DNA from: an uncultured Tateyamaria sp.
GTDB lineage: Bacteria; Pseudomonadota; Alphaproteobacteria; Rhodobacterales; Rhodobacteraceae
Length of the DNA stretch: 64,000 nt
NCBI RefSeq assembly: GCF_947488715.1
Contig: NZ_CANLAG010000010.1
Coordinates: 62,001-126,000 of the forward strand
Direction of reading: 5' to 3'
The position numbers and the translations under genes are program-made. Positions 1-64,000 of the stretch are shown piece by piece. The notes beneath the pieces were generated by a model. That model had not been told where the DNA came from and made no database searches. It was given only the letters and a program-made list of their open reading frames with translations. How positions within the stretch are numbered: the first letter of the stretch is position 1; each line of letters opens with the position of its first letter.

Positions 1-735
1 TCCGTCGGCGGCTTCTTCGAATGGGAAGACGGGTACGGCCCCGAGGCGGACGACGAGTTCGAGGACGAGGAGCTCTACATCGAGGCCGAGGGCGGCGTGT
101 TTCAGGAGCTTCCGCAAGGCGCCCGGATGAAAGAGTTCAAGACGCAATATCCATCCGGCGAATTTGGGCCGTTCCACAAGGCCATGCTGCGCGGAGCTGG
201 GGCCGGGATGGGCGTCGCATATGTCAGCTTCGCCAACGATCTCGAGGGCGTCAACTTCAGCTCGATCCGACAGGGCGTGCTCGACGAGCGCGATCACTGG
301 ATGGACCTTCAAGAGTGGTTGATCGAGATGCTGATCGATCGCGTCTACCGTGCCGCGCTTGCTCAGTCCCTGTTGCGTGGCCTGGTCGCACATGGCGGCA
401 TCCGCCTGCGGCCGGAAAATCTGGCCCGCCACGAGAATGTGCACTGGCAGGGCCGTCGCTGGGCATGGGTCGATCCGACCAAGGATGTGCAGGCGGAGAT
501 TGCGTCCAAGAACAACCTCCTGACTGCACCATCCGAGATCATCCGTCGCCGCGGTGGCGACCCGACCACCACGTGGCGGACGTTCGCTGCCGACATCAAA
601 TCCATGCAGGAGGAGGGTGTGCCGGATGAATTCATCATGGCCGCACTGCTCGGCACGCAACCGGAGGTAGCAACCGCAGCACCTGCGGCACCCACTGAAA
701 GCGAGGAAACATCCGATGACGATGATAAAAAATAG
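1..735 (+). CDS. Phage portal protein, lambda gpB-like (3' part only)
   Basis: The frame is open from the first base and stops at TAG 733-735, so only the last ~244 residues are visible. The portal is the dodecameric ring at the capsid vertex that passes DNA and carries the tail. Support is the segment AYVSFANDLEGVNFSSIR followed by ARHENVHWQGRRWAWVDP, both typical of the C-terminal part of lambda-type portals, and the gene order portal then protease-capsid. The extreme C-terminus is very acidic (SDDDDKK). The next gene begins inside it (20-nt overlap), which suggests translational coupling. The start codon and terminase lie to the left of the window. Confidence 0.88.
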   Translation, partial: SVGGFFEWEDGYGPEADDEFEDEELYIEAEGGVFQELPQGARMKEFKTQYPSGEFGPFHKAMLRGAGAGMGVAYVSFANDLEGVNFSSIRQGVLDERDHWMDLQEWLIEMLIDRVYRAALAQSLLRGLVAHGGIRLRPENLARHENVHWQGRRWAWVDPTKDVQAEIASKNNLLTAPSEIIRRRGGDPTTTWRTFAADIKSMQEEGVPDEFIMAALLGTQPEVATAAPAAPTESEETSDDDDKK

Positions 736-2722
736 CGCCCTGGTGGCGGCTCTGGTCGATGCGCCACTGACCCGTTCGATCACCGTCGAGCAGATCAATG
801 CCAATCGGGGCGGTGCCCCTCTGCGCCGCCAAGCGGCGGTGCGCAACATCGATGAAGAGGCGCGCACGGTCCAGGTGGCGTTCAGCTCCGAAGAGCCGGT
901 GCCGCGCTGGTTTGGCGACGAGGTCCTCGACCACTCGCCCGGCGCCATGCTCGAGACGCGGTTGCAAAACGGCGCGGCAGTCCTGTGGAACCACGACACA
1001 GACGTGCAGATCGGTGTCGTCGAAGCCGCCTCGATCGGTGGTGATCGGCGCGGGCGCGCGACGCTGCGGTTTGGCCGCTCCGCGCGAGCCGAGGAAATCT
1101 GGAATGACATCGTCGATGGTGTGATCCGTCACATCTCGGTCGGGTACTTCGTGCGCGCCATCAAGACAGAGGAGCGCGAGGGCGAGCGCGACAAGGTCAC
1201 GATCACCGAGTGGGAGCCTTACGAAATCTCGCTCGTGAGCGTTCCTGCGGACGCCACTGTCGGTGTTGGTCGCGGGGCTGGGGAACCGCCAGAGGAAGCG
1301 CCGCCCGTACCCGCCAATACTGGCGACGAAACAACAGCTACCGAAACAGAAGGAACGCGCAACATGGAACGCATTCTCCGGCACAATGGCGCTCTGGTGC
1401 GCGCCCGCGTGGACGAAAACGGCAATGTCCTCGAGGTGCTCGAGGTCATTGAAAGCGCCGAGGCGACACGCGCGCTGGTACAGGAGGGCACCCAAGCCGA
1501 GCAACAGCGCACGGCTGACCTGCTCGAGCTGGGCGAGCAATACTCGGCGCAGCAACTGGCTGCCGAGGCGATCCGCAGCAACACGTCCGTCGACGAGTTC
1601 ACGCGTTCCCTTCTCGACCATGTGTCCAACAATGATCGCGCCGACCGGGGCGGCAATCAGCCGCTCGACGACAACCCCGGCCAAATCGGCTTGACGGACG
1701 CTGAAGTTGGCCAGTTCAGCTTTTTGCGCTGTGCAAATGCGATGCTGAACCCGACCGACCGTTCTGCCCAGGAGGCCGCAGCATTTGAATTCGAAGCGTC
1801 GCGCGCCGCTGAGCAATCCATGGGGCGCACTGCTCAGGGCATGATGGTGCCAGTTGATGTGCTGACCCGTGCTTTGAACACATCCACAGACGGCCTCGCT
1901 CCCGGCAACACTGGCGGGTTCTTCGTCGATACTACCTTGATGACGCAGAGCTTCATCGAGCTGCTTCGCAACCGTTCTGTTTTCCTTCAGATGGCAACAC
2001 CGATGGGCGGCCTGATCGGCAACCTGGATATCCCCGGGCAAGCGAGCGGCGGCAACACGTTCTGGGTCGGCGAAGACGAGGATGTGGACGAAGGTGGTTA
2101 CGAGGGGCGTCTGGTTTCGATGTCGCCCAAAACCATTGGTGTCTTTGGCGAAGTCACGCGTCGCATGGCGATGCAAACCTCGCTCGATGTTGAAGCGCGG
2201 TTCCGTGCCAGCCTTGCACGGGATCTCGGCCTTGGCATCGATTACGCCGGGTTCTACGGGACAGGTGGTGCAAACATGCCGCTTGGGATCAATAACCAGG
2301 CGGGTATCAACGCAGTCGAATTCGGGGCGTTGCAACCCACATATCTCGAGCTCGTCGGCATGGAAACAGAGGTCTCTGCCGACAACGCGGACGTGGATTC
2401 CATGGCTTATGTCGGCAACAGCCGTTTCCGCGGCCACTGCAAATCGACACAAAAGTTTGCAGGCACCAACGGCATGCCGATTTGGGAAGCGGGCAACACC
2501 GTCAATGGCACCAACGCCGAGATCACCAACCAGATCGCTCTGGGCGATGTCTTCTACGGCAACTTTGCCGATGCAAACGTCGGCATGTGGGGTGCGCTCG
2601 ATATCCTGATCGACCCCTATACGAAAGGCCGCTCGGGGACCCGCCGTGTGATCTTGCACCAGGACGTCGATATTTCGGTCAACAACGTCGAGAGCTTCTG
2701 CGTCGGTCGCGACGCCGCATAA
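716..2722 (+). CDS. Fused prohead protease / HK97-type major capsid protein
   Basis: 668 residues combining two normally separate head proteins. Residues ~35-180 look like an HK97-family prohead protease (U35), with candidate catalytic His93 (WNHDTDVQIG) and Ser141 (RHISVGYFV). Residues ~185-300 are a proline/acidic linker and a helical, scaffold-like delta region. Residues ~330-668 are the HK97-fold capsid protein (for example FFVDTTLMTQSFIELLRNRS and TGGANMPLGINNQAG). The protease would cut the delta region away during maturation, so one gene supplies protease, scaffold and coat. The ATG at 716 overlaps the portal gene. The protease-to-scaffold linker (codons 189-194) carries one copy of the phage 15-nt repeat. 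The fusion type is known in other phages. Confidence 0.9.
   Translation: MTMIKNSALVAALVDAPLTRSITVEQINANRGGAPLRRQAAVRNIDEEARTVQVAFSSEEPVPRWFGDEVLDHSPGAMLETRLQNGAAVLWNHDTDVQIGVVEAASIGGDRRGRATLRFGRSARAEEIWNDIVDGVIRHISVGYFVRAIKTEEREGERDKVTITEWEPYEISLVSVPADATVGVGRGAGEPPEEAPPVPANTGDETTATETEGTRNMERILRHNGALVRARVDENGNVLEVLEVIESAEATRALVQEGTQAEQQRTADLLELGEQYSAQQLAAEAIRSNTSVDEFTRSLLDHVSNNDRADRGGNQPLDDNPGQIGLTDAEVGQFSFLRCANAMLNPTDRSAQEAAAFEFEASRAAEQSMGRTAQGMMVPVDVLTRALNTSTDGLAPGNTGGFFVDTTLMTQSFIELLRNRSVFLQMATPMGGLIGNLDIPGQASGGNTFWVGEDEDVDEGGYEGRLVSMSPKTIGVFGEVTRRMAMQTSLDVEARFRASLARDLGLGIDYAGFYGTGGANMPLGINNQAGINAVEFGALQPTYLELVGMETEVSADNADVDSMAYVGNSRFRGHCKSTQKFAGTNGMPIWEAGNTVNGTNAEITNQIALGDVFYGNFADANVGMWGALDILIDPYTKGRSGTRRVILHQDVDISVNNVESFCVGRDAA
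1280..1298 (+). repeat. Phage 15-nt repeat, copy 1 (inside the capsid fusion gene)
   Basis: GGGGAACCGCCAGAGGAAG. The first 15 bases from 1281 (GGGAACCGCCAGAGG) are identical to copies at 7911, 12378 and 18377; the whole 19-mer is shared with 12377-12395. This copy is translated as G-E-P-P-E-E in the linker between the protease and the scaffold/capsid portions. It is the only copy inside an evident gene. Function unknown. Confidence 0.85.
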
Positions 2723-2734
2723 AACATCGCATCG

Positions 2735-2754
2735 GAGGCGGCTCGGGTCGCCTC
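2735..2754 (+). terminator. Short hairpin after the capsid gene
   Basis: GAGGCG (2735-2740), an 8-nt loop and CGCCTC (2749-2754), followed by TTCAAA, lie between the capsid stop and the next start. The stem is only 6 bp and there is no real U-run, so it could trim or attenuate the capsid message instead of ending it. Confidence 0.3.
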
Positions 2755-2783
2755 TTCAAAGCCACTTTCTGGGAGCGCATCAC

Positions 2784-3071
2784 ATGGCGAAACAGATCAC
2801 CCTCAAAATCACTTCGGCTGTCTCGATCGGTGGTAAAATCATCGGGCCCAACAAGACGGTCACCCTCGACGAGCCACTGGCGAAGAACCTTTTGCACCGT
2901 GGCCGTGCCGTGGTTTTCACCATCGACGAGGACGAAAAGCCGATCGGCAAAATGACCGCTGCCGAATTGAAGGCCGTTGCACAGGGCCTGAATATTGAAG
3001 GCGCGGACGCTTTGAACAAGGCCGATCTTCTCGAGGCCATCCAAAAGGCCGAAGAGGCCAAGCAAGAGTAA
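2784..3071 (+). CDS. Small phage head-region protein with HeH/LEM-like C-terminus
   Basis: 95 residues, ATG at 2784. The N-terminal half (AKQITLKITSAVSIGGKII) looks like a small beta-rich domain. Residues ~65-95 (MTAAELKAVAQGLNIEG and LNKADLLEAIQKAEEA) resemble the helix-extended-helix (HeH/LEM/SAP-like) motif often found at the end of small phage head proteins. It sits between the capsid and the head-tail joining protein, the place where head decoration or FI-type accessory proteins are commonly encoded. No specific function can be assigned. Confidence 0.6.
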   Translation: MAKQITLKITSAVSIGGKIIGPNKTVTLDEPLAKNLLHRGRAVVFTIDEDEKPIGKMTAAELKAVAQGLNIEGADALNKADLLEAIQKAEEAKQE

Positions 3072-3075
3072 CGCC

Positions 3076-3411
3076 ATGCCCAAGCCCGGGTGGGAGGACC
3101 TCTCCGCCTTCTTCAGTCCAGACGAGTTTGCGACCACTGCGGTCATCACTCGTGGGGCAGAGGAGGTGGCAGAGGTCCTCGGCATTTTCGACGATCCGAA
3201 TGAGGTCGCGTCCCTCGGTGACTACAACATGGACCACCCGACGCCTCGATTCACATGCCCAGCTGCTGCGGTCGTGGACGTGCGGTACAAGGACACCGCT
3301 ACCATTGATGGCACCGCCTACGACGTGATGCAGGAGCCCGAGCTTGACGGCACCGGGCTCGCGACCCTGATCCTCGCCGAACCGAATGTGACCTACGATG
3401 CTGGCGTTTGA
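3076..3411 (+). CDS. Head-tail joining protein, lambda gpFII-like
   Basis: 111 residues starting 4 bases after the previous stop. Length, acidic character and order (capsid, this gene, gpZ-like) fit the lambda gpFII / Phage_attach family, which binds the connector so that a tail can dock. Recognisable are the N-terminal GWEDLSAFFSPDEFATTA and a C-terminal segment (LDGTGLATLILAEP) like the terminal strand of the family. It overlaps the next gene by 14 bases. The assignment rests on family resemblance and position. Confidence 0.6.
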   Translation: MPKPGWEDLSAFFSPDEFATTAVITRGAEEVAEVLGIFDDPNEVASLGDYNMDHPTPRFTCPAAAVVDVRYKDTATIDGTAYDVMQEPELDGTGLATLILAEPNVTYDAGV

Positions 3412-3937
3412 CATTGACGATGATCAGCTCGGCAAGATCGCGGATGAATACGCGGCCACCCCGAGGCAGGTCGACTTGAGCCGAGGGCGCGCGCTCAAAC
3501 GAACCGCCGGCACTATTCGCCGCATCTCCTCCAAGGGCCTGCAATCCGAGCTGGGGTTGCGCAACGCCACCGCACTGCGCCGTCGGATCAAAGAGTACCG
3601 GGTCGGCAAAGGCCGCAACGCCCTGAAGCTCTGGTACGGCGCAAACGATCTGCCGGTGTCTGCCTTCAAGGGCCGTGCCAGCAAAGCCGCGGGCGGGGTG
3701 AAGGTGGGCGAAACCATGATCCACGGCGCGTTCTTCGCGAAGATCGGTGGCAAGCGTCGCGTGATGGTCCGCTACGGGGCGAAACGGTGGCAGATCGGGG
3801 AGGCAAGTCTGCCGGTGGCCGACCGGATGATGATCTACCTCGAGGACGAGGTGTTCGTCGACCTCGACTCGATTTACCTGAAACACTTCCTCGCCGAGAT
3901 CCGCGCGAGGACAATTCTGGGAGTGGGTGATGGGTGA
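3398..3937 (+). CDS. Minor tail protein Z-like (gpZ family)
   Basis: 179 residues, basic (SRGRALKRTAGTIRRISSKGL; many Arg/Lys) with the segment MIHGAFFAKIGGKRRVMVR typical of prophage minor tail protein Z. gpZ-type proteins act at the head-tail interface or tail completion step. The start overlaps the gpFII-like gene and the stop overlaps the next gene by 8 bases, so this is one tightly packed late operon. Confidence 0.72.
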   Translation: MLAFDIDDDQLGKIADEYAATPRQVDLSRGRALKRTAGTIRRISSKGLQSELGLRNATALRRRIKEYRVGKGRNALKLWYGANDLPVSAFKGRASKAAGGVKVGETMIHGAFFAKIGGKRRVMVRYGAKRWQIGEASLPVADRMMIYLEDEVFVDLDSIYLKHFLAEIRARTILGVGDG

Positions 3938-4463
3938 TCCGATCGACTTGGGCGCTGCGCTCGAAACTGTCGTCGCAGCCATTGCAGCCGAGTTCGGCAC
4001 GTTCAAGGCGGTTGAGGCGGAGGACGAGAAGCGCAAAGGACTGCCGGTCCCTGCCATTCTGGTGCAAATCTCCGAGCTCGAGCCGGATCCTGATATGGAC
4101 CCGCACACCGGACAGTTCCCTTGCCTGGTCCACTTGGAAGCTCGGATTGTGATGGGGCACCGGACGCCAAGAGTGCGCCGCGAGGTGGTCAAGGCCGCGG
4201 GCGCGCTTGCCGCGTTCTTGCACAACAGCCGCCTTGGCGTGGCATGGGGTGCGGCCAAGGTCATTGCCGTGGATCCTGACGACTTCGCCCCGCTGGCCGA
4301 AACCTTTGATATCTGGCGCGTCGAATGGGTTCACTCCGCCGACATTGGTGAAAGCTACTTTGTCGACGAGGGTGTCACGCCACATCAGGTCCTGGCGTCC
4401 TGGTCGCCCGACATCGGCCCCGAAAACGAGCCGGAGTATGAGGAGATCGCGGGCGATGTCTGA
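3930..4463 (+). CDS. Probable tail terminator / tail completion protein
   Basis: 177 residues from ATG 3930 (a GTG at 3927 would add one residue). It falls between a gpZ-like gene and baseplate gene V, where tail terminator or completion proteins are encoded. The beginning (DLGAALETVVAAIAAEFG) and the central LPAILVQ-like strands resemble short phage minor tail/terminator proteins, but no signature motif is clear. It overlaps the V start by 8 bases. Name inferred from position. Confidence 0.45.
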   Translation: MGDPIDLGAALETVVAAIAAEFGTFKAVEAEDEKRKGLPVPAILVQISELEPDPDMDPHTGQFPCLVHLEARIVMGHRTPRVRREVVKAAGALAAFLHNSRLGVAWGAAKVIAVDPDDFAPLAETFDIWRVEWVHSADIGESYFVDEGVTPHQVLASWSPDIGPENEPEYEEIAGDV

Positions 4464-4977
4464 TTTTACCAGCTCGGAATCGCTGCGCGCAATCGCGCAG
4501 ATGGTGATGATTGCGGATGTCGTAGCTGTGGACGCTGCTAGCGCTCGGGCGCGGGTCAACTTCGGTGCAGACGCGACCAGTGCTTGGTTGCCATGGTTGA
4601 CGGAGCGGGCGAGCTCGATCGCGGTCTGGGCGCCGCCGTCTGAAGGCGAGCAGGTCTTATGCCTCTCTCCCTCCGGTCAGACGAGAGATGCGGTCATACT
4701 CGGGGCGATATTCAGCGGCCCGAATCCTGCCCCCTCGGCGTCCGCGGGAGAGCACCTTGTCATAGTTGGTGACAGCTCGATCTCGATCACAGGCGGCGAG
4801 ATTGTTCTGTCGAGCAATGGCACGACGCTGACTATCGACGGCGCGGGTGTGACCGTCTCTGGTCCGGCCATGGACGTGAAAACGGGTTCGTTGAACCACA
4901 ACGGCACCGATGTGGGTGACACCCATACTCATAAGGACGTCACCGCCGGTCCCGATAGGACCGGTGATCCGACGTAA
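4456..4977 (+). CDS. V: Baseplate assembly protein V, tail spike
   Basis: 173 residues, ATG at 4456. P2 gpV-type spike: an N-terminal OB-fold (residues ~15-90, ARVNFGADATSAWLPWLTE then GEQVLCLSPSGQTRDAVILG), a beta-helix stem (repeats such as SISITGGEIVLSSNGTTLTI), and a C-terminal tip with histidines (GDTHTHKDVTAGPDRTGDPT) that in this family binds iron at the membrane-piercing point. The trimer sits at the centre of the baseplate. In P2 the next gene is W; here the two are separated by about 3 kb of inserted cassette. Confidence 0.9.
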   Translation: MSDFTSSESLRAIAQMVMIADVVAVDAASARARVNFGADATSAWLPWLTERASSIAVWAPPSEGEQVLCLSPSGQTRDAVILGAIFSGPNPAPSASAGEHLVIVGDSSISITGGEIVLSSNGTTLTIDGAGVTVSGPAMDVKTGSLNHNGTDVGDTHTHKDVTAGPDRTGDPT

Positions 4978-5103
4978 AGTCGCTCCCAGCCCAAAGGAGA
5001 CATTAGTCTGGGTCGGTTTGAGGGCCTCAGCGCGGGACGGAGCCGCCGTTTCGAAAGACAATAGGAGTGTCGGCAAAGGGCGCTCCCGTGCTAGAGATAA
5101 GCA
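4978..5103 (+). other. Left junction of the inserted cassette
   Basis: 126 bases between the V stop and the DUF2726 start. No terminator with a U-run, no copy of the phage 15-nt repeat and no obvious target duplication with the right side (7793-7957) is visible. A weak GGAG...CTCC inverted pair lies near 5065-5087. Base composition drops from typical phage G+C to more A/T within this stretch, so the insertion point is probably here. Confidence 0.4.
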
Positions 5104-6051
5104 ATGTTGCGCAAATTCAGAAACTACAGTGAAGATCGGGTTCAAAAGCAAATCCGCGCGGTGATAGGGCGTCACGGTGCTGAACTGCATGAAAAGGTGC
5201 GTGTCGCAGACATTGTAGATATCGACATGCTAGATCGACGCGAGCTAGGCACGTACTCGTTGCAGTCCCATTTCGATTTTGTCCTGATCGACGAGAGCCA
5301 ACAAGCGGTCGTCGCCATCGAATTTGATGGGCCAGGACATAGCAAGTCCAATGACGAGAAGAAGAATTCGATTTGCAATCAGGCGGATCTACCGCTGTTG
5401 CGCATCTATGGGTTTCAAGAAGTGCGCGAAATCAACGCAATGACGTTAACGCGCTACTTGGTAGAGCTGGTGTTTCATGCGCGCATTTTCCAACAGATGA
5501 AAGTCGACGGGCACCTCGCCCCGAGCGAACCATTCATACTAAGCGGTTTCATCAAGGACGACGCCAAGAGCATTTTCGACAGCGAGTTCGATTTCGTCGG
5601 AAACGCAAACGGCAAACTGACACGCGCTTTGAAACAAAACGGTTTGGCCGACGACGACCTGCCGCACTTGAGTATTCACAGACTAATCGTGCGGTCGCCG
5701 GACGACGACCTTCGCGCCTTCGTTTCGATCAACTCGTCAAAGGGGCCGATCATCGGTACGGCAAACGTGCGCATCAGCCTGCCGTCACCCGGCTTCCTGG
5801 CCGAGATTGGAAGTATACCGATGGAGATCGCGCAATTCGCCGACGGGATGGCTTGCGATGATCTCTATGAGAACATCCGCCTCGTCGGCACTGGTGCGGG
5901 TCACGTAGTGAGATCAGCAGACGAACTGATTCCAGAGATCACAAACCTTGGTCGCCAAGGCTACTCATTCGCGTTCGGCGGTGGCGGTAGTCGTTCCGAC
6001 GTTGATCTGATAGCGGCATTCACGGCGGGCTCTGTTGGCAAACTTTTTTGA
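5104..6051 (+). CDS. DUF2726 family protein, PD-(D/E)XK nuclease-like N-terminus
   Basis: 315 residues. Residues ~20-110 match the DUF2726 pattern: a predicted core strand HFDFVLID with Asp58, then VVAIEFDGPGH with Glu73-x-Asp75 and His79, then a lysine pair (86-87) and ADLPLLRIYG. This is the layout of the PD-(D/E)XK nuclease superfamily, although the usual E-x-K is E-x-D here, so catalysis is not certain. Residues ~120-315 are an unrecognised domain ending in a Gly-rich stretch (FAFGGGGSRSDVD). The gene is not part of the P2 tail plan; with the RT gene that follows on the same strand it interrupts the V-W order and is poorer in G+C than its neighbours. No good Shine-Dalgarno precedes the ATG. 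Inference: effector or partner of the RT in a phage-borne defence cassette. Confidence 0.68.
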   Translation: MLRKFRNYSEDRVQKQIRAVIGRHGAELHEKVRVADIVDIDMLDRRELGTYSLQSHFDFVLIDESQQAVVAIEFDGPGHSKSNDEKKNSICNQADLPLLRIYGFQEVREINAMTLTRYLVELVFHARIFQQMKVDGHLAPSEPFILSGFIKDDAKSIFDSEFDFVGNANGKLTRALKQNGLADDDLPHLSIHRLIVRSPDDDLRAFVSINSSKGPIIGTANVRISLPSPGFLAEIGSIPMEIAQFADGMACDDLYENIRLVGTGAGHVVRSADELIPEITNLGRQGYSFAFGGGGSRSDVDLIAAFTAGSVGKLF

Positions 6052-6241
6052 TCTCACAATCCAATGCAGTCATTGGTGCGTCCGTCAGCATCGGTGAGCC
6101 TGGGTTCGGTGTTAGCTTTGGCCGCACAGCGCGCCAAGGTCGGTGCGCAGCCCGAAGCGGACCTACGCATAAGGGATTGAAGATTTACGCGTTGCTACTT
6201 ACTGGTGTACTGCATGTTCAATTGTGATGAGTAGGTAACCC
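6052..6241 (+). other. 190-base RT leader, possible structured RNA
   Basis: Intergenic stretch between the DUF2726 and RT genes. It contains a 7-bp RNA stem with one G-U pair (GCGCGCC with GGTGCGC, about 6128-6147) nested within a broken outer pairing (TGCGTCCG near 6076 with CGGAC...CGCA near 6158-6170). The 3' third is A/T-rich (up to about 6235) and could hold the RT promoter. Several defence RTs use a non-coding RNA encoded next to the gene; that this is one is inference only. Confidence 0.3.
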
Positions 6242-7792
6242 ATGCCCGGGCTCAGTAGTAGCGTATCACGCGAAATCGATTGGCACACCGCAAGTAGCAA
6301 CGTGCTTGTGGATGCGCGCAGTGACTTTATTTTGGCACCGCATTTTGACCTTATATTTCGTGAAAAATCGGATGATTTGATTGCTCAGGTCGCCGCGGAT
6401 TTAGCGTCGGGTCATTACGAACCGCAGCTTCCAATCTCTATAAGCGTCCCCAAACCTGGTCTTCTTACTAGACCGGGTTCAATTTTGTTGCCGAAAGATC
6501 GATTGATCTATCAAGCATTGATACAAGATATGCTAACACCCGTTGAGCAACAGTTCGACAGATCCAGATCGTTCAGTCATGTCCCATCTGATCAAGCTGA
6601 TCGATTGTTCGAGCCATCTTATAGCGGATGGTCCGCATTTCAGCGACGTGTCGAAGAAATATGCAACGAAAAGCCAGTTATTTTACAGTGCGATGTCGCG
6701 AACTACTTTGAAACGCTGCCGCAACATAACCTTATTAATGCTTTGGAAGGTGCTTCGTGTCGGACCGAGTGCGTTCGGCTACTTGAAAAACTTTTGCTAG
6801 CTTTTCGCGAGAAGAGCTCACAAGGCATTGTTCAAGGTATTTTCCCGTCTGATGTGCTTGGCAACTTCTACTTGACCGACGCCGATGCGCATTGTGCACT
6901 TTTTGAACACCCCTCGGCCCGCTACGTTGATGACATATACATCGGGTTCGACAATGAATTGGGTGCACGCTCGTTTCTTGTTGATTTTATTGAGAGTCTT
7001 CGCAGTGTTGGTTTGACACTCAACGCGACAAAGACGCGAATATGCCGCTCAAGTGAGTTGCTATTTGAGCAACGAGAAGTCGACACCATGTTTCAAGCCG
7101 CGCGCGGCGAAGTTGAAACGACGCGAGATTTGATCGAAGAGGGAGCATATGGCTTTCAGGGTGACTGGATAAACTCAGACGACTATGAAGAAGCTATCAA
7201 CGAAGGTTTGGACACCGAACTGCTGGCAGTCAGAGCCTTGATCGCGTACGATTATCCCGACGAAGAGTTGGCCGAAAAAATTGACCGGTTTTCGCTGCCC
7301 TACCTAAGGGCATCAGGAGACGATTTTGGGGTCGAAAGAGCATTCCAAGGTTTAGAGCAGCGGCCTCATTTAATTCGGCACTATTTTTCATATCTAAACC
7401 ATTTTGCTCGAACAAATCCGGACGTCCAAGAGAGGATTGAAGCTCTCATTGTTCGGAACGGCTTTTATCTCGACTATCAAAGAATGTACTACATGGCAGG
7501 TGTATTAACGTGTCAAAATGTTGCTTCTGAAACAGTTGCACAAGTCATGACATGGTATCGCAACCGTTCTGTTGGAAGGCATACAAGAGCACTCGCCGCG
7601 ATTTTTACTTGCAAATTTGGCAGCGCTCGGGAGCGCCGCGAGGTACGGGCAACGTATTCGAATGAAGACCCTTATGTCCGTGCTGCTATACTGTATGGAG
7701 CGCAATTCTTTACTAACGCTGAGAAGCGTACAATGAAGACAGCCTGGAACGGACACTCAGAGTTAAACTCTTTGATAGCTGCTGCGATCTAA
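6242..7792 (+). CDS. Reverse transcriptase, Abi/DRT (unknown group) type
   Basis: 516 residues, ATG 6242. Fingers/palm motifs are clear: SILLPKDRLIYQALIQDML (residues 80-98), motif A CDVANYF with Asp151, motif B QGIFPSD (198-204), motif C RYVDDIYIGF with the YVDD catalytic pair (228-231), then LRSVGLTLNATKTRI as motif D. Residues ~275-516 form a long, mainly helical C-terminal domain with no recognised thumb, maturase or endonuclease motif. A large alpha-helical C-terminus on a compact palm is characteristic of abortive-infection and defence RTs (AbiA/AbiK/Abi-P2 and DRT families), which protect against other phages. Codon usage is clearly more A/T-rich than in the tail genes, a sign of recent acquisition. 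The subgroup cannot be fixed by eye; a retron, group II intron or DGR RT is less likely (see rejected list). Confidence 0.88.
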   Translation: MPGLSSSVSREIDWHTASSNVLVDARSDFILAPHFDLIFREKSDDLIAQVAADLASGHYEPQLPISISVPKPGLLTRPGSILLPKDRLIYQALIQDMLTPVEQQFDRSRSFSHVPSDQADRLFEPSYSGWSAFQRRVEEICNEKPVILQCDVANYFETLPQHNLINALEGASCRTECVRLLEKLLLAFREKSSQGIVQGIFPSDVLGNFYLTDADAHCALFEHPSARYVDDIYIGFDNELGARSFLVDFIESLRSVGLTLNATKTRICRSSELLFEQREVDTMFQAARGEVETTRDLIEEGAYGFQGDWINSDDYEEAINEGLDTELLAVRALIAYDYPDEELAEKIDRFSLPYLRASGDDFGVERAFQGLEQRPHLIRHYFSYLNHFARTNPDVQERIEALIVRNGFYLDYQRMYYMAGVLTCQNVASETVAQVMTWYRNRSVGRHTRALAAIFTCKFGSARERREVRATYSNEDPYVRAAILYGAQFFTNAEKRTMKTAWNGHSELNSLIAAAI

Positions 7793-7909
7793 GGCGTCGA
7801 TGCTGTGCAAAGCAGACTTTGCAAAGTCCGCTTACTTCGCTCACTGAGCTTCCACGTCTTTGCCGCCGCTGGGTGCCAGGCCTTCGTGAGAGCAACAAGC
7901 TCTCCTTGA
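7793..7909 (+). other. Right flank of the RT gene with palindrome and hairpin
   Basis: Contains the perfect 14-bp palindrome GACTTTGCAAAGTC (7815-7828), with TGCAAAG also present just upstream at 7806-7812, and a hairpin GAGAGC-AACAA-GCTCTC (7888-7904). Neither is followed by a run of T, so these are not standard terminators. They may be a recombination scar, an RNA element of the RT system or a regulator site. A short reading frame ending at TGA 7907-7909 just before the repeat shows no recognisable protein. Confidence 0.45.
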
Positions 7910-7957
7910 GGGGAACCGCCAGAGGATTGCCGCGCGCACCTTCCTAAAACTGGCTGC
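7910..7957 (+). repeat. Phage 15-nt repeat, copy 2, in the leader of gene W
   Basis: GGGAACCGCCAGAGG at 7911-7925, directly preceded by TGAG. Looser similarity to copy 4 (18377) continues through TTGCCG, CGCAC and AAAAC to the W start codon, about 48 bases in all with small gaps. It lies at the exact point where the tail operon resumes after the RT cassette and W has no clear Shine-Dalgarno, so a leader or promoter role is plausible. Confidence 0.8.
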
Positions 7958-8296
7958 ATGAATGGGCTCAGCGCAACCAATGGACGGAAACTCGGCGGCA
8001 TCGACCACCTCCGTCAGTCGATCCGCGACATCCTGACAACCCCGATCGGGTCGCGGGTGATGCGGCGCGAATATGGTTCTCGCCTCTTCGAGCTGATCGA
8101 CGCGCCGTATTCATCTGCCACGCGCCTGGCCATCATCTCGGCCACGGTCGAGGCTTTGATGATTTGGGAGCCTCGGATCGAGGTCGAGGAGGTCGCGCTT
8201 CGCAGCCATGAGCCGGGTCGGGTCACCATCGACTTGAGTGGGCGTTACTTGCCCGAGGGCCGCGATATCCTGATCGAAGGGATTGAGGTCACATGA
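7958..8296 (+). CDS. W: Baseplate assembly protein W (GPW/gp25 family)
   Basis: 112 residues. T4 gp25/P2 gpW-type wedge protein that links the spike hub to the sheath initiation ring. The N-terminal block HLRQSIRDILTTPIGSRVMR followed by REYGS is the family hallmark; the E-rich C-terminus (RVTIDLSGRY) completes the gp25 fold. The ATG at 7958 gives the usual family N-terminus although no strong ribosome site precedes it. It overlaps J by 4 bases (ATGA). Confidence 0.93.
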   Translation: MNGLSATNGRKLGGIDHLRQSIRDILTTPIGSRVMRREYGSRLFELIDAPYSSATRLAIISATVEALMIWEPRIEVEEVALRSHEPGRVTIDLSGRYLPEGRDILIEGIEVT

Positions 8297-9186
8297 GCGC
8301 GTTCTCTGCCATCAACCTCGATCGCCTCCCGGCGCCGATCATCATCGAGCAGCCGGACTTCGAGGCGCTGTTTCAGGCGCGTAAGGATCGGCTTGTCGAG
8401 CTGGCGCCTGATCTGGCTCCCGTGCTCGAGTACGAGAGCGAGCCGCTGGTGCAGCTCCTGCAAGAGGACGCCTATCGTGAGCTCCTCCTGCGGGCGGCGG
8501 TGCAGGATGCAGGATCCGGCAATCTGCTCGCCTTTGCTGCCGGGCCGGTCCTCGATCATCTCGCCGCCTTCTACGGTGTGGAGCGTCAGGTCGTGCAAGA
8601 GGCGGACCCGAGCGCGATCCCACCGGTCCCCGAAGTGCTCGAGGACGATGCTCGGCTGCGGAGCCGTGTGCAGCTTGCGCCGGAGGGGTTCACAACCGCG
8701 GGCTCTATCGGCTCTTACACCTTCTGGGCGCTAAGCGCGTCGACCGAGGTCAAGGACGTGATTGTCCTCGAGACTGCGACCCCGGGCGAGGTGCGGATTG
8801 TGGTGCTATCGACCACCGGGACCGGCGTGCCGGATCCCGCGCTCTTGGCTTTGGTTGACGACAACACCCAACCGCGGCGTCCGCTCACCGATCGCGTGTT
8901 CGTCGAAGCGGCCACGGTCGAAGAGTACTCGATCGATGCCGAGCTTTTGCTCGAGGACGGTCCCGACGCGGAGCTCGTCCGCCAGGCGTCGCTGTCGGCG
9001 GTACAGGCTTACGCCAATGATAGCCACGGTATGGGCCGCAGCGTCACCATCGCAGGGTTGTATGCCGCCCTTTATCGCGAGGGTGTTCTTGATGTGATCA
9101 TCACCTCGCCCGCGCAGACGGTGGCGGTCGACCAGGACGCCGCCGCCTTCTGCACCGACATCTCGATCACGATCGGGGGTGCATGA
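8293..9186 (+). CDS. J: Baseplate assembly protein J
   Basis: 297 residues, P2 gpJ family (T4 gp6-like wedge component). It shows the conserved AAVQDAGSGNLLAFAAGPVL with DHLAAFYGVER following, then PEGFTTAGSIGSYTFWAL and the late beta-rich region VRIVVLSTTGTGVPDPALL. Length is normal for the family. Start and stop overlap neighbours W and I by 4 bases each, consistent with coupled translation and fixed stoichiometry of wedge parts. Confidence 0.92.
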   Translation: MSAFSAINLDRLPAPIIIEQPDFEALFQARKDRLVELAPDLAPVLEYESEPLVQLLQEDAYRELLLRAAVQDAGSGNLLAFAAGPVLDHLAAFYGVERQVVQEADPSAIPPVPEVLEDDARLRSRVQLAPEGFTTAGSIGSYTFWALSASTEVKDVIVLETATPGEVRIVVLSTTGTGVPDPALLALVDDNTQPRRPLTDRVFVEAATVEEYSIDAELLLEDGPDAELVRQASLSAVQAYANDSHGMGRSVTIAGLYAALYREGVLDVIITSPAQTVAVDQDAAAFCTDISITIGGA

Positions 9187-11081
9187 TGGCTGACGTTCCG
9201 ACCATTCTGCCGTCCTCTTCGACGCCGCAGGTCCGTGCCGTCGAAACCGTCATGGCCGAGCCCAAGGCGGGCATGCAACAGCCGCTTGCGCACCTGTGGA
9301 ACGTGGACACGTGCCCGCTCGATCTTTTGCCCTGGATGGCCTGGGCGTTCTCGATTGACCTGTGGGAGCACGATTGGCCCGAGGCGACCAAGCGCCAGGT
9401 TGTGCGCAACGCCATCTCGATCCACCGCCGCAAGGGGACCAAAGGTGCGGTTGAGGACGCGCTGTCTGACCTCGGGTTTTGGGCCGAGGTCATCGAATGG
9501 TTTCAGGCGGGTGGCGACCCACACACCTTTTCGGTCGATGCCTACGCCGATGACCTGGTGGATTTTGGCTGGCCGGTCACGCCCGAACAGATCGACGCCC
9601 TGCGCCGCCACATCGACTACGTGAAGCCCGTTCGGTCGCACTACACGGTGCGGGTCGGTGAGCGTTTCAAGGCATGGATGCACGCCCGTGGAGGGCTTCG
9701 AGATCGGAGTGTTGACCAGATGACCCAAGAGGCCAAGCCGCGTGTCCATGTGACTGAGGCGCGGATGCACGTGCGCGCTGGAGCGCGTGAGCGCGCAGTG
9801 TCCCGCATGGTCCAAGAAGCCAAACGGCGCACCGTCTGGCACCCGCCCATGAACGCGGTCGGCAAGCTGCTGATGGGCCTTTGGCATGGGCAGTCCAATT
9901 CGGTCGGCGCAACCTCGGGCATTGGGATCGAAATTGATCCGTATGTTATCACGGTGAACCCACCGTATCCCGAGCATCTGTGGTCTTTCTCGGGCGGCGT
10001 GCGACCGCACCAGGGCGGCTCTGGCCCGACCTCGCGGGACACACTTATCGATCCCGCACGGCTGGGCGCATTCATCCCCGCCACCGAAGGCGGGCCCTCG
10101 GTCACCGCCCGCGAAAGCATCGCGATGGGCTGCGCCGAGGTGCTCATGGGACCGTCCGGGTATGACCAGACCGCGCCGATGGTCGTCTATTCCGGGGGGC
10201 ACGGGTCAACGGACTTTGCGCGCCTGGTGATCGACCGCAACGGCGTTGTGTCGGTGCCGTGGATGAACATGCAACTGGCCGTCGCCAAGGCCAAGGCCGA
10301 GGCCGATGCGTTGGGCCTGGAGCTGGAGATTGTCAGTTTCGTCTACAACGGCAACGAAAGCGACTATGAGGACCCCAAGGCGCTCTGGCTGGCGAATTGC
10401 GCCATCCTGCGCGCGGCGGTTGATGAGCTGGCGGCAAGTGTCGGCCAGACCACACGCATCCCATTGGTTCTGTGCCAGGTAGGCGCACCGCACCGCGAAA
10501 ACAACACCGTCTCGCCGGTCACCATCGGGTCGCAAGAGTTCGCCGCTGATCCCGCCAATTACACGGTCGCGGCCCCGCAATATTGGGCAGAGGTCGGTGA
10601 CTTCCCCAGCGTCCACTACATCAGCCCAAGCCACCGGCTGTTGGGCGAAAAGCTTGGCTACACCATCCTCGACATGATCCACGGCCACGATCCCCAGGTG
10701 CGCATCCTCGATGGTGCGCGCGACGGAGCGTCCGTCACGTTGACCTACTCGCACGACGTGACCATCGATGCGGTGCGCGTGGGGCAGGTGGACAACCTTG
10801 GCCTGTCGCTGGCCGATGACATCGGAGAGATCGATCCGATCAACCTGGTGGTCGATGGCAACCGCGTGGCCTTCGACCTGACCCGCTGGCCTGTGGGTGA
10901 TCTGGCGGTGTCGGTGGCGTGTGGCAATCACACACGCTTTCCCGCCGGTTCGGGCTTGGGATCGGCACATGGTCAACGGTCTAACTTGCGCGCCGTTGAG
11001 CTGCGCCATCAAAGCATTTCGCAACCCGATCTCGGTTTCCCGGATTGGGCACAACACCAGCAATTCACCATCGCGGCATAG
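9183..11081 (+). CDS. I: Tail protein I fused to an SGNH/acetylesterase-like domain
   Basis: 632 residues, about three times a normal P2 gpI. Residues 1-~160 are gpI (MQQPLAHLWNVDTCPLDLLP, WAFSIDLWEHDW, HRRKGTKGAVEDAL). Residues ~166-215 hold two copies of a basic repeat: MHARGGLRDRSVDQMTQEAK and MHVRAGARERAVSRMVQEAK. From ~228 a carbohydrate-esterase (SASA/SGNH) domain follows: GQSNS with Ser238, a G-N-E-S-D block in SFVYNGNESDYED, and VHYISPSHRLLGEKLG supplying the late His. The end (~500-632) is beta-rich. In the baseplate this enzyme would face the cell surface and could deacetylate envelope sugar. Start ATG 9183 overlaps J. Confidence 0.85.
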   Translation: MMADVPTILPSSSTPQVRAVETVMAEPKAGMQQPLAHLWNVDTCPLDLLPWMAWAFSIDLWEHDWPEATKRQVVRNAISIHRRKGTKGAVEDALSDLGFWAEVIEWFQAGGDPHTFSVDAYADDLVDFGWPVTPEQIDALRRHIDYVKPVRSHYTVRVGERFKAWMHARGGLRDRSVDQMTQEAKPRVHVTEARMHVRAGARERAVSRMVQEAKRRTVWHPPMNAVGKLLMGLWHGQSNSVGATSGIGIEIDPYVITVNPPYPEHLWSFSGGVRPHQGGSGPTSRDTLIDPARLGAFIPATEGGPSVTARESIAMGCAEVLMGPSGYDQTAPMVVYSGGHGSTDFARLVIDRNGVVSVPWMNMQLAVAKAKAEADALGLELEIVSFVYNGNESDYEDPKALWLANCAILRAAVDELAASVGQTTRIPLVLCQVGAPHRENNTVSPVTIGSQEFAADPANYTVAAPQYWAEVGDFPSVHYISPSHRLLGEKLGYTILDMIHGHDPQVRILDGARDGASVTLTYSHDVTIDAVRVGQVDNLGLSLADDIGEIDPINLVVDGNRVAFDLTRWPVGDLAVSVACGNHTRFPAGSGLGSAHGQRSNLRAVELRHQSISQPDLGFPDWAQHQQFTIAA

Positions 11082-11090
11082 GAGCATTCG

Positions 11091-11606
11091 ATGCCTGAGA
11101 CACTCATTACCGACACCGGCGAGCGACTGTTGGCCCTGGCAACCGGGTCGGGCGCGCAAGTCGAGATCACGCACATCGCCATCGGGGATGCCAATGGCCT
11201 GGCTTACGATCCGAGCTATGATCAAACCGCGCTGGTCAACGAGATCGCACGCGCGCCTATCGAGCTGCAAAGCCAGGTGGATGCCAACTCATGGCGTGTC
11301 AAAGTGTCGTTCCCGGCCACCATGCAGCAAGCCTATGTCCGCGAGATCGGGGCCTATGATGTCGATGGCAACCTGGTCACCATCTGGGCGGGCCTCGATG
11401 TCGAGCCGCGCCAGGTCGGTGTGGTCGATTATCTGATCGATCACGTGCTCGGGTTCAGCCGCACCGCCGAGGGATTGCTGATCGTCAGCGCCCCAGACGA
11501 CGAAACCGAGAATTTCCGCATGGCGACCACACGCATGCTGGCCGAGCTGGCCCACCAGCAATTCCTGCAATCCGAAGCTATCCGCGCCGGTCTGAGCGCT
11601 TTTTGA
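11091..11606 (+). CDS. Tail collar/fibre N-terminal protein (P2 gpH-like)
   Basis: 171 residues. The opening ITDTGERLLALATGSGAQVE, then ITHIAIGDANG, matches the phage tail-collar fibre family (DUF3751) that forms the baseplate-proximal end of P2 H-type fibres. Here only the attachment domain remains (YVREIGAYDVDGNLVTIW is its late strand); no receptor-binding domain follows, and the next gene may supply it. A helical stretch ends the protein. Confidence 0.8.
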   Translation: MPETLITDTGERLLALATGSGAQVEITHIAIGDANGLAYDPSYDQTALVNEIARAPIELQSQVDANSWRVKVSFPATMQQAYVREIGAYDVDGNLVTIWAGLDVEPRQVGVVDYLIDHVLGFSRTAEGLLIVSAPDDETENFRMATTRMLAELAHQQFLQSEAIRAGLSAF

Positions 11607-11618
11607 GGAGCATTCCCC

Positions 11619-12323
11619 ATGACTGAAACAACTCTATCCGAAGCAACAACTGCCCTCTGGGCCGCTGCCAATGGCTACAATGGCAAGATCGGTGAGATCG
11701 ATGCAGCCGTGGCCGCGATCATCGGTGCGTTGTCCTCGACCAAGCGCCGGTTCTGGGTGGACCCGGCCAACGGCAATGACGCTTCTGTGACCGGCGATCT
11801 GGCCGCACCGCTGCAAACCATCCAGGAGGCGGTGGACCGCAGTGTCGATGGTGGCCTGTTGCAGATCGAGCTTATGGGGCCGGTCCACATCACCGAGCAA
11901 ATCGCGTTCAAGGTTGGGCATGTGATCATGCGGTCACAAAATGGCACACGTCACCGCGTCACCTTTGCGCCGCAGATTAACGACAACAGCATCTTTGGGC
12001 CGCGCTTCACATTCATTCCGTCCTTGAGCTCGATGCAATTCCGTGAACTCGAATTTGTCTCGTCGCCGCGTTCGCCGCATGTTCAGCAAAAGAATATGAT
12101 TGGCACCCAGCTCAACGTGGCCGTGACGTTCAACGACTGCCGTTTCACCGTCGAGGCGGGGGCCGATCTTGCGCTCTTTGGCGGTGATGGCGTTGCCACC
12201 TTCGTCCTCGATGACACGCCCGCGCCTGACGAGATGGCCGGTCTGTGGTTTGAGGGCGTGGCGGCAAACACGCCCATCGCGGATGCCCCGCAGGTGCTCT
12301 ACGCGCCTCTGGCTACGCTCTAA
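11619..12323 (+). CDS. Probable tail fibre/receptor-binding protein, beta-helix type
   Basis: 234 residues. After a helical N-terminus (~1-40) it has RFWVDPANGNDASVTGD with APLQTIQEAV following, the opening found in phage tail proteins and pectate-lyase-like right-handed beta-helices. Short beta repeats follow (VHITEQIAFKVGHVIMRS, LNVAVTFNDCRFTVEAG). Directly behind the collar gene it is the likely distal fibre. The gene is closed by a strong terminator. Confidence 0.6.
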   Translation: MTETTLSEATTALWAAANGYNGKIGEIDAAVAAIIGALSSTKRRFWVDPANGNDASVTGDLAAPLQTIQEAVDRSVDGGLLQIELMGPVHITEQIAFKVGHVIMRSQNGTRHRVTFAPQINDNSIFGPRFTFIPSLSSMQFRELEFVSSPRSPHVQQKNMIGTQLNVAVTFNDCRFTVEAGADLALFGGDGVATFVLDDTPAPDEMAGLWFEGVAANTPIADAPQVLYAPLATL

Positions 12324-12345
12324 GTCAGCCAATTTCGTGTCAAGG

Positions 12346-12375
12346 AAGCCCACCAATTCGGTGGGCTTTTCTTTT
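12346..12375 (+). terminator. Rho-independent terminator inside the tail gene block
   Basis: Perfect 9-bp stem AAGCCCACC (12346-12354), loop AATTC, GGTGGGCTT (12360-12368), then TTCTTTT. This is the best intrinsic terminator in the window. It separates baseplate/fibre genes (V to fibre) from sheath-to-D genes, so the second block needs its own promoter. Confidence 0.9.
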
Positions 12376-12376
12376 G

Positions 12377-12395
12377 GGGGAACCGCCAGAGGAAG
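12377..12395 (+). repeat. Phage 15-nt repeat, copy 3, upstream of the sheath gene
   Basis: GGGGAACCGCCAGAGGAAG, immediately downstream of the terminator's T-run and 57 bases before the sheath ATG. It shares 19 bases with copy 1. Behind it lies an inverted repeat GGATGTT...AACATCC (about 12412-12436). Being just past a terminator suggests a site at the beginning of a new transcript. Confidence 0.85.
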
Positions 12396-12452
12396 TGGAC
12401 GGGCGCGGGTGGGATGTTTGTTCAAAGAGCAACATCCGCAAGCGAGGTCCAT

Positions 12453-13634
12453 ATGGCTTTCCTACACGGCGTCGAGGTCCTTGAGATCGATGCAGGTCCC
12501 CGTCCGATCCAGACGGTCAAATCATCTGTCGTCGGTATTGTCGGCACTGCACCTGATGCAGATGCCGACGCTTTCCCGCTCAACACACCAGTGATGGTTG
12601 CCGGTTCGCGGAGCCACGCGGCTCGGCTTGACATGGCCAGCAACGGTCGCGGCACGCTCCCTGGAGCGATGGACGGGATCTTTGATCAGATTGGTGCGGC
12701 AACGGTTGTTGTCCGCGTCGAAGAGGACGCCGACACAACTCAACAGCTTGCCAACGTCATTGGCGGTGCTCACGCTGGCACAGGTCAGTTTGAGGGGGCA
12801 CACGCCCTCCTCGGGGCCGAGAGCGTATTGGGGTTCGCCCCTCGGATCACAATCGCTCCCGGTTTCACTCATGAACGCCCGGCGGGCAACGCCAACCCGG
12901 TTGTCGCAGAGATGCAGGGGATCTGCGAACGGCTACGCGCAGTCCACTTCGCTGATGGCCCCAACACCACAGATGCGGACGCAATTGCCTTTGCCGGTGA
13001 CTTCGGATCTGACCGCATCTATCTGAGCGACCCATGGCACAAAGTCCTGTCTGGTTCGGACATCCTTGACCGTCCACCGTCGGCGCGTCTTGCGGGGGTA
13101 CAAGCCAAGGTCGACAACAATATCGGTTTCTGGGCATCGCTGTCGAACCAGACCATCAACGGCATTGTGGGGACAACTCGTCCGGTCGATTTCAAGCTGG
13201 GTGACGCAAACTCCCGAGCCAACCTGCTCAACGAGCAAAAAGTCGGCACAACCATCCGCCAAAACGGTTATCGCACTTGGGGCAACCGCTCGCTCACAGA
13301 CGACACCAAGTGGGTGTTCCTGAGCGTCCGCCGCACCGCCGATATCATCAACGACTCGCTCCTCCGAGCACACCTCTGGGCCGTCGATCGCGGCATCACG
13401 CGCACCTATGTGCAGGACGTCCAGGAGGGCGTGAACGCCTATCTCCGCGACCTGGTCGCGCTGGGCGCAATTCTCGGCGGCAAATGCTGGGCTGATCCAG
13501 ACCTCAACTCCGCGGCGAACATCCAGCTTGGCAAGGTCTATTTCAACTTCGACTTCACGCCTGTCTACCCCGCCGAGCACATCACATTCCGTTCGCACCT
13601 TGTGAACGACTATATCCAGGAGGTGTTTACCTGA
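12453..13634 (+). CDS. FI: Contractile tail sheath protein
   Basis: 393 residues from ATG 12453, with GCGAGG 6 bases upstream; an upstream in-frame start at 12414 would lie in the leader. P2 FI-type sheath that polymerises around the tube and contracts at infection. Family blocks visible: HGVEVLEIDAGPRPIQTVKS, SVVGIVGTAPDAD near the N-terminus; GRGTLPGAMDGIFDQIGA; and the C-terminal sheath domain with NRSLTDDTKWVFLSVRRTAD and the conserved end HLVNDYIQEVF. The stop overlaps the tube gene start. Confidence 0.93.
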   Translation: MAFLHGVEVLEIDAGPRPIQTVKSSVVGIVGTAPDADADAFPLNTPVMVAGSRSHAARLDMASNGRGTLPGAMDGIFDQIGAATVVVRVEEDADTTQQLANVIGGAHAGTGQFEGAHALLGAESVLGFAPRITIAPGFTHERPAGNANPVVAEMQGICERLRAVHFADGPNTTDADAIAFAGDFGSDRIYLSDPWHKVLSGSDILDRPPSARLAGVQAKVDNNIGFWASLSNQTINGIVGTTRPVDFKLGDANSRANLLNEQKVGTTIRQNGYRTWGNRSLTDDTKWVFLSVRRTADIINDSLLRAHLWAVDRGITRTYVQDVQEGVNAYLRDLVALGAILGGKCWADPDLNSAANIQLGKVYFNFDFTPVYPAEHITFRSHLVNDYIQEVFT

Positions 13635-14140
13635 TGGCTGCCGAGGACATTCTCAAGTATCTCAATCTGATCGCGGATGGCCGCGGTTACGCGGGCAAGC
13701 TCGAGGAGTACAACCCTCCCGACCTGGTCGTTTCGACCGAGGAGTTCCGCGGCGGGGGCATGGATGCTCCGATCGACATCGACATGGGCCAGGAGAAGAT
13801 GACCACCTCCTATGTCCTGACCTCCTACGATGCCGACATTCTTGCCTTGTGGGGCATCAAAGACGGCTCGTCGGTGCAGCTCACGGCCCGCGGTTCGTTG
13901 GAGAGCCCCGACGGCACCACTACCGCCGTCGCCCACCAGATGCAGGGCAAGATCATCTCGGTCGCACGCGGGACATGGGGTTCCGGCAACAAGCCGTCGC
14001 TGACGATCACCCAAACCCTCACGTACTACCGCGAGGTTCACGGCGCGCGCACGCTGCATGAGATCGACGTCATCAACATGGTGCGGATCATCGACGGCGT
14101 CGACCAGCTCGCCGAGCACCGCGCCAACATCGGCTTGTAA
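13634..14140 (+). CDS. FII: Major tail tube protein
   Basis: 168 residues, P2 FII family (T4 gp19-like inner tube). Supporting segments are KYLNLIADGRGYAGKLEEYN, GMDAPIDIDMGQEKMTTSY, and the C-terminal TLTYYREVHGARTLHEIDVI followed by NMVRIIDGVDQL, the family ending. It starts on the last base of the sheath stop codon (overlap of 1), so sheath and tube are coupled. A strong GGAGG follows for gene E. Confidence 0.93.
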   Translation: MAAEDILKYLNLIADGRGYAGKLEEYNPPDLVVSTEEFRGGGMDAPIDIDMGQEKMTTSYVLTSYDADILALWGIKDGSSVQLTARGSLESPDGTTTAVAHQMQGKIISVARGTWGSGNKPSLTITQTLTYYREVHGARTLHEIDVINMVRIIDGVDQLAEHRANIGL

Positions 14141-14149
14141 GGAGGCATC

Positions 14150-14449
14150 ATGAGCGAGGGGACACTGCCAGAGTGGCTGACCGAGGAGGACGACGGGTCC
14201 GTGACGGTCAGCTTCAAGGACATGAAGCGCAAACCGGAGATTGACGGTACCGAGGTCAGTGAGTTGCGCATGCGCGAGCCGTCGGTGATGGACCAGCTCG
14301 CGCAGGAAAAGAAACACCGCAACAAAGGCGACGCCGAGATCGCTCTGATCGCAAATCTGACCGAGCAATCCCCCGACGCCATCCAAGGCCTGAAGATGAA
14401 GCAGTACAACCGCTGCGCGGTGGCACTCGCTTTTTTCCAATCCGACTGA
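14150..14449 (+). CDS. E: Tail assembly protein E (short product)
   Basis: 99 residues, ATG 14150 with GGAGG at 14141-14145. The protein has the tail assembly chaperone pattern (VSELRMREPSVMDQLAQEK, then NLTEQSPDAIQGLKMKQYNR). These chaperones coat the tape measure before the tube assembles. The last codons, GCT TTT TTC, contain a frameshift site, so this is the non-shifted product that ends at TGA 14447-14449. Confidence 0.88.
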   Translation: MSEGTLPEWLTEEDDGSVTVSFKDMKRKPEIDGTEVSELRMREPSVMDQLAQEKKHRNKGDAEIALIANLTEQSPDAIQGLKMKQYNRCAVALAFFQSD

Positions 14450-14589
14450 CCAGCGCGCAAGTCCGGGTTCTGGCCTTGGGCCTGGCCCGGCACACCGGGT
14501 GGTCAGCGTCTGAGATCATGGCCATGCCGGTCAGTCGTTTCATCTGGTGGGTCGAAGGGTTGCCCAAGCCCTCGAAAGAACGCTCATGA
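14150..14589 (+). CDS. E+E' frameshift product of the tail assembly gene
   Basis: A -1 slip on T TTT TTC (14431-14437) moves ribosomes out of E into an open frame that reads FPIRLTSAQVRVLALGLARH and ends SRFIWWVEGLPKPSKERS at TGA 14587-14589, about 146 residues in total. The stop overlaps the ATG of the tape measure gene (14586) as ATGA. In P2 and many tailed phages the same arrangement between tube and tape measure makes a minor extended chaperone; the Trp-rich tail here resembles that E' segment. The shift is predicted from sequence, not measured. Confidence 0.85.
14431..14437 (+). promoter_or_regulatory. -1 ribosomal frameshift slippery heptamer
   Basis: T TTT TTC in the zero frame of E fits the X XXY YYZ rule exactly (X=Y=T, Z=C). 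It is placed 10 bases before the zero-frame stop codon, so most ribosomes terminate and a fraction continues into E'. P2 is known to use a T-run at the same position. Confidence 0.85.
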
Positions 14590-16775
14590 GCACCAAGAAC
14601 CAACGCCTTAACGCCACCATCACGATCGGGTCTGTGCTCGAGGCATCGGTGAAGCGCAACGTCGGCTTTCTCAAAACCGGGCTGAGCGAGGTCGGAAAGT
14701 CGATCAAGGAGGTCGAGCGCCGCCAGAAAGAGCTCGACCGACAGCGTCACATTCTGCGCCGCCAAGGCCAATCGGTGGAGCACCTCGATCGCGAGTATGA
14801 GAAGCTCGAGCGTACTCTGCGTGATCTGCAGCGCGCTCAGGAGCGCTACAATCGCGCCGCCGCCGCGTCGCGGCGTGTGGGCGCGTCCTTCGGGTCCATG
14901 GTGTCTGACATTGGGCGCAATTCCCGCCGCCTTGCCATTGGCGCAACATTGGCCGGTGGTGCCATCTTCGGAGTTGCATCATCCACCGCTCAGCTCGGCG
15001 ACGACGTCGCCAAGACAGCGGACAAGCTGGGCATCGGCATCGAGGAGCTGCAAGAGCTTCGGTATGCCGCAGAGCGGTCTGGTGTTGCGACTTCACAGTT
15101 TGACACTGCCCTCGAGAAGATGACCAAGAATATCGGCCTCGCGCTCGAGGGCACTGGCGCGCAGAAGGACGCTCTCGACGCCTTAGGGCTGTCTGCCGAG
15201 GATCTCGCAACGATGCTGCCCGAGGAGGCGTTGGCGGTCAGTGCTGATCGTTTGCAGTCAGTCGAAACCCAAGCCGAAAAGGCCGCGATCGCCAACGATG
15301 TGTTTGGGCGGTCTGGTATTGGGATGTTGAACATGCTCCGCGATGGCTCGCGCGGGCTGCAGCAGCTCCGCGAAGATGCGCGGCGTACCGGTTACGTGCT
15401 CTCCGAAGAGGCCGCTCGGGATGCGGAGGTGTTTCAGGACACGCTTCTCGACACCCAGCTCACGTTGAAGGGGCTGAAGAACACGGTCGGCGCCGAGCTC
15501 ATGCCGGTTGTGACCAAGTCAATGAAGCGCATTGGTGACGCTCTGATCGGTAACCGCAAAGACGTCGCGGCTTGGGCGGAGGCTTTCGCGGATGGTGTCG
15601 AGCGCGCTTTGCCCATCATCGGGTCTGTCGTCGAGGGCATGGGCTCCATCGCGCGGAACGTGGGCTCCGTGACGTCGCAGGTCGCGGAATTGGTCGGGGG
15701 CTGGGAAAACTTCGGCAAGATCATCGGGACCGTCCTGGTCGCGAACACCGTCAGAAAGGTCGGAGCGTTCGCTCTGTCAGTTGGAAGACTTGGAACGGCC
15801 ATGTGGGCGCTCGCAGGAGCTGGCCCGTTCGTCGCTGGTGCAATCAAGGCTATCGGCGTGGCCATCGCGGCGAACCCCATTGGGGCTGTGCTCACTGCAA
15901 TCGCGGTCGGTGCGACCCTGATCATCGCCAATTGGGAAAAAGTAAAGCCTGTGGTCGAGCCTATCCTTCAGTGGTTCGGGGACAAGCTGGTCTGGCTTTG
16001 GAACAACGCGGGCAAGCCCCTGATCGACGGCCTCAAGAGAGGAGCCGACGGAATCGCGCGTGCTTGGTCCGCAACATCCGAAGCGCTCATGCCGATCTTG
16101 ACCTCGATCGGGGACGGGTTCACGCGCCTCTATGAGCTGGTCAAGCCCGTGATCGACGCTTTGAAGTGGATCGTCGACAAAGGCGGTGCTGCCGTTGGGA
16201 CAGTGGTTGATCGGTTCCGGGCGGGGGGCGCTGTCGCTCCATCGAGCAACTCAGCTCTTGGCCCGCGGGGCGGTAGCGCCATGGTGCGCCCGCAGGCAAA
16301 CGCGCTGGGCGGACCGTTCCACCCTGGTTGGCATCTCACCGGAGAGTTGGGGCCAGAGCTCAAGTTCGAGAACCGTTCCGGCTACGTCGCGAACAACCGC
16401 GCCCTGCGACAGCTCGCCGGATACGCCGATCGAGTCGGTTCGCTGATGCAGCGCTCTAATACGATTCCGCGAAGCGCGGGCGCCGTGATGGATCGTGCCT
16501 CCCGGCTCATGTCAGCCCGAAACAGCGCGCCTGCACGGCAGCAAAGGGCCGCTGCAGCAATGGCATCGCGTGTGGATGCACTGATCGCTCCTGCGTCAGC
16601 TCAGGCGCCCGCGGCGACCACCGCCGCTCCGGTGACACAGCACATCACCTACACGATCAATGCACCCGGCGCCTCTGCCGCAGAAGTCATCCGGCTGATC
16701 GAGCGCAAGAGCCGCCAAGCCGCAAACAACGGCCTCTTCGATCGCACGCCTACAACTGGACCTTACGGGAGGTAG
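14586..16775 (+). CDS. T: Tail tape measure protein
   Basis: 729 residues from ATG 14586; an in-frame upstream start at 14547 would lie inside E'. It sets tail length and may form a channel. Layout: coiled coil ~30-95 (KSIKEVERRQKELDRQRHIL), a tape-measure core (GDDVAKTADKLGIGIEELQE, then RYAAERSG) at ~150-300, hydrophobic segments ~400-480 (GPFVAGAIKAIGVAIAANPI, GAVLTAIAVGATLIIANWEK), and an Ala/Arg-rich low-complexity C-terminus with THYTINAPGAS-like ending. It is somewhat shorter than P2 gpT. Stop is followed by gene U after 2 bases. Confidence 0.92.
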   Translation: MSTKNQRLNATITIGSVLEASVKRNVGFLKTGLSEVGKSIKEVERRQKELDRQRHILRRQGQSVEHLDREYEKLERTLRDLQRAQERYNRAAAASRRVGASFGSMVSDIGRNSRRLAIGATLAGGAIFGVASSTAQLGDDVAKTADKLGIGIEELQELRYAAERSGVATSQFDTALEKMTKNIGLALEGTGAQKDALDALGLSAEDLATMLPEEALAVSADRLQSVETQAEKAAIANDVFGRSGIGMLNMLRDGSRGLQQLREDARRTGYVLSEEAARDAEVFQDTLLDTQLTLKGLKNTVGAELMPVVTKSMKRIGDALIGNRKDVAAWAEAFADGVERALPIIGSVVEGMGSIARNVGSVTSQVAELVGGWENFGKIIGTVLVANTVRKVGAFALSVGRLGTAMWALAGAGPFVAGAIKAIGVAIAANPIGAVLTAIAVGATLIIANWEKVKPVVEPILQWFGDKLVWLWNNAGKPLIDGLKRGADGIARAWSATSEALMPILTSIGDGFTRLYELVKPVIDALKWIVDKGGAAVGTVVDRFRAGGAVAPSSNSALGPRGGSAMVRPQANALGGPFHPGWHLTGELGPELKFENRSGYVANNRALRQLAGYADRVGSLMQRSNTIPRSAGAVMDRASRLMSARNSAPARQQRAAAAMASRVDALIAPASAQAPAATTAAPVTQHITYTINAPGASAAEVIRLIERKSRQAANNGLFDRTPTTGPYGR

Positions 16776-16777
16776 TC

Positions 16778-17191
16778 ATGGCCGAGGTGATGATGCAGCT
16801 TGGGTTTTTCCAGTTCTCGATCGACGATGCCGCCTACCAGCGCCTGAACCGCTCGACGGAATACCGCTGGGCACGGCAGGCCAGGATCGGCACCAACGAC
16901 GCCTTGCAGTTTACCGGCCTCGGCCCCGACACGATCGAGCTCGAGGGCGTGATCTACCCCCATTTCCGGGGTGGCCTGAAGCAGGTCGACAAGATGCGTA
17001 CTCAAGCGAGCCTTGGCCTTCCCCTGCCACTGGTCTCCGGGATCGGCAAGGTTCTGGGCCTATGGGTGGTCGAGGCGATCAGCGAAGGCCAAGAGATCAT
17101 GGCCGCGCAGGGCGTGCCCTACAAACAAGAGTTCACAATGAGGATGGCGAAGTATGACGGCGGGCTCCGATCTCTTCTACGTTTCTTCTGA
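16778..17191 (+). CDS. U: Tail protein U
   Basis: 137 residues, P2 gpU family (tail end/completion). Conserved blocks: MMQLGFFQFSIDDAAYQRL, the Tyr/Trp-rich EYRWARQARIGTNDALQFTG and VIYPHFRGGLKQVDKMR. GGGAGG lies a few bases upstream. It overlaps gene X by 38 bases. Confidence 0.92.
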   Translation: MAEVMMQLGFFQFSIDDAAYQRLNRSTEYRWARQARIGTNDALQFTGLGPDTIELEGVIYPHFRGGLKQVDKMRTQASLGLPLPLVSGIGKVLGLWVVEAISEGQEIMAAQGVPYKQEFTMRMAKYDGGLRSLLRFF

Positions 17192-17378
17192 AGGCGACAT
17201 GCTCGACCAAGTGATCGCCGCACACTACGGCGACACCAATGGCGGCAAGGTCGATGCCGTTCTGGCCGCAAATCCCGGCCTGGCGGGGCTGGGCGTCGTG
17301 CTCGAGCCGGGTGTGCGGATCCTGTTGCCCGACCTGAGCGAGGCACAGCCTGCGGAGACAGAGCAGCTATGGGGGTGA
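17154..17378 (+). CDS. X: Tail protein X (LysM-like)
   Basis: 74 residues, P2 gpX family, a small LysM-type protein. It reads DMLDQVIAAHYGDTNGGKVD followed by AVLAANPGLAGLGVVLEPG and ends with a strand (VRILLPDL), the usual pattern of a LysM fold that bridges D to the tube. ATG at 17154 lies within U and the end overlaps D by 10 bases. Confidence 0.92.
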   Translation: MTAGSDLFYVSSEGDMLDQVIAAHYGDTNGGKVDAVLAANPGLAGLGVVLEPGVRILLPDLSEAQPAETEQLWG

Positions 17379-18376
17379 CGGACTTCCGACCGCTTGTGCG
17401 CGTGCGGATTGACGGCCAACTCGTCTCAGGCTTCCTGTTCTCGCAGCTCACCTCTGTACGTGTGACCGACACCGCTGGGCTCATGTCCGACACAGCCGAG
17501 CTGACCTTCGCCAATGCCTCAGCCATCCAGCGGTTTGCGATGCCCGAGCCGGGCGCAGAGGTTGAGATCGAACTCGGGTATCTCGGCGAGTTCAAGCACA
17601 TGGGCGTGTACATCGCTGACGAGGTCGAAGAGAGCTCGCCGCCGCGCCAGATCAGCGTGTCATGCCGTGCAAAGTCGCAAGGCAGCACTGAGAGCGGGTA
17701 TGCCCCAATCCACCAGCAAAAAACGCGGTCGTGGGACGAGGGCCTTACGCTCGAACAGATCGTAAAAACAGTTGCAGGCGACAACGGATTGGAACCGGCG
17801 ATCACGGACGCTGCCGCCTCAATCGTTCCGGGGCATATCGATCAGATCGACGAGAGTGACTTGGCCATGCTCACGCGGATCGCCGTGACGCATGACCTGG
17901 TTGCCAAGCCCGCGGGCGGTACACTGTTCGTCGGCAAAAAGGCCGACGGGATCAAGGCGTCTGGTGAAGCCACACCGACAGTTCGGGTCCTTGAGACGGA
18001 TGTTTCGCGCTGGGCGATGCGTCGTAGCCAAGGCGAAGCTACGGGCTCCGTGATTGCGACCTACCGGGATCTGGGGCAGGGGGCCGACATCGAGGTCCAG
18101 GTCGGCGAGGGCGAGCCCATCCGGCGGCTGCGCCAACGCTTTCGATCAGAGGCCGAGGCCGCGGCCGCGGCCAGTGCGGAGGCCCGTCGATCAGGACGGA
18201 TGCAGGAGGCCTTCGAGCTCGAGATGCCGGGCGATCCGAGCATTGTGGCCGAGGGTAAGATCGAGCCGATCGGGTTCAGCTCGGCTTGTTCTGGCACCTG
18301 GTTGGTCGAGACGGCCAACCACGAGGTTTCCGTGGGCGCCTATGTGACGTTGGTTCAAGCGACCCGGCCCGAGTGA
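17369..18376 (+). CDS. D: Late control / hub protein D
   Basis: 335 residues, P2 gpD family (T4 gp27-like hub holding the spike under the tube). Seen: FRPLVRVRIDGQLVSGFLFS, ELGYLGEFKHMGVYIADEVE, then HIDQIDESDLAMLTRIAVTH and DLVAKPAGGTLFVGKKADG, which are family landmarks. It is the last P2-type structural gene, and its TGA (18374-18376) abuts the fourth copy of the phage repeat. Confidence 0.92.
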   Translation: MGVTDFRPLVRVRIDGQLVSGFLFSQLTSVRVTDTAGLMSDTAELTFANASAIQRFAMPEPGAEVEIELGYLGEFKHMGVYIADEVEESSPPRQISVSCRAKSQGSTESGYAPIHQQKTRSWDEGLTLEQIVKTVAGDNGLEPAITDAAASIVPGHIDQIDESDLAMLTRIAVTHDLVAKPAGGTLFVGKKADGIKASGEATPTVRVLETDVSRWAMRRSQGEATGSVIATYRDLGQGADIEVQVGEGEPIRRLRQRFRSEAEAAAAASAEARRSGRMQEAFELEMPGDPSIVAEGKIEPIGFSSACSGTWLVETANHEVSVGAYVTLVQATRPE

Positions 18377-18424
18377 GGGAACCGCCAGAGGGTTTTGCCG
18401 ACGCACTCCCTCAAAACGGGTACA
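18377..18424 (+). repeat. Phage 15-nt repeat, copy 4, after gene D
   Basis: GGGAACCGCCAGAGG at 18377-18391 begins on the first base after the D stop codon. Downstream, GTTTTG (18392-18397) can pair with CAAAAC (18412-18417). Similarity with the W leader copy extends over ~48 bases (TTGCCG, CGCAC, AAAAC). The next gene starts at 18444. Confidence 0.85.
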
Positions 18425-18443
18425 TCCAAGCTGAAGAGTAGCC

Positions 18444-18755
18444 ATGACAAAACCAATCTTCGATACCCGCGTAAGCCTCGGAAACCTCATTCACATCGGC
18501 ATTCTTGTCGGCACAGTCGTGGTTGGCGCCACCGTGGCGTTAGGAACGATAGAGCGCCTCGAGGTCCAAATCGGGGACATGGAAGAGGATGTTTCCGGTT
18601 TCGATGACCGTTTACGCGCCGTTGAAACCACCACTGCCATGCAGGGGCAGGACTTCAAAGCCATGAGCGGTGCGCTGGGCAAGCTCGAGGCCCAGCTCGT
18701 CGAGAACAACCGTTTGCTGCGTCAGCTTTTGTCGCAACAGGGGTCCGCACACTAA
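18444..18755 (+). CDS. Small membrane protein with coiled coil, possible lysis/spanin-type
   Basis: 103 residues. One transmembrane helix near the N-terminus (residues ~14-34, IHIGILVGTVVVGATVALG) followed by a heptad-rich helix (LEVQIGDMEEDVSGFDDRL, then LEAQLVENNRLLRQLLSQQG). Such single-span coiled-coil proteins after gene D are often holin- or spanin-like, but no endolysin is seen beside it. It could instead be a membrane-anchored superinfection protein. Last recognisable prophage gene in the window. Confidence 0.55.
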   Translation: MTKPIFDTRVSLGNLIHIGILVGTVVVGATVALGTIERLEVQIGDMEEDVSGFDDRLRAVETTTAMQGQDFKAMSGALGKLEAQLVENNRLLRQLLSQQGSAH

Positions 18756-18925
18756 GCGATCGATGCAGAAAACTTGCCCGATGGCTCTTTTCCGAACGGG
18801 ACTCCATACCGTCGCGAGAACAAAAAGGAGCCGTGATCAACGGCGGCTGTGCGGACCTTGCTGCCGTTCGGGCTTCTATTTTGGATGACTGCTGTGTCTT
18901 GACTGCTGCCATTGGCCTGACCACT

Positions 18926-19366
18926 TCAGTGTTCGCTAAATCTGTCGGGTAGAACCTTTGACAAAACGCCGATCAAAAACGCGGTGCTGATCCCGAATGT
19001 CAGCAAGCCGGTGATTGCGCAAAACGTAGCGACGATGCGTGCCCCTTCGCCCAAAACGATGTCGCCGTATCCAAGTGTCGTGTAAGTGACTGTGGTGAAA
19101 TAAAAACTTGTCCCGAAATCTGGAAGATCGGAAATCAGCATAAACACCGCGGCCCAGGTCCAGATTTGGACGGTATGCGCTGCGAGGATGACGCCCAGCG
19201 TCAGCAGCAGGAATACGATGACCCGGCGAAGGGGATGTCTGTCATCTGGCACAGAGCCAGCTACAGATTTGAAAAGTGGCAGGCTCAGCGCGACCGCGAG
19301 AACATGGATGACAGCGCTGGAGGCAAGAAGGCCAGAGCCTAAGAGAATTTGTTGAAGGTTGCTCAC
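18926..19366 (-). CDS. Two-helix potassium channel family protein
   Basis: 146 residues, start GTG at 19366. It has the K+ selectivity filter in TTVTYTTLGYGDIVLGEG, preceded by a pore helix (FGTSFYFT) and flanked by hydrophobic segments (residues ~5-28, ~47-70, ~75-90 and ~118-138). No cytoplasmic RCK/TrkA domain is present, so it is a minimal ion-transport_2-type channel. It is the first host-like gene right of the prophage and is transcribed toward it; any right attachment site should lie between it and 18755, but none is obvious. Confidence 0.85.
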   Translation of the reverse strand: MSNLQQILLGSGLLASSAVIHVLAVALSLPLFKSVAGSVPDDRHPLRRVIVFLLLTLGVILAAHTVQIWTWAAVFMLISDLPDFGTSFYFTTVTYTTLGYGDIVLGEGARIVATFCAITGLLTFGISTAFLIGVLSKVLPDRFSEH

Positions 19367-19438
19367 GCGTTCGCTTTCAAATTTCCATGAATTCTTGCAG
19401 TGTTACCGTAGGTTGATCCAATTCAGGGGGCAGAGTCT

Positions 19439-20686
19439 ATGAGGTCGATACGCAGTGTGGTGGGTTTTGCGTTCATGTCTTTGGTTTGCGCAACGGCGAG
19501 CGTTGCACAGGACCAAGTCATTCGACCGGCGAAAGTGGCTGATATTACCGCAAGTGAGACCACGATTTCGCGGCGGTATCCGGCGTCTGTGTTACCTTCG
19601 CGCGAAATTGAATTGTCCTTCAAAGTCTCTGGTCAGGTCATTGATCTCCCTGTCCGTGCAGCAAGCAACGTTCAGGCGGGCGATGTCATCGCGCAAATAG
19701 ACCGGCGCGATTACGAAAATCAGCTTGCTGCTTTGCAAAGCCAACGGGATCAAGCCGCAGCCCAACTGGAGGCTTTGAAAGCCGGGGCCCGTCCAGAAGA
19801 AATCATTGCGCTGGAAGCAGCTGTTGAGTCTGCGCAGGCACAGGCGGACCAAGCGCGAGAGGCTTTAACCCGCGCTGCGACGCTGCTTGAACGCGGCGTC
19901 GCGACGCGGGCCCAACTAGAGGCGGCGCAAGCAGAGTCTCGTGTTGCCGACGCAAATCTGCTGTCGCAGCAAGAGCAATTGCGGATTGGCCAAGCAGGAG
20001 GACGACCAGAAGACATCGCAGCTTCCGAGGCAGCCATTCGCGGGATCGATGCACAGATCAAGGTGGCACAAGACGCTCTATCAGATACGACGCTTGTGGC
20101 CCCGTTCGATGGGATCGTTGCGCGGCGTGACATTGAGAACTTTTCGAATGTTCAGGCAGGTCAGAGCATCGTCCTATTGCAGGGACTCGATGTAGTTCAT
20201 CTTGCTTTCGACATTCCGGGGCCTGACATCACCCAACTGACCCGCAACGGTCCAGACGCAATTGCAAACACGGCGTTTTTTGACGCGCTGCCCGGGCGGG
20301 AATTTCCAGCCGATGTTGTCGAATTCTCGGTTCAGGCGGATAGTGCCACGCAAACCTACCGTGGGCGGGTGGCCGTCGAAGTGCCAGAAGGCGCAGTGAT
20401 CCTGCCCGGCATGGTTGCCAATGTGGTTTCGTCAACGGCGGGCGCAGACGCTCAGGTGTTCGCCCCGTTGTCCGCTATTGCTGCAAAACCAAACGGGGAC
20501 CCCTTTGTCTGGCTTGTGGATGATGACGGAATGGTCTCGGAACAAGCCGTAAAACTTGGCGAGGCAAAAGGTGCAAATGTCGTCGTGACGGATGGCCTGT
20601 CTGAGGGTGACGTTGTTGTCGCTGCAGGTGTGAGCGAAATCATCGACGGGACGACCGTTCGCCCCATCCGTCAGGTTGGGAACTAA
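19439..20686 (+). CDS. RND efflux periplasmic adaptor (HlyD/MFP family)
   Basis: 415 residues with an N-terminal signal peptide (residues ~1-23, ending ASVAQD). A lipoyl-type half motif (ELSFKVSGQVIDLPV, AGDVIAQIDRRDYENQLAAL), a long alpha-hairpin coiled coil (~90-200, AQADQAREALTRAATLLERG), the second lipoyl half (TTLVAPFDGIVARRDIENF) and a beta-barrel/membrane-proximal part follow. It would connect the pump encoded 4 bases downstream to an outer membrane channel. No lipobox cysteine is seen. Substrate unknown. Confidence 0.88.
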   Translation: MRSIRSVVGFAFMSLVCATASVAQDQVIRPAKVADITASETTISRRYPASVLPSREIELSFKVSGQVIDLPVRAASNVQAGDVIAQIDRRDYENQLAALQSQRDQAAAQLEALKAGARPEEIIALEAAVESAQAQADQAREALTRAATLLERGVATRAQLEAAQAESRVADANLLSQQEQLRIGQAGGRPEDIAASEAAIRGIDAQIKVAQDALSDTTLVAPFDGIVARRDIENFSNVQAGQSIVLLQGLDVVHLAFDIPGPDITQLTRNGPDAIANTAFFDALPGREFPADVVEFSVQADSATQTYRGRVAVEVPEGAVILPGMVANVVSSTAGADAQVFAPLSAIAAKPNGDPFVWLVDDDGMVSEQAVKLGEAKGANVVVTDGLSEGDVVVAAGVSEIIDGTTVRPIRQVGN

Positions 20687-20690
20687 GGCA

Positions 20691-23600
20691 ATGGATCTCG
20701 CTCGTTTCGCTCTTGAAAAGCGGCTGATCTCATATGTCGCGACATTTCTGATCTTGGTTGCGGGCTACTTTGCCTACACCGTTTTGCCCCGTTTTGAGGA
20801 CCCTGAGTTCGTCATACGCCAGGCTCAAATTGTGACCCCATATCCCGGCGCATCGGCAGAAGAGGTGGTCGAGGAGGTTACCGAAGTCGTTGAGAATGCG
20901 CTGCAGCAACTTCAAGGTGTCAAAGAAGTGCGTTCGGTGTCATCACCGGGCATCAGCACCGTAACGGTCGAATTCACGATCGCTTCGACCCCGGATCATC
21001 CGGAGTTGAAACAGAAATTCTCTGAAATGCGCTCAAAGATTTTGGATTCGCAAGCCCAACTGCCACCAAATGCGCTGGCAAGTCAGGTCTTCGACGATTT
21101 CGGAGACGTCTATGCGCAGTACTACGCGATTGTTGGCGAAGGGTTTTCGATCTCGGACCTCTACGAATACGCCAAAGACCTTCAGCGTGAGTTGGTGACC
21201 GTTGAAGGTGTTTCAAAGATCGTGTTGAACGGGGTGCAGGAAGAAGTCATTTATGTCGAGTACTCACCGGCCAGCCTGACTGAATTGGGCCTTGCACCGT
21301 CACAGATCCAGCAATTGCTGGAAGGACAGAACCTTGTGACGCCCGCAGGGTCCGTGTTGGCAGGGTCGGCCCGCCTGTTGGTGCGTCCAGAAAGTGCGGT
21401 GGGATCCATTGATGCCATTGAGGCTTTGTTGATCACGAACGCTCAAACGGGGACGTCGTTCCGACTGGGCGATATCGCAACGATCTATCGCGGGCTGAAA
21501 GAGCCAGCGTCGTCCTTACTTTACCGTGACGGACAACAAGCCATCGGCCTCGGCATATCAAACACCTTGGGCGGCAACGTCGTGAACATGGCGGCGGCTG
21601 TGGATGCCCGCATTGCCGAACTTGAGAGCGAGCGGCCCATCGGCATCAACGTGCTGCCCATTTCTGATCAAGGCGCAAGCGTAAAAGCATCCGTTGACGA
21701 TTTCGTCGTCAACGTGGCGGTGGCTTTGGCAATCGTTGTTGGCACATTGCTGGTTTTCATGGGCTTGCGCTCTGGCATTCTGATGGGGGGCATCCTGCTT
21801 GTTACGGTCGCAGGAACACTTTTTGGGATGTACCTTTATGGCCTCGATATGCAGCGTATCTCGCTCGGGGCATTGATCATCGCGCTGGGGATGTTGGTCG
21901 ACAATGCCATCGTGGTGGTCGAAGGCACGCTGGTCCGGGTGCAGCGGGGCGAGGACGCATCGGAGGCGTCGCGCGCAGTTGTCAAACAAACGATGTGGCC
22001 GCTTCTTGGCGGCACAGTGGTTGGTATCTTGGCCTTTTCGCCCATCGGATTTTCACCAGACAACACCGGTGAATATGCGGGCAGCCTGTTCTGGACCATT
22101 GCCATTGCACTCTTGTTTTCGTGGCTGATCGCGATTTGGCTGACACCGTATTACTGCACCGTTTTACTCAAGGCGGGTAAAGACATTGGCGACAAGCCAG
22201 AGAATGTCATGTTGCGCGGCTACCGCCGTTTGCTTGCTTTTGCCATCAGGGTGCGGTGGCTGACGGTTGGGTTGGTCGTCGCCTTGTTTGCGTCGGCCAT
22301 AGCGATGTTCAGCGCTGTGCCTGCGGGGTTTTTCCCATCCTCCACACGGGCGCAGTTTGTAATTGATTATTTCCTACCGCAGGGCACGGACATCACTCGT
22401 ACGGAAAGCGATATTCTGGAAATCGCCGAATTTGCACGCGGGCTTGAAGGCGTCACAGGAACCAACACCGTTGTTGGCGGCGGGCATCTGCGTTTCATGC
22501 TGATCTACGAATCCGAAAACAACAACGCGGCTTACGGCCAAGTGCTGGTGGATGTGGAGGACTTCTCCGTCATTGAGGGACTACGCGCAACGCTGCAGAC
22601 GCACATTGATGAGGCGTATCCGGATTCCAATGCCAAGGTGTGGAAGTTCGTTCTTGGGCCAGGCGGTGGTTCCAAGGTCGAGGCACGCTTTGTCGGCCCC
22701 GACGCAGCCGTGCTTCGCGACCTGGCAGGCCAAGCCAAAACAGTTATGTCGGACGCAGGCGCGGTTGCGGTAAAGGAGGATTGGCGCGAACAGTTGCAAG
22801 TTGTCCGGCCTGTCATTGACACAGAGAATGCGCGCAGGCTTGGCCTCACCCAAGGCGAGATCTCCAACGCGATCTATGGCCATCTCACCGGCACCACACT
22901 GGGCGTCTACCGAGAGGGCGATGAGCTGCGCAATGTCATAATGCGCCCGGTGGAATCCGCGCGAAACGACGTGGCCGAGTTGCGTGATATCCAGGTTTTT
23001 AGCGCTGCCACAGGCGGCTACATTCCCATCAGTCAGGTTGTCGACCGATTTGACATTGTGTTCGAGGCTGGAAACCTGCGGCGCGTTGACCGTGCGCTGA
23101 CCATTACGGCGCAGTCAGACAATGCGCCTGGCGTTCTGTCCGGGGACTTGTTCGACGCGGTGAAAGACCCCATCGAAGCCATCGATTTGCCGCCGGGCTA
23201 CAGTTTTGAATGGAAGGGAGAGTTCGGCAACAGCGCGGAGGCGAATGCTGGCCTTGCATCAACCATGCCAATTGGTTTTGGTGCGATGTTCTTTGTCGTG
23301 CTGTTCCTGTTCAACGCGTGGCGTCAGACCATCATCATCTGGCTCGTTGTGCCCTTGGCCCTGATTGGTGTGATCTACGGCCTTGCTGGGACGCAGACAC
23401 CGCTGGAGTTTATGGCAATCCTTGGTGTTCTGTCCTTGACCGGCATGCTGATCAAAAACGCTATCGTTCTAATTGACGAAACAGACAGTCAGATCGAAGC
23501 GGGCAAAGCGCGCATGTCTGCGGTGGTCGATGCCGCCGTCAGCCGGGTGCGGCCAGTGTCGCTGGGGGTCTTGACCACAGTACTTGGGGTCGTGCCGCTT

Positions 23601-23744
23601 CTGTGGGACCCGTTCTTTGCGTCCCTCGCGGTCGTCATCATTTGCGGTCTCAGCTTCGCGACGATCCTAACGCTCATCATCGTGCCAACGCTTTATTCGA
23701 TCTTCTTCAATGTAAAACAGAGCGAGGCAGATGCGCCTGCTTGA
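20691..23744 (+). CDS. RND family efflux pump, inner membrane subunit
   Basis: 1017 residues from ATG 20691. Standard RND architecture: TM1 (SYVATFLILVAGYFAYTVLP), a large periplasmic loop starting with YPGASAEEVVEEVTEVVENA, TM2-6 including LGMLVDNAIVVVEGTLVRVQ with the proton-relay Asp in TM4, a second periplasmic loop, and TM8-12 (LTGMLIKNAIVLIDETDSQI). Length is normal for the AcrB/CusA superfamily; sequence style is the hydrophobe/unknown-substrate HAE group. It forms a two-gene operon with the adaptor; the outer membrane factor must be encoded elsewhere. Confidence 0.92.
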   Translation: MDLARFALEKRLISYVATFLILVAGYFAYTVLPRFEDPEFVIRQAQIVTPYPGASAEEVVEEVTEVVENALQQLQGVKEVRSVSSPGISTVTVEFTIASTPDHPELKQKFSEMRSKILDSQAQLPPNALASQVFDDFGDVYAQYYAIVGEGFSISDLYEYAKDLQRELVTVEGVSKIVLNGVQEEVIYVEYSPASLTELGLAPSQIQQLLEGQNLVTPAGSVLAGSARLLVRPESAVGSIDAIEALLITNAQTGTSFRLGDIATIYRGLKEPASSLLYRDGQQAIGLGISNTLGGNVVNMAAAVDARIAELESERPIGINVLPISDQGASVKASVDDFVVNVAVALAIVVGTLLVFMGLRSGILMGGILLVTVAGTLFGMYLYGLDMQRISLGALIIALGMLVDNAIVVVEGTLVRVQRGEDASEASRAVVKQTMWPLLGGTVVGILAFSPIGFSPDNTGEYAGSLFWTIAIALLFSWLIAIWLTPYYCTVLLKAGKDIGDKPENVMLRGYRRLLAFAIRVRWLTVGLVVALFASAIAMFSAVPAGFFPSSTRAQFVIDYFLPQGTDITRTESDILEIAEFARGLEGVTGTNTVVGGGHLRFMLIYESENNNAAYGQVLVDVEDFSVIEGLRATLQTHIDEAYPDSNAKVWKFVLGPGGGSKVEARFVGPDAAVLRDLAGQAKTVMSDAGAVAVKEDWREQLQVVRPVIDTENARRLGLTQGEISNAIYGHLTGTTLGVYREGDELRNVIMRPVESARNDVAELRDIQVFSAATGGYIPISQVVDRFDIVFEAGNLRRVDRALTITAQSDNAPGVLSGDLFDAVKDPIEAIDLPPGYSFEWKGEFGNSAEANAGLASTMPIGFGAMFFVVLFLFNAWRQTIIIWLVVPLALIGVIYGLAGTQTPLEFMAILGVLSLTGMLIKNAIVLIDETDSQIEAGKARMSAVVDAAVSRVRPVSLGVLTTVLGVVPLLWDPFFASLAVVIICGLSFATILTLIIVPTLYSIFFNVKQSEADAPA

Positions 23745-23774
23745 CCTCGCGCGTTCGGACAAAGGCTTGGCACG

Positions 23775-24980
23775 ATGACGGATATCATCGTGCCCGCCTT
23801 CGTATCTGTCACGCTCGGGTTCATTGTTTTCTTCCTAGGCGTGTTCCTCACCCGCAAGGTTTCCTTTCTAGGTGACTACAACATTCCCGAGCCTGTCTCC
23901 GGTGGCCTTACTGTTGCGCTACTAACGTGGGCGTTTTTCGCCTTCACCGGCACACAAATCACATTTGACCTGGAAGTCCGCGACTATCTTCTGGTCGTGT
24001 TTTTTGCGACCATTGGTTTGAACGCGCGGATCGCTGACTTGTTTCACGGCGGACGGTTGCTGGTATTATTGCTCGTCTTGACTTTGCTTTTCATGGTCTT
24101 GCAGAATTTGGTTGGCCTGGCTGTAACTATCTTTGGACTTCCGGCTGCCACATCCGTTCTGGTGGGGTCGGCCTCACTTATTGGTGGTCATGGCACCGCC
24201 ATTGCCTGGGGGCCGCAAATTGAGGAATTGAGCGGCTTTGGAGCAGCACCTGAAATGGGCATTGCGGCTGCCACTTTGGGTCTGATCATGGCTGCCGTTC
24301 TGGGTGGTCCGATCGCAAAGCGCCTGATCGATCGCAACAACTTGCAAAGCGACCAAGAAGAAGCGCCCATTGTTGGCCTGGAGTTTGACGATGAAGAAAA
24401 CCCGGACGATTTGATCAATCATGTCAGTCTGATGCGGGGGATGTTGGCGGTGCACGTCGCAATCCTTGTCGGGTACTTTTTGCACCAGGCTATTCTTGAA
24501 GCAGGGTTGGAACTGCCTCTTTTCGTGCCGTGCCTTTTGGTTGGTATCGCCATGTCGAACAGCATCCCATATCTGTTTCCCCGGATCACATGGCCTGCGC
24601 GCACGAAGTCCCTTGCCGTGATATCAGATTACTGTCTGTCCGTTTTTCTTGCGATGTCGCTTATGAGTTTGCAGTTGTGGACGTTGGCGGATTTGGGTGG
24701 GCCAATCTTGATTATTCTTGGGCTGCAGGCGGTAATGACCGTTGCCTTCATTATGTTTGTGTTTTTCCGCTTGATGGGCCGCAACTATCAGGGCGCTGTG
24801 TTGTGTGCAGGCTTTGCCGGTTTCACCCTCGGCGCAACACCTACCGCAATTGCGAACATGTCATCAGTCACCAAACGCTATGGTCCGGCCCCTTTGGCTT
24901 TCATCGTGTTGCCGCTTGTGTCCGCCTTCTTTGTCGATCTGGCGAATGCGATCATAATCCAAATGTTTGTTGGTCTTTGA
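23775..24980 (+). CDS. gltS: Sodium/glutamate symporter, GltS family
   Basis: 401 residues, very hydrophobic, about ten membrane segments in two halves. Family signatures are GDYNIPEPVSGGLTVALLTW, FFATIGLNARIADL in the first half, the re-entrant SASLIGGHGTAIAWGP, and GFTLGATPTAIANMSSVTKR in the second half. GltS imports glutamate with Na+. It begins 30 bases after the RND stop, so it may be cotranscribed, although no functional link is known. Confidence 0.9.
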   Translation: MTDIIVPAFVSVTLGFIVFFLGVFLTRKVSFLGDYNIPEPVSGGLTVALLTWAFFAFTGTQITFDLEVRDYLLVVFFATIGLNARIADLFHGGRLLVLLLVLTLLFMVLQNLVGLAVTIFGLPAATSVLVGSASLIGGHGTAIAWGPQIEELSGFGAAPEMGIAAATLGLIMAAVLGGPIAKRLIDRNNLQSDQEEAPIVGLEFDDEENPDDLINHVSLMRGMLAVHVAILVGYFLHQAILEAGLELPLFVPCLLVGIAMSNSIPYLFPRITWPARTKSLAVISDYCLSVFLAMSLMSLQLWTLADLGGPILIILGLQAVMTVAFIMFVFFRLMGRNYQGAVLCAGFAGFTLGATPTAIANMSSVTKRYGPAPLAFIVLPLVSAFFVDLANAIIIQMFVGL

Positions 24981-25131
24981 GAGACGCCCAACCAAAGATC
25001 CGCTCTCGTTTGCAATTCTGACGTTGGAAGAACTTGCAGCATCTGTGGTTTGGGCTCGATGCAGACCTTGGGTTGAACGTCGATCTAACCTGGCGTCGGG
25101 TCGACACAAAGGAGCGTCTTTAGGTGCATGA

Positions 25132-26328
25132 TCAGCGCGTGATGTTCACCACATTGCCCTTCGCGCCGGTGACATGATCCGCCCACTGCTCCAAGACGAT
25201 CCGACGTCGCTCGAGTAGGTCAGATCGCGCATATGCTCGCTCCACCTTGTTGCCGACCGTGTGGCCGAGGACGGTTTCGGCGACCTCCCATGAGCAGGCG
25301 TCTACATCCTGTGTCCATGTCCTGAAGCTCGACCGGAACCCGTGAGGGCGTCCAGGCTCTTCCATGCGGTCGAGGATGACCTCGAGGCCGCGAGAGCCGA
25401 TGGCACGGCCTGTGTGGCCGGGAAATAGGAGCCCATTGAAGAACTCCGATCTCGCCTTGATCAGCGCCTGAGCTGGTGTGGACAGTGGCACCCTGAAATC
25501 GGTGACCTTCCCAACCCGGCCCTTGATGCGTTCGGCGGGCACCGTCCACAAGCCCTCGTCGAACTCGGATTCATGTGCGCCCGCGCAGCCATCGAGGCGC
25601 ACAAGCGTCAGGATCATCAGCCGCAGGCAATCCCCGCCCGTGGTATCCGGCAGCCGCTGGTAAAGGTCGGGTATCTCCTGCCAGGGTGTTGAAGGGGTGG
25701 GGGTGGTCACGTGGTTAACCGCCCCAAGCATTCGCTTCGCCTTTTCCATGTCCAGCGGGTCGCAAGGCAGGTCCATAAACTGGCCCTCTTGCAGGACGAT
25801 CTTTGTTCGCTGATATGCCTTCTCCGCCGTTGGCCATTTCGTGTGCCAGATCGGCTTGAATGCATCGTGTAGAATATCCGGGTTCAGCTCGGACAAGCGG
25901 CGTTGGCCCATCTGTGGGAAAAGATGGGTCTCGAAAGGGGACAGCCAACGACCGCGCCGACCTTGACCTCGCAGCGTTGCCTTGCGGGCTTCAAACACCC
26001 TCAACGTCCAATCCTCGAATGTCGGATCCAACCGGTCCCGCTCTGCGGTCTGGTCGGCATTATCTTGTTTCCGAACGTCGATTGGATCCCGGCCAGAAGA
26101 CAGCACATCCCGCCACCGGTTCCGCGCCTTTCGCGCCTCGGCCAGCGATACAGACGGCCATGAGCCCAGGCCCATTTCTCGCCTCTTCCCGAGGTGTGAA
26201 AAGCGGTACACCCACCGTCCACCACCCTCTTCTTTGACCAGTGTGAGCCCCCCGCCATCGAACATTTTGCCGGGTTCGGCGTTTTTGATAGCGACCTGCG
26301 TGAGTTTGTTTTCTGTCCGATTTGACAC
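25132..26328 (-). CDS. Site-specific tyrosine integrase (P4/DUF4102 type)
   Basis: 398 residues using GTG 26328, which has GGGGG 6 bases upstream; an in-frame upstream start at 26397 is possible but would run through the GGGGGATA repeats. N-terminal arm-binding domain: MFDGGGLTLVKEEGGGRWVY, then RFSHLGKRREMGLGSWPSVS. Catalytic part: LTLVRLDGCAGAHESEFDEG (first Arg), PHGFRSSFRTWT (His-x-x-Arg), ETVLGHTVGNKVERAYARSD (His and the Tyr nucleophile). All boxes are present, so it may be active. No tRNA or other mobile genes lie beside it; it is either the remnant of a decayed element or far from its att partner. Confidence 0.88.
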   Translation of the reverse strand: MSNRTENKLTQVAIKNAEPGKMFDGGGLTLVKEEGGGRWVYRFSHLGKRREMGLGSWPSVSLAEARKARNRWRDVLSSGRDPIDVRKQDNADQTAERDRLDPTFEDWTLRVFEARKATLRGQGRRGRWLSPFETHLFPQMGQRRLSELNPDILHDAFKPIWHTKWPTAEKAYQRTKIVLQEGQFMDLPCDPLDMEKAKRMLGAVNHVTTPTPSTPWQEIPDLYQRLPDTTGGDCLRLMILTLVRLDGCAGAHESEFDEGLWTVPAERIKGRVGKVTDFRVPLSTPAQALIKARSEFFNGLLFPGHTGRAIGSRGLEVILDRMEEPGRPHGFRSSFRTWTQDVDACSWEVAETVLGHTVGNKVERAYARSDLLERRRIVLEQWADHVTGAKGNVVNITR

Positions 26329-26330
26329 TC

Positions 26331-26394
26331 TATCCCCCAATTTATCCCCCAATGGATGGCGGGATGTCCTGTCCTGACATGTCCCGCTATGTCC
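26331..26394. repeat. Direct repeats upstream of the integrase
   Basis: Two 12-bp tandem units TATCCCCCAATT (26331) and TATCCCCCAATG (26343), then ATGTCC three times at 26364, 26379 and 26389. Short direct repeats immediately in front of a tyrosine integrase are commonly integrase arm-type or regulator binding sites. Binding here is inferred. Confidence 0.5.
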
Positions 26395-26397
26395 CAA

Positions 26398-26906
26398 ACG
26401 TCGGGGATTTCTGTTTTAGATTAGTGCGTTAGTGTCTGGGTATGTCAACGCATGTCTTTAGTGTGAGGTGCGTCTCGGCCGCACCATTCCGATCTGGCCT
26501 ACCGCGCCGAGCGCTACTTGAAGCCGGTTTCGGTTCGAGGTTTCCCCTCTCACTTGCACCAGAATATTCGGAATTTAGACAGATGATTGCTATTCGTCAC
26601 TGACTTGTTCTGGTGGTTTGGTGCCCAGATTTCAAATGCGAGAACTTACCCTCAGGCGCTGCATCGGCACAAACTGGTGCAGATGCAACGAGACGGCCAT
26701 CGACCGAATAGTGGCACCACGCCCCGCAAGTACGAGCCGGTGACGTGGTGTGTTCTCAAACGCTTTGGAAGATAGCGCAGGCCTGTTGCTGGCAGAGCAT
26801 CTTAACTTTAACGGCAACGTCCGACAAGCATAGAAGCCTGCCTCAGTGTGCAAGCTCCGCCGCCCTTGTGAGAATTTCTGCCGCACGCTCTGCGTATGTC
26901 AGGTCA
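26398..26906. other. About 500 bp without a convincing gene (integration scar?)
   Basis: No open frame here has family resemblance. At the right edge (about 26840-26906, minus strand) a short stretch reads PDDLTYAERAAEILTRAAEL before a stop, which looks like the tail of a broken protein. The segment is flanked by an integrase and the end of coxG. It is best read as decayed mobile DNA. Confidence 0.35.
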
Positions 26907-27362
26907 TCAGGCGGCAACATCTTCGTTAACGACGTCCGCAAAGGACTTGAAGAATTTCCCAGCAAGTTTCTTGGCCGTGCTCTGGATCAAACGGCTGCCA
27001 AGTTGCGCGAGCTTTCCGCCGATATTGGCTTTGGCCTCATAGCGCAGAATTGTTGTGTCCGGTCCGTCTGCAGTCAGCGTCACGTCTGCGCCACCTTTGG
27101 CGTGCCCTGCCGCTCCGCCATTCCCTTGCCCCGTCAGAGAAAACGCATTAGGCGCACCTGCCGTATCAAGTTGTACATCGCCACTGAACCTTGCCTTTAC
27201 CGGGCCGACTTTCAGCACAACCTTGGCCTCGAGTTCGGTGTCAGAGTGTTTGATCAGCTCTTCGCAACCCGGAATGCACTGTTGCAAGACTTCGGGATCG
27301 TTGAGAGCTGCGTAGACCCGATCTTTGGGTGCGTTGATGATGATTTCGTCCGAGAGTTCCAT
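26907..27362 (-). CDS. coxG: CoxG family protein (SRPBCC, CO dehydrogenase accessory)
   Basis: 151 residues from ATG 27362. The N-terminus is the SRPBCC/START-like beginning ELSDEIIINAPKDRVYAALN, then DPEVLQQCIPGCEEL, and the fold continues to RYEAKANIGGKLAQLGSRLI. In Oligotropha CoxG helps anchor CO dehydrogenase to the membrane and has a C-terminal membrane helix; here the protein stops after an amphipathic end (KKLAGKFFKSFADVVNED) without an evident membrane span, so it may bind the membrane peripherally. Last gene of the cox cluster, 103 bases after the MocA-like gene. Confidence 0.85.
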   Translation of the reverse strand: MELSDEIIINAPKDRVYAALNDPEVLQQCIPGCEELIKHSDTELEAKVVLKVGPVKARFSGDVQLDTAGAPNAFSLTGQGNGGAAGHAKGGADVTLTADGPDTTILRYEAKANIGGKLAQLGSRLIQSTAKKLAGKFFKSFADVVNEDVAA

Positions 27363-27465
27363 GGTAGGTCCTTTGATTAGCAACAGGGGAATCTGATGTT
27401 TTCAGCTTGTTCGGGTGTCAGTGCCAACTTGCGGCACACACGTTTTGTCCATCGCCTGAGCGCCT

Positions 27466-28074
27466 TCATTCTGCTTCCTCCGATGGGTCAGCCGTCAGCG
27501 CGCGATAGGCGTCGGGTGTGTCTATGTCCGCGTAGAAGCCCGGCGATGGCAAAGCGTGGAACTGAACATGTTCCGGGTGCACACGGGTAAAGGTCTTGCA
27601 GCCCGGCGATCTCGGGTCGGCCAGTAAACGGTCGCGCAGCGTGCCGGGGACTAGGATCGGATTGCCGCGCTGTTCGTTCAGTAAAGGTATCGAAATGCGC
27701 GACGTCTCAGCAGCCTTTTGTGCGTCGAGCAGGTCTTGCAGGTCGCGTTTTGTGAGGGTGGGTTGATCGCCCAGCCCGATAAGGATCCGACCAGCCTGCG
27801 GCACAGCACGCAGCCCGCAGGCGACGGAGGTTTGCTGGCCATCCGCAAAAGTGGCGTTGTGCGCGATTTCAACGTCGCAGCCATCCAGTGACGCCTCGAC
27901 CAGATCGGCCTTATGCCCGGTGACCACGACGACAGGCCCGTCCACGACCGCTAGGTAGGTGGATACCACGTGCCGGATCATCGGCACGCCGCCTACGGGC
28001 AACAGCAACTTGTTGCGCTTGCCCATGCGGCGCGACAGCCCGGCGGCCAAAATGATCGCGGCCACGTCAGGCAT
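27466..28074 (-). CDS. MocA/MobA-like molybdenum cofactor nucleotidyltransferase
   Basis: 202 residues. The nucleotidyltransferase signature AAIILAAGLSRRMGKRNKLL at the N-terminus, GPVVVVTGHKADLVEASLDG, and GRILIGLGDQPTLTKRDLQD (metal-binding Asp region) place it with MocA/GTPase-linked cytidylyl- or guanylyltransferases. CO dehydrogenase contains molybdopterin cytosine dinucleotide, so CTP:molybdopterin transfer is the expected job. It overlaps the XdhC-like gene by 8 bases. Which nucleotide it uses cannot be read from sequence. Confidence 0.85.
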   Translation of the reverse strand: MPDVAAIILAAGLSRRMGKRNKLLLPVGGVPMIRHVVSTYLAVVDGPVVVVTGHKADLVEASLDGCDVEIAHNATFADGQQTSVACGLRAVPQAGRILIGLGDQPTLTKRDLQDLLDAQKAAETSRISIPLLNEQRGNPILVPGTLRDRLLADPRSPGCKTFTRVHPEHVQFHALPSPGFYADIDTPDAYRALTADPSEEAE

Positions 28075-28846
28075 TGGTTTGCTTCACCGCAGCGCGGCGC
28101 TCTTGGACAAGTTGCGCGAGTATGGAAAGCGCGATTTCTTCGGGTGTGACGGCCCCGAGGTCCAGTCCTGCCGGGGCCTGCACCTGATCCACTTTGGTTT
28201 GCGCCACGCCTGCCGCAATCAGCTTGTCCGCGAGGGCCGCGTACTTCTTGCGGCTACCCACAAACGCCACATAACCGGGATTGGTCGCCAGTGCGGTCTT
28301 TAAGGCATCAAGGTCGCCCTGTCCTTGCGTGGCAATGACCACAAATTGCTGCGGATGCGGCTTTGCTTCGGCAATCCCCTCTGTGACTGACCAATGAAAC
28401 TGTGGTGCCAACGCGCTCAGCGCCTGCGCCACGGGCGAGGCCCCCATGACCACCAGTTGAGGCGTCGGAATACAGGGTTCGATAAAGATATCCACTGTGC
28501 CGCGAGACGGGCAGCCGTTCCGGGCAAAGCGCGTGCCATCCACCTCGTCGCCGGGCATCACGCCCTTTACTGCCAGCAGGTCTTCAGGCGCGACCGACAC
28601 CAGTTGCGGCACACCGTTCTTCAGCGCCTCAAGGGCGGCACGTTTGACTGCACCGCGTGTGCATCTGCCACCCAGCCACCCTTGCAGGATGGTGCCATCG
28701 GCGCTGAGCAACGCCTTGGCCCCCGGTTTGGCGGCCGTGGCGCCTGCTGTGCGCACGATGGTGGCAAAGGCAAAGGGTTCGTCGCGCGCGCGCAATTCCT
28801 GCGCGGCTTCGGCCAGATCGGTGGACAAGACTTCGGTCGGGGTCAT
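28067..28846 (-). CDS. XdhC/CoxF family maturation protein
   Basis: 259 residues. N-terminal XdhC/CoxI domain (PFAFATIVRTAGATAAKPGA, KALLSADGTILQGWLGGRCT) and a C-terminal Rossmann domain (TPQLVVMGASPVAQALSALA, GYVAFVGSRKKYAALADKL, EEIALSILAQLVQERR). These chaperones receive the molybdenum cofactor, help add the essential sulfido ligand and insert it in the apoenzyme. The position directly after coxE and before a MocA-like gene matches coxF. Start ATG 28846 overlaps coxE by 4 bases. Confidence 0.87.
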   Translation of the reverse strand: MTPTEVLSTDLAEAAQELRARDEPFAFATIVRTAGATAAKPGAKALLSADGTILQGWLGGRCTRGAVKRAALEALKNGVPQLVSVAPEDLLAVKGVMPGDEVDGTRFARNGCPSRGTVDIFIEPCIPTPQLVVMGASPVAQALSALAPQFHWSVTEGIAEAKPHPQQFVVIATQGQGDLDALKTALATNPGYVAFVGSRKKYAALADKLIAAGVAQTKVDQVQAPAGLDLGAVTPEEIALSILAQLVQERRAAVKQTNA

Positions 28847-30024
28847 AGCGGTGCCAGCTCCTGTTCCAGTGCCGCCAGATCCGCGAGCGTGTTTGCCGCC
28901 TTGAACGCATCAAGGTGGGGCAGGGCGGCGGCCATCCCGGCGGCAACCGGCGCATAGTCGGTCCAGCCTTTCAGCGGGTTGAGCCAGATGACTTTGCAGC
29001 CGCGTTTGCGCAGCTTGCTCAGCGCCTGAGCGATGATCAACGGGTCAGCGGTGTCGTACCCATCCGACAGGATCATCACCACGCTGCGCCCATCGACAAA
29101 CCGTTTGGCATAAGTGTCGGCAAAGCGCATCAGGGACGGTCCGATCCTTGATCCGCCCCCAAACCCGTCCGCCATCAGCGACATGCGCCCGATTGCACGC
29201 ATCGCGTCCTTGTCCCGCAGGGCTTCGGTGATGCGCACAAGGCGGGTGTGAAACAGGTAGGCATCCGCGGCGGTGTCCGCGCGCATCAACCCGGCGAGAA
29301 AAGCCAGAAACACCTGCGCATAGACGCTCATCGACCCCGACACATCGCACAGCGCCACAATTTTGCGGGTCCGGTCGGGGCGTTTCTTGCGCACCAGCCG
29401 CAGCGGCTCGCCCCCGGTGGCAAGGCTGTGGCGGATGGTCTTGCGGAAATGTAGCTGATCGCCCTTGCGCGCCGCGATCCGGCGGCGCGAGCCTGTGTCG
29501 CGCAGGGCTGCTCCGATACGACGCGCGACCTCTTCGGCGGCCGCGATCTCTTCGGGGCGGACAAGATCACGCAGATCGCGGCGGTTCAGGTTGCGCTGCT
29601 GTGTTGCAATCAACTTGCCCGTGCCGTCACTGTCTGCATCGCCATCCCCGGCATCCGGCGCCGTCACAGACCCCGAGGCCCCGGCGTCCTGCCCCTTTGC
29701 ATCGCGCGAGGAATGTACATCATCGCTTGCTGGCGATTTGAGCGTCGGCACCACCTTTTGGCGCACGCGGCCCATATCCATCCAATAGCTGTCAAACAGG
29801 TCGTCGAACCGCGCCGCCTCTTCCTTGCAACCCGTGCAGACCGCCCGCAACGCGCGGCGGCTGTCATCGGGGTGGATAGCGTTGAGTGCGGCCAATGCAG
29901 ACATGGCCACGTCCGCTTCGGCCACGCCAAGGCGCAATCCGTTGTCGCGCAGATGCGCGATGAACCCGGCCACCCGTGCTGACGGGCCGGGATCGCGGCC
30001 TGCGAATTTGGTCACACGGCTCAT
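28843..30024 (-). CDS. coxE: CoxE, VWA-domain maturation factor
   Basis: 393 residues. An N-terminal helical region (VAGFIAHLRDNGLRLGVAEA; RAVCTGCKEEAARFDDLFDS) precedes a VWA domain with the MIDAS motif DVSGSMS in KIVALCDVSGSMSVYAQVFL and the later FGGGSRIGPSLMRFA and VVMILSDGYDTADPLII. CoxE works with the AAA+ ATPase CoxD to build the Cu-S-Mo active site of CO dehydrogenase. It overlaps coxD and the XdhC gene by 4 bases each. Confidence 0.92.
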   Translation of the reverse strand: MSRVTKFAGRDPGPSARVAGFIAHLRDNGLRLGVAEADVAMSALAALNAIHPDDSRRALRAVCTGCKEEAARFDDLFDSYWMDMGRVRQKVVPTLKSPASDDVHSSRDAKGQDAGASGSVTAPDAGDGDADSDGTGKLIATQQRNLNRRDLRDLVRPEEIAAAEEVARRIGAALRDTGSRRRIAARKGDQLHFRKTIRHSLATGGEPLRLVRKKRPDRTRKIVALCDVSGSMSVYAQVFLAFLAGLMRADTAADAYLFHTRLVRITEALRDKDAMRAIGRMSLMADGFGGGSRIGPSLMRFADTYAKRFVDGRSVVMILSDGYDTADPLIIAQALSKLRKRGCKVIWLNPLKGWTDYAPVAAGMAAALPHLDAFKAANTLADLAALEQELAPL

Positions 30025-30899
30025 GCGGCGCGCCCGGCGATGCGTCCGGCAATTTCCGGTGTGATCTGTGCCTGATCGCTTTTGGTTTTCAGCAATGTCG
30101 TCAGCGTGGATTGCAACACCGCCGGGTCGGCAGTCAGATCCGCGATGCTCAACCCCATAAGGGCTGCCGCGAAGTCCAGCATCTCGGCGATGCCGGGGAC
30201 TTTTTCCAAATCCTCTTCGCGCAGCTTTTGGACAAAGCCCACGATTTGATCGGCAAGGCGGGCTTCTACTTCCGGGCTGCGCGCCTTGAGGATGGCCAGT
30301 TCTGTCGCCCGGTCGGGATAATCGACGTAGGTGTATAAACAGCGACGGCGCAGCGCGTCAGACAGGTCGCGGGTGCCGTTCGATGTCAGGATTACGATGG
30401 GCCGTGTGGTGGCGGTGATGGTGCCAAGTTCGGGGATGGACACCTGAAAGTCAGACAGGATTTCAAGCAGGTACGCTTCGAACTCTTCGTCGGCGCGATC
30501 AATTTCGTCGATCAGCAGAACCGGTGGTGTCGCTTGGGAAATCGCGGCCAGCAACGGGCGTTCCAGCAGGAAGTCACGGGAAAATATCCGGTCCTCTACG
30601 GCTTTGCCTGTCTCGCCATGTTCGGCGGCGGCGCGGATGGTCAAAAGCTGGCGCTGGTAGTTCCATTCATAGATGGCCTGCGCCGCATCCAACCCCTCGT
30701 AGCACTGCAGGCGGATCAAGCGGGTGTCGCGCGCATGCGCCAAAGCGCGCGCAACTTCCGTCTTGCCGACACCCGCGGCCCCTTCCAACAACAAGGGGCG
30801 GCCCAGCGACAGGGCAAGGTGCAAGGCAACTGCCAGATCGTCAGAGGCGACATAGCCTTCGCCCGCGAGCGTGGTTTTCAGATCAGTCCAAGTCATCAT
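30021..30899 (-). CDS. coxD: CoxD, MoxR-type AAA+ ATPase
   Basis: 292 residues. Walker A GAAGVGKTEVARALAHA, Walker B PPVLLIDEIDRADEEFEAYL, sensor-1 region TTTRPIVILTSNGTRDLSDAL with arginine-rich RRRCLYTYVDYPD. MoxR ATPases pair with VWA proteins; CoxD is required to add sulfur and copper to the Mo site of CO dehydrogenase. Two ATGs in tandem (30899, 30896). It follows coxL after 41 bases that hold a strong hairpin. Confidence 0.92.
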   Translation of the reverse strand: MMTWTDLKTTLAGEGYVASDDLAVALHLALSLGRPLLLEGAAGVGKTEVARALAHARDTRLIRLQCYEGLDAAQAIYEWNYQRQLLTIRAAAEHGETGKAVEDRIFSRDFLLERPLLAAISQATPPVLLIDEIDRADEEFEAYLLEILSDFQVSIPELGTITATTRPIVILTSNGTRDLSDALRRRCLYTYVDYPDRATELAILKARSPEVEARLADQIVGFVQKLREEDLEKVPGIAEMLDFAAALMGLSIADLTADPAVLQSTLTTLLKTKSDQAQITPEIAGRIAGRAA

Positions 30900-30909
30900 G
30901 TGCTCCGTC

Positions 30910-30930
30910 GGGCGGGGATGATCCCCGCCC
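30910..30930. repeat. Perfect inverted repeat between coxL and coxD
   Basis: GGGCGGGGAT-G-ATCCCCGCCC, a 10-bp GC-rich stem with a single central base (the loop opens further in RNA). It lacks a T-run in either direction. It resembles extragenic palindromic (REP-like) hairpins and, at the 3' end of the coxMSL message, could protect the structural genes' mRNA from decay so that coxMSL is expressed more strongly than the maturation genes. Confidence 0.75.
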
Positions 30931-30940
30931 TACCATTGCG

Positions 30941-33367
30941 TTAGCCGTGCAGGCCCAGATCATTGGCGGTTTTCCAGATCCGCCAATGGTCATGGGGCAT
31001 GTTGGTGTGCATGTTGCCAAACGGGCGGAACGCATCCTGCACCGCGTTCGAGAAGCAAGGCACACCGCCAACATGCGGGCTTTCGCCGACACCTTTGGCC
31101 CCGATGGGGTGATGCGGGCTGGGGGTCACGGTGAAGTCGGTTTCGTAGTTCGGCACTTCCCACGCGGTTGGCAGGAAGAAGTCCATCAACGTACCGGTCT
31201 TGCAGTTGCCCATGTCGTCGTAAGCAATCTCTTGCCCTAATGCGACGGCGAGCGCCTCTGTCAAACCACCATGCACCTGACCTTCGATGATCATCGGGTT
31301 GATGCGTGTGCCGCAATCGTCCAACGCATAGAAACGGCGGATGTCCGGGACACCAGTGTCAACGTCAATGTCCATCACGCAAACATAGGCCCCAAAGGGG
31401 TAAGTCATGTTCGGCGGATCGTAGTAGCTGACGGCTTCCAAGCCCGGTTCAATCCCCGGAATGGCCTGATTGTAGGCGGCAAAGGCGATTTCCTTCATCG
31501 TCTTGAACTTCTCAGGTGCGCCCTTGACCACAAAGCGGTCGACGTCGAACTCGACGTCATCGTCGTGGACCTCAAGCAGGTAGGCCGCGATCATCTGCGC
31601 CTTGGCACGGATCTTGCGTCCCGCCATGGCGGTCGCCGCCCCGGCCACGGGCGTGGAGCGTGAGCCATAGGTGCCCAGACCATACGGCGCCGTGTCGGTA
31701 TCCCCTTCTTCGATGGTGATGCTGTCTGCGGGCAGGCCAATCTCGGAGGCGAGGATTTGTGCAAAAGTCGTCGCGTGCCCTTGCCCTTGGGAGATCGTGC
31801 CAAGCCGTGCAATCGCGGACCCGGTCGGGTGTATGCGGATTTCGCAGCTGTCGAACATCCCGAGGCCGAGGATATCGCAGTTCTTGACCGGTCCAGCGCC
31901 CACGATCTCTGTAAAGAACGACAGACCAATCCCCATCAACTTCCGGGTCTTGCCGGCCTTGAAGTCCTCGACACGTTGGGCCTGTTCGGCGCGCAACCCG
32001 TCATAGTCGACGGCCTTGAGCGCCTTGTCCCAAGCCGTGTGGTAGTCACCAGAGTCGTATTCCCAACCAAGGGCGGCTGTGTAGGGGAATTGCTCCTTTT
32101 TGATGAAGTTGATGCGGCGCAGCTCGGCCGCGTCCATGTCCAACTTGATCGCCAGAACCTCGATCATGCGTTCGATGAAATACACCGCTTCGGTCACCCG
32201 GAACGAACAACGGTAACTGACGCCGCCCGGCGCTTTGTTGGTATAGACGCCGTCGACCTCTAGGTACGCGGTCGGGATGTCATAGGAACCAGTGCAGATG
32301 TTCATGAACCCGGCTGGGAATTTGGTGGGGTCCGCACAGGCGTCAAAGCCGCCGTGGTCCGCTGTCACATGGCAATGCAGGCCAGTGATCTTGCCTTCGG
32401 GCGTGGCACTGATTTTGCCCTTCATCCAGTAGTCGCGGGCAAAGGCGGTGGTCATCAGATTGTCCATCCGGTCCTCAATCCATTTGACCGGCTTGCCCGT
32501 CACGATAGAGGCCACGACCGAGCAGACATAGCCGGGATAGGCCCCAACCTTGTTGCCAAACCCGCCGCCGATGTCCGGGGAAATCACGCGGATATTGTGC
32601 TCTTCCAAACCTGAGATAAGCGAAACGATGGTCCGAATGGCGTGTGGTGCCTGGAACGTGCCCCAAAGCGTCAGCTTGCCGTTCACCTTGTCCATGGATG
32701 CCACGCAACCACATGTCTCAAGCGGACACGGGTGCGTGCGGTGATAGTACATGGATTCTTCGGCCACGACGTCGGCATTGGCGATCACCTCCTCTGTCGG
32801 CTCCTTGTCACCGGCGTCCCAGGTAAAGATGTGATTGGGGTGCTTGCGCGGCCCATGGGCGCCGTCCGTGGCCTTGCCGTTTTCGTCTACGGTGTCCTCA
32901 CGCAGGACGACATCGGATTTCAGCGCCTCAAACGGGTCGACCAGCACAGGCAGCTCTTCGTATTCGACTTCGACCAGCTCGATGCCATCCGCAGCGGCAT
33001 AGCGGTCTTCGGCGACGACAAAGGCGACCTCTTGCCCTTGGAACAGCACTTTGCCATCGGCCAGAACCATCTGTTTGTCGCCCGCAAGTGTCGGCATCCA
33101 ATGCAGGCCCAACGGTTCAAGATCAGCGGCAGTCAGGACAGCCAGAACACCGGGGACCTCAAGGGCCGCGGCGGTATCAATGCTCTTGATCCGCGCATGG
33201 GCGTAAGGTGAGCGGACAAAATCGCCGAACAGCATGCCATCGAGCTTTACGTCGTCGACATAGTTGCCTTTGCCTTGGGTAAACCGGGCGTCTTCAACGC
33301 GCTTGCGCGAGCAGCCCATGCCCTTGAGGTTATCAACCCGTTCTTCGCGTGTGACTTCGTCTTTCAT
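30941..33367 (-). CDS. coxL: Form I aerobic CO dehydrogenase, large (Mo) subunit
   Basis: 808 residues, full length. The active-site loop [10 protein letters not shown] places Cys387 where form I CoxL binds copper (form II enzymes have a Gly-rich AYRGAGR loop instead). Other molybdopterin landmarks: [59 protein letters not shown], and [17 protein letters not shown] near the end, which supplies the catalytic Glu. The enzyme oxidises CO with water to CO2 and feeds electrons to the respiratory chain. It overlaps coxS by ATGA and is preceded by coxM and coxS in the usual M-S-L order. Confidence 0.96.
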
Positions 33368-33858
33368 TCCGCGGCCTCCTTGGCTGCATTCATTTCAGCG
33401 GCCGCGGCCTGAATGGATTTCACGATGTTCTGGTAGCCCGTGCAGCGGCAGATATTGCCCGCCATGCCAAACCGGATGTCTTCTTCGGTCGGGTTGGGGT
33501 TTTCCTCGAGCAGTTTGGTCGCACGGGTGATCATGCCAGGTGTGCAGTATCCGCACTGAAGCCCGTGATGTTCCTTGAACGCCTCTTGCAGAGGGTGCAG
33601 ATCGTCCGGCCCACCAATGCCTTCGATGGTTGTTATGTCCTTGCCGTTCGCTTGCGCGACAAACATCGTGCAGGCTTTGACAGACTTGCCGTCAATGGTG
33701 ACGGTGCAGGCGCCGCAATGGGACGTTTCGCATCCGATGTGCGGCCCCGTGATGTTCAGCCGCTCGCGCAGTGTGTAGATCAGCAGTTCGCGGGGTTCGG
33801 CGAGGAATTCCTCTTCCTTCCCGTTCACAGTGATGGCGTAGTGTTGTTTCTTTGACAT
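33364..33858 (-). CDS. coxS: CO dehydrogenase small (2Fe-2S) subunit
   Basis: 164 residues from ATG 33858. Two [2Fe-2S] domains: plant-ferredoxin type [18 protein letters not shown] with a fourth Cys in VKACTMF, and the helical type [18 protein letters not shown] with [17 protein letters not shown]. It carries electrons from the Mo centre to the FAD of CoxM. 11 bases separate it from coxM. The C-terminus ([14 protein letters not shown]) is an alanine-rich helix. Confidence 0.96.
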
Positions 33859-33869
33859 GGTTGGCCTCC

Positions 33870-34724
33870 CTATGCCCGCGACCAAGCGCGTTCGATGGCG
33901 CGGCGCAAAATGACGCCAGCAACGTGGTTCTTGAATGCGACGGGGCCGCGGTTGTCCTCGGATGGGTCGATGTCGCCCAGCATCGCAGCAACGGCGGCAT
34001 CCAAGGCCACAGCATCCACAGCCGTGCCGATAAGAGCCGCGCCAGCCGCTTCGGAATAGATCGGCGTATCGCTCAAGTTCGTCATTGCGATCGCGACCGA
34101 CGAACAGGTCTCCCCGTCCTTCACGATCTGAACCGCAGCGGCAGCGGTCGCGTAGTCGCCGATTTTGCGCTTTTGTTTTTCGTAGGCGTACCCGCCATTG
34201 GGCAATGGTATCGTCACGGCCGTCAGCACTTCTTCGTCCTCGCGGGCGGTCATGTAGGCGGCTTCGTAAAAGTCCCTTGCAGGGATATCCCGCTCGCCGT
34301 CGGCACCAACGACAGTGAACACTGCATCGAGACACTGCATCAGGCCAGGCATGTCGTTTCCGGGATCTCCATTGGCGACGTTGCCACCCACGGTGCCCAT
34401 GTAACGCACCTGAGGATCGGCAATCTGAAGTGCGGCCTCTCTCAAAATGGGCGCGACTTTGGCGAGGTCCGCGTGATCAATGATCTCTGCCTGCGTGACG
34501 AGCGCACCGATCCGGATACTGTCACTGCTGATTTCAATGTCGGACATGCCGCCCACGTCTTGCAGGTCGATCAAGTGGGGCACATCGGCCATCCGCAGCT
34601 TCATCATAGGGATCAGGCTGTGCCCACCCGCCATGACCCGCGCGTCATCTCCGTGTTCTTCAAGAATGGAAAGGACACCGGCCATGTCCTTGGGGCGATA
34701 ATATTCAAATGCCGCTGGAATCAT
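33870..34724 (-). CDS. coxM: CO dehydrogenase medium (FAD) subunit
   Basis: 284 residues. FAD-binding domain of the VAO/PCMH type with [20 protein letters not shown] near residue 32 and the second flavin loop [20 protein letters not shown]. It accepts electrons from CoxS and passes them on toward quinone. ATG 34724 is preceded by GGGAGGAG. Upstream lie an inverted repeat and tandem 21-bp units that are candidate regulator sites. Confidence 0.95.
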
Positions 34725-34770
34725 CGGCGCTCCTCCCTAAAAGCGATTACTCTGGCTGGGGAGAACGACT

Positions 34771-34786
34771 GCATACGCCTGTATGC
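34771..34786. promoter_or_regulatory. Inverted repeat in the coxM leader
   Basis: GCATAC-GCCT-GTATGC, 47-62 bases upstream of the coxM ATG. It may be a regulator half-site pair near the promoter or a small leader hairpin. No matching copy was noticed elsewhere in the cluster. Confidence 0.45.
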
Positions 34787-34821
34787 GGCGGCACTAGAAT
34801 ATCAATGAAATACTGGTCTTT

Positions 34822-34860
34822 TGCACGAAATGCACCGGCTCATGCACGAACTGCACCGGC
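34822..34860 (-). promoter_or_regulatory. Tandem 21-bp units, candidate LytTR operator for coxMSL
   Basis: TGCACGAAATGCACCGGC (34822-34839) and TGCACGAACTGCACCGGC (34843-34860) differ at one base and start exactly 21 bp apart. On the minus strand the cores are GCATTTCGT and GCAGTTCGT; the second matches the published LytTR consensus [TA][AC][CA]GTTN[AG][TG] at 8 of 9 positions. LytTR regulators bind two 9-bp direct repeats with 12-bp spacing (21-bp period). The upstream unit overlaps the last codons of the LytTR regulator gene itself. Confidence 0.65.
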
Positions 34861-35952
34861 CTGCGACGCCAGAGCATCCTGGATGGCTTTCAACTTGGAA
34901 CGGCTCACAGGTGCGGGTGGCAAATTCTCACCATCAAAGAGGCACCGACCCTTCTCTTTGGACCGTTCGAACTTTGAGACGTGACTGGGGTTCACGAGAT
35001 AGCTTCTGTGTGTCTGCAAGAAGCCGTATGGCACAAGGCGCTTCGAAGCCTCTGTCACGGGCCAAACGCAGAACAGTCGCTCATCAGCGGTATAGACCTG
35101 CGTGTAGTGCCCATCCGCACGCAAAAAGGAGACGTCTTCGGCACGTATGAACACCTTTCCGCCGTCCCGCTCGCAGGGAATCTGCAAGCTCTCTGGTGTC
35201 TGGGGTGCTGTGCTGACGTCTGCATTTTGGGGCGCACCCGGAACGACGAGATAGGTTACACTGACCCACAGGCAGGCACCAAAGATCACAAAGCTGAAAA
35301 AGATAACGCCGAGCGCCAGCGTCTCATTGCTCATGGACGGGCCAAAGTCAGAAGTGTTCGGTTCTGCGATAAAATTTGTTCCTGCCATGGCCAGAAAATG
35401 CACAGAGCAGACCGCGACTGCAAAGCAAACCGTCCCAAGCAGGATGTTGCGATTGGTGCGCTGCCCATAGGCAATCCAGAATGCCAGCATGCACAGCCCA
35501 ATCGCCACAGCGGACGACAAGACAACACCCAAGGGCGTGTAGATAGCACGGCAAAATTCCAGTCCAGCCATGCCGATGTAGTGCATGACAAGAATACCAA
35601 CCCCGACAATACCGCCAGCGGTCAAAATGATCTTTGGCGTACGGTCTGCGAAGTGAAGCAAAATCAGCGCCGCCCCAACAAGCAGGATAGCAGACAGCGC
35701 AGACACAAGCGTGATTGCCGCATCGTAATAAAAGAGGATTGGCAGTTTCAGCCCCAGCATTGCCACAAAATGCATGGCCCAGATGCCGCCACCCAACGCG
35801 ATCGCAGCCAACGCTATGGATGCCTTCTTTTGGAACACCGGCTTCTCAGACAGATCCCGTGTCAACGACAGCCCCGTGAACCCCGCAACAAGAGCGACAA
35901 CGCAGGACATCGCGATCAAGAAATTGCTGTGATTGACGGTCAGAAATTCCAT
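34840..35952 (-). CDS. coxC: MHYT-LytTR membrane regulator (CoxC/CoxH-like)
   Basis: 370 residues from ATG 35952 (a TTG at 35988 could add 12). Seven membrane helices with three MHYT-type motifs: GGIWAMHFVAMLGLKL, GILVMHYIGMAGLEF, and CSVHFLAMAGTNF; His/Met pairs of this domain are proposed to bind copper and sense CO, NO or O2. After ~residue 250 comes a LytTR DNA-binding domain (FIRAEDVSFLRADGHYTQVY, RLVPYGFLQTHRSYLVNPSH, VSKFERSKEKGRCLF). This is the architecture of Oligotropha CoxC/CoxH. Placed directly upstream of coxM on the same strand, it is the likely CO-responsive activator. Confidence 0.88.
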   Translation of the reverse strand: MEFLTVNHSNFLIAMSCVVALVAGFTGLSLTRDLSEKPVFQKKASIALAAIALGGGIWAMHFVAMLGLKLPILFYYDAAITLVSALSAILLVGAALILLHFADRTPKIILTAGGIVGVGILVMHYIGMAGLEFCRAIYTPLGVVLSSAVAIGLCMLAFWIAYGQRTNRNILLGTVCFAVAVCSVHFLAMAGTNFIAEPNTSDFGPSMSNETLALGVIFFSFVIFGACLWVSVTYLVVPGAPQNADVSTAPQTPESLQIPCERDGGKVFIRAEDVSFLRADGHYTQVYTADERLFCVWPVTEASKRLVPYGFLQTHRSYLVNPSHVSKFERSKEKGRCLFDGENLPPAPVSRSKLKAIQDALASQAGAVRA

Positions 35953-36220
35953 GGCGCTTAAAATGACCAAGTCTTGGGCACTTTGCAAACACTGGAAAGT
36001 GCCGCTTGAAAAAGGCCGTCCCTCAGACGCGATGGAGTTGGCGCATTTGCGTGCGCGGCGTTAGCGTCTACGAAGCAACACGTTGCACGCGAGCGCAAAA
36101 TACTCATCGTGTGCAACTTGAGGCGGCAATCAACCACACGCACCTTGGCGGAAAAGCAACGCCGGGAGCAATCTCGCCATGCAGTCAGCAGCGTCATCGC
36201 GCAAGGTGACCGCTTTGGTC
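35953..36220. other. 268-bp region upstream of coxC
   Basis: Lies between the LysR gene end and the coxC start and should hold the coxC promoter. A 7-bp inverted pair GTTGCAC (36082-36088) / GTGCAAC (36111-36117) is visible about 130-165 bases before the coxC ATG; it shares the TGCAC core with the coxM units. No gene is evident. Confidence 0.35.
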
Positions 36221-37105
36221 TCACGCAAAGGCCGATAGGAACTTGTCTTCGATTGGATTGATTTGCGACCCGGTGCGCCGGATAGAACCGAGCGGTCTAA
36301 GAAACTGCGGATGGTCGAAATCGAGAAACACCAACCTATCTTCGAGGTAAGAGGCGGTTGTGGCTCTGGGCATTGTGGTAATCAGATCAGTTTCGGCGAT
36401 GATCTCCAGCACGGACCGGATCGAGTCTGCCTCGCACACGATATGCATGGACCGAATGCCCGATGCCATCATCGCCGCTTCGGTTTGCTGACGAAGCAGG
36501 CTACCACGCGAATGGGCAAGCCAGACCTGCGCCTCAAGGTCGGGCGCCATTACCCTTTTTCTTGCGGCAAGGGGGTGCTCTGCACGGCACAAAATCCCCA
36601 CGCGATCATCTATGAGGTGCCGGAATTCTAACCCGGACGCAGGCTCGGCCAAACTCTGCGGTCCAAGGACAAAATCCACCTGACCACGTTCCAGCATCGT
36701 GCGCAGTTCGTGGACCAAACCTGTGCGCATCTCGACCACGCAATTCGGATTTTCCCGAATGAATTTGGCCATGGCACTGCTGAGAAACCGGCCCGCAACG
36801 ATGGGTGGTGCGCCGATACGGAGCTCTCCCACGGCACCTTGGGCGGACTGATCGGCCAAGACGCTGGCTTGTTCTTCGGCCAGCCGAATGGCCTGCCCAT
36901 TGCGCGACAACCGCAGGCCCAGTGCATTCGGCACAGATTTACGTCCATCGCGGTTAAAGAGAACAGTCCCAAGCCGTTGCTCCAATGTCTTCATGTTCCG
37001 GCTTAGCGCAGGCTGCGTCAGGCCCAAACGATCTGCGGCTGTCTGAAAAGACCCTGCCTCAACGATGACCGAGAGTTGTGCCAGATGTTTCGGATCGAGT
37101 TTCAT
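36221..37105 (-). CDS. LysR family transcriptional regulator
   Basis: 294 residues. N-terminal winged HTH: HLAQLSVIVEAGSFQTAADR, LGLTQPALSRNMKTLEQRLG, TVLFNRDGR. The effector domain (residues ~90-294) begins GELRIGAPPIVAGRFLSSAM and includes VDFVLGPQSL. It is transcribed away from the TAXI-TRAP-sulfatase operon across an 87-bp gap, the classic layout for a LysR regulator of the divergent genes. The inducer is presumably the transported solute. Confidence 0.9.
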   Translation of the reverse strand: MKLDPKHLAQLSVIVEAGSFQTAADRLGLTQPALSRNMKTLEQRLGTVLFNRDGRKSVPNALGLRLSRNGQAIRLAEEQASVLADQSAQGAVGELRIGAPPIVAGRFLSSAMAKFIRENPNCVVEMRTGLVHELRTMLERGQVDFVLGPQSLAEPASGLEFRHLIDDRVGILCRAEHPLAARKRVMAPDLEAQVWLAHSRGSLLRQQTEAAMMASGIRSMHIVCEADSIRSVLEIIAETDLITTMPRATTASYLEDRLVFLDFDHPQFLRPLGSIRRTGSQINPIEDKFLSAFA

Positions 37106-37192
37106 AGCAATCCTTTATGTAATGAGGCAATTGTTTAATTAATGCAAATGCAACTGCTCTGCTAGGCTGGCCGCGAATTACGGGAGGATTCT
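37106..37192 (+). promoter_or_regulatory. Divergent LysR / TAXI-TRAP promoter region
   Basis: 87 bp, A/T-rich in its left half, with the 8-bp palindrome TTAATTAA at 37135-37142 inside ATTGTTTAATTAATGCAAAT. This is the expected place for the LysR operator and the promoters of both units. GGGAGGA at 37181-37187 is a strong ribosome site for the TAXI gene. Confidence 0.5.
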
Positions 37193-38191
37193 ATGTTCAA
37201 CTTCAGAAAAATCGCGGCGGCGGTCGTGCTCGCCACCATCGCTCCAGCCGTTGCAACGGCGCAGATACACAAGGGTGAAACCGCCGGTGTCGGGGACCCA
37301 GTCCATACAATGTTTGTGACCTTTGCCAATCAGGCCAGCAAAGCGGGCGTCGAAATTCAGGTCAACGCGGGCCAGACCCTGACCAAATCTATGCTGAAAG
37401 GTGGACGCCAAGAGATCGACTTTTTCTCGACCGTGCCGTCGCTGGTGAACCTGATGAAGGGCCAGAAGCGCATGTATGAAAAAGTCGAAGATGCGCCAGC
37501 CGCAGCGGGCGAGCTGCGCTCCATCCTTGGCTTCAAGGCGGGCGCATATCACCCCGTCACGCTGGCGGGATCCGGCATCGAAAGCTGGGAAGACCTGAAA
37601 GGCAAAACGATCTTTACCGGCCCACCAGCCGGGTCCGCATCCGCGACCTCCGAGGCGCTGATCAAGATCATCACCGGCTATGAGGCAGGCACCGACTACA
37701 ATGCTGTCCGCTTGAGCTGGGGCGAAGGCTATGCGGCTTTGGCAGACAACAAAATCGACATGATGGTGCGCCCTGCCGAAATCGGCTCTTCCAAGATCGA
37801 GCAGTTCGGCCTGTCCGGCGAATTCCGTGTGCTGTCGATCCCGGAGGAGGTTGTAGGTTCCGAGGCCATGCAAGCACTGTTTGGTCGTCCCGGCCGCGGG
37901 ATGCTGCAATTCGACGGTGGCGTTTACAAAGGCCAGCTGACGAGTGGCGAAATCACCGCGCTGGGCTTTACCCAGTTTGTGGGGACGCACAGCGGCGTTT
38001 CCGATGAGGTGGTCTACAATGCGACCAAAGCGTTCTGGGAGAACCTGGATGAGGTGCACGCGACGGCGTTCTTCCTGAAAGAAGTCACGGCGGAAAGCGC
38101 CTTTACCTCCGTCAACGTACCACTGCATCCCGGTGCCGCGAAATACTACGACGAGGCTGGCATCGCCATCCCGGACGCGCTGCGCCCCTAA
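37193..38191 (+). CDS. TAXI family TRAP transporter solute-binding protein
   Basis: 332 residues with a cleavable signal peptide (~1-23, AVVLATIAPAVATAQ). TAXI-type features are DPVHTMFVTFANQASKAGVE near the N-terminus, VNAGQTLTKSMLKGGRQEID, GKTIFTGPPAGSASATSEAL and IDMMVRPAEIGSSKIEQFG. It captures a substrate in the periplasm for the fused permease downstream. Ligand unknown; the sulfatase in the same operon hints at a sulfated or sulfonated organic solute. Confidence 0.85.
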   Translation: MFNFRKIAAAVVLATIAPAVATAQIHKGETAGVGDPVHTMFVTFANQASKAGVEIQVNAGQTLTKSMLKGGRQEIDFFSTVPSLVNLMKGQKRMYEKVEDAPAAAGELRSILGFKAGAYHPVTLAGSGIESWEDLKGKTIFTGPPAGSASATSEALIKIITGYEAGTDYNAVRLSWGEGYAALADNKIDMMVRPAEIGSSKIEQFGLSGEFRVLSIPEEVVGSEAMQALFGRPGRGMLQFDGGVYKGQLTSGEITALGFTQFVGTHSGVSDEVVYNATKAFWENLDEVHATAFFLKEVTAESAFTSVNVPLHPGAAKYYDEAGIAIPDALRP

Positions 38192-38264
38192 TTGCACAAC
38201 GTGATGAGAGGGCTGCAACTGTGGCCCTCTTCCCACCTTTCACTGACCTCAAGGTGCTGAACCA

Positions 38265-40193
38265 ATGACCGCAGAGACCAAATCCTCTGGCGGAACGACA
38301 CGGCTATTTGCGCTTCTATCTGCTCTGGCCTGTTTTCTGCTTGGCGCGATTGCCCTTTACAGCTCTGGCTTGGGTTTGATCGATCCAAAGCTGCACAGGG
38401 CGGCCGGGTTTGCATTGGCGTTGATTGCAGGGGTTTCTGCCGCGCGCGCAAAGCGCGAAGCAGGCGGTCCTTTGACCGGTGCTCAGGGCAGCCTGCATTT
38501 GGTTTTGGATGTCGCAATGATTGCGGCAGGCCTTTGGGCGATCTGGTCGTTTCATTTCGTTCAGACGCAGATGGAAACGGCACTCTATGACGTGCGCGTC
38601 GCAGATGCATGGCCCGCATTGGCTGGACTGGTCGTGTTTCTGGAGCTCTGCCGCAGACTTTGGGGTTGGGGGCTGTTCGGGGTTGGCGCCTTTGGCGTTT
38701 TGTACCTGCTCTATGGACAGGATCTGCCGGGCATCATGGCCCATACCGGATTTTCACTGAAAGAAGTGGCCGAGGCACTTTGGTACAACACCAACAAAGG
38801 TGTGTTCGGTTCGATCACCAACATCGTGCTGTCCACGGTCTTTATCTTTATCGTCTTCGGCGTCTTGCTCGAAGGCACTGGCGCGGGCGACACCTTGCTA
38901 AAGTTCGCCTTTCTCGCGACCCGTCGCACGCGGGGCGGGCCAGCACATGCGGCCATTCTGGCCTCTTCGATGTTTGGGACCATGTCAGGATCGACGGTCG
39001 CCAATATCGTAGGCACCGGCACATTTACGATCCCGATGATCAAAAAACGCGGCTTCTCCCCCACCTTTGCGGCCGGGATAGAGGCAACAGCATCTTCGGG
39101 CGGCCAGATCATGCCGCCGATCATGGGCGCGGCGGCGCTGGTAATGGCTGATCTGACGGGTGTGGGTTACCTCAACATCATCGTTGCGGCGTTGTTCCCT
39201 GCTCTCTTTTACTATTTCAGCCTGTTCTCTGCCGTGACCGTCGAGGCAAGACGTCAGGGGATTGAGGTTCAACCTTTGTCGGTGGATGACAAGATCACCC
39301 GCTTGGACATGATCAATTCGATCCTCTTTATCGGTCCTATCGCCACGATCATCGGATCACTCGTCGCAGGGTTTTCGACCTCGGCGGCCGGGTTCTATGC
39401 CGTCATCGTCCTGTTGGCATTGTCCGTCATCAATCCGGCCGTCAGAGCGGATCCAATGCGGATCTGGCGCTCGTTTTTGAAAGGTTCCCAGTCTGGTGCC
39501 ACCTTGCTGATCGCCATCGCAGCCATCGGCATTTTGGTGGGGTCGCTGGATTCAACCGGGCTCGGGCTGAAGCTGGCCAATGTCATCGCAACAGTACGGG
39601 GCGAAAGCCTGTTCTCGGCACTGCTGGTCGCAATGGCGGGCGCACTCATCCTTGGGATGGGAATGCCGACCTTGCCCGCGTACCTGATCATCATCTTGGT
39701 CATGGGACCGGCGATCCAAGCGCTCGGTGTGTCGATGCTGACTGCGCATATGTTCGTCTTTTACTACGGTGTCGCCTCTTCGCTGACGCCTCCCGTGGCG
39801 ATTGCGGCCTATGCAGCGGCGCCAATTGCAGGGGCCAATCCGCTGATCACGGCCTTTATGTCGTTCCGCCTGGGTATGGCGAAATTCATCATCCCGTTTG
39901 TGTTCGCCTTCTACCCGACGATCCTGATTATCGAAGAATTCAGCATGCTACCGTTTCTCTGGATCGTGGCCAGAACATGCTTTTGCATCTGGCTGTTCTC
40001 TTCTGCGCTGTCGGCCTACGACCGTCGCAAGTTGACCGTCCCTGAGGTCGCCCTCCGCTTTGTTGCAGCCTTCACCCTGCTCGCGACAAGCCCGACGTTC
40101 CACCTTCCAGCCCTTGCCACCGGCATCGCCTTGATCGCGTGGGACATCCGCGCTGCGAAACGACTGAAACCATCCACGGAAGCTGTATCATGA
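38265..40193 (+). CDS. TRAP transporter fused permease (DctQM-type)
   Basis: 642 residues. The first four membrane helices (~10-160) correspond to the small DctQ-type subunit and the remaining dozen to DctM, as in TAXI-associated fused permeases. DctM signatures: AHAAILASSMFGTMSGSTVA, NIVGTGTFTIPMIKKRGFS, EATASSGGQIMPPIMGAAAL, and GMGMPTLPAYLIIILVMGPA. Na+-driven uptake with the TAXI protein. The stop overlaps the sulfatase start by 4 bases (ATGA), coupling the two. Confidence 0.92.
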   Translation: MTAETKSSGGTTRLFALLSALACFLLGAIALYSSGLGLIDPKLHRAAGFALALIAGVSAARAKREAGGPLTGAQGSLHLVLDVAMIAAGLWAIWSFHFVQTQMETALYDVRVADAWPALAGLVVFLELCRRLWGWGLFGVGAFGVLYLLYGQDLPGIMAHTGFSLKEVAEALWYNTNKGVFGSITNIVLSTVFIFIVFGVLLEGTGAGDTLLKFAFLATRRTRGGPAHAAILASSMFGTMSGSTVANIVGTGTFTIPMIKKRGFSPTFAAGIEATASSGGQIMPPIMGAAALVMADLTGVGYLNIIVAALFPALFYYFSLFSAVTVEARRQGIEVQPLSVDDKITRLDMINSILFIGPIATIIGSLVAGFSTSAAGFYAVIVLLALSVINPAVRADPMRIWRSFLKGSQSGATLLIAIAAIGILVGSLDSTGLGLKLANVIATVRGESLFSALLVAMAGALILGMGMPTLPAYLIIILVMGPAIQALGVSMLTAHMFVFYYGVASSLTPPVAIAAYAAAPIAGANPLITAFMSFRLGMAKFIIPFVFAFYPTILIIEEFSMLPFLWIVARTCFCIWLFSSALSAYDRRKLTVPEVALRFVAAFTLLATSPTFHLPALATGIALIAWDIRAAKRLKPSTEAVS

Positions 40194-41761
40194 CCAAGCG
40201 CCCCAACTTCCTGTTCATCATCACCGACCAGCACCGCGCCGACCACCTTGGGTGCTATGGCAACGCGGTTGTGCAGACCCCCAACATCGATGGCATCGCC
40301 GCAAACGGGACCCGCTGGGACCGCTTCTATGTGGCCAACCCTATTTGCATGCCAAACCGCGCCTCAATCATGACCGGGCGCATGTGCTCTGCCCATGGGG
40401 CGCGGCACAACGGCATCCCGTTGTCCAAAGACCATACCACCTTTGTCGAACTGCTGCGCGATGCAGGGTACAGCACCGGATTGATCGGCAAGTCACACCT
40501 GCAAAGCTTTACCGGCCTGCCTGCATCCAACACGTTCCAACCCGCGGACGGCCTTACAGTCCCAAGCCCACACTTGCGCGACGCCCTAAAGAACAACCGG
40601 CACACGCCGGACTATGATCTCGAAGACATCACCCGCTGGGGCCGCCCCCTTGCTGAACGTATAGATGATGATTTCTACGGCTTTGAACATGTCGAGATTG
40701 CCGCCGATCACGCAGACCGGGCGTCTGGCGACTACTTGCTCTGGGCGCGGGAACAGAGGGCGGATTTTGACGATCTGGTTGGGCCGGAAAATGCGCTGCC
40801 CGACAATCGCATCGACGCGCCCCAGGCTTGGCGCACCGCTGTCCCCGAGGCGCTGTATTCAACCAATTGGATCGCGGATCGCTCTGAGGACTGGCTGGCA
40901 GACCAAGCCAAAACCGACGCTCCGTTTTTCCTGCAAATGTCATTTCCAGACCCGCATCACCCGTTTACGCCGCCGGGCAAATATTGGGACATGTATGACC
41001 CATTGGACATCGCCTTGCCCGCAACCTTTGGCAAAGGCGACCTGCCGCCGATCAAAGCCATGCGCGAAGCTATGGAGAAAGGCACCGACCCACGCGACAA
41101 CCAAAACCCGTTTGCCGTCACCGAGGACGAGGCCCGCGCCATCATTGCACTGACATATGGCATGATAACCATGATCGACGACGCCATTGGACGCGTGCTG
41201 AAACAGTTGGAAACGCTTGGCCTGGCCGAAGACACCGTGGTGATCTTTACCTCTGATCATGGCGACTACATGGGCGATCACGGCCTGATGTTGAAACTCC
41301 TGCTGCACTACCAGGGTATAGTCCGTGTGCCTTTCATTTGGCACGATCCAAAGGCACCGGCACAAAACAAAGTTGATACTGGCCTTGGGTCCTCTATCGA
41401 CATTGCGACGACCATCCTCGCCCGAGCCGGCATTCAGCCTTACAACGGCATTCAAGGTCGCGACTTGCTCTCCAGCCCGCCTCCTGAGGCGGTGATCGTG
41501 GAAGAAGATAGCCAACGCGTCATGACGGGGTTTGACAGACCGCAGCGCGTGCGCACGATCATCACGGATCAATACCGGATGTCTCTGCGGGAAGGTGAAG
41601 ACTGGAACGAGCTATACGATTTGAAGGCCGACCCCGGTGAGGTTGAGAACCTCTATGATCAACCCGCAGCCCAAAGCACGCGGCAACACCTTTCTGAAGT
41701 CATGTTGCGCAGTATGATCTCCCTCCAGGACCGATCGCCGCTTCCAGCTTACAGAGCGTGA
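40190..41761 (+). CDS. Sulfatase family hydrolase
   Basis: 523 residues from ATG 40190. Alkaline-phosphatase-superfamily sulfatase: N-terminal metal site NFLFIITDQHRADHLGCYGN, and the modification motif NPICMPNRASIMTGR, i.e. C-x-P-x-R, in which the Cys becomes formylglycine. The position after Pro is Asn instead of the usual Ser. Second metal region: DTVVIFTSDHGDYMGDHGLM. No signal peptide, so it acts in the cytoplasm on imported substrate, in keeping with its coupling to the TRAP permease. Sulfate ester versus phosphonate ester hydrolysis cannot be distinguished. Confidence 0.88.
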   Translation: MTKRPNFLFIITDQHRADHLGCYGNAVVQTPNIDGIAANGTRWDRFYVANPICMPNRASIMTGRMCSAHGARHNGIPLSKDHTTFVELLRDAGYSTGLIGKSHLQSFTGLPASNTFQPADGLTVPSPHLRDALKNNRHTPDYDLEDITRWGRPLAERIDDDFYGFEHVEIAADHADRASGDYLLWAREQRADFDDLVGPENALPDNRIDAPQAWRTAVPEALYSTNWIADRSEDWLADQAKTDAPFFLQMSFPDPHHPFTPPGKYWDMYDPLDIALPATFGKGDLPPIKAMREAMEKGTDPRDNQNPFAVTEDEARAIIALTYGMITMIDDAIGRVLKQLETLGLAEDTVVIFTSDHGDYMGDHGLMLKLLLHYQGIVRVPFIWHDPKAPAQNKVDTGLGSSIDIATTILARAGIQPYNGIQGRDLLSSPPPEAVIVEEDSQRVMTGFDRPQRVRTIITDQYRMSLREGEDWNELYDLKADPGEVENLYDQPAAQSTRQHLSEVMLRSMISLQDRSPLPAYRA

Positions 41762-41910
41762 GCGCGACCGGTGGTCATCATACAGTCGGGCGAGCGCTTC
41801 CAGTCCTTCGCTTGAGTTAAGCCCGCAGTAACAGAGATGCTGTAGCTCCTGTTCCGAATACGAAAGTGGCGCGGCGGTTGGCCCGTTGCGAAAAACAAAG
41901 GGTATCGGAA

Positions 41911-44466
41911 ATGCGGGCGTTTAATCTGGCTTCTTTAGGCAAGCCTCGCTTCAACAGTCTCCTCGTTCAATCGGTGTTGATTGCCGGGTTGATGACACTG
42001 TCTGTGGTTGCTGCCAAAACCCTGTTTGATCGCCAGGAAAAGCGTACATTGATTGCAGAAGCGCTTTCGTCACGCGCCGTCGATGTCACCGAACTGCTGG
42101 CTATCCAAATGGGTGCCTCCATCAAGTTCGGCAATGAGGTTGCGGTCCAACAGATCACTCAATCTATCATGGAGTCTGCCCAACCCGACATGGAAGGGAC
42201 GCTGGTCGCGTCTGCAAATGGCACAGTGTTGTACGAAACGGCGGACGTGCAGATGCAATCGGATCTGGTGCAAGGTTTGATCGAGCAGGCCATAGCAAAC
42301 AGCCAACGTGCCGTCTCGGCGGATATGTTGACTATTGTGACACCCGTCATTTTTGGAAACGACGGCGCCGTCGCGGGCGTAGTGGCGACACGTTGGACGT
42401 CTGAACACGTCATTGCGGCCTTGGCGCGCAGCGAGATGAAAGCGCTGGCACTGGGTGCCTCGGTCTTCATTATCGCCATAATCGGCATTGCCGTGTTTTT
42501 GCGCTTGGCAATGGCAAAACCACTGGACCGGTTGGGCGATGCCATGTCGCGTATTGCCGAACACCAATATGAAATCACAGTTCCACACATCGACAGGCAG
42601 GATGAGATCGGCCGCATTGCACAACGGCTTGATGGATTTCGTGTGACCCTCTCGCAAGCCGCTGAAATTCAGCGCGACAGCGCGTTCAAGGGCGCCGCCT
42701 TCGAGGGCAGCACAGCTGCCATGATGTTGGTCGATGAAAAGGGCAAAGTCACTTTTGCCAATCCGGCATGCAGTGCGTTGCTGAACAACTTGATGCCTGA
42801 TCTTGCGGAGATTTGGCCCAATGCTACGGTGGGCGCTTGGGTTGGTTCTGATTTCACCGGCTTGTCGGGATTGAACGAGCGTTGGAGGTCTGAGCGCGCG
42901 GAGAAAACCACGGTAAATCTCCGTGTCGGTTCTCGGCACATTCGCATTCAACTGAACTCAGTTTTCGATGGGAACAATCAGTCGATCGGCGCGGTGGTAG
43001 AATGGAGCGACCGCACAGTGTCACAGCGTAACGCTGCAGTGATTGCTGGCATCGATCGCACTCAACTACGCCTTGATTTTGATCCTACAGGTGTTTGCGT
43101 CTCTGCGAACGACATCGCCATCGAAACGATTGCCGGCAGCAGCGGTTCTGGATCTGTGCCTGAACTGAGCAAGCTCTTGCGGCCGCAACAACACGATCGC
43201 AGTTTACCTGAAGATCTTCTTGCCCAAGTCCTCGGCGGCGCACAAATTCACGGAAAACTGGATCTGGCAACGCCCGGAGAAGAGGCGCTTGTTCTGGACG
43301 GAGGATTTGTCTCTGTGTTCGACGACGATGGAAGCTTGGAGCAAGTTGTCCTTGTTGGTTCCGACGTGACGAAAGCGGAGCGAGATTTGCGTGAAACAGT
43401 TAACGCGCAGGAACGAGTCGGGCAGGAGCAGGCAGCAGTTGTCACTCAACTTGCGGGAGCGTTGCAGCGTCTTGCAGAGGGGGACCTCGAAACGTCTCTG
43501 GAGGACAGTTTTCCGGCGGAATACGAAGAACTGCGTGGCAATTTCAATATGGCCATCGCCTCTCTTTGTACCGCTATGAGTGCAGTTTCACACAATGCGG
43601 AATCCATTCGGAATGAGACTTCCGAGATTACGACTGCGGCTGACGATCTGTCGCGTCGAACGGAACGACAGGCCGCAACTTTGGAGGAAACGGCCGCGGC
43701 ACTGGACGAACTGACCTCTTCAGTTGGCTCGGCGGCTGAGGGCGCAGATGCGGCAAGTAAAATGTCAGCCGAAGCGCAGTCAAACGCGGAGCAGGGCGGT
43801 GAGATTGCTGGCCAAGCCGTCGAGGCGATGAGTAGCATCAAAACATCCTCTGAGGAGATCTCAAAGATCACGACTGTGATTGATGACATCGCTTTTCAGA
43901 CAAATTTGTTGGCTCTGAACGCAGGTGTCGAAGCCGCCCGCGCCGGCGAAGCAGGCCGTGGCTTTGCGGTTGTCGCAACTGAAGTGCGCGCACTTGCACA
44001 GCGATCTTCCGACGCTGCGCGCGAGATTAAGACACTGATATCCACCAGTGCAGAGCAAGTGCAACATGGGGTGGAATTGGTCGACCGCACAGGTGCTGCA
44101 TTGGCCGCAATTGTACATTCTGTTGCGGATATTTCCACGCGCGTATCCGAAATCGCCGGTTCGGCACGGCAGCAAGCCGCTGGGCTGAACGAGATCAATG
44201 TTGCGGTCAACGAACTCGATCACGTCACCCAACAGAATGCCGCTATGTTCGAAGAGACAACGGCTGCAAGCCATGCACTGACATTAGAAGCGGATGGCTT
44301 GGCGGCAGCAGTGTCCAAATTTAAGTTAGGGTGTGCGACCGTATCGGTGATGCCTGAAAAATCGCTGCAAGCGCCGGAGATGGCGACGAGGGTGGCCGCC
44401 GGTAATTTGGCATTGGCTGAGGAACTGGAGCCTGCTGATGCGCATGCCGGTTGGGAAGAGTTTTAA
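41911..44466 (+). CDS. Methyl-accepting chemotaxis protein
   Basis: 851 residues from ATG 41911 (an upstream GTG at 41866 is possible). TM1 ~15-37, periplasmic sensor ~38-170, TM2 ~173-195, HAMP ([20 protein letters not shown]) ~200-250, a PAS-like unit ending [11 protein letters not shown], a second degenerate PAS, then the signalling domain with the conserved hairpin [20 protein letters not shown] and [20 protein letters not shown]. The last residues are HAGWEEF, a W-x-x-F pentapeptide of the kind that tethers CheR/CheB. No chemotaxis genes are adjacent; it follows the TRAP-sulfatase genes and might sense the same compound. Confidence 0.93.
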
Positions 44467-44765
44467 GGCCTTGCGAAACGCCAAGAGCCGGAGTGCATTT
44501 ACATAGACTTAGTTGAGGTCATCAGCTTGCTTGGACGAACAGCCCTTACACTCAGCAATCTAACAAAAAACCGTCGACTGAAAACGAATGTGGTCGAGCT
44601 GGAGTGCGCCAGCAATAGGTCAGGCTTCTGAAATGCTAATGTGTGTTTAAAATAGTCACGGTGCATTAGCTCGCAAACTTTCCTGATCTCGATAAATACT
44701 GGAAAATTGCTCGTGCAGCCAAAACATTTGGCCAGCGTCGTCTACATCCCAACTTTTCAAGACTA
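44467..44765. other. Intergenic region between convergent chemoreceptor and metG genes
   Basis: About 300 bases. No open frame with family resemblance, no strong hairpin-plus-T-run terminator and no tRNA were found. It probably holds the 3' ends of both transcripts. Confidence 0.4.
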
Positions 44766-46478
44766 TCAGGTCCGAACACCTGCAAACCTTTTCTGCCACT
44801 CTTCACGATCTTCGTCGCTGATTTTGGCGAATAGGTTGTTGGGCACAGAAAACATATGCCCCTCAGGTAGCGAAGACAGCGCACTATCCGTGTCAGACGG
44901 CCAATTGGCGGATTGCACGTTCAGTGCCTGACGTATTTTTTCAGAGGCATCCGGAATGAATGGGGCCGACAAAATACCGTAGAGCCTGATCAGGTTCAAA
45001 CCCATACGGATCTGCATGGCCGCTTGCGCTTCGTTCTCTTTGATTGTGGCCCAAGGCGCGGCATCTTGAAGGTATTCGTTCCCGGCGACCCAAATAGCAC
45101 GCAGCTCCTGTGCCGACTTGCGCACTTCCATGGTTTCCATCAACTCTGCGTACCGCGCAATGCGGCTGTCGAGCTCGGCTATCAAGGTCTCTTCTCGGGG
45201 ACCGTAAGCATCGCCACCCGGCACGGTCTCACCAAATTTGGAGCGGCAGAACTTGGTCACCCGGCTTACGAAGTTGCCGAGAACGTCCGCGAGGTCTTTG
45301 TTCACGCCTTGTTGGAACAACTCCCACGTAAATTCAGAATCCGACGTCTCCGGGCAGTTCGACAGCAGCCACCAACGCCAATAGTCAGCGGGCAAAATCT
45401 CCAAAGCTTGATCCATAAAGACCCCGCGGCCCTGGCTCGTTGAAAACTGGCCACCGTCGTAGTTGAGGTAGTTGAACGACTTGAGGTGATCCACCATTTT
45501 CCAAGGCTCGCCCGAGCCAAGAATTGTGGCCGGGAAACTCAAGGTGTGAAACGGCACATTGTCCTTGCCCATAAACTGCGTGTATCGGACATCATCCGCA
45601 CCTTTGTCAGTGCGCCACCAGCGTTCCCAATCCGCGCCATCGTTGGCCTCGGACCATTCCCCGGCACAAGCGATGTACTCGATGGGCGCGTCAAACCAGA
45701 CATAAAAGACCTTGCCTTCCATGCCGGGCCACTCGGCCGCGCCGCGCCGGACGGGAATGCCCCAGTCGAGATCGCGCGTGATGCCTCGGTCCTGCAATCC
45801 GTCTCCATCGTGTAGCCACTTTTTGGCAATCGACGTGGTCAATACGGGCCAGTCTTTCTTGCTGTCGATCCATGCATCAAGGTCGTCCTTGAGCGCGGAT
45901 TGGCGCAAATACAGGTGCTTGGTCTCGCGGACTTCGAGGTCGGTTGATCCAGAAATGGCAGAGCGTGGGTCGATCAGATCGGTTGGATCAAGTTGTTTCG
46001 TGCAGTTTTCGCATTGATCGCCGCGGGCCTTGTCATAGGCACAGTTGGGACAGATGCCCTCGATGTAGCGGTCGGGCAGATATCGGCCATCGGCGTTGGA
46101 ATAGACCTGTTGTTCCGACACTTCGCGGATCAGGCCGGCATCGGCAAGCCGCCCTGCGAAATGCTGTGTGAGGGTATGGTTCTGTGGCGATGAAGACCGG
46201 CCAAAGTGGTCGAAAGACAAGCGGAACCCACGGGCAATCTCGGCCTGAACGGCGTGCATCTCGGCGCAGTATTCGGCCACAGGTTTTCCGGCCTTTGCGG
46301 CGGCGAGCTCGGCCGGGGTGCCGTGTTCGTCGGTTGCGCACAGGAACAGAACCTCGTTGCCGCGCGCCCTTTGGTAGCGGGCATAAAGGTCGGCAGGCAA
46401 TTGGCTGCCCACCAGGTTTCCAAGGTGCTTGATCCCGTTGATATAGGGAATGGCGGATGTGATCAGATGACGCTGCAT
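44766..46478 (-). CDS. metG: Methionyl-tRNA synthetase
   Basis: 570 residues from ATG 46478. Class I synthetase: HIGH-equivalent [17 protein letters not shown] after [11 protein letters not shown]; zinc-binding [37 protein letters not shown]; and the KMSKS-equivalent [11 protein letters not shown], the FSTS variant used by a clade of bacterial MetRS. The anticodon-binding helical domain fills ~410-540, with no C-terminal dimerisation domain. Essential for translation initiation and elongation. An in-frame upstream start at 46592 is less likely because homologues begin at [12 protein letters not shown]. Confidence 0.95.
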
Positions 46479-46551
46479 GGGTGGCCCTTTGGCATGTTGC
46501 GCTTCGTTTAACAGCGCGGCGCGGTGGGGAAAAGGCCTCGTCTGGTATGGG

Positions 46552-47778
46552 TCAGTTGCGTCTGTCCCGGCTGCGCCCTGTGAGACGACCAATCAGGAAA
46601 GATGTCCGGGGCGTGTATATATAGCGCGTGCGTTGCTCGGGCGATTTGCGCGCGCGCATACGGGCCATACCGAACACGATCAGTATGCCATGGCCAACGG
46701 CAATCATCGCAAAAAGGGCGGGGGGGCCATAGGCGTCGATGAGGGCCGATGCCGTAAAAGGTGCCGCAATGGCGCCGAGGGCAAAATAGAACATGAGGGC
46801 CGCCGACAGTTCGACCCGCTCTGATTCATCTGCAAAGTCATGGGCGTGCGCGGCCGCGACGGAATAGATAGGGAATGTCGTCAGGCCAAAAAGACCAGCA
46901 GTGAGCATGATCCCTGCGGGACCAAGGCCGCCTGACATCGCGGTGACGCCGCAACTCGCCATTGCAGCCACTGACAGCCAAATCAGGATCCAGCGGCGGT
47001 CGAATTTGTCCGCCAACCAGCCTGCGGGGTACTGTGCAATTGCGCCTCCAAAGACGAAAGCGGCCATGAACCAGGCGATCTGCTGTGCGGACAGGCCGAC
47101 TTCTTGACCATAAATGGGCCCGACCATTCGGAATGATGCGCTGGACAGGGCTGCAACCAGTACGCCAGCGGCGGCAAGGGGCGAGCGTTGGAAAGCGAGG
47201 CGTGGGCGCAAGCGCGGCGAGCTGGGCGTGTCGGGTTGTTTGACCGTTGTCAGCGTCAGTGGCAGCAGTGCGGCACAGCAGACGATAGCGAGGATGTTGT
47301 AGCTGATGTAGCTGGCCGGCTCCAACACGCCGATCACCAGTTGCGCGGCCAGCGATGCGCCCATGTCGATGACGCGGTACACGCCCATGGTGCGCCCACG
47401 GGTTTCGTTGGTGACCTTGGCTTGCAACCAGGCCTCGATCACGGTGTAGCAGCCCGCAACACACATGCCGGATGCAACGCGCATGACGGCCCACGCGACT
47501 GCGTCAACGATCATCATGTGGGCGATCAGGCCGATGGCGCCTGCGGCCGTGAACGCGGCAAAGGCGCGCGAATGTCCGACACTGCCCATAAGGCGCGGCG
47601 CCCACCAGCAGCCGATGAAAAAGCCCAGAAAATGCGCAGAGCCAAGCATGCCGATTTCTTGCCGGGTAAAGTCCAGCGCCAGTCCAGACAGGGCATCCAG
47701 AGGGCCAAGCGAGCCGGAGCTGAGCTGCAGCAGGACAACCGAGAGGAACAGTGCGGCAAAGGAGATGATCATACGCAT
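46552..47778 (-). CDS. MFS transporter (YcaD-like)
   Basis: 408 residues from ATG 47778, chosen because AAGGGG lies 7 bases upstream (an ATG at 47799 adds 7 residues). Twelve predicted helices; the loop 2-3 and 8-9 motifs are recognisable ([40 protein letters not shown]). The style is that of the YcaD/DHA-like subfamily. Substrate unknown. It is followed by metG after 73 bases. Confidence 0.85.
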
Positions 47779-47844
47779 GACACACCCCTTGTGCGTCATG
47801 CGTGTGCCGAGCCCAAGCAGTTATTCGACGGGTGTGCGTCGTTT

Positions 47845-48429
47845 TCAGGCGGTGGTGGCGATTTCTGCTGTGATGGCGATTGCGACGGTGTTGTCGACCA
47901 GATCGGCGTAGCCGGTTGCGCCAAAGTCGCGGCGGTTGACCTGTCCGGAGAGTTTTACGTTCAGTGTGCTGAAGTCGCCGGGTTTGGTGCCACGCGGGCG
48001 AAACAGGGAGGCGTTGAAGCGCACGGGTCGGGTGGCGCCGCGCAGGGTAAGTTTGCCATCGACAACTGCTCCCTCCGAGAGGCGGCCGCCCGGTCCCAGT
48101 TTGATGCGGGTTGATTGGAACCGTGCCAGTGGAAAGGCGGCGGCATTGAGAACGCTGGAGGATTTGAGCGCCTCGGTGGCAAAGATCAGCCCGGTGCGTG
48201 CGCGGCGCACGTCAGCCGTTACGTCGGCCGTCGATGCGGCAAGGTTTGCGCTGTCGATTGTGAGGTTGGCGGTGTCGATGGGCACTGTGCCTTTGACCGG
48301 CGCGCCGTTCAGTTGGAAAGTGTATGTGATGGTCGCACCGGCTCCGCTGAGGGTATAGGGGCGGGGTGCTGCAAAGGTGGGCGTCGCCAGAGCGGCGAGG
48401 CTGAGCCCGAGAAAGTCGCGACGATACAT
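47845..48429 (-). CDS. YceI family periplasmic protein with Tat-like signal
   Basis: 194 residues. The N-terminus MYRRDFLGLSLAALATPTFA has the twin-arginine pattern RRDFLG and a cleavage site near Ala20. The mature part is a YceI lipocalin-like barrel: ITYTFQLNGAPVKGTVPIDT, then FATEALKSSSVLNAAAFPLA, and GKLTLRGATRPVRFNASLF. YceI proteins bind isoprenoid lipids or similar molecules; role here unknown. Tat export of a YceI protein is less common than Sec export. Confidence 0.85.
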   Translation of the reverse strand: MYRRDFLGLSLAALATPTFAAPRPYTLSGAGATITYTFQLNGAPVKGTVPIDTANLTIDSANLAASTADVTADVRRARTGLIFATEALKSSSVLNAAAFPLARFQSTRIKLGPGGRLSEGAVVDGKLTLRGATRPVRFNASLFRPRGTKPGDFSTLNVKLSGQVNRRDFGATGYADLVDNTVAIAITAEIATTA

Positions 48430-48493
48430 GAGCGTGTCCTTGGATCGGTTGTGTGAGACGGTAACACACCACGCCTGAAAATCATGTAACCGA

Positions 48494-49123
48494 TCACGCA
48501 GCCTTGATGGATCCGGAGATGCGCGGCAACGGCTGATGGGGCGCGCGGGTCACGTGCCAGGCGTGTTGCGGTGCCGTCCGGGCACGCAGTCGGGTCAGCG
48601 TCCAGGCGCCGGGGGTCCCTTGGTGGTCGGGGGCAAGATGCCAGCGGCTTTCCACGCCCTGTGCGCCGCCCATGCCAGGTGTCAGCAAGAGACCAAGCGG
48701 GGCGTCCCCCTTGCCTGTGCCGCCGTATTCCGCCGCGAGATGCATCCGCCGCACAGGTGTCAGCGCGGGCAATCCGGGCAGGTCGGCCACCACCAGAGAG
48801 ACGGTGCCGGAACGCAACGCTTCCTCCATGCTCCACAAGACATCGTCGGCCCGGTCGGGTTGAACCAGGATCAGGCGGGCAGGATCGACAAAGGGCATCA
48901 TCCCGCAGGCGCTTATTTGGTCCCTGGACCAGTCCGGCGTGATCCAGACCACAGCGCCTGTGCTTTGCGCGGCAAGCCACAGGGCGAGGCGGTGCCGAGC
49001 GGGGCCGCACGCCTCATGCACCCGGCCCAGGGCCAGCCGGTGCTGGTCCGTCTCTGGCAGGATATGCAGGCAATCGGTGTCGCGCGCAGCAGTGCGCGCC
49101 ATAAGAGCGGCAGGAACAGGCAT
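48494..49123 (-). CDS. ImuA-like protein (hypothetical)
   Basis: 209 residues. Resembles the ImuA/SulA-like group: HRLALGRVHEACGPARHRLA at the N-terminus, GAVVWITPDW, and a RecA-like core segment GTVSLVVADLPGLPALTPVR followed by RMHLAAEYGG. ImuA works with ImuB and DnaE2 in SOS mutagenesis, but neither gene is next to it here, so the assignment is tentative. Confidence 0.45.
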   Translation of the reverse strand: MPVPAALMARTAARDTDCLHILPETDQHRLALGRVHEACGPARHRLALWLAAQSTGAVVWITPDWSRDQISACGMMPFVDPARLILVQPDRADDVLWSMEEALRSGTVSLVVADLPGLPALTPVRRMHLAAEYGGTGKGDAPLGLLLTPGMGGAQGVESRWHLAPDHQGTPGAWTLTRLRARTAPQHAWHVTRAPHQPLPRISGSIKAA

Positions 49124-49249
49124 GGCATCAGTCTAGTATGTTCGCTTTATGTTCTCAATAATTCTTTAAAAATGCACAGCCGAAATTTAACTTGCCCGTC
49201 AAGGCTGGGCCGCTAGGGTCGCGCGGAAGACAAGCGGGAAGGGCAGGCC

Positions 49250-50293
49250 ATGGAACGACGCAAACTGGGACACACAGGTATCGAGGTCTCGGCCTTGTGC
49301 CTTGGGTCCATGACATGGGGCACGCAGAACACCGCCGAAGAGGGCCATGCCCAAATTGACCGCGCGTTGGATGCAGGCATCAATTTCATTGATACGGCCG
49401 AGATGTATCCGGTGAACCCGATCAGCAAGGCAACCATAGGGCGCACGGAGCGCATCATCGGTCTGTGGCTGGAGCGCGGTGGCACCCGCCATGATGTCGT
49501 TCTGGCGACCAAACATTCGGGCGAAGGTATGCGTCACGTGCGGGGCGGCGCGCCGATCACAGCAGATAGTATTCCCGAGGCGGTCGAGGGGTCGCTGCGG
49601 CGTCTACAGACGGATTACATCGATCTTTATCAATTTCATTGGCCCAATCGGGGCAGTTACATGTTCCGCAAGAACTGGACATATGATCCCAGCGGGATGG
49701 ACGCTGCAGCGGAACGGCAGAACATGGAAGACTGTCTCGGCGCGTTGCAGGCCGAGATGGACAAGGGACGGATCCGTACGTTTGGGCTGTCGAATGAAAG
49801 CGCATGGGGCACAGCACAGTGGTTGGCCGCCGCAGAGCGCACAGGCGGGCCGCGCGTGGTCACCACGCAGAATGAGTATTCCTTGATGTGCCGCCTCTAT
49901 GACACGGACATGGCAGAGCTGAGCATAGCGGAAGACGTGGGGCTGCTTTCGTTTTCGCCGTTGGCTGCGGGTCTTTTGACGGGCAAGTATCAGGACGGAG
50001 CGGTGCCAGCGGGATCACGGCTAAGCCTGAATGCCGACCTTGGCGGTCGCAAGACGGCGCGCGCGTTTGCTGCTGTGGACGCCTATTTGGAAGTGGCAGG
50101 CAAGCATGGGCTTGATCCGACCCAGATGGCATTGGCCTGGTGTATGACGCGTCCGTTCATGTGTTCGGTGATTTTCGGTGCGACATCGCTGGATCAATTG
50201 GATGTCGCGTTGGGAGCGGCGCATCTGACGCTCGATGCGGAGGTACTGGCCGATTTGGATGCTGCGCATCGCGACCATCCGATGCCGTATTGA
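49250..50293 (+). CDS. Aldo/keto reductase (Tas-like)
   Basis: 347 residues, (beta/alpha)8 NADPH-dependent reductase. Catalytic tetrad visible as Asp and Tyr in INFIDTAEMYPVNP, Lys in DVVLATKHSGEG and His in IDLYQFHWPNRG; NADP-binding end PFMCSVIFGATSLDQLDVAL. Closest in style to E. coli Tas. It stands alone between divergent ImuA-like and convergent carnitine regulator genes and ends before a strong hairpin. Confidence 0.9.
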   Translation: MERRKLGHTGIEVSALCLGSMTWGTQNTAEEGHAQIDRALDAGINFIDTAEMYPVNPISKATIGRTERIIGLWLERGGTRHDVVLATKHSGEGMRHVRGGAPITADSIPEAVEGSLRRLQTDYIDLYQFHWPNRGSYMFRKNWTYDPSGMDAAAERQNMEDCLGALQAEMDKGRIRTFGLSNESAWGTAQWLAAAERTGGPRVVTTQNEYSLMCRLYDTDMAELSIAEDVGLLSFSPLAAGLLTGKYQDGAVPAGSRLSLNADLGGRKTARAFAAVDAYLEVAGKHGLDPTQMALAWCMTRPFMCSVIFGATSLDQLDVALGAAHLTLDAEVLADLDAAHRDHPMPY

Positions 50294-50330
50294 TGGGGCC
50301 GTATTGACGCGATTGAGGTGATCTGGATGA

Positions 50331-50348
50331 GCGCCCGTATGCGGGCGC
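50331..50348 (+). terminator. First hairpin after the aldo/keto reductase gene
   Basis: GCGCCCG-TATG-CGGGCGC, 7-bp GC stem between convergent genes, without a T-run. It is followed 28 bases later by a second, longer hairpin. Confidence 0.45.
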
Positions 50349-50376
50349 ACGCGACATCCGGTGACCCCCTACCTGA

Positions 50377-50404
50377 CCTTCCCCTCGGGGGAAGGAACCG
50401 TTTT
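50377..50404 (+). terminator. Candidate intrinsic terminator between convergent genes
   Basis: CCTTCCCC (50377-50384), loop TCG, GGGGAAGG (50388-50395), then AACCGTTTT. An 8-bp GC-rich stem with a short T-run displaced by five bases. It would end the aldo/keto reductase transcript. Confidence 0.6.
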
Positions 50405-50418
50405 GCGGGCGGCGTGCG

Positions 50419-51351
50419 CTATTGTGAGGTTCGGCGCAGTGTTGACGGGGCATTGCCATAGGTTTTGCGGCATGCGCGCGAGAGGCTGGAGACCGCGGCA
50501 AAGCCTGTTTCCAGGGCTACGTCCTGAATTGGAATGTTTGTTTGCGTCAACAGCCGACGCGCCTCTGCCAGGCGCAGGGACAGGTAATGTGACTTGGGTG
50601 TTGTGTTCAGGGCGCGCTTGAAATTCAGTTGCAGCATGCGTGGACTGATGTCGAGGCTCGCGGCAATTTGGGTCAGGGGCAGGGGTTGGTCCAAATGCGC
50701 TTCCATCAGCTTGTGCGCACGGGCCGTGATCCTGTTGTGAGGTTTGGTTGTTGGATGTCTGAGCTGTGGATCGGACGGCGCGGGATGCGAGGTGTGGATA
50801 AAGCTGGCCGCCACAGCATTGGCCAAGGGCGCGCCGTGCAACGTCTGGATCAGATGCAACATCATGTCGAGGGCAGGGGCCGCGCCGCCACTGGTCCAGC
50901 GCAAGTCTGACACGACATAGCGCGCGTTCATCGTGTCGATCTCGGGGAACGCCGTTGCAAAGCTGTCCAAATCCTCCCAGTGGGTGGTTGCAAAGCACCC
51001 GTCCAGTATGCCCGCCTTGGCCGCGATCCACGGCCCGCCGTCTATCGCCAGAACGCGCGTGTCTGACTGTGCAAGGCGGCGCAGGCTGGCCATCAATTGC
51101 GGCGTGGCTTGGGCCTTGAGTTCGAAACCGGCTACGACGATCAACACGTCACATGCCGTGACACGGTGGAGGGGGGCGGCCGGAACCGTAAGGCCGCTGG
51201 TCAACGTGACACTTTGCGATCCCGGTGTGGCAAAAGACCAGTCAAAGACGGGTTTGTTGGCATGCCTGTTGGCTGCGCGCAGGGGGTCCACTGCGGCAGC
51301 GAGCGACAGGGTGTTGGTATGTTCCAGCACAAGAATGACGGTTTTTGTCAT
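50419..51351 (-). CDS. GlxA-type AraC regulator, probable carnitine catabolism activator
   Basis: 310 residues from ATG 51351. N-terminal DJ-1/GATase1-like sensor (residues ~1-185, TKTVILVLEHTNTLSLAAAV, then DVLIVVAGFELKAQ) and C-terminal AraC HTH pair (LPLTQIAASLDISPRMLQLN, IQDVALETGFAAVSSLSRAC). Regulators of this build (CdhR/GbdR) control carnitine and glycine betaine breakdown. It is divergent from the carnitine operon across 71 bp, which supports that role. Confidence 0.85.
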   Translation of the reverse strand: MTKTVILVLEHTNTLSLAAAVDPLRAANRHANKPVFDWSFATPGSQSVTLTSGLTVPAAPLHRVTACDVLIVVAGFELKAQATPQLMASLRRLAQSDTRVLAIDGGPWIAAKAGILDGCFATTHWEDLDSFATAFPEIDTMNARYVVSDLRWTSGGAAPALDMMLHLIQTLHGAPLANAVAASFIHTSHPAPSDPQLRHPTTKPHNRITARAHKLMEAHLDQPLPLTQIAASLDISPRMLQLNFKRALNTTPKSHYLSLRLAEARRLLTQTNIPIQDVALETGFAAVSSLSRACRKTYGNAPSTLRRTSQ

Positions 51352-51422
51352 CGTATTTCGTCTTTTGACAAGTCTCGGATCGGAGTTCGGGCATTGTGAC
51401 AGAAAATGCAAGGATGTCGCCA

Positions 51423-52337
51423 ATGCCCCTGTCCATGAACCGTGAAGTTTTCATCACCTGTGCCGTCACCGGTTCGGGTGGCACCCAAGATCGCAGCCCG
51501 CATGTGCCCCGCAGTCCGGAACAGATTGCAGACAGCGCCATTGCCGCTGCCAAGGCGGGTGCGGCGATCGTGCATTGCCATGTGCGTGACCCCAAAACCG
51601 GTGCACCGTCGCGTGACCTTGGTTACTACCGTGAGGTGACGGACCGTATTCGTGCCGCAGATGTCGACTGTATCCTGAACCTGACGGCTGGCATGGGCGG
51701 CGACATGGTGTTTGGCGATGTCGAATCCCCGTTGCCTCTGAAAGCAGAAGGGACGGACATGATCGGCGCATCCGAGCGTGTTGCGCATGTCGCGGCATGT
51801 CTGCCGGAAATCTGCACGCTGGATTGTGGGACGATGAACTTTGCCGAAGCCGATTATGTGATGACCAACACGCCCGGCATGTTGACGGCGATGGGGCGCA
51901 TGATGACGGAGTTGGGCGTCAAGCCTGAGATCGAAGCCTTTGACACGGGGCATTTGTGGTACGCGAAACAGTTGGTCAGCGATGGTGTTCTGGATGCACC
52001 TGCGCTGGTGCAACTGTGCATGGGTGTGCCATGGGGTGCGCCCGACGACCTGAACACGTTTATGGCGATGGTCAACAATGTGCCGGATGACTGGACGTTT
52101 TCCGCCTTTGCGCTGGGCCGCAATCAGATGGCCTATGTCGCGGCCGCCGTGCTGGCGGGCGGGAACGTGCGTGTCGGCCTTGAGGACAATCTGTGGCTGG
52201 GCAAAGGGCAGTTGGCGCAGAATTGGCAGCTGGTCGAACGAGCCGCGACAATCATCGAAAACATGGGTGCACGGGTGATTGGTCCGGCGGAGGTGCGCGC
52301 CAAGCTTGGGCTGGTCAAGAGAGCGCCGCAGGGATGA
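51423..52337 (+). CDS. Beta-keto acid cleavage enzyme (BKACE), 3-dehydrocarnitine type
   Basis: 304 residues from ATG 51423, chosen for AAGGA at 51410-51414; an ATG at 51414 and a GTG at 51396 are alternatives. DUF849/BKACE TIM barrel with the zinc ligands H-x-H in AAIVHCHVRDPKTG and Glu in VRVGLEDNLWLGKG. In carnitine degradation it converts 3-dehydrocarnitine plus acetyl-CoA to betainyl-CoA plus acetoacetate. Substrate is inferred from the neighbouring carnitine dehydrogenase. Overlaps the next start by ATGA. Confidence 0.9.
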   Translation: MPLSMNREVFITCAVTGSGGTQDRSPHVPRSPEQIADSAIAAAKAGAAIVHCHVRDPKTGAPSRDLGYYREVTDRIRAADVDCILNLTAGMGGDMVFGDVESPLPLKAEGTDMIGASERVAHVAACLPEICTLDCGTMNFAEADYVMTNTPGMLTAMGRMMTELGVKPEIEAFDTGHLWYAKQLVSDGVLDAPALVQLCMGVPWGAPDDLNTFMAMVNNVPDDWTFSAFALGRNQMAYVAAAVLAGGNVRVGLEDNLWLGKGQLAQNWQLVERAATIIENMGARVIGPAEVRAKLGLVKRAPQG

Positions 52338-52867
52338 TTGCGTCCGTGTCGGGCTGGGGCAAACGCGCGGTGTGGATGGGCGCCATGTGTGTCCTGTCGG
52401 CGTGCGCGGTGCCGCCACCTGAAACCCCGAGTTTTCGGACACAGAGCGCACCCATCGGTGTCACGACCCGTTTTGACGGCGATCGCATGTCCGGCGATTG
52501 GTTTGTGCGCGGTGCGCTGCCGGGGGACGAAACCGTGCAGGCGGTGAATTTCATCACATTGGACGCTTTGCCCACAATGGTCGTGTCCACCAACGAGGGT
52601 AACGGCCTGCGCAAGACGGTATGGCGAGGGCGTGAGCGTCAGTCGGGGCGTTATGAATTTCGCCCGGACGAGGGAACCGTGTCGCGCGACCTTGTTGTGA
52701 TCTGGGTGGACCAAGGCTTTCGGACAGCGGCCATTGGTGATCCGGCGGGTCGCTTTGCCTGGGTGTTAGATCGTGCACCGACAGGTGGTGCGGACAGGAT
52801 CACAGCCGCGCGCAAAGTGTTGGTGTTCTCTGGGTTTGACCTCAGCAAAATGGTCACCCGACCCTGA
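52334..52867 (+). CDS. Lipocalin-like lipoprotein
   Basis: 177 residues. A signal peptide with lipobox MCVLSAC (Cys ~24) precedes a small barrel with FDGDRMSGDWFVRGA (lipocalin G-x-W region) and a C-terminal RTAAIGDPAGRFAWVLDRAP typical of bacterial Blc-like lipocalins. It sits inside the carnitine operon, translationally coupled to the BKACE gene, but no catalytic role in that pathway is known. Conserved co-location would suggest an envelope role in betaine or lipid handling. Confidence 0.6.
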   Translation: MIASVSGWGKRAVWMGAMCVLSACAVPPPETPSFRTQSAPIGVTTRFDGDRMSGDWFVRGALPGDETVQAVNFITLDALPTMVVSTNEGNGLRKTVWRGRERQSGRYEFRPDEGTVSRDLVVIWVDQGFRTAAIGDPAGRFAWVLDRAPTGGADRITAARKVLVFSGFDLSKMVTRP

Positions 52868-52919
52868 ATGCAGCCATGGCGGGCTGGCAAGGGCGCTAAA
52901 TCTTGAAAGGTAAAGACAG

Positions 52920-54392
52920 ATGAAGACGGCAGCAATTATTGGCGGTGGTGTCATCGGGGGTGGATGGGCGGCGCGCTTCCTGCTCAACGGGTGGAACGTG
53001 CGAGTGTTTGACCTCGATCCGGACGCCAAAGCCAAATTGGCGCCGGTTCTGATGCAGGCGCGTCGCGCGTTGCCAAGCCTGACAGACGTGGCGTTGCCTG
53101 ACGAAGGAACGCTGAGCTTTCACAATGAAATGTCGGATGCGGTTGGGGATGCAACCTGGATACAGGAAAGCGTACCCGAACGCCTTGATGTGAAGCACAA
53201 AGTTCTGGCCGCGGTGCAGGCATCGTGTCCTGCGGATGCCATCATCGGTTCATCGACAAGTGGGTTCAAACCCAGCGAACTGCAAGACGGCGCGACGCGT
53301 CCAGAGCAAATCATGGTCTGTCACCCGTTTAACCCGGTATATCTGATGCCGCTGGTCGAAGTCGTACCGTCACCTGCGACGGATTTTGCATTGGTCGAAA
53401 AGGCCGAAGATATCCTGCGATCGTTGGGCCACTACCCCCTGCGCGTCCGCAAGGAGATCGACGCCCACATCGCGGACCGCTTCCTCGAGGCCGTCTGGCG
53501 CGAAGCGTTGTGGCTGGTCAAGGACGGGGTCGCCACAACCGAAGAGATAGACGAAGCCATACGCATGGGTTTTGGCATCCGCTGGGCGCAAATGGGTCTG
53601 TTTGACACCTATCGCACGGCGGGGGGTGAGGCAGGTATGCGCCATTTCATGGCGCAATTCGGACCCGCGCTGCAGTGGCCGTGGACCAAATTGATGGACG
53701 TGCCAGAGTTCACGGACGAGCTGGTGGACCTGATTGCGGGGCAGTCGGATGCGCAATCTGGACACATGACCATTCCGGCGATGCTCAAGGCCCGCGATGA
53801 CAATTTGGTGGGTATGATGCGCGCGCTCAAGGCCAATGACTGGGGTGCAGGGGCGGTGATGAATGCCCACGATGCGACCCTGCGTGCAGGCACTGTCTTG
53901 GATGCGCATGTGGATGATCTCGAAAACGTGTCAGAGCCGCTGCTGACTGTGCGGCGGGCGGTGCCATTGGATTGGACTGACTACAATGGGCATATGAATG
54001 AAGCGCGATATTTGCAGGCATTCGGGGATGCGACGGACCGTTTCATGGCGATGATTGGCTGCGACGCGGACTACATCGCGACCGGGGGCAGCTACTTTAC
54101 CGCCGAAACGCATATTCGGCACATTGATGAGGCGTTGGCAGGCACAATGATTGAAGTGCGGACGCAAGTTTTGGTCGGCGCTGGCAAGAAGTTGCATCTG
54201 TTCCATCAGATGTTTGATGGCGCGACGCTGTTGGCGACTGGTGAGCATTTTTTGCTGCACGTCAGCCTTGAGACGCGTCGTCCCACAGATCCGTCTGCGC
54301 AAATACTGGCGGCACTGGGACGGGTTGCTGCGGCTCATTCCGCTTTGCCGTTGCCGTCTGGGGCCGGACGCGCTGTGGGTCAACGACCGTGA
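52920..54392 (+). CDS. L-carnitine dehydrogenase fused to betainyl-CoA thioesterase
   Basis: 490 residues. Residues 1-~310 are a 3-hydroxyacyl-CoA-dehydrogenase-fold carnitine dehydrogenase (NAD site AAIIGGGVIGGGWAARFLLN; STSGFKPSELQDGA; VCHPFNPVYLMPLVEVVPSP; RFLEAVWREALWLVKDGVAT). Residues ~335-480 are a hotdog thioesterase (VPLDWTDYNGHMNEARYLQA, GGSYFTAETHIRHIDEALAG). The two halves catalyse the first and last steps of carnitine to glycine betaine conversion, flanking the BKACE step. The same fusion is known from other alphaproteobacteria. Stop overlaps the SDR start. Confidence 0.92.
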   Translation: MKTAAIIGGGVIGGGWAARFLLNGWNVRVFDLDPDAKAKLAPVLMQARRALPSLTDVALPDEGTLSFHNEMSDAVGDATWIQESVPERLDVKHKVLAAVQASCPADAIIGSSTSGFKPSELQDGATRPEQIMVCHPFNPVYLMPLVEVVPSPATDFALVEKAEDILRSLGHYPLRVRKEIDAHIADRFLEAVWREALWLVKDGVATTEEIDEAIRMGFGIRWAQMGLFDTYRTAGGEAGMRHFMAQFGPALQWPWTKLMDVPEFTDELVDLIAGQSDAQSGHMTIPAMLKARDDNLVGMMRALKANDWGAGAVMNAHDATLRAGTVLDAHVDDLENVSEPLLTVRRAVPLDWTDYNGHMNEARYLQAFGDATDRFMAMIGCDADYIATGGSYFTAETHIRHIDEALAGTMIEVRTQVLVGAGKKLHLFHQMFDGATLLATGEHFLLHVSLETRRPTDPSAQILAALGRVAAAHSALPLPSGAGRAVGQRP

Positions 54393-55135
54393 CCCGGGTT
54401 CTGATCACTGCTGGTGCGTCAGGTATCGGGTTGGCGATGGGACATGCCTTTGATGCGGCGGGCTATGAGGTTTGGGTAACTGACGTAGATGCGGCGGCGT
54501 TGGATCAAGTGCCTGGCACATGGCAGGCGCGATTGTGTGACGCATCTGAGGAGGCGGCGGTGGCAGATGTGATGGCCGAAGCGGGGACACTGGACGTGCT
54601 CTGTGCGAATGCGGGCATCGCGGGCCCAACGGATCGCATTGAAGACGTCGCGTTGTCAGATTGGCGCAAATGCGTGTCGGTCAATCTGGAGGGGGCGTTT
54701 CTTGCCGCGAAACACGGATTGCCCGCAATGAAGGCGGCGGGCAGGGGCGCTGTTGTTTTCACGTCGTCGACGGCTGGCCTTTATGGGTATCCCAACCGCG
54801 CGCCATATGCGGCGGCGAAGTGGGCGGTCATTGGCTTGATGAAAACTGTTGCAATGGAGTCGGGGCCATTTGGGGTGCGCGCAAATGCGATTTGCCCCGG
54901 TGCTGTGGAAGGTCCGCGTATGGAAGGCGTCCTTGTTCGGGAAGCGGCGGCCAAGGGGATGTCGCGGGAACAGGTGCGTGACGGCTATGCGGCGGGAACA
55001 TCCATGCGCAGTTTTGTAGAGGCGTCTGATATTGCGGATATGGCGGTTTTTCTGGGGTCACAAGCGGCGCGGCGGGTGTCCGGTCAGGTGATTGCCGTGG
55101 ATGGTCACACCGAAAACCCGGATCCGAAGGTTTGA
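54389..55135 (+). CDS. Short-chain dehydrogenase/reductase in the carnitine operon
   Basis: 248 residues, start GTG 54389 overlapping the previous stop (GTGA). Classical SDR: cofactor loop VLITAGASGIGLAMG (TGxxxGIG with Ala at the second position), NAG motif LCANAGIAGP, and catalytic Ser with Y-x-x-x-K in SSTAGLYGYPNRAPYAAAK. An acidic residue in VTDVD after strand 2 favours NAD. Coupling to the carnitine genes suggests it handles a related intermediate, for instance acetoacetate to 3-hydroxybutyrate; this is inference. Confidence 0.85.
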   Translation: MTRVLITAGASGIGLAMGHAFDAAGYEVWVTDVDAAALDQVPGTWQARLCDASEEAAVADVMAEAGTLDVLCANAGIAGPTDRIEDVALSDWRKCVSVNLEGAFLAAKHGLPAMKAAGRGAVVFTSSTAGLYGYPNRAPYAAAKWAVIGLMKTVAMESGPFGVRANAICPGAVEGPRMEGVLVREAAAKGMSREQVRDGYAAGTSMRSFVEASDIADMAVFLGSQAARRVSGQVIAVDGHTENPDPKV

Positions 55136-55141
55136 GGGCGT

Positions 55142-55176
55142 CGGGCGGGACTGTTTGCCTTTGGCAAAGCCGCCCG
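55142..55176. terminator. Nested hairpin between convergent SDR and XRE genes
   Basis: Outer arms CGGGCGG (55142-55148) and CCGCCCG (55170-55176) enclose an inner hairpin TTTGCC-TTT-GGCAAA (55154-55168). Placed in the 75-bp gap between two convergent genes, it is a likely bidirectional transcription stop, although no T-run follows. Confidence 0.6.
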
Positions 55177-55210
55177 CCCACCGACCCATTTGAGTGAGAT
55201 GGAGTTAGGT

Positions 55211-56074
55211 CTATTCACGGACTAAGCGGCGAAGGCCGTCGAGGTGGTTGGGGATATCACGGGCGGTGAACGCAGCCTGGCGCACCAGTGTGTCGAAGTG
55301 CAACGACAGGGTTTCGATCCGTTCGCGATCCCGGAAGGCCATGTAGTGACCCCCTGTATAGATCACAGCGAGAAGCGGCCCAAAGACAGTAATCGGTGCG
55401 GAATAGAGTTTGCGTGCGTCGAACAGGTATAGTCGCAAGCGTGGGTATAGCTGGGTGGTTAGCGCGTGCAGATGGTCGAGTTGTTCGGTGCGGATCGAGG
55501 CGGGCAAGTCGTCGTAGTACCCGGTGCCTTTGGCAAAGCAGTATAGCTCGTGCAGGGGCAGGGCGATTTCGTAGTCTGACTGCGCGCTGCGCATCCAGTT
55601 CAAGCGGTCACGTGAGGCGTTGATGGCCTGAACTGTTGTGCGCCCGAGATGTGGTCGATATTCCCAAGCGAGCATTTCGTTGGTTTTCAGCATGTCTGGC
55701 AAGCCCGCCGGGACATGTCGAATTTTGTATCCGGCCGCCTCCTGGTGCCAACCAAAAATGCGTTCATCGACCAGAGCGCGTGGGGCTTCGTTCAGTTGAA
55801 GTGCAGCCGCCGTCAGAGCTGCGGCGCTTTCAGGGCGATCTGATAGCCCGAGCAGCCAGTCGGCCGACACACCAAGAGCCTGCGCGCACCCTCCGACCAC
55901 GTGCGCGCCGGGCAGGCGGGCATCATGTCCTGTTAACGCCTGGCTGATCGTGGACCGGTCTGTGCCGATCTGGCGCGCGAGCGCGCTTTGCGACATGTTC
56001 CGATCCTGCATGGCCCGCGCCAAACGCAGGCGAAATTGCGTAGCACGGTCACGTTTGTCGACTTTATCCATCAT
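55211..56074 (-). CDS. XRE/HTH transcriptional regulator with unknown C-terminal domain
   Basis: 287 residues from ATG 56074. N-terminal HTH: LARAMQDRNMSQSALARQIG, TDRSTISQALTGHDARLPGA. The remaining ~200 residues (WHQEAAGYKIRHVPAGLPDM; SDYEIALPLHELYCFAKGTG; FGPLLAVIYTGGHYMAFRDR) form an unrecognised sensor domain. It is divergent from a fatty acid desaturase across 84 bp that contain two perfect 12-bp palindromes, so it probably controls that gene. A start upstream of 56074 would run into the palindrome. Confidence 0.8.
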   Translation of the reverse strand: MMDKVDKRDRATQFRLRLARAMQDRNMSQSALARQIGTDRSTISQALTGHDARLPGAHVVGGCAQALGVSADWLLGLSDRPESAAALTAAALQLNEAPRALVDERIFGWHQEAAGYKIRHVPAGLPDMLKTNEMLAWEYRPHLGRTTVQAINASRDRLNWMRSAQSDYEIALPLHELYCFAKGTGYYDDLPASIRTEQLDHLHALTTQLYPRLRLYLFDARKLYSAPITVFGPLLAVIYTGGHYMAFRDRERIETLSLHFDTLVRQAAFTARDIPNHLDGLRRLVRE

Positions 56075-56102
56075 CCTGTGACCAATATCGCAAGCTGAGG
56101 GT

Positions 56103-56153
56103 GTTGTTAACAACGTTCAGAATTCCCGTGGTCGCAACCGTCACGCTAGCGTG
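56103..56153. promoter_or_regulatory. Two perfect palindromes in the XRE/desaturase promoter
   Basis: GTTGTTAACAAC at 56103-56114 and CACGCTAGCGTG at 56142-56153, both perfect 12-bp dyads within an 84-bp divergent promoter. HTH-XRE dimers bind such dyads. The second lies just 5 bases before the desaturase ATG, where a bound repressor would block initiation. Confidence 0.65.
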
Positions 56154-56158
56154 GCGCC

Positions 56159-57115
56159 ATGTTCCAACCAGCATCGCCCCATCACAAGTCGACCTCACGT
56201 GCGACCAGACATGTGCCAAGCACGCGGCCATTTGCTGTAGAGTGGGTGACGCTCTTGCTCATGGGCCTGTGTTTCGGTTTCTGGTTTGCCGCGGTTTGGC
56301 TCTTGCCCGTGGTATCCTTGTTCTTTTCGTGCGTCGTTTTGACATTGGCGTTAGTGCTGCACGCCTCGCTGACACATGAGGTTTTGCACGGTCACCCGTT
56401 CCCGTCGCAGCGGTTGAGCGAAGCGTTGGTCGTCATCAATCCGGGGCTCTTTGTGCCATACCTGCGTTTTCGCGACACGCATCTGGCGCACCACCAGGAC
56501 GCCAACCTGACGGATCCGTATGATGATCCCGAAAGCAATTACGTCGATCCGGTGGTTTGGTGTGCGTTGCCACGTTGGGTGCAGCTACTGCTCAGGTTTA
56601 ACAACACACTGGCTGGTCGCATGGCTATTGGACCGGCGGTGGGGATGTTTGTGTTTGTGCGGGCTGACATACGCGCAATCCGGGCGGGCGACCGGCAAGT
56701 GATGCTGGGGTGGGCGCCGCATGTGCCGGGGCTGTGCGTCGTGCTGTATGGCGCTGCCCTGTCGCCGATGCCGGTGTGGCTCTATGTTTTGGCGGCCTAT
56801 TTTGCACTGTCTGTCCTCAAGATACGGACCTTTCTGGAGCATCAGGCACACGAAAAAGCGCGCGGCCGCACCGTAATCATCGAAGATCGCGGCCTGTTGG
56901 CGTTCCTGTTTTTGAACAACAATTTCCATGTAGTGCATCACATGCACCCGCGCGTCCCGTGGTACCGTTTGCCTGCGCTCTACCGCGCACATTCGGCACG
57001 TTATCTCGCCTGCAACGAAGGCTATCGCTACCAATCTTATGCCGAGGTTTTTGCCCGCCATTTCTGGCGTGCCAAGGACAGTGTGGCACATCCGCTCTGG
57101 TCCTCCGACGACTGA
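56159..57115 (+). CDS. Fatty acid desaturase family protein
   Basis: 318 residues, membrane-bound di-iron enzyme. The three histidine boxes are HEVLHGH (in LTHEVLHGHPFPSQRL), HLAHH (in RDTHLAHHQDANLTDPYDDP) and HVVHH (in NNNFHVVHHMHPRVPWYRLP). Four to five hydrophobic segments (residues ~28-70, ~150-180, ~195-225). It likely hydroxylates or desaturates a membrane lipid acyl chain or carotenoid; substrate unknown. Followed at 17 bases by an EamA transporter gene. Confidence 0.9.
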   Translation: MFQPASPHHKSTSRATRHVPSTRPFAVEWVTLLLMGLCFGFWFAAVWLLPVVSLFFSCVVLTLALVLHASLTHEVLHGHPFPSQRLSEALVVINPGLFVPYLRFRDTHLAHHQDANLTDPYDDPESNYVDPVVWCALPRWVQLLLRFNNTLAGRMAIGPAVGMFVFVRADIRAIRAGDRQVMLGWAPHVPGLCVVLYGAALSPMPVWLYVLAAYFALSVLKIRTFLEHQAHEKARGRTVIIEDRGLLAFLFLNNNFHVVHHMHPRVPWYRLPALYRAHSARYLACNEGYRYQSYAEVFARHFWRAKDSVAHPLWSSDD

Positions 57116-57132
57116 TACCGGATAGAAGGGCC

Positions 57133-58035
57133 ATGACCCTCTGGATTCCGATCACACTGGCTGCGGCGTTTTTCCAAACGCTGCGCTTTATGTTGCAACG
57201 GCAGTTGTCGCTGGGCAGCTTGAGTGCAACAGGCGCAACTCTGGCCCGTTTTCTGTACTCGGCACCGCTCGTCGCCGTGTTGATCACAGTCTACATGACA
57301 GCCACCGCGCAGGCGTGGCCGGATTTTGGGGGCGCGCTTTTTGGCTATGGCGCAATGGGTGGGCTCGCGCAGATCCTTGCCACGGTCGCGACGGTACGTC
57401 TGTTTCAAGCCCGCAATTTTGCAGTCGGCATCACATTCAAGAAGACCGAAGTGATGCAAGCCGTCCTCGTGGGGTGGGTCCTTTTGGGTGACAGTGTGAG
57501 TGGTCTGGGTTTGCTCGCGATCGGGCTGGGCCTTGTGGGTGTCGTCTTGCTGTCCGTGCCATCCGATGCGCGTGGTTTCAGATGGCGCGATATGGCCAAC
57601 CCTTCGGCGGGGCTTGGTTTGGTCGCCGGGCTGCTCTTTGCGGTATCTGGCGTCTGTTACCGTGGCGCGTCACTGAGCCTGGGCATGGAAGATCCGCTCG
57701 CCCGCGCTGGCGTGACCTTGGCGGTTGTGACGGCGATGCAAACGGTTGCCATGTTGATCTGGCTGCGCTTGCGCGATCCGGGTCAGGTGAGCGCCGTGTG
57801 GCGGGCCCGGCGTGTGGCCGTCTGGGTTGGGTTGATGTCGATGGCCGGTTCGTTCTGCTGGTTTACTGCGTTTACCTTGCAGAACGCGGCATATGTGAAC
57901 GCGGTGGGGCAGGTCGAATTGATCCTGAGCGCACTGGCATCGGTGTTGGTGTTTCGCGAGGCGGTGAGTGGTCGGGAATGGATCGGGATTGCAGTATTGC
58001 TGGCGTCCATTCTCTTGCTGATTGCCGTGATTTGA
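57133..58035 (+). CDS. EamA/DMT family transporter
   Basis: 300 residues from ATG 57133. Ten predicted helices in two five-helix EamA repeats; the second ends with the usual VGQVELILSALASVLVFREA, VSGREWIGIAVLLASILLL. GITFKKTEVMQAVLVGWVLL in the first repeat ends in the same kind of motif. Export of a small metabolite is likely; substrate unknown. Probably cotranscribed with the desaturase. Confidence 0.88.
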   Translation: MTLWIPITLAAAFFQTLRFMLQRQLSLGSLSATGATLARFLYSAPLVAVLITVYMTATAQAWPDFGGALFGYGAMGGLAQILATVATVRLFQARNFAVGITFKKTEVMQAVLVGWVLLGDSVSGLGLLAIGLGLVGVVLLSVPSDARGFRWRDMANPSAGLGLVAGLLFAVSGVCYRGASLSLGMEDPLARAGVTLAVVTAMQTVAMLIWLRLRDPGQVSAVWRARRVAVWVGLMSMAGSFCWFTAFTLQNAAYVNAVGQVELILSALASVLVFREAVSGREWIGIAVLLASILLLIAVI

Positions 58036-58047
58036 GGCCCGCGTTTA

Positions 58048-58752
58048 TCAATCTTCCGGCAAGCGCCCTCTGAGTCGCAGAAACAGGCTTTCTTCTTCGT
58101 TGTTTTTGAAAAACGGCACACTCTTGGGCGGGTGTGGGTCCGTGACACGCGCGGCGATTTCGCTCAGCACCACTTCGGTAATGAACGGCATATCAAATGC
58201 GCGCACGTCGTCCAGCGCGACCCATTGCAAATGCGAAAGCTCGTCCGAGGCCGCGGAAAAGTCGTCGGGATCCGAGGCCAGCACGTCCGCGTCAAACAAA
58301 AAAAACCGCGCATCAAACCGGCGTGGTCGACCAGGTGGTGTTAAGGCCCGGAATACAAATTGCAGCGGTGCGGCATGTGGCCGGTGACCGGTCGCCGCAA
58401 AGTCGTGCCAGTCCGTCGGCGGGTTGGACCAGTGGCCCGGATGACCAAGAACTTGACCTGTCTCTTCGAACAATTCCCGAATGGCGGCCGCGGCGAGCGC
58501 GGTGCCCATGCCGGGACTGCTGTCATCCGCCAAACGGTCAGCATCGGGATCCGAAAGCGGCGTGGCCAAGGGAATGTCGTGATCACCAATGTCAACAGCA
58601 CCGCCCGGAAAGACGAATTTGTTCGGCATAAATACGGCTTTTGCACCGCGTTGACCCATAAGCACACGGGGTGTTGTGTGCCTATCACGTAGGGCAATCA
58701 CCGTTGCGGCATTGCGAATGGCCGTTTTGTCGACTGGAGCGTGATCTTGCAT
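58048..58752 (-). CDS. NUDIX hydrolase
   Basis: 234 residues. The Nudix box appears as AAAAIRELFEETGQVLG (R-E-x-x-E-E-x-G core) after MPNKFVFPGGAVDIGD. A longer insertion precedes the box and a C-terminal helical region (HLQWVALDDVRAFDMPFITE) follows, as in CoA- or ADP-ribose-directed NUDIX enzymes. It would hydrolyse a nucleoside diphosphate derivative. The DUF983 gene is upstream in the same direction, 51 bases away. Confidence 0.9.
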   Translation of the reverse strand: MQDHAPVDKTAIRNAATVIALRDRHTTPRVLMGQRGAKAVFMPNKFVFPGGAVDIGDHDIPLATPLSDPDADRLADDSSPGMGTALAAAAIRELFEETGQVLGHPGHWSNPPTDWHDFAATGHRPHAAPLQFVFRALTPPGRPRRFDARFFLFDADVLASDPDDFSAASDELSHLQWVALDDVRAFDMPFITEVVLSEIAARVTDPHPPKSVPFFKNNEEESLFLRLRGRLPED

Positions 58753-58803
58753 ATTGGCCTTTCGACGTAGCGTCTTGCGTCGGTCCAGGCCGGGCAGGCG
58801 ACT

Positions 58804-59211
58804 TTAGCCTTCCTGAGCAAAACCGCCCATACCACGTGCCCACTGAAACCCGACAATGGCCCCTTTGAGCCTTGGCAAAAGATAGAGTGACAGACCCACG
58901 CAGCCAACTGCAAAAATCGTAAACAGCACGAGAGGTTCAGGGCGCCAGGTGACGAAAACGATGTGCAACAGTGGGGCCATCAGGTGTCCCACCAACAGGA
59001 TGGTCAGATAGGCTGGTCCATCATCGGCACGGTTGTGCGAATAGTCCAGCTTGCAAACCGGGCAGCTGCTGGCAACTTTCAGATAGCCTTTGAGCAGGCG
59101 ACCCTGGCCACATCTCGGGCATTTGTTCCGCCACCCGCGCCACAGGGCTGGGCGCACGGGTCGTTGCGTGTCTGTCTCTGTGGACAGGTTTGTTTCGGTT
59201 TGGGTTTGCAT
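58804..59211 (-). CDS. DUF983 family zinc-ribbon membrane protein
   Basis: 135 residues from ATG 59211. A zinc ribbon RNKCPRCGQGRLLKGYL with a second pair in ASSCPVCKLDYSHN, then two membrane helices (YLTILLVGHLMAPLLHIVFV and VLFTIFAVGCVGLSLYLLP). DUF983 proteins are conserved in alphaproteobacteria without a firmly known role. In Rhodobacterales a DUF983-NUDIX pair is common. Confidence 0.9.
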   Translation of the reverse strand: MQTQTETNLSTETDTQRPVRPALWRGWRNKCPRCGQGRLLKGYLKVASSCPVCKLDYSHNRADDGPAYLTILLVGHLMAPLLHIVFVTWRPEPLVLFTIFAVGCVGLSLYLLPRLKGAIVGFQWARGMGGFAQEG

Positions 59212-59411
59212 GGTGGTGGGCCTTCTTTGCCAGTGAGGCCAAGATGGGGTGCGCGTTGTGGAAACGGAATGGCGCAATCTGTCCTTGCGTCCCGATGTCG
59301 CGCTGGCGCTCCCCAAACTTTTTTCGACGGAAACGCCATCGGGCTTCGTTTCATCTGTACTCGGCGCAGAAAACAACGATGCGCCATGAGGCAAATGAAC
59401 GGAGTAACACA

Positions 59412-59855
59412 ATGAAACGTATCACACTTATCGCAGCCATCACCGCAGCTGCAGTTGGCATTTCGACCGTGGCCAGCATGGCGGCAGGGCGCGGACCGGA
59501 CTTTGCGACGCTCGACGCAGACAGCAACGGGGAGATCACTCTCGCAGAGCTCGAGAATGCAGGCCAGGCCCGTTTTGCCCGTGCAGACGCAGATGGCGAC
59601 GGGTTTCTGACTGAGGCTGAACTGGTGGCTGCGGCTGAAAACCGCGCAAGTGACCGTGCCGCGAAAATGATCGAACGGATGGATGCCAATGACGACGGCA
59701 AGCTGTCGGCGGACGAGCTGAAACACCCACGCCGCAACCCCGCCCGGTTCTTTGACCGCATGGACGCCGACAATAGCGGCGGCATCAGTGCCGAAGAGTT
59801 CGAAGAGGCCCGTGCCAAAATGGGTGCGCGTCACGGCGGCAAACGCAAGAACTGA
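59412..59855 (+). CDS. Periplasmic EF-hand calcium-binding protein
   Basis: 147 residues from ATG 59412 (GGAG at 59401-59404). Signal peptide ~1-25 (AAITAAAVGISTVASMAAG). Four EF-hand loops: DADSNGEITLAE, DADGDGFLTEAE, DANDDGKLSADE and DADNSGGISAEE, each with acidic residues at the calcium ligand positions 1, 3, 5 and 12. Ends in a basic tail (RHGGKRKN). It precedes an ECF sigma operon on the same strand and may be its target or sensor partner. Confidence 0.9.
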   Translation: MKRITLIAAITAAAVGISTVASMAAGRGPDFATLDADSNGEITLAELENAGQARFARADADGDGFLTEAELVAAAENRASDRAAKMIERMDANDDGKLSADELKHPRRNPARFFDRMDADNSGGISAEEFEEARAKMGARHGGKRKN

Positions 59856-59912
59856 TCGCGCAGTGTGTCTCGTCTCTTGCAATGAGAGGCGAGGCATGGA
59901 TACCGGGCTTTG

Positions 59913-60500
59913 ATGGATATGCCGCTTGATATGGACGCACAAACCGAGGATGCCGTGCTTTTGGCACGCTTCGCCCGTGGAGACGCCAGTGCAGCCCGCA
60001 CCTTGACGTTGCGACTGGTGCCGCGCGCCTTTGCGCAGGCGATGCGTTTGCTGGGCGATCAAGCGGCGGCGGAGGATGTGGCGCAAGAAGCGATGTTGCG
60101 GCTGTGGCGTGTTGCGCCGGAGTGGCGGGACGGTGAGGCAAAGGTGACCACATGGCTGTACCGAGTCGTAGCCAACCTGTGCATGGACCGGCTGCGCAAA
60201 CGGCCCAAGGCGCCTGCTGCGCTGGACGATGTGGCCGACCCGGCGGACCCTGCACCCAGTGCGGAAGCTCAGTTACAAACGCAGGCGCGCAATGATGCTG
60301 TACGTCGTGCGCTTGCGGATTTGCCTGAACGCCAAAGGTTGGCGGTTGTGCTGCGCCACTTTGAAGGCGCATCCAATCCGCAAATTGCTGAGCAGTTGGG
60401 GATCAGCACCGAAGCGGTCGAGAGCCTGACGGCACGCGGCAAACGCGCATTGGCCAAAGCGCTGAAAGGGCAGGTTGCTGCCCTTGGATACGAAGGATGA
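59913..60500 (+). CDS. ECF-type RNA polymerase sigma factor
   Basis: 195 residues from ATG 59913. Sigma region 2: LLGDQAAAEDVAQEAMLRLW, TTWLYRVVANLCMDRLRKRP. Region 4: ALADLPERQRLAVVLRHFEG, SNPQIAEQLGISTEAVESLT. The acidic linker is short. It is followed by overlapping genes for a one-span membrane protein and a CnrR/ZraP-like sensor, the usual set for envelope- or metal-responsive ECF regulation. Confidence 0.92.
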   Translation: MDMPLDMDAQTEDAVLLARFARGDASAARTLTLRLVPRAFAQAMRLLGDQAAAEDVAQEAMLRLWRVAPEWRDGEAKVTTWLYRVVANLCMDRLRKRPKAPAALDDVADPADPAPSAEAQLQTQARNDAVRRALADLPERQRLAVVLRHFEGASNPQIAEQLGISTEAVESLTARGKRALAKALKGQVAALGYEG

Positions 60501-60877
60501 TGGACATGACACCAAAGCGCCCCTCGGATGAAAATGTGGATGCCTGGCTGGACGAGGCGCTGGGCGAATTGGGCCGTACGCCCGTTGGCGCGCCTTCAGA
60601 CGATTTGATGTCGCGTGTGCTTGGTGATGCGATGTCTGAAATGCCCGCACCCGGCGGGCCAGCTCCACTTCGATCAGCACTGCGCCAGATTTTGCAAGGT
60701 TTGGGCGGTTGGCCTGCACTTGGCGGTCTTGCGGCTGCCGCGGCGACCGGCTTCATCGTTGGTTTGGGGGCGCTTGGCACGTCGGCGGATGCGATGGCGT
60801 GGCCATTTGGTTATGATGCACTGTACCAGGACCAGTCGGGCCTCGATGCCTTTGGCTGGGACTTTGAAGAGGGTTGA
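60497..60877 (+). CDS. Single-span membrane protein, probable anti-sigma factor
   Basis: 126 residues, ATG 60497 overlapping the sigma stop (ATGA). The N-terminal ~65 residues are cytosolic and acidic (DENVDAWLDEALGELGRTPV); a membrane helix (ALGGLAAAAATGFIVGLGAL) lies at ~73-95; a short acidic periplasmic end follows. Gene order immediately after an ECF sigma and the topology make anti-sigma function likely; no zinc-binding ZAS motif is present. Confidence 0.6.
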   Translation: MMDMTPKRPSDENVDAWLDEALGELGRTPVGAPSDDLMSRVLGDAMSEMPAPGGPAPLRSALRQILQGLGGWPALGGLAAAAATGFIVGLGALGTSADAMAWPFGYDALYQDQSGLDAFGWDFEEG

Positions 60878-60879
60878 GC

Positions 60880-61374
60880 ATGGAACATGCCGAAAAAACA
60901 AAGCGCTGCCCGATGTGGGTAAAGCTATTGCTGGGCGTATCACTCGCTTTGAACCTGGCCGTTGTTGGTCTGGTGGCGGGCATGGTTTTGCGCGGCGGTC
61001 CCTTGGGCGGGAAAGGGCCGGTGGCTATGGGATATGCCACCCCCTACGTCATTGCACTGCCACGGGACTTGCGCCGCGGAGTGTTCAACGGAATCCGCCG
61101 CGACAAAACGTTGCCCGACCGCAAAGCGCGCCGCGCCGATTATCAGGCGATGGTGGCCGTGTTGCGCGCCACGCCGCTGGACACAGCCGCCGTAGAGGAT
61201 TTGTTGCGCAAACAGGCGGACGCCGTGACGCGCGTGCAAGCGCGTGGGCAAACGGCTTGGCTTGAGGCTGTCGCGGGGATGAGTGATATAGAGCGCGCCG
61301 CTTATGCCGACAGGATCGAAGAGGTTCTGCGCCGTGGCGGCCACCGCAAAAAAGGTGGTCAGCCAAAGGACTAG
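60880..61374 (+). CDS. Periplasmic heavy-metal-resistance / CnrR-like sensor
   Basis: 164 residues from ATG 60880. One N-terminal membrane helix (WVKLLLGVSLALNLAVVGLV) and a helical periplasmic domain (LPRDLRRGVFNGIRRDKTLP, then ARRADYQAMVAVLRATPLDT, AVEDLLRKQADAVTRVQARG) like the Metal_resist/CnrR/ZraP family. Such proteins hold or sense metal ions and signal to ECF sigma factors. Basic C-terminus (GGHRKKGGQPKD). Third gene of the operon. Confidence 0.75.
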   Translation: MEHAEKTKRCPMWVKLLLGVSLALNLAVVGLVAGMVLRGGPLGGKGPVAMGYATPYVIALPRDLRRGVFNGIRRDKTLPDRKARRADYQAMVAVLRATPLDTAAVEDLLRKQADAVTRVQARGQTAWLEAVAGMSDIERAAYADRIEEVLRRGGHRKKGGQPKD

Positions 61375-61383
61375 GCGCTTCGG

Positions 61384-62784
61384 TTAGGCAGCGGGACGGC
61401 TGAGCGTGACCCTGTTACGCCCATCGGCCTTTGCCGCATAGAGCGCCTTATCCGCCCGGTCCAACAGTGTTTCTGGCGGGCTTGGTACGCCTTTTGCACC
61501 CGTAGGCGCGGGGTCGCAGACTGTCATTCCAATCGAAATTGTGGCGTTCACCGCAGTGGCAGCCTGACCCGGCACGTCAAAGGGGGTGTCACGGACAATT
61601 CGGCACAGCCGTTGGGCCGCGTTTTTGGCATCAGCCAAACCCGCGCCAGGCATGACGATCAGGAATTCCTCGCCGCCAATCCGGGCGACCATATCCACGG
61701 CGCGCATGTTCTCGCGCAACCGTTGCGCCGTTTCGACCAATACGGCGTCACCTGCCGCGTGCCCAAAGGTATCGTTGATCCGCTTGAAGTGGTCCATATC
61801 GGCAACCATCACGGCAAAGGGCTTGCCCGACCGGACGGCCCGTTCGGCGATACGGGCCAGATGGGGCATGGCATAGCGGCGGTTATGCAGACCGGTCAAA
61901 GGGTCGATCAGTGCGGCCTCGATGCCTGTACGCACCGTGTCACGGAGCGCATCGCTCACGCGCTTTCGGGCCAAAAGGGTTTCTAGTCGCAGCGCCACTT
62001 CGGACGAGTCGCGGTGAAATGCCATGACGTCATTGGCGCCCATATCCAACATTTGCGCACCCAGCTTGCAGTCCGGCTCGACCTGAACCACCAGAATGGC
62101 GCTGTGCCGCGTGTCGGCGTTGCTGCGAATGGTCGCGAGAAGCCCCAGCATGTCGCCGCGCGCTTCGGGTTCGACCAGCAGGATAAACCCGTCGGGAACG
62201 TTTGCGTCATCGTGCCGTTCCACTGCCGCGGCTGGCGTACACCGGCTCAGGGACGCGCGAACGGTTTCCGCCAGAGTTGGATGCCAACTGTCCAGGCAGG
62301 CCTGATCCTGCGCGACGATGCGAACGGTCTGAGCGCCCGCGAATTGCGCATTTGGTTCTGCAAATCCAAGCGCCCGTGATGTGCCGTCCCGCAGCTTCCA
62401 TTCCGTCGCAGAGGCGAATGCGCGGATCACACTCCGCACTCGCGCCAAGAGAAAGCTGTCGTCGATGGGTTTCTCGAGAACGTCTTCGATCCCCGCACCA
62501 AGGAGCTTGAGCCGCGATTTGATGTCACAATCGGTGCCCAACACAATCACTGGCACCTTGCCCTGCAGCCCCGCCTTGCGCAGTCGTGCCATAAGGCGCA
62601 AGGGCCCGCCGTCGGGCAACGTGTCGGCGCACAGGATCATGTCCGGCACTGTTGCGCCCAAAACCCGCATCGCGTCCCCGATACTGCCCGCCTGCACCAT
62701 GTCGTAGTGGCTGGCTGCCAATTTCACCCGCAGGACAATGCGGTTGGTGGCGATGGGATCAACAACGAGGATCTTGCCGTGCAT
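61384..62784 (-). CDS. pleD: PleD-type diguanylate cyclase with degenerate receivers
   Basis: 466 residues from ATG 62784 (ATG 62790 also possible). Two receiver-like domains then GGDEF. The first begins KILVVDPIATNRIVLRVKLA; where a phosphoacceptor Asp is expected the sequence is MILCADTLPDGG, with Ala at the aligned position and Asp one place later; the Lys is kept in VLEKPID. The second receiver is degenerate. The cyclase has DPLTGLHNRRYAM, ADMDHFKRINDTFGHAAGD and RIGGEEFLIV, plus an inhibitory I-site R-A-V-D five residues before GGEEF. It should make cyclic di-GMP with product inhibition. Confidence 0.93.
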   Translation of the reverse strand: MHGKILVVDPIATNRIVLRVKLAASHYDMVQAGSIGDAMRVLGATVPDMILCADTLPDGGPLRLMARLRKAGLQGKVPVIVLGTDCDIKSRLKLLGAGIEDVLEKPIDDSFLLARVRSVIRAFASATEWKLRDGTSRALGFAEPNAQFAGAQTVRIVAQDQACLDSWHPTLAETVRASLSRCTPAAAVERHDDANVPDGFILLVEPEARGDMLGLLATIRSNADTRHSAILVVQVEPDCKLGAQMLDMGANDVMAFHRDSSEVALRLETLLARKRVSDALRDTVRTGIEAALIDPLTGLHNRRYAMPHLARIAERAVRSGKPFAVMVADMDHFKRINDTFGHAAGDAVLVETAQRLRENMRAVDMVARIGGEEFLIVMPGAGLADAKNAAQRLCRIVRDTPFDVPGQAATAVNATISIGMTVCDPAPTGAKGVPSPPETLLDRADKALYAAKADGRNRVTLSRPAA

Positions 62785-62878
62785 CGACATTTCCAATTCG
62801 TAACAAATAACGTGTATTCGGTTTTTGTTGGTTTAGGTTAACAAAGGGTTTCCAAATCGCCGCGAAGGGGTGTTTGTG

Positions 62879-63163
62879 ATGTCGATGGGGCGAGAATCCG
62901 CCGAAGTCGTGGGTTTACGGGCTTTGGCCTGGATGGCGGGCAACGAAGAGTTGCTGCCTGTTTTTCTTGGTGCAACGGGTGCAAATGAGGCGGATGTGCG
63001 CAGTGGCGCGACGGATCCTGCGTTCCTGGGGGCGTTGTTGGACTTTGTTATGATGGACGACCAATGGGTCACCGCGTTTTGCGATGCTCAGGGGCTGGCC
63101 TATGACGCGCCGATGCGCGCACGTGCTGCCTTGCCCGGTGGGGAGCAGACGCATTGGACCTGA
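62879..63163 (+). CDS. DUF3572 family protein
   Basis: 94 residues from ATG 62879 (AAGGGG 9 bases upstream; GTG 62870 is an alternative). Matches the DUF3572 pattern: AEVVGLRALAWMAGNEELLP, VFLGATGANEADVRSGATDP, FLGALLDFVMMDDQWVTAFC. Small alphaproteobacterial protein of unknown function, often adjacent to pleD. It overlaps the HAD gene by 10 bases. Confidence 0.88.
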   Translation: MSMGRESAEVVGLRALAWMAGNEELLPVFLGATGANEADVRSGATDPAFLGALLDFVMMDDQWVTAFCDAQGLAYDAPMRARAALPGGEQTHWT

Positions 63164-63900
63164 ACGCAGGGGCACCCGTGCTTGGCATCATCTTTGACAA
63201 GGACGGCACGCTTTTCGATTTCGGGACGACGTGGGAGGCATGGGCGGCCGGATTTCTCAGGCGGGCTGCACATGGTGATCATGCCCGTGCTGACCGAATG
63301 GCCGAAGCGATTGGGTTTGACATCACGAAGCGCCGTTTTCGTCGCGACAGCGTTGTGATTGCCGGCACTCCTGATGAAGTTGCGACAGCTCTTATGCCGC
63401 ATTTTCCTGAAACCTCTCATGCAGGCGTCTTGACCCTGTTGAACGACGAGGCCGCACTAGCGCCCCAAGCCGAGGCAGTGCCGCTCGTGCCATTTCTAAC
63501 CGGTTTGCGCCAACGCGGGATCAAGCTGGGCGTTGCGACGAATGATGCCGAGACACCAGCGCGGGCGCATTTGAACGCTGCGGAGGTTGTGCCGTTTTTT
63601 GATTTCATTGCGGGGTCAGACAGTGGATTTGGCGGCAAGCCTGAACCCGGACAACTGATGGGCTTCTGCGCCGCGACAGGGTTGGACCCGGAAACCGTGA
63701 TCATGGTCGGCGACAGCCTGCACGATTTGCGCGCCGGTCGCGCTGCGGGCATGCGGACCGTGGGTGTTCTGACGGGGCTTGCGGATACCGATGATCTTGC
63801 ACCGCACGCGACCGTCGTCTTGTCCGACATTGGGGGCATCCCCGCGTGGATTGATAGCTTGGCGGTTGGTTCAGGCGTTCAAACGCCGCTTCTTCCTTAG
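63154..63900 (+). CDS. HAD family phosphatase (phosphoglycolate phosphatase-like)
   Basis: 248 residues from TTG 63154 inside the DUF3572 gene; GTG 63178 is an alternative. HAD motifs: I GIIFDKDGTLFDF (Asp nucleophile and general acid), II KLGVATNDAE, III GGKPEPGQL (Lys), IV ETVIMVGDSLHDLRAGRAAG. A helical cap (~30-95) makes it C1-type. Substrate unknown. Confidence 0.88.
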   Translation: MDLNAGAPVLGIIFDKDGTLFDFGTTWEAWAAGFLRRAAHGDHARADRMAEAIGFDITKRRFRRDSVVIAGTPDEVATALMPHFPETSHAGVLTLLNDEAALAPQAEAVPLVPFLTGLRQRGIKLGVATNDAETPARAHLNAAEVVPFFDFIAGSDSGFGGKPEPGQLMGFCAATGLDPETVIMVGDSLHDLRAGRAAGMRTVGVLTGLADTDDLAPHATVVLSDIGGIPAWIDSLAVGSGVQTPLLP

Positions 63901-63987
63901 AAAACGACACAAGCCGTCGCAAACGGAGATGTACGGGCGGTGGTGCTGCGTTGAGGGTTGGATTACCAGCAATGCGGAGGACAGGCC

Positions 63988-64000
63988 ATGAGCGGGACAG
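63988..64000 (+). CDS. Start of a further gene (cut by the window end)
   Basis: ATG at 63988 with GGAGG at 63976-63980, reading MSG before the window ends. Too short to identify. Confidence 0.45.

Follow-up and report, generated by a model that had tools for sequence, protein, structure and literature searches.

A UG20-class reverse transcriptase and a DUF2726 protein as probable independent cargo between tail genes of a P2-like prophage

The tail operon of a P2-like prophage in an uncultured Tateyamaria sp. is split between the baseplate genes V and W by a 2.9-kb insert of low G+C content, which carries a reverse transcriptase (RT) gene and a DUF2726 gene. On balance, the two genes are rather likely to be swappable cargo at a variable V-W site, where the RT would be an independent, single-gene defence enzyme of the UG20 class, similar to AbiK, DRT4 and DRT6, and the DUF2726 protein would stand alone. 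The features of the analysed stretch (64,000 nucleotides, hereafter the window) on which this reading draws are as follows.

4456..4977, + strand: baseplate/spike gene V (Pfam Phage_base_V, E 4.5e-12)
4978..7909, no strand assigned: cargo block, G+C 0.507, from the V stop to the conserved W leader; delimited by the resumption of homology at 7910 and by G+C
5104..6051, + strand: gene for a DUF2726 nuclease-like protein of 315 aa (Pfam E 1.3e-11 over residues 8-102; remainder without Pfam match)
6052..6241, + strand: 190-nt gap ahead of the RT gene, without Rfam match and unalignable with the leaders of UG20 relatives
6242..7792, + strand: UG20-class RT, open frame of 516 aa (PADLOC RT_UG20, E 9.9e-191 over residues 1-516; Pfam RVT_1, E 7.7e-14)
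6923..6934, + strand: catalytic YVDD, RT residues 228-231, unchanged across all 16 of the UG20 RTs aligned
7148..7168, + strand: YGFQGDW, RT residues 303-309, in the linker between the RT and helical domains; YGF(Q/E)xxW in 25 of 25 UG20 loci
7178..7789, + strand: predicted all-helical C-terminal domain, residues 313-516 (AlphaFold2 model, mean pLDDT 77.7; Foldseek matches to AbiK, DRT6 and DRT4)
7910..7957, + strand: conserved W leader, with core CCGCCAGAGG at 7916-7925 and a -10-like AAAACT at 7946-7951
7958..8296, + strand: baseplate wedge gene W (Pfam GPW_gp25, E 7.5e-18)
8293..9186, + strand: baseplate gene J (Pfam Baseplate_J, E 8.9e-27)
9183..11081, + strand: tail gene I (Pfam Tail_P2_I, E 1.1e-39)

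The V-W junction as a cargo site

The initial annotation described V and W as split by two unrelated genes of lower G+C on the same strand, and the coordinates, the Pfam identities of V, W, J and I, and the base composition all agree with it. V stops at 4977 (its ORF was called from 4207; the likely start, ATG at 4456, was chosen by eye) and W starts at 7958. G+C is 0.534 in the DUF2726 gene and 0.475 in the RT gene, compared with 0.618 upstream and 0.623 downstream of the insert. Nucleotide alignments with four insert-free relatives (L034, L035, L047 and L128), which retain the flanking tail genes, break off in or before V and restart at window position 7910 in all four cases; thus, the insert lies between homologous flanks. 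No prophage attachment repeats of at least 15 nt were found between positions 3001-12000 of L126 and 16001-27500 of the window. The labels PAAR, structural, transposase, capsid and integrase were given to genes by eye, without a family search.

The junction was surveyed in 172 loci (157 viral, taken as the best 80 of each scan, 14 genomic, and the window), of which 30 were dropped as repeats of a W sequence, seven for having no V match and three (L094, L109 and L185) for having no usable W. Among the 132 distinct junctions left, the V-W gap is shorter than 100 bp in 80 and shorter than 600 bp in 119, in keeping with the premise that V and W are normally contiguous in P2-type tails, and it exceeds 900 bp in 13. 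L144, which as a repeat of L060 fell outside the 132, was considered separately: the two are near-identical phages that share a backbone and carry different V-W inserts. These observations bear out the earlier suggestion of a hotspot with cargo on a P2-like prophage. The L144 insert is the PADLOC candidate defence pair PDC-M71, a clear match; the only other defence match among the 14 V-W cargo proteins scanned, the window apart, was to PD-T7-4 in L184 (E 1.5e-8).

The site resembles the P2/P4 defence hotspots of Escherichia coli, as presented in the available text of PMC9122126, in having 1-5 kb of variable cargo between conserved phage genes. The E. coli hotspot described there adjoins cos, whereas the window site lies between the baseplate genes V and W and has a promoter-like element at its right edge; neither 'baseplate' nor 'V and W' occurs in the main text of that paper.

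The promoter-like element ahead of W is a recurring one. A scan of 4900-8060 for sigma70-consensus promoters gave none, where shuffled sequences gave a mean of 2.3; expression in the lysogen is thus presumptive, and the W element, too, departs from the consensus. Transcription is predicted to start at the W ATG. W has this promoter-like element of its own just 3' of the insert, so that expression of W and the later genes would survive the split, which may explain why disruption of the operon is tolerated.

The UG20 reverse transcriptase and its relatives

By profile match, the window RT belongs to the PADLOC class RT_UG20 (633 bits over the full length; the runner-up, UG21, scores 210 bits). 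The initial annotation did not recognise a described DRT type here; the class itself is already catalogued, and no functional study of it was found in the literature. The YVDD and QGIFPSD (residues 198-204) motifs and the helical C-terminus noted earlier are all present, the last in the AlphaFold2 model, where pLDDT falls below 50 at linker residues 301-313. Alignment of the RTs covered 16 of the 25 UG20 loci; L004, L005, L006, L008, L026, L028-L030 and L032 were excluded for broken or partial frames or because they lay outside the related-locus search.

Among the Foldseek matches listed (50 of 1222), those spanning most of the RT include AbiK (E 1.9e-10), DRT6 (E 1.2e-9, TMq 0.54), DRT4 (E 3.3e-9), UG15 (E 7.1e-9), AbiA (E 3.0e-8) and Abi-P2 (E 5.1e-8). 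Superpositions are loose, with an rmsd of 9.5-11.8 A for AbiK, DRT4, DRT6 and UG15 and of 15-16 A for AbiA. Group II intron-type RTs reach comparable E-values (1.6e-9) at TMq 0.34-0.42, a range overlapped by AbiA (0.42-0.43) and Abi-P2 (0.36-0.44); AbiK, DRT4, DRT6 and UG15 score 0.45-0.54. The predicted fold is therefore nearest, among the matches listed and by loose superposition, to AbiK, DRT6 and DRT4. In the model, an RT domain is followed by a helical repeat domain, as in Class 1 (AbiK-like) UG/Abi RTs. AbiK, DRT4 (UG15), DRT6, AbiA and Abi-P2 share this plan of an RT and then an all-helical domain; the window RT differs from them in its 9-16% identity, its loose superposition and its separate PADLOC class. 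A group II intron RT was considered and rejected: the score with the NCBIfam maturase model, 83 bits, falls well short of the cut-off of 300, and 4500-8600 contains no Rfam match. Taken with the RT_UG20 match, this upholds the initial identification of the prophage-borne RT as one of the Abi/DRT type.

With its class the window RT shares, besides the full-length profile match, the domain plan and the YGF(Q/E)xxW motif. The 24 further UG20 loci come from genome and plasmid collections, whereas the window RT sits within a phage tail operon. That position would suit an RT working for the phage itself, in recombination, tail variation or replication. Such a role is nonetheless very unlikely given those 24 loci, some of them beside BREX or SIR2 genes, the lack of a UG20 RT in pattern-limited scans of IMG/VR, and the relatives that keep the flanking tail genes without the insert. 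No match covering 80% of the window RT was found in 50,697 phage records. One UG20 locus (L017) lies between pglZ and brxD of BREX, with flanks 87-93% identical in L016; another (L004) is near SIR2 and DarG, and a third (L025) follows an HNH gene. In a non-random choice of UG20 neighbours, seven of 15 proteins (4/9 and 3/6), from five of 13 loci, match a PADLOC family. In the 24 loci compared, the only recurring neighbours are those of two near-identical pairs, L016/L017 and L021/L026, and those behind a weak L012/L023 match.

UG20 RTs are rare, occurring in three of 394 family, one of 20 genus and two of 385 class genomes (the window's own genome counted each time), and the frame is broken in copies elsewhere (L004, L028 and L030), as would be expected of functionless passenger DNA that is being lost. 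Both window ORFs are open, however, and the catalytic and linker motifs of the RT are intact, which makes that reading very unlikely for this copy.

The DUF2726 gene and the question of pairing

The initial annotation called the upstream gene product a PD-(D/E)XK-like DUF2726 protein. Its DUF2726 identity stands (Pfam score 44.8 bits, gathering cut-off 24.7), while 'PD-(D/E)XK-like' derives from the family. In the available text of PMC3710099, DUF2726 is termed a REase-fold DNase and also occurs fused to AbiJ-NTD3; the window protein resembles it through the Pfam match over residues 8-102 and differs in being encoded by a separate gene and in its C-terminal 210 or so residues, which lack a Pfam match. 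The match to MTES_1575, of a restriction-endonuclease family, is far under the cut-off (E 0.023), no convincing PDB relative was found by sequence (best E 0.32), and the AlphaFold model is poor (pLDDT 39.7). Nuclease activity is thus at most suggested, by family membership.

Adjacency on the same strand, 190 nt apart within one low-G+C insert, invites the reading of a true two-gene system in which the DUF2726 nuclease would be the effector or regulator of an RT that synthesises or detects a DNA product. Co-occurrence argues otherwise and leaves that reading with little probability. By tblastn, none of the 24 other UG20 loci has a DUF2726 relative within the stretch covered (contigs L014, L016, L026 and L029 end near the gene), and none of five DUF2726 relatives has the RT within the stretches fetched (contigs L121 and L122 end near the gene). 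These relatives, 67-84% identical, occupy other genomic contexts, near tRNAs (L120 and L121), a transposase (L122, by eye) or a methyltransferase (L123, a fragment). The two-gene defence module of the initial annotation, which had itself staked the pair on co-occurrence, therefore falls; its claim about the RT is untouched. From these sequence comparisons, the site probably holds the RT and the DUF2726 gene as two independent items of cargo.

A similarity between the C-terminus of the DUF2726 protein and the N-terminus of the RT (52 residues, score 71, equalled in none of 200 shuffles) was set aside. Two DUF2726 relatives score 76 and 67 against the window RT, above their shuffles (60 each); against this, L033 scores 37, not above shuffles, five other UG20 RTs lie at about the shuffle maxima or lower, and a comparison of profiles puts the probability at 1.6%.

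Proposed mode of action of the RT

Class 1 UG/Abi RTs are described in the available text of PMC13275509 as template-free, protein-primed homo-oligomers and in that of PMC13174585 as having a helical HEAT-like repeat domain; AbiK, DRT6 and DRT4 are reported to be template-free polymerases. Mutation of AbiA points to Tyr298 and Tyr303 of the disordered RT-helical linker as primers, according to the part of PMC11077055 available. The window RT, like AbiA, has a tyrosine in this linker, and this residue, Y303 of YGF(Q/E)xxW, is kept in 25 of 25 UG20 loci. By this analogy, Y303 is predicted as a candidate priming residue. The UG20 RT would most likely act alone, like AbiK, DRT4 and DRT6: it would oligomerise, prime on its own protein, putatively at Y303 in the flexible linker, and synthesise DNA without an RNA template. 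Upon infection by another phage, its activity would block that phage or, by abortive infection, the cell, from which both the prophage and its host would gain.

Dependence on a cis-encoded ncRNA template, as in the Class 2 systems DRT2, DRT9 and DRT10, is unlikely. Close relatives do share short leaders: those of L021, L023 and L026 are 81-90% identical over 89-136 nt, those of L006 and L018 84% over 44 nt, and those of L012 and L013 69%, with RTs 92% identical. Most leaders, however, do not align. The L024 leader does not match those of L021 and L023 (RTs 75-77% identical), and the window has no upstream or downstream match to L011 (RTs 69% identical; 600-nt blastn, E 0.01). No leader is conserved clade-wide among the UG20 relatives. 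Rfam gives no match, and the RT fold is nearest Class 1, DRT9 scoring lower (TMq 0.35-0.36 among the matches listed). There is little sign in the sequence of a cis ncRNA at the window RT; the related leaders of close clades leave some room for a short cis RNA.

Returning to the single-gene defence RT as cargo, a bolder version would make the V-W junction an undescribed defence hotspot, kept open by the right-edge promoter, in P2-like prophages of this family of bacteria and of its relatives, and UG20 RTs a DRT type whose priming residue is a tyrosine (YGFQxxW) of the linker that precedes the helical domain. This combined proposal is tentative and, as a whole, somewhat doubtful.

The V-W site appears a better find than the RT/DUF2726 pairing. 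The UG20 class is now placed on a prophage, and Y303 offers a concrete candidate priming residue for this class, for which the literature yielded no functional study. How the tail operon can be split at V-W may be explained by the recurring promoter-like element, and the V-W cargo site of P2-like prophages is a place to look for more defence genes.

The insert between V and W and its prophage

In a P2-like prophage whose V, W, J and I genes were identified with Pfam, an insert at 4978-7957 separates V from W, both baseplate genes. The initial annotation had described a split by two same-strand genes of lower G+C, and this is borne out by the Pfam assignments and by a G+C content of 0.507 in the insert versus 0.618 and 0.623 in its flanks. 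The insert encodes two proteins:

5104-6051, + strand, DUF2726 protein, 315 aa
6242-7792, + strand, reverse transcriptase (RT), 516 aa, motifs QGIFPSD and YVDD

Relatives show the insert-free state: in L034 and L035, W starts at most about 65 nt after the V stop. Nucleotide alignments of the window with L034, L035, L047 and L128 break in or before V and restart at 7910 in all four cases; the W leader (7910-7957), with GGGGAACCGCCAGAGG, forms the right edge of the cargo. A tRNA-Leu (gag) gene (6357-6443 of L126, the stretch carrying this part) sits at the left boundary of the prophage region and may be an attachment site; the left-edge region shares no direct repeat of at least 15 nt with the part of the right end searched. 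A tyrosine integrase-like ORF, recognized by eye, lies at 25132-26397 on the minus strand, about 6 kb past the last recognized prophage gene.

The UG20 reverse transcriptase and its neighbors

In PADLOC, the RT matches RT_UG20 best, from end to end (633 bits), followed by UG21 (210) and Drt8 (163). The RT is a further member of this catalogued class, for which the open-access literature yielded no functional study; the earlier view of an undescribed DRT type holds only in part. The main UG/Abi survey is reportedly that of Mestre et al. 2022. The RT falls below the NCBIfam cut-off for a group II intron RT, one of the groupings named at the outset as refuting the proposed defense module.

UG20 RTs are rare: at class, family and genus level, 2 of 385, 3 of 394 and 1 of 20 genomes have one, and each of these counts includes the genome from which the window comes. 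In 84,980 species genomes, a pattern-limited scan picked up 20 loci which, with three plasmid loci and one further genome, make 24 besides the window (L027/L008 and L014/L031 each counted once, as their contigs are equally long). Pattern-limited scans of IMG/VR did not find a UG20 RT, and among 50,697 phage records six match the RT, none over 80% of the protein. Among the 25 loci, the window RT is the only one so far recognized in a phage.

The initial annotation had proposed a two-gene anti-phage module. The DUF2726 gene is absent from 24 of 24 other UG20 loci and the RT is absent beside 5 of 5 DUF2726 relatives, in the stretches retrieved, several of which are short. These counts speak against the module, and the preferred reading is that the RT and DUF2726 genes are separate, independent pieces of cargo. 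A resemblance between the proteins they encode was tested but not upheld. Three of 388 family genomes encode relatives of the DUF2726 protein, at 84%, 74% and 77%, and a fourth matches it at 58% along 72 residues; the remaining matches are two marginal ones and the protein itself. A viral contig carries a relative at 67%, tRNA genes adjoin two relatives, and a distant one (32%) lies on a Methylocella plasmid near HEPN/Toprim and TIR genes. DUF2726 is called a REase-fold DNase in PMC3710099; one open-access paper, on HEPN domains, names DUF2726 as well as reverse transcriptase.

Several UG20 genes have defense genes nearby. In L017 (1345-10998) the BREX order is brxC, pglZ, UG20 RT, brxD, and L016 has the same pglZ-RT order. 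The flanks of the two are 87-93% identical in MAGs labeled planctomycete (L016) and betaproteobacterium (L017), suggesting recent transfer or a binning error. SIR2 and DarG genes lie near the UG20 gene of L004; in L025 it comes after an HNH gene that hits a type IV restriction model, while in L008 a DpdB match is about 5 kb away (both PADLOC). Overall, 7 of 15 hand-picked neighbor proteins (4/9 and 3/6), from 5 of 13 loci, have PADLOC matches. Because of its class and some of these gene contexts, the UG20 RT is likely to be a defense gene.

Predicted fold and a candidate priming residue

Structure prediction with 16 of the 25 UG20 loci gave an RT model (mean pLDDT 77.7) that is all-helical from residue 313 onward. 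Among the best 50 of 1222 Foldseek matches of this model to the PDB, AbiK ranks first (E 1.9e-10), with DRT6 (E 1.2e-9), DRT4, UG15, AbiA and Abi-P2 lower and group II intron RTs at E-values similar to the AbiK-type matches. Within the same best 50 of 1222, AbiK, DRT4, DRT6 and UG15 have query TM-scores of 0.45-0.54; the other values are 0.42-0.43 (AbiA), 0.36-0.44 (Abi-P2), 0.34-0.42 (group II-type RTs) and 0.35-0.36 (DRT9). Because rmsd is high, these scores indicate a resemblance of plan, not a close superposition.

Class 1 UG/Abi RTs are described as homo-oligomers whose template-free DNA synthesis starts from the protein itself (PMC13275509), typically with a helical HEAT-like domain (PMC13174585), and DRT4 is summarized as template-independent (PMC13213688). 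In AbiA, Tyr298 and Tyr303 sit in a disordered linker joining the RT and helical domains, and the double mutant loses polymerase activity (PMC11077055). The UG20 RT has YGF(Q/E)xxW in the same linker: its counterpart, residues 301-313, is poorly predicted, variable and acidic except for this motif, which occurs in 25 of 25 loci (16 in the alignment and 9 more). Y303 is predicted to be the priming residue. Judged by the open-access literature, three features appear to be new: a UG20 RT located in a prophage, the tyrosine in its linker and the site between V and W.

A cis RNA for the UG20 RT finds little support. The window's flanks lack any match to those of its closest relative, L011, the leaders of L012 and L013 are 69% identical although their RTs are 92% identical, and an Rfam search at the RT locus returned nothing. 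Short leaders are common to L021, L023 and L026 and to L006 and L018, which leaves some room for a short cis RNA.

The V-W junction and its promoter-like leader

The initial annotation had also proposed a search for other V-W junctions. W searches of viral contigs (best 80 of each scan) and of 384 family genomes gave 172 loci including the window, or 132 distinct junctions, with gaps below 100 bp in 80, of 100-600 bp in 39 and above 900 bp in 13, the window included. By eye, the inserted genes in the 12 other long junctions look structural in three (L049, L050, L208) and do not in nine (L060, L065, L067, L142, L143, L173, L177, L180, L184). L142 carries a glycosyltransferase 92 and, by eye, an insertion sequence; L184 carries DUF4145 and a PD-T7-4 match (PADLOC); L180 has weak alpha/beta hydrolase matches, all below cut-off. 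Cargo is also present in L094 and L109, excluded from the count as their W is cut. The clearest cargo swap is between L060 and L144, which share a backbone (94.0% over 1,628 bp before the cargo, 97.4% over 660 bp after) but differ in cargo, about 1.35 kb versus 3.8 kb. At 2409-5254 of L144, between V and W of this related prophage, a kinase and a TPR protein match PDC-M71A and PDC-M71B, a pair that PADLOC lists as a candidate defense system. Of 14 cargo proteins, 10 lack a PADLOC match at E 0.01, and a further one matches only marginally (L180, E 0.006). The V-W junction is thus a cargo hotspot, but to call it a defense hotspot goes beyond the data.

The element in the W leader recurs, with small variations, across the prophage region:

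window 1286, 7916, 12383, 18382, + strand, GGGGAACCGCCAGAGG copies
L126 8628, 17880, 18518, + strand, GGGGAACCGCCAGAGG copies
L126 11649, - strand, GGGGAACCGCCAGAGG copy

The copy at 1286 lies inside a 668-aa ORF (716-2722), by eye a seeming fusion of protease and major capsid protein, ahead of a possible internal start. The genome has nine exact copies of AACCGCCAGAGG, eight of them within the prophage region (roughly 30 kb), and 0 of the reversed pattern; the 16-mer with at most two mismatches has four matches in the window versus 0.07 expected. A -10-like NANNNT stands 20 nt past the core in 7 of 8 prophage copies, and many viral contigs also carry the element. In 193 distinct segments with core CCGCCAGAGG from the loci collected, divided by upstream bases into groups of 162 and 31, A at offset 31 with T at offset 35 occurs in 94 and 20; the highest counts over 48 shifted positions are 22 and 6. 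These counts are not independent because many segments come from related phages. The pair is what a -10 box located 20 nt past the core would give.

Of the 132 junctions, 38 have the core no more than 80 nt from W, in every case 41-43 nt before the ATG; the exact core is missing near W in 94. The transcription start predicted in the W leader would coincide with the W ATG, perhaps giving a leaderless W mRNA. The element looks like a phage-wide promoter, a function that is hypothetical since a sigma70-consensus scan did not flag the W-leader copy and one copy lies within a coding frame. The V-W split may be tolerated through this promoter-like leader; if it is a promoter, W and the genes after it would restart independently behind any cargo.
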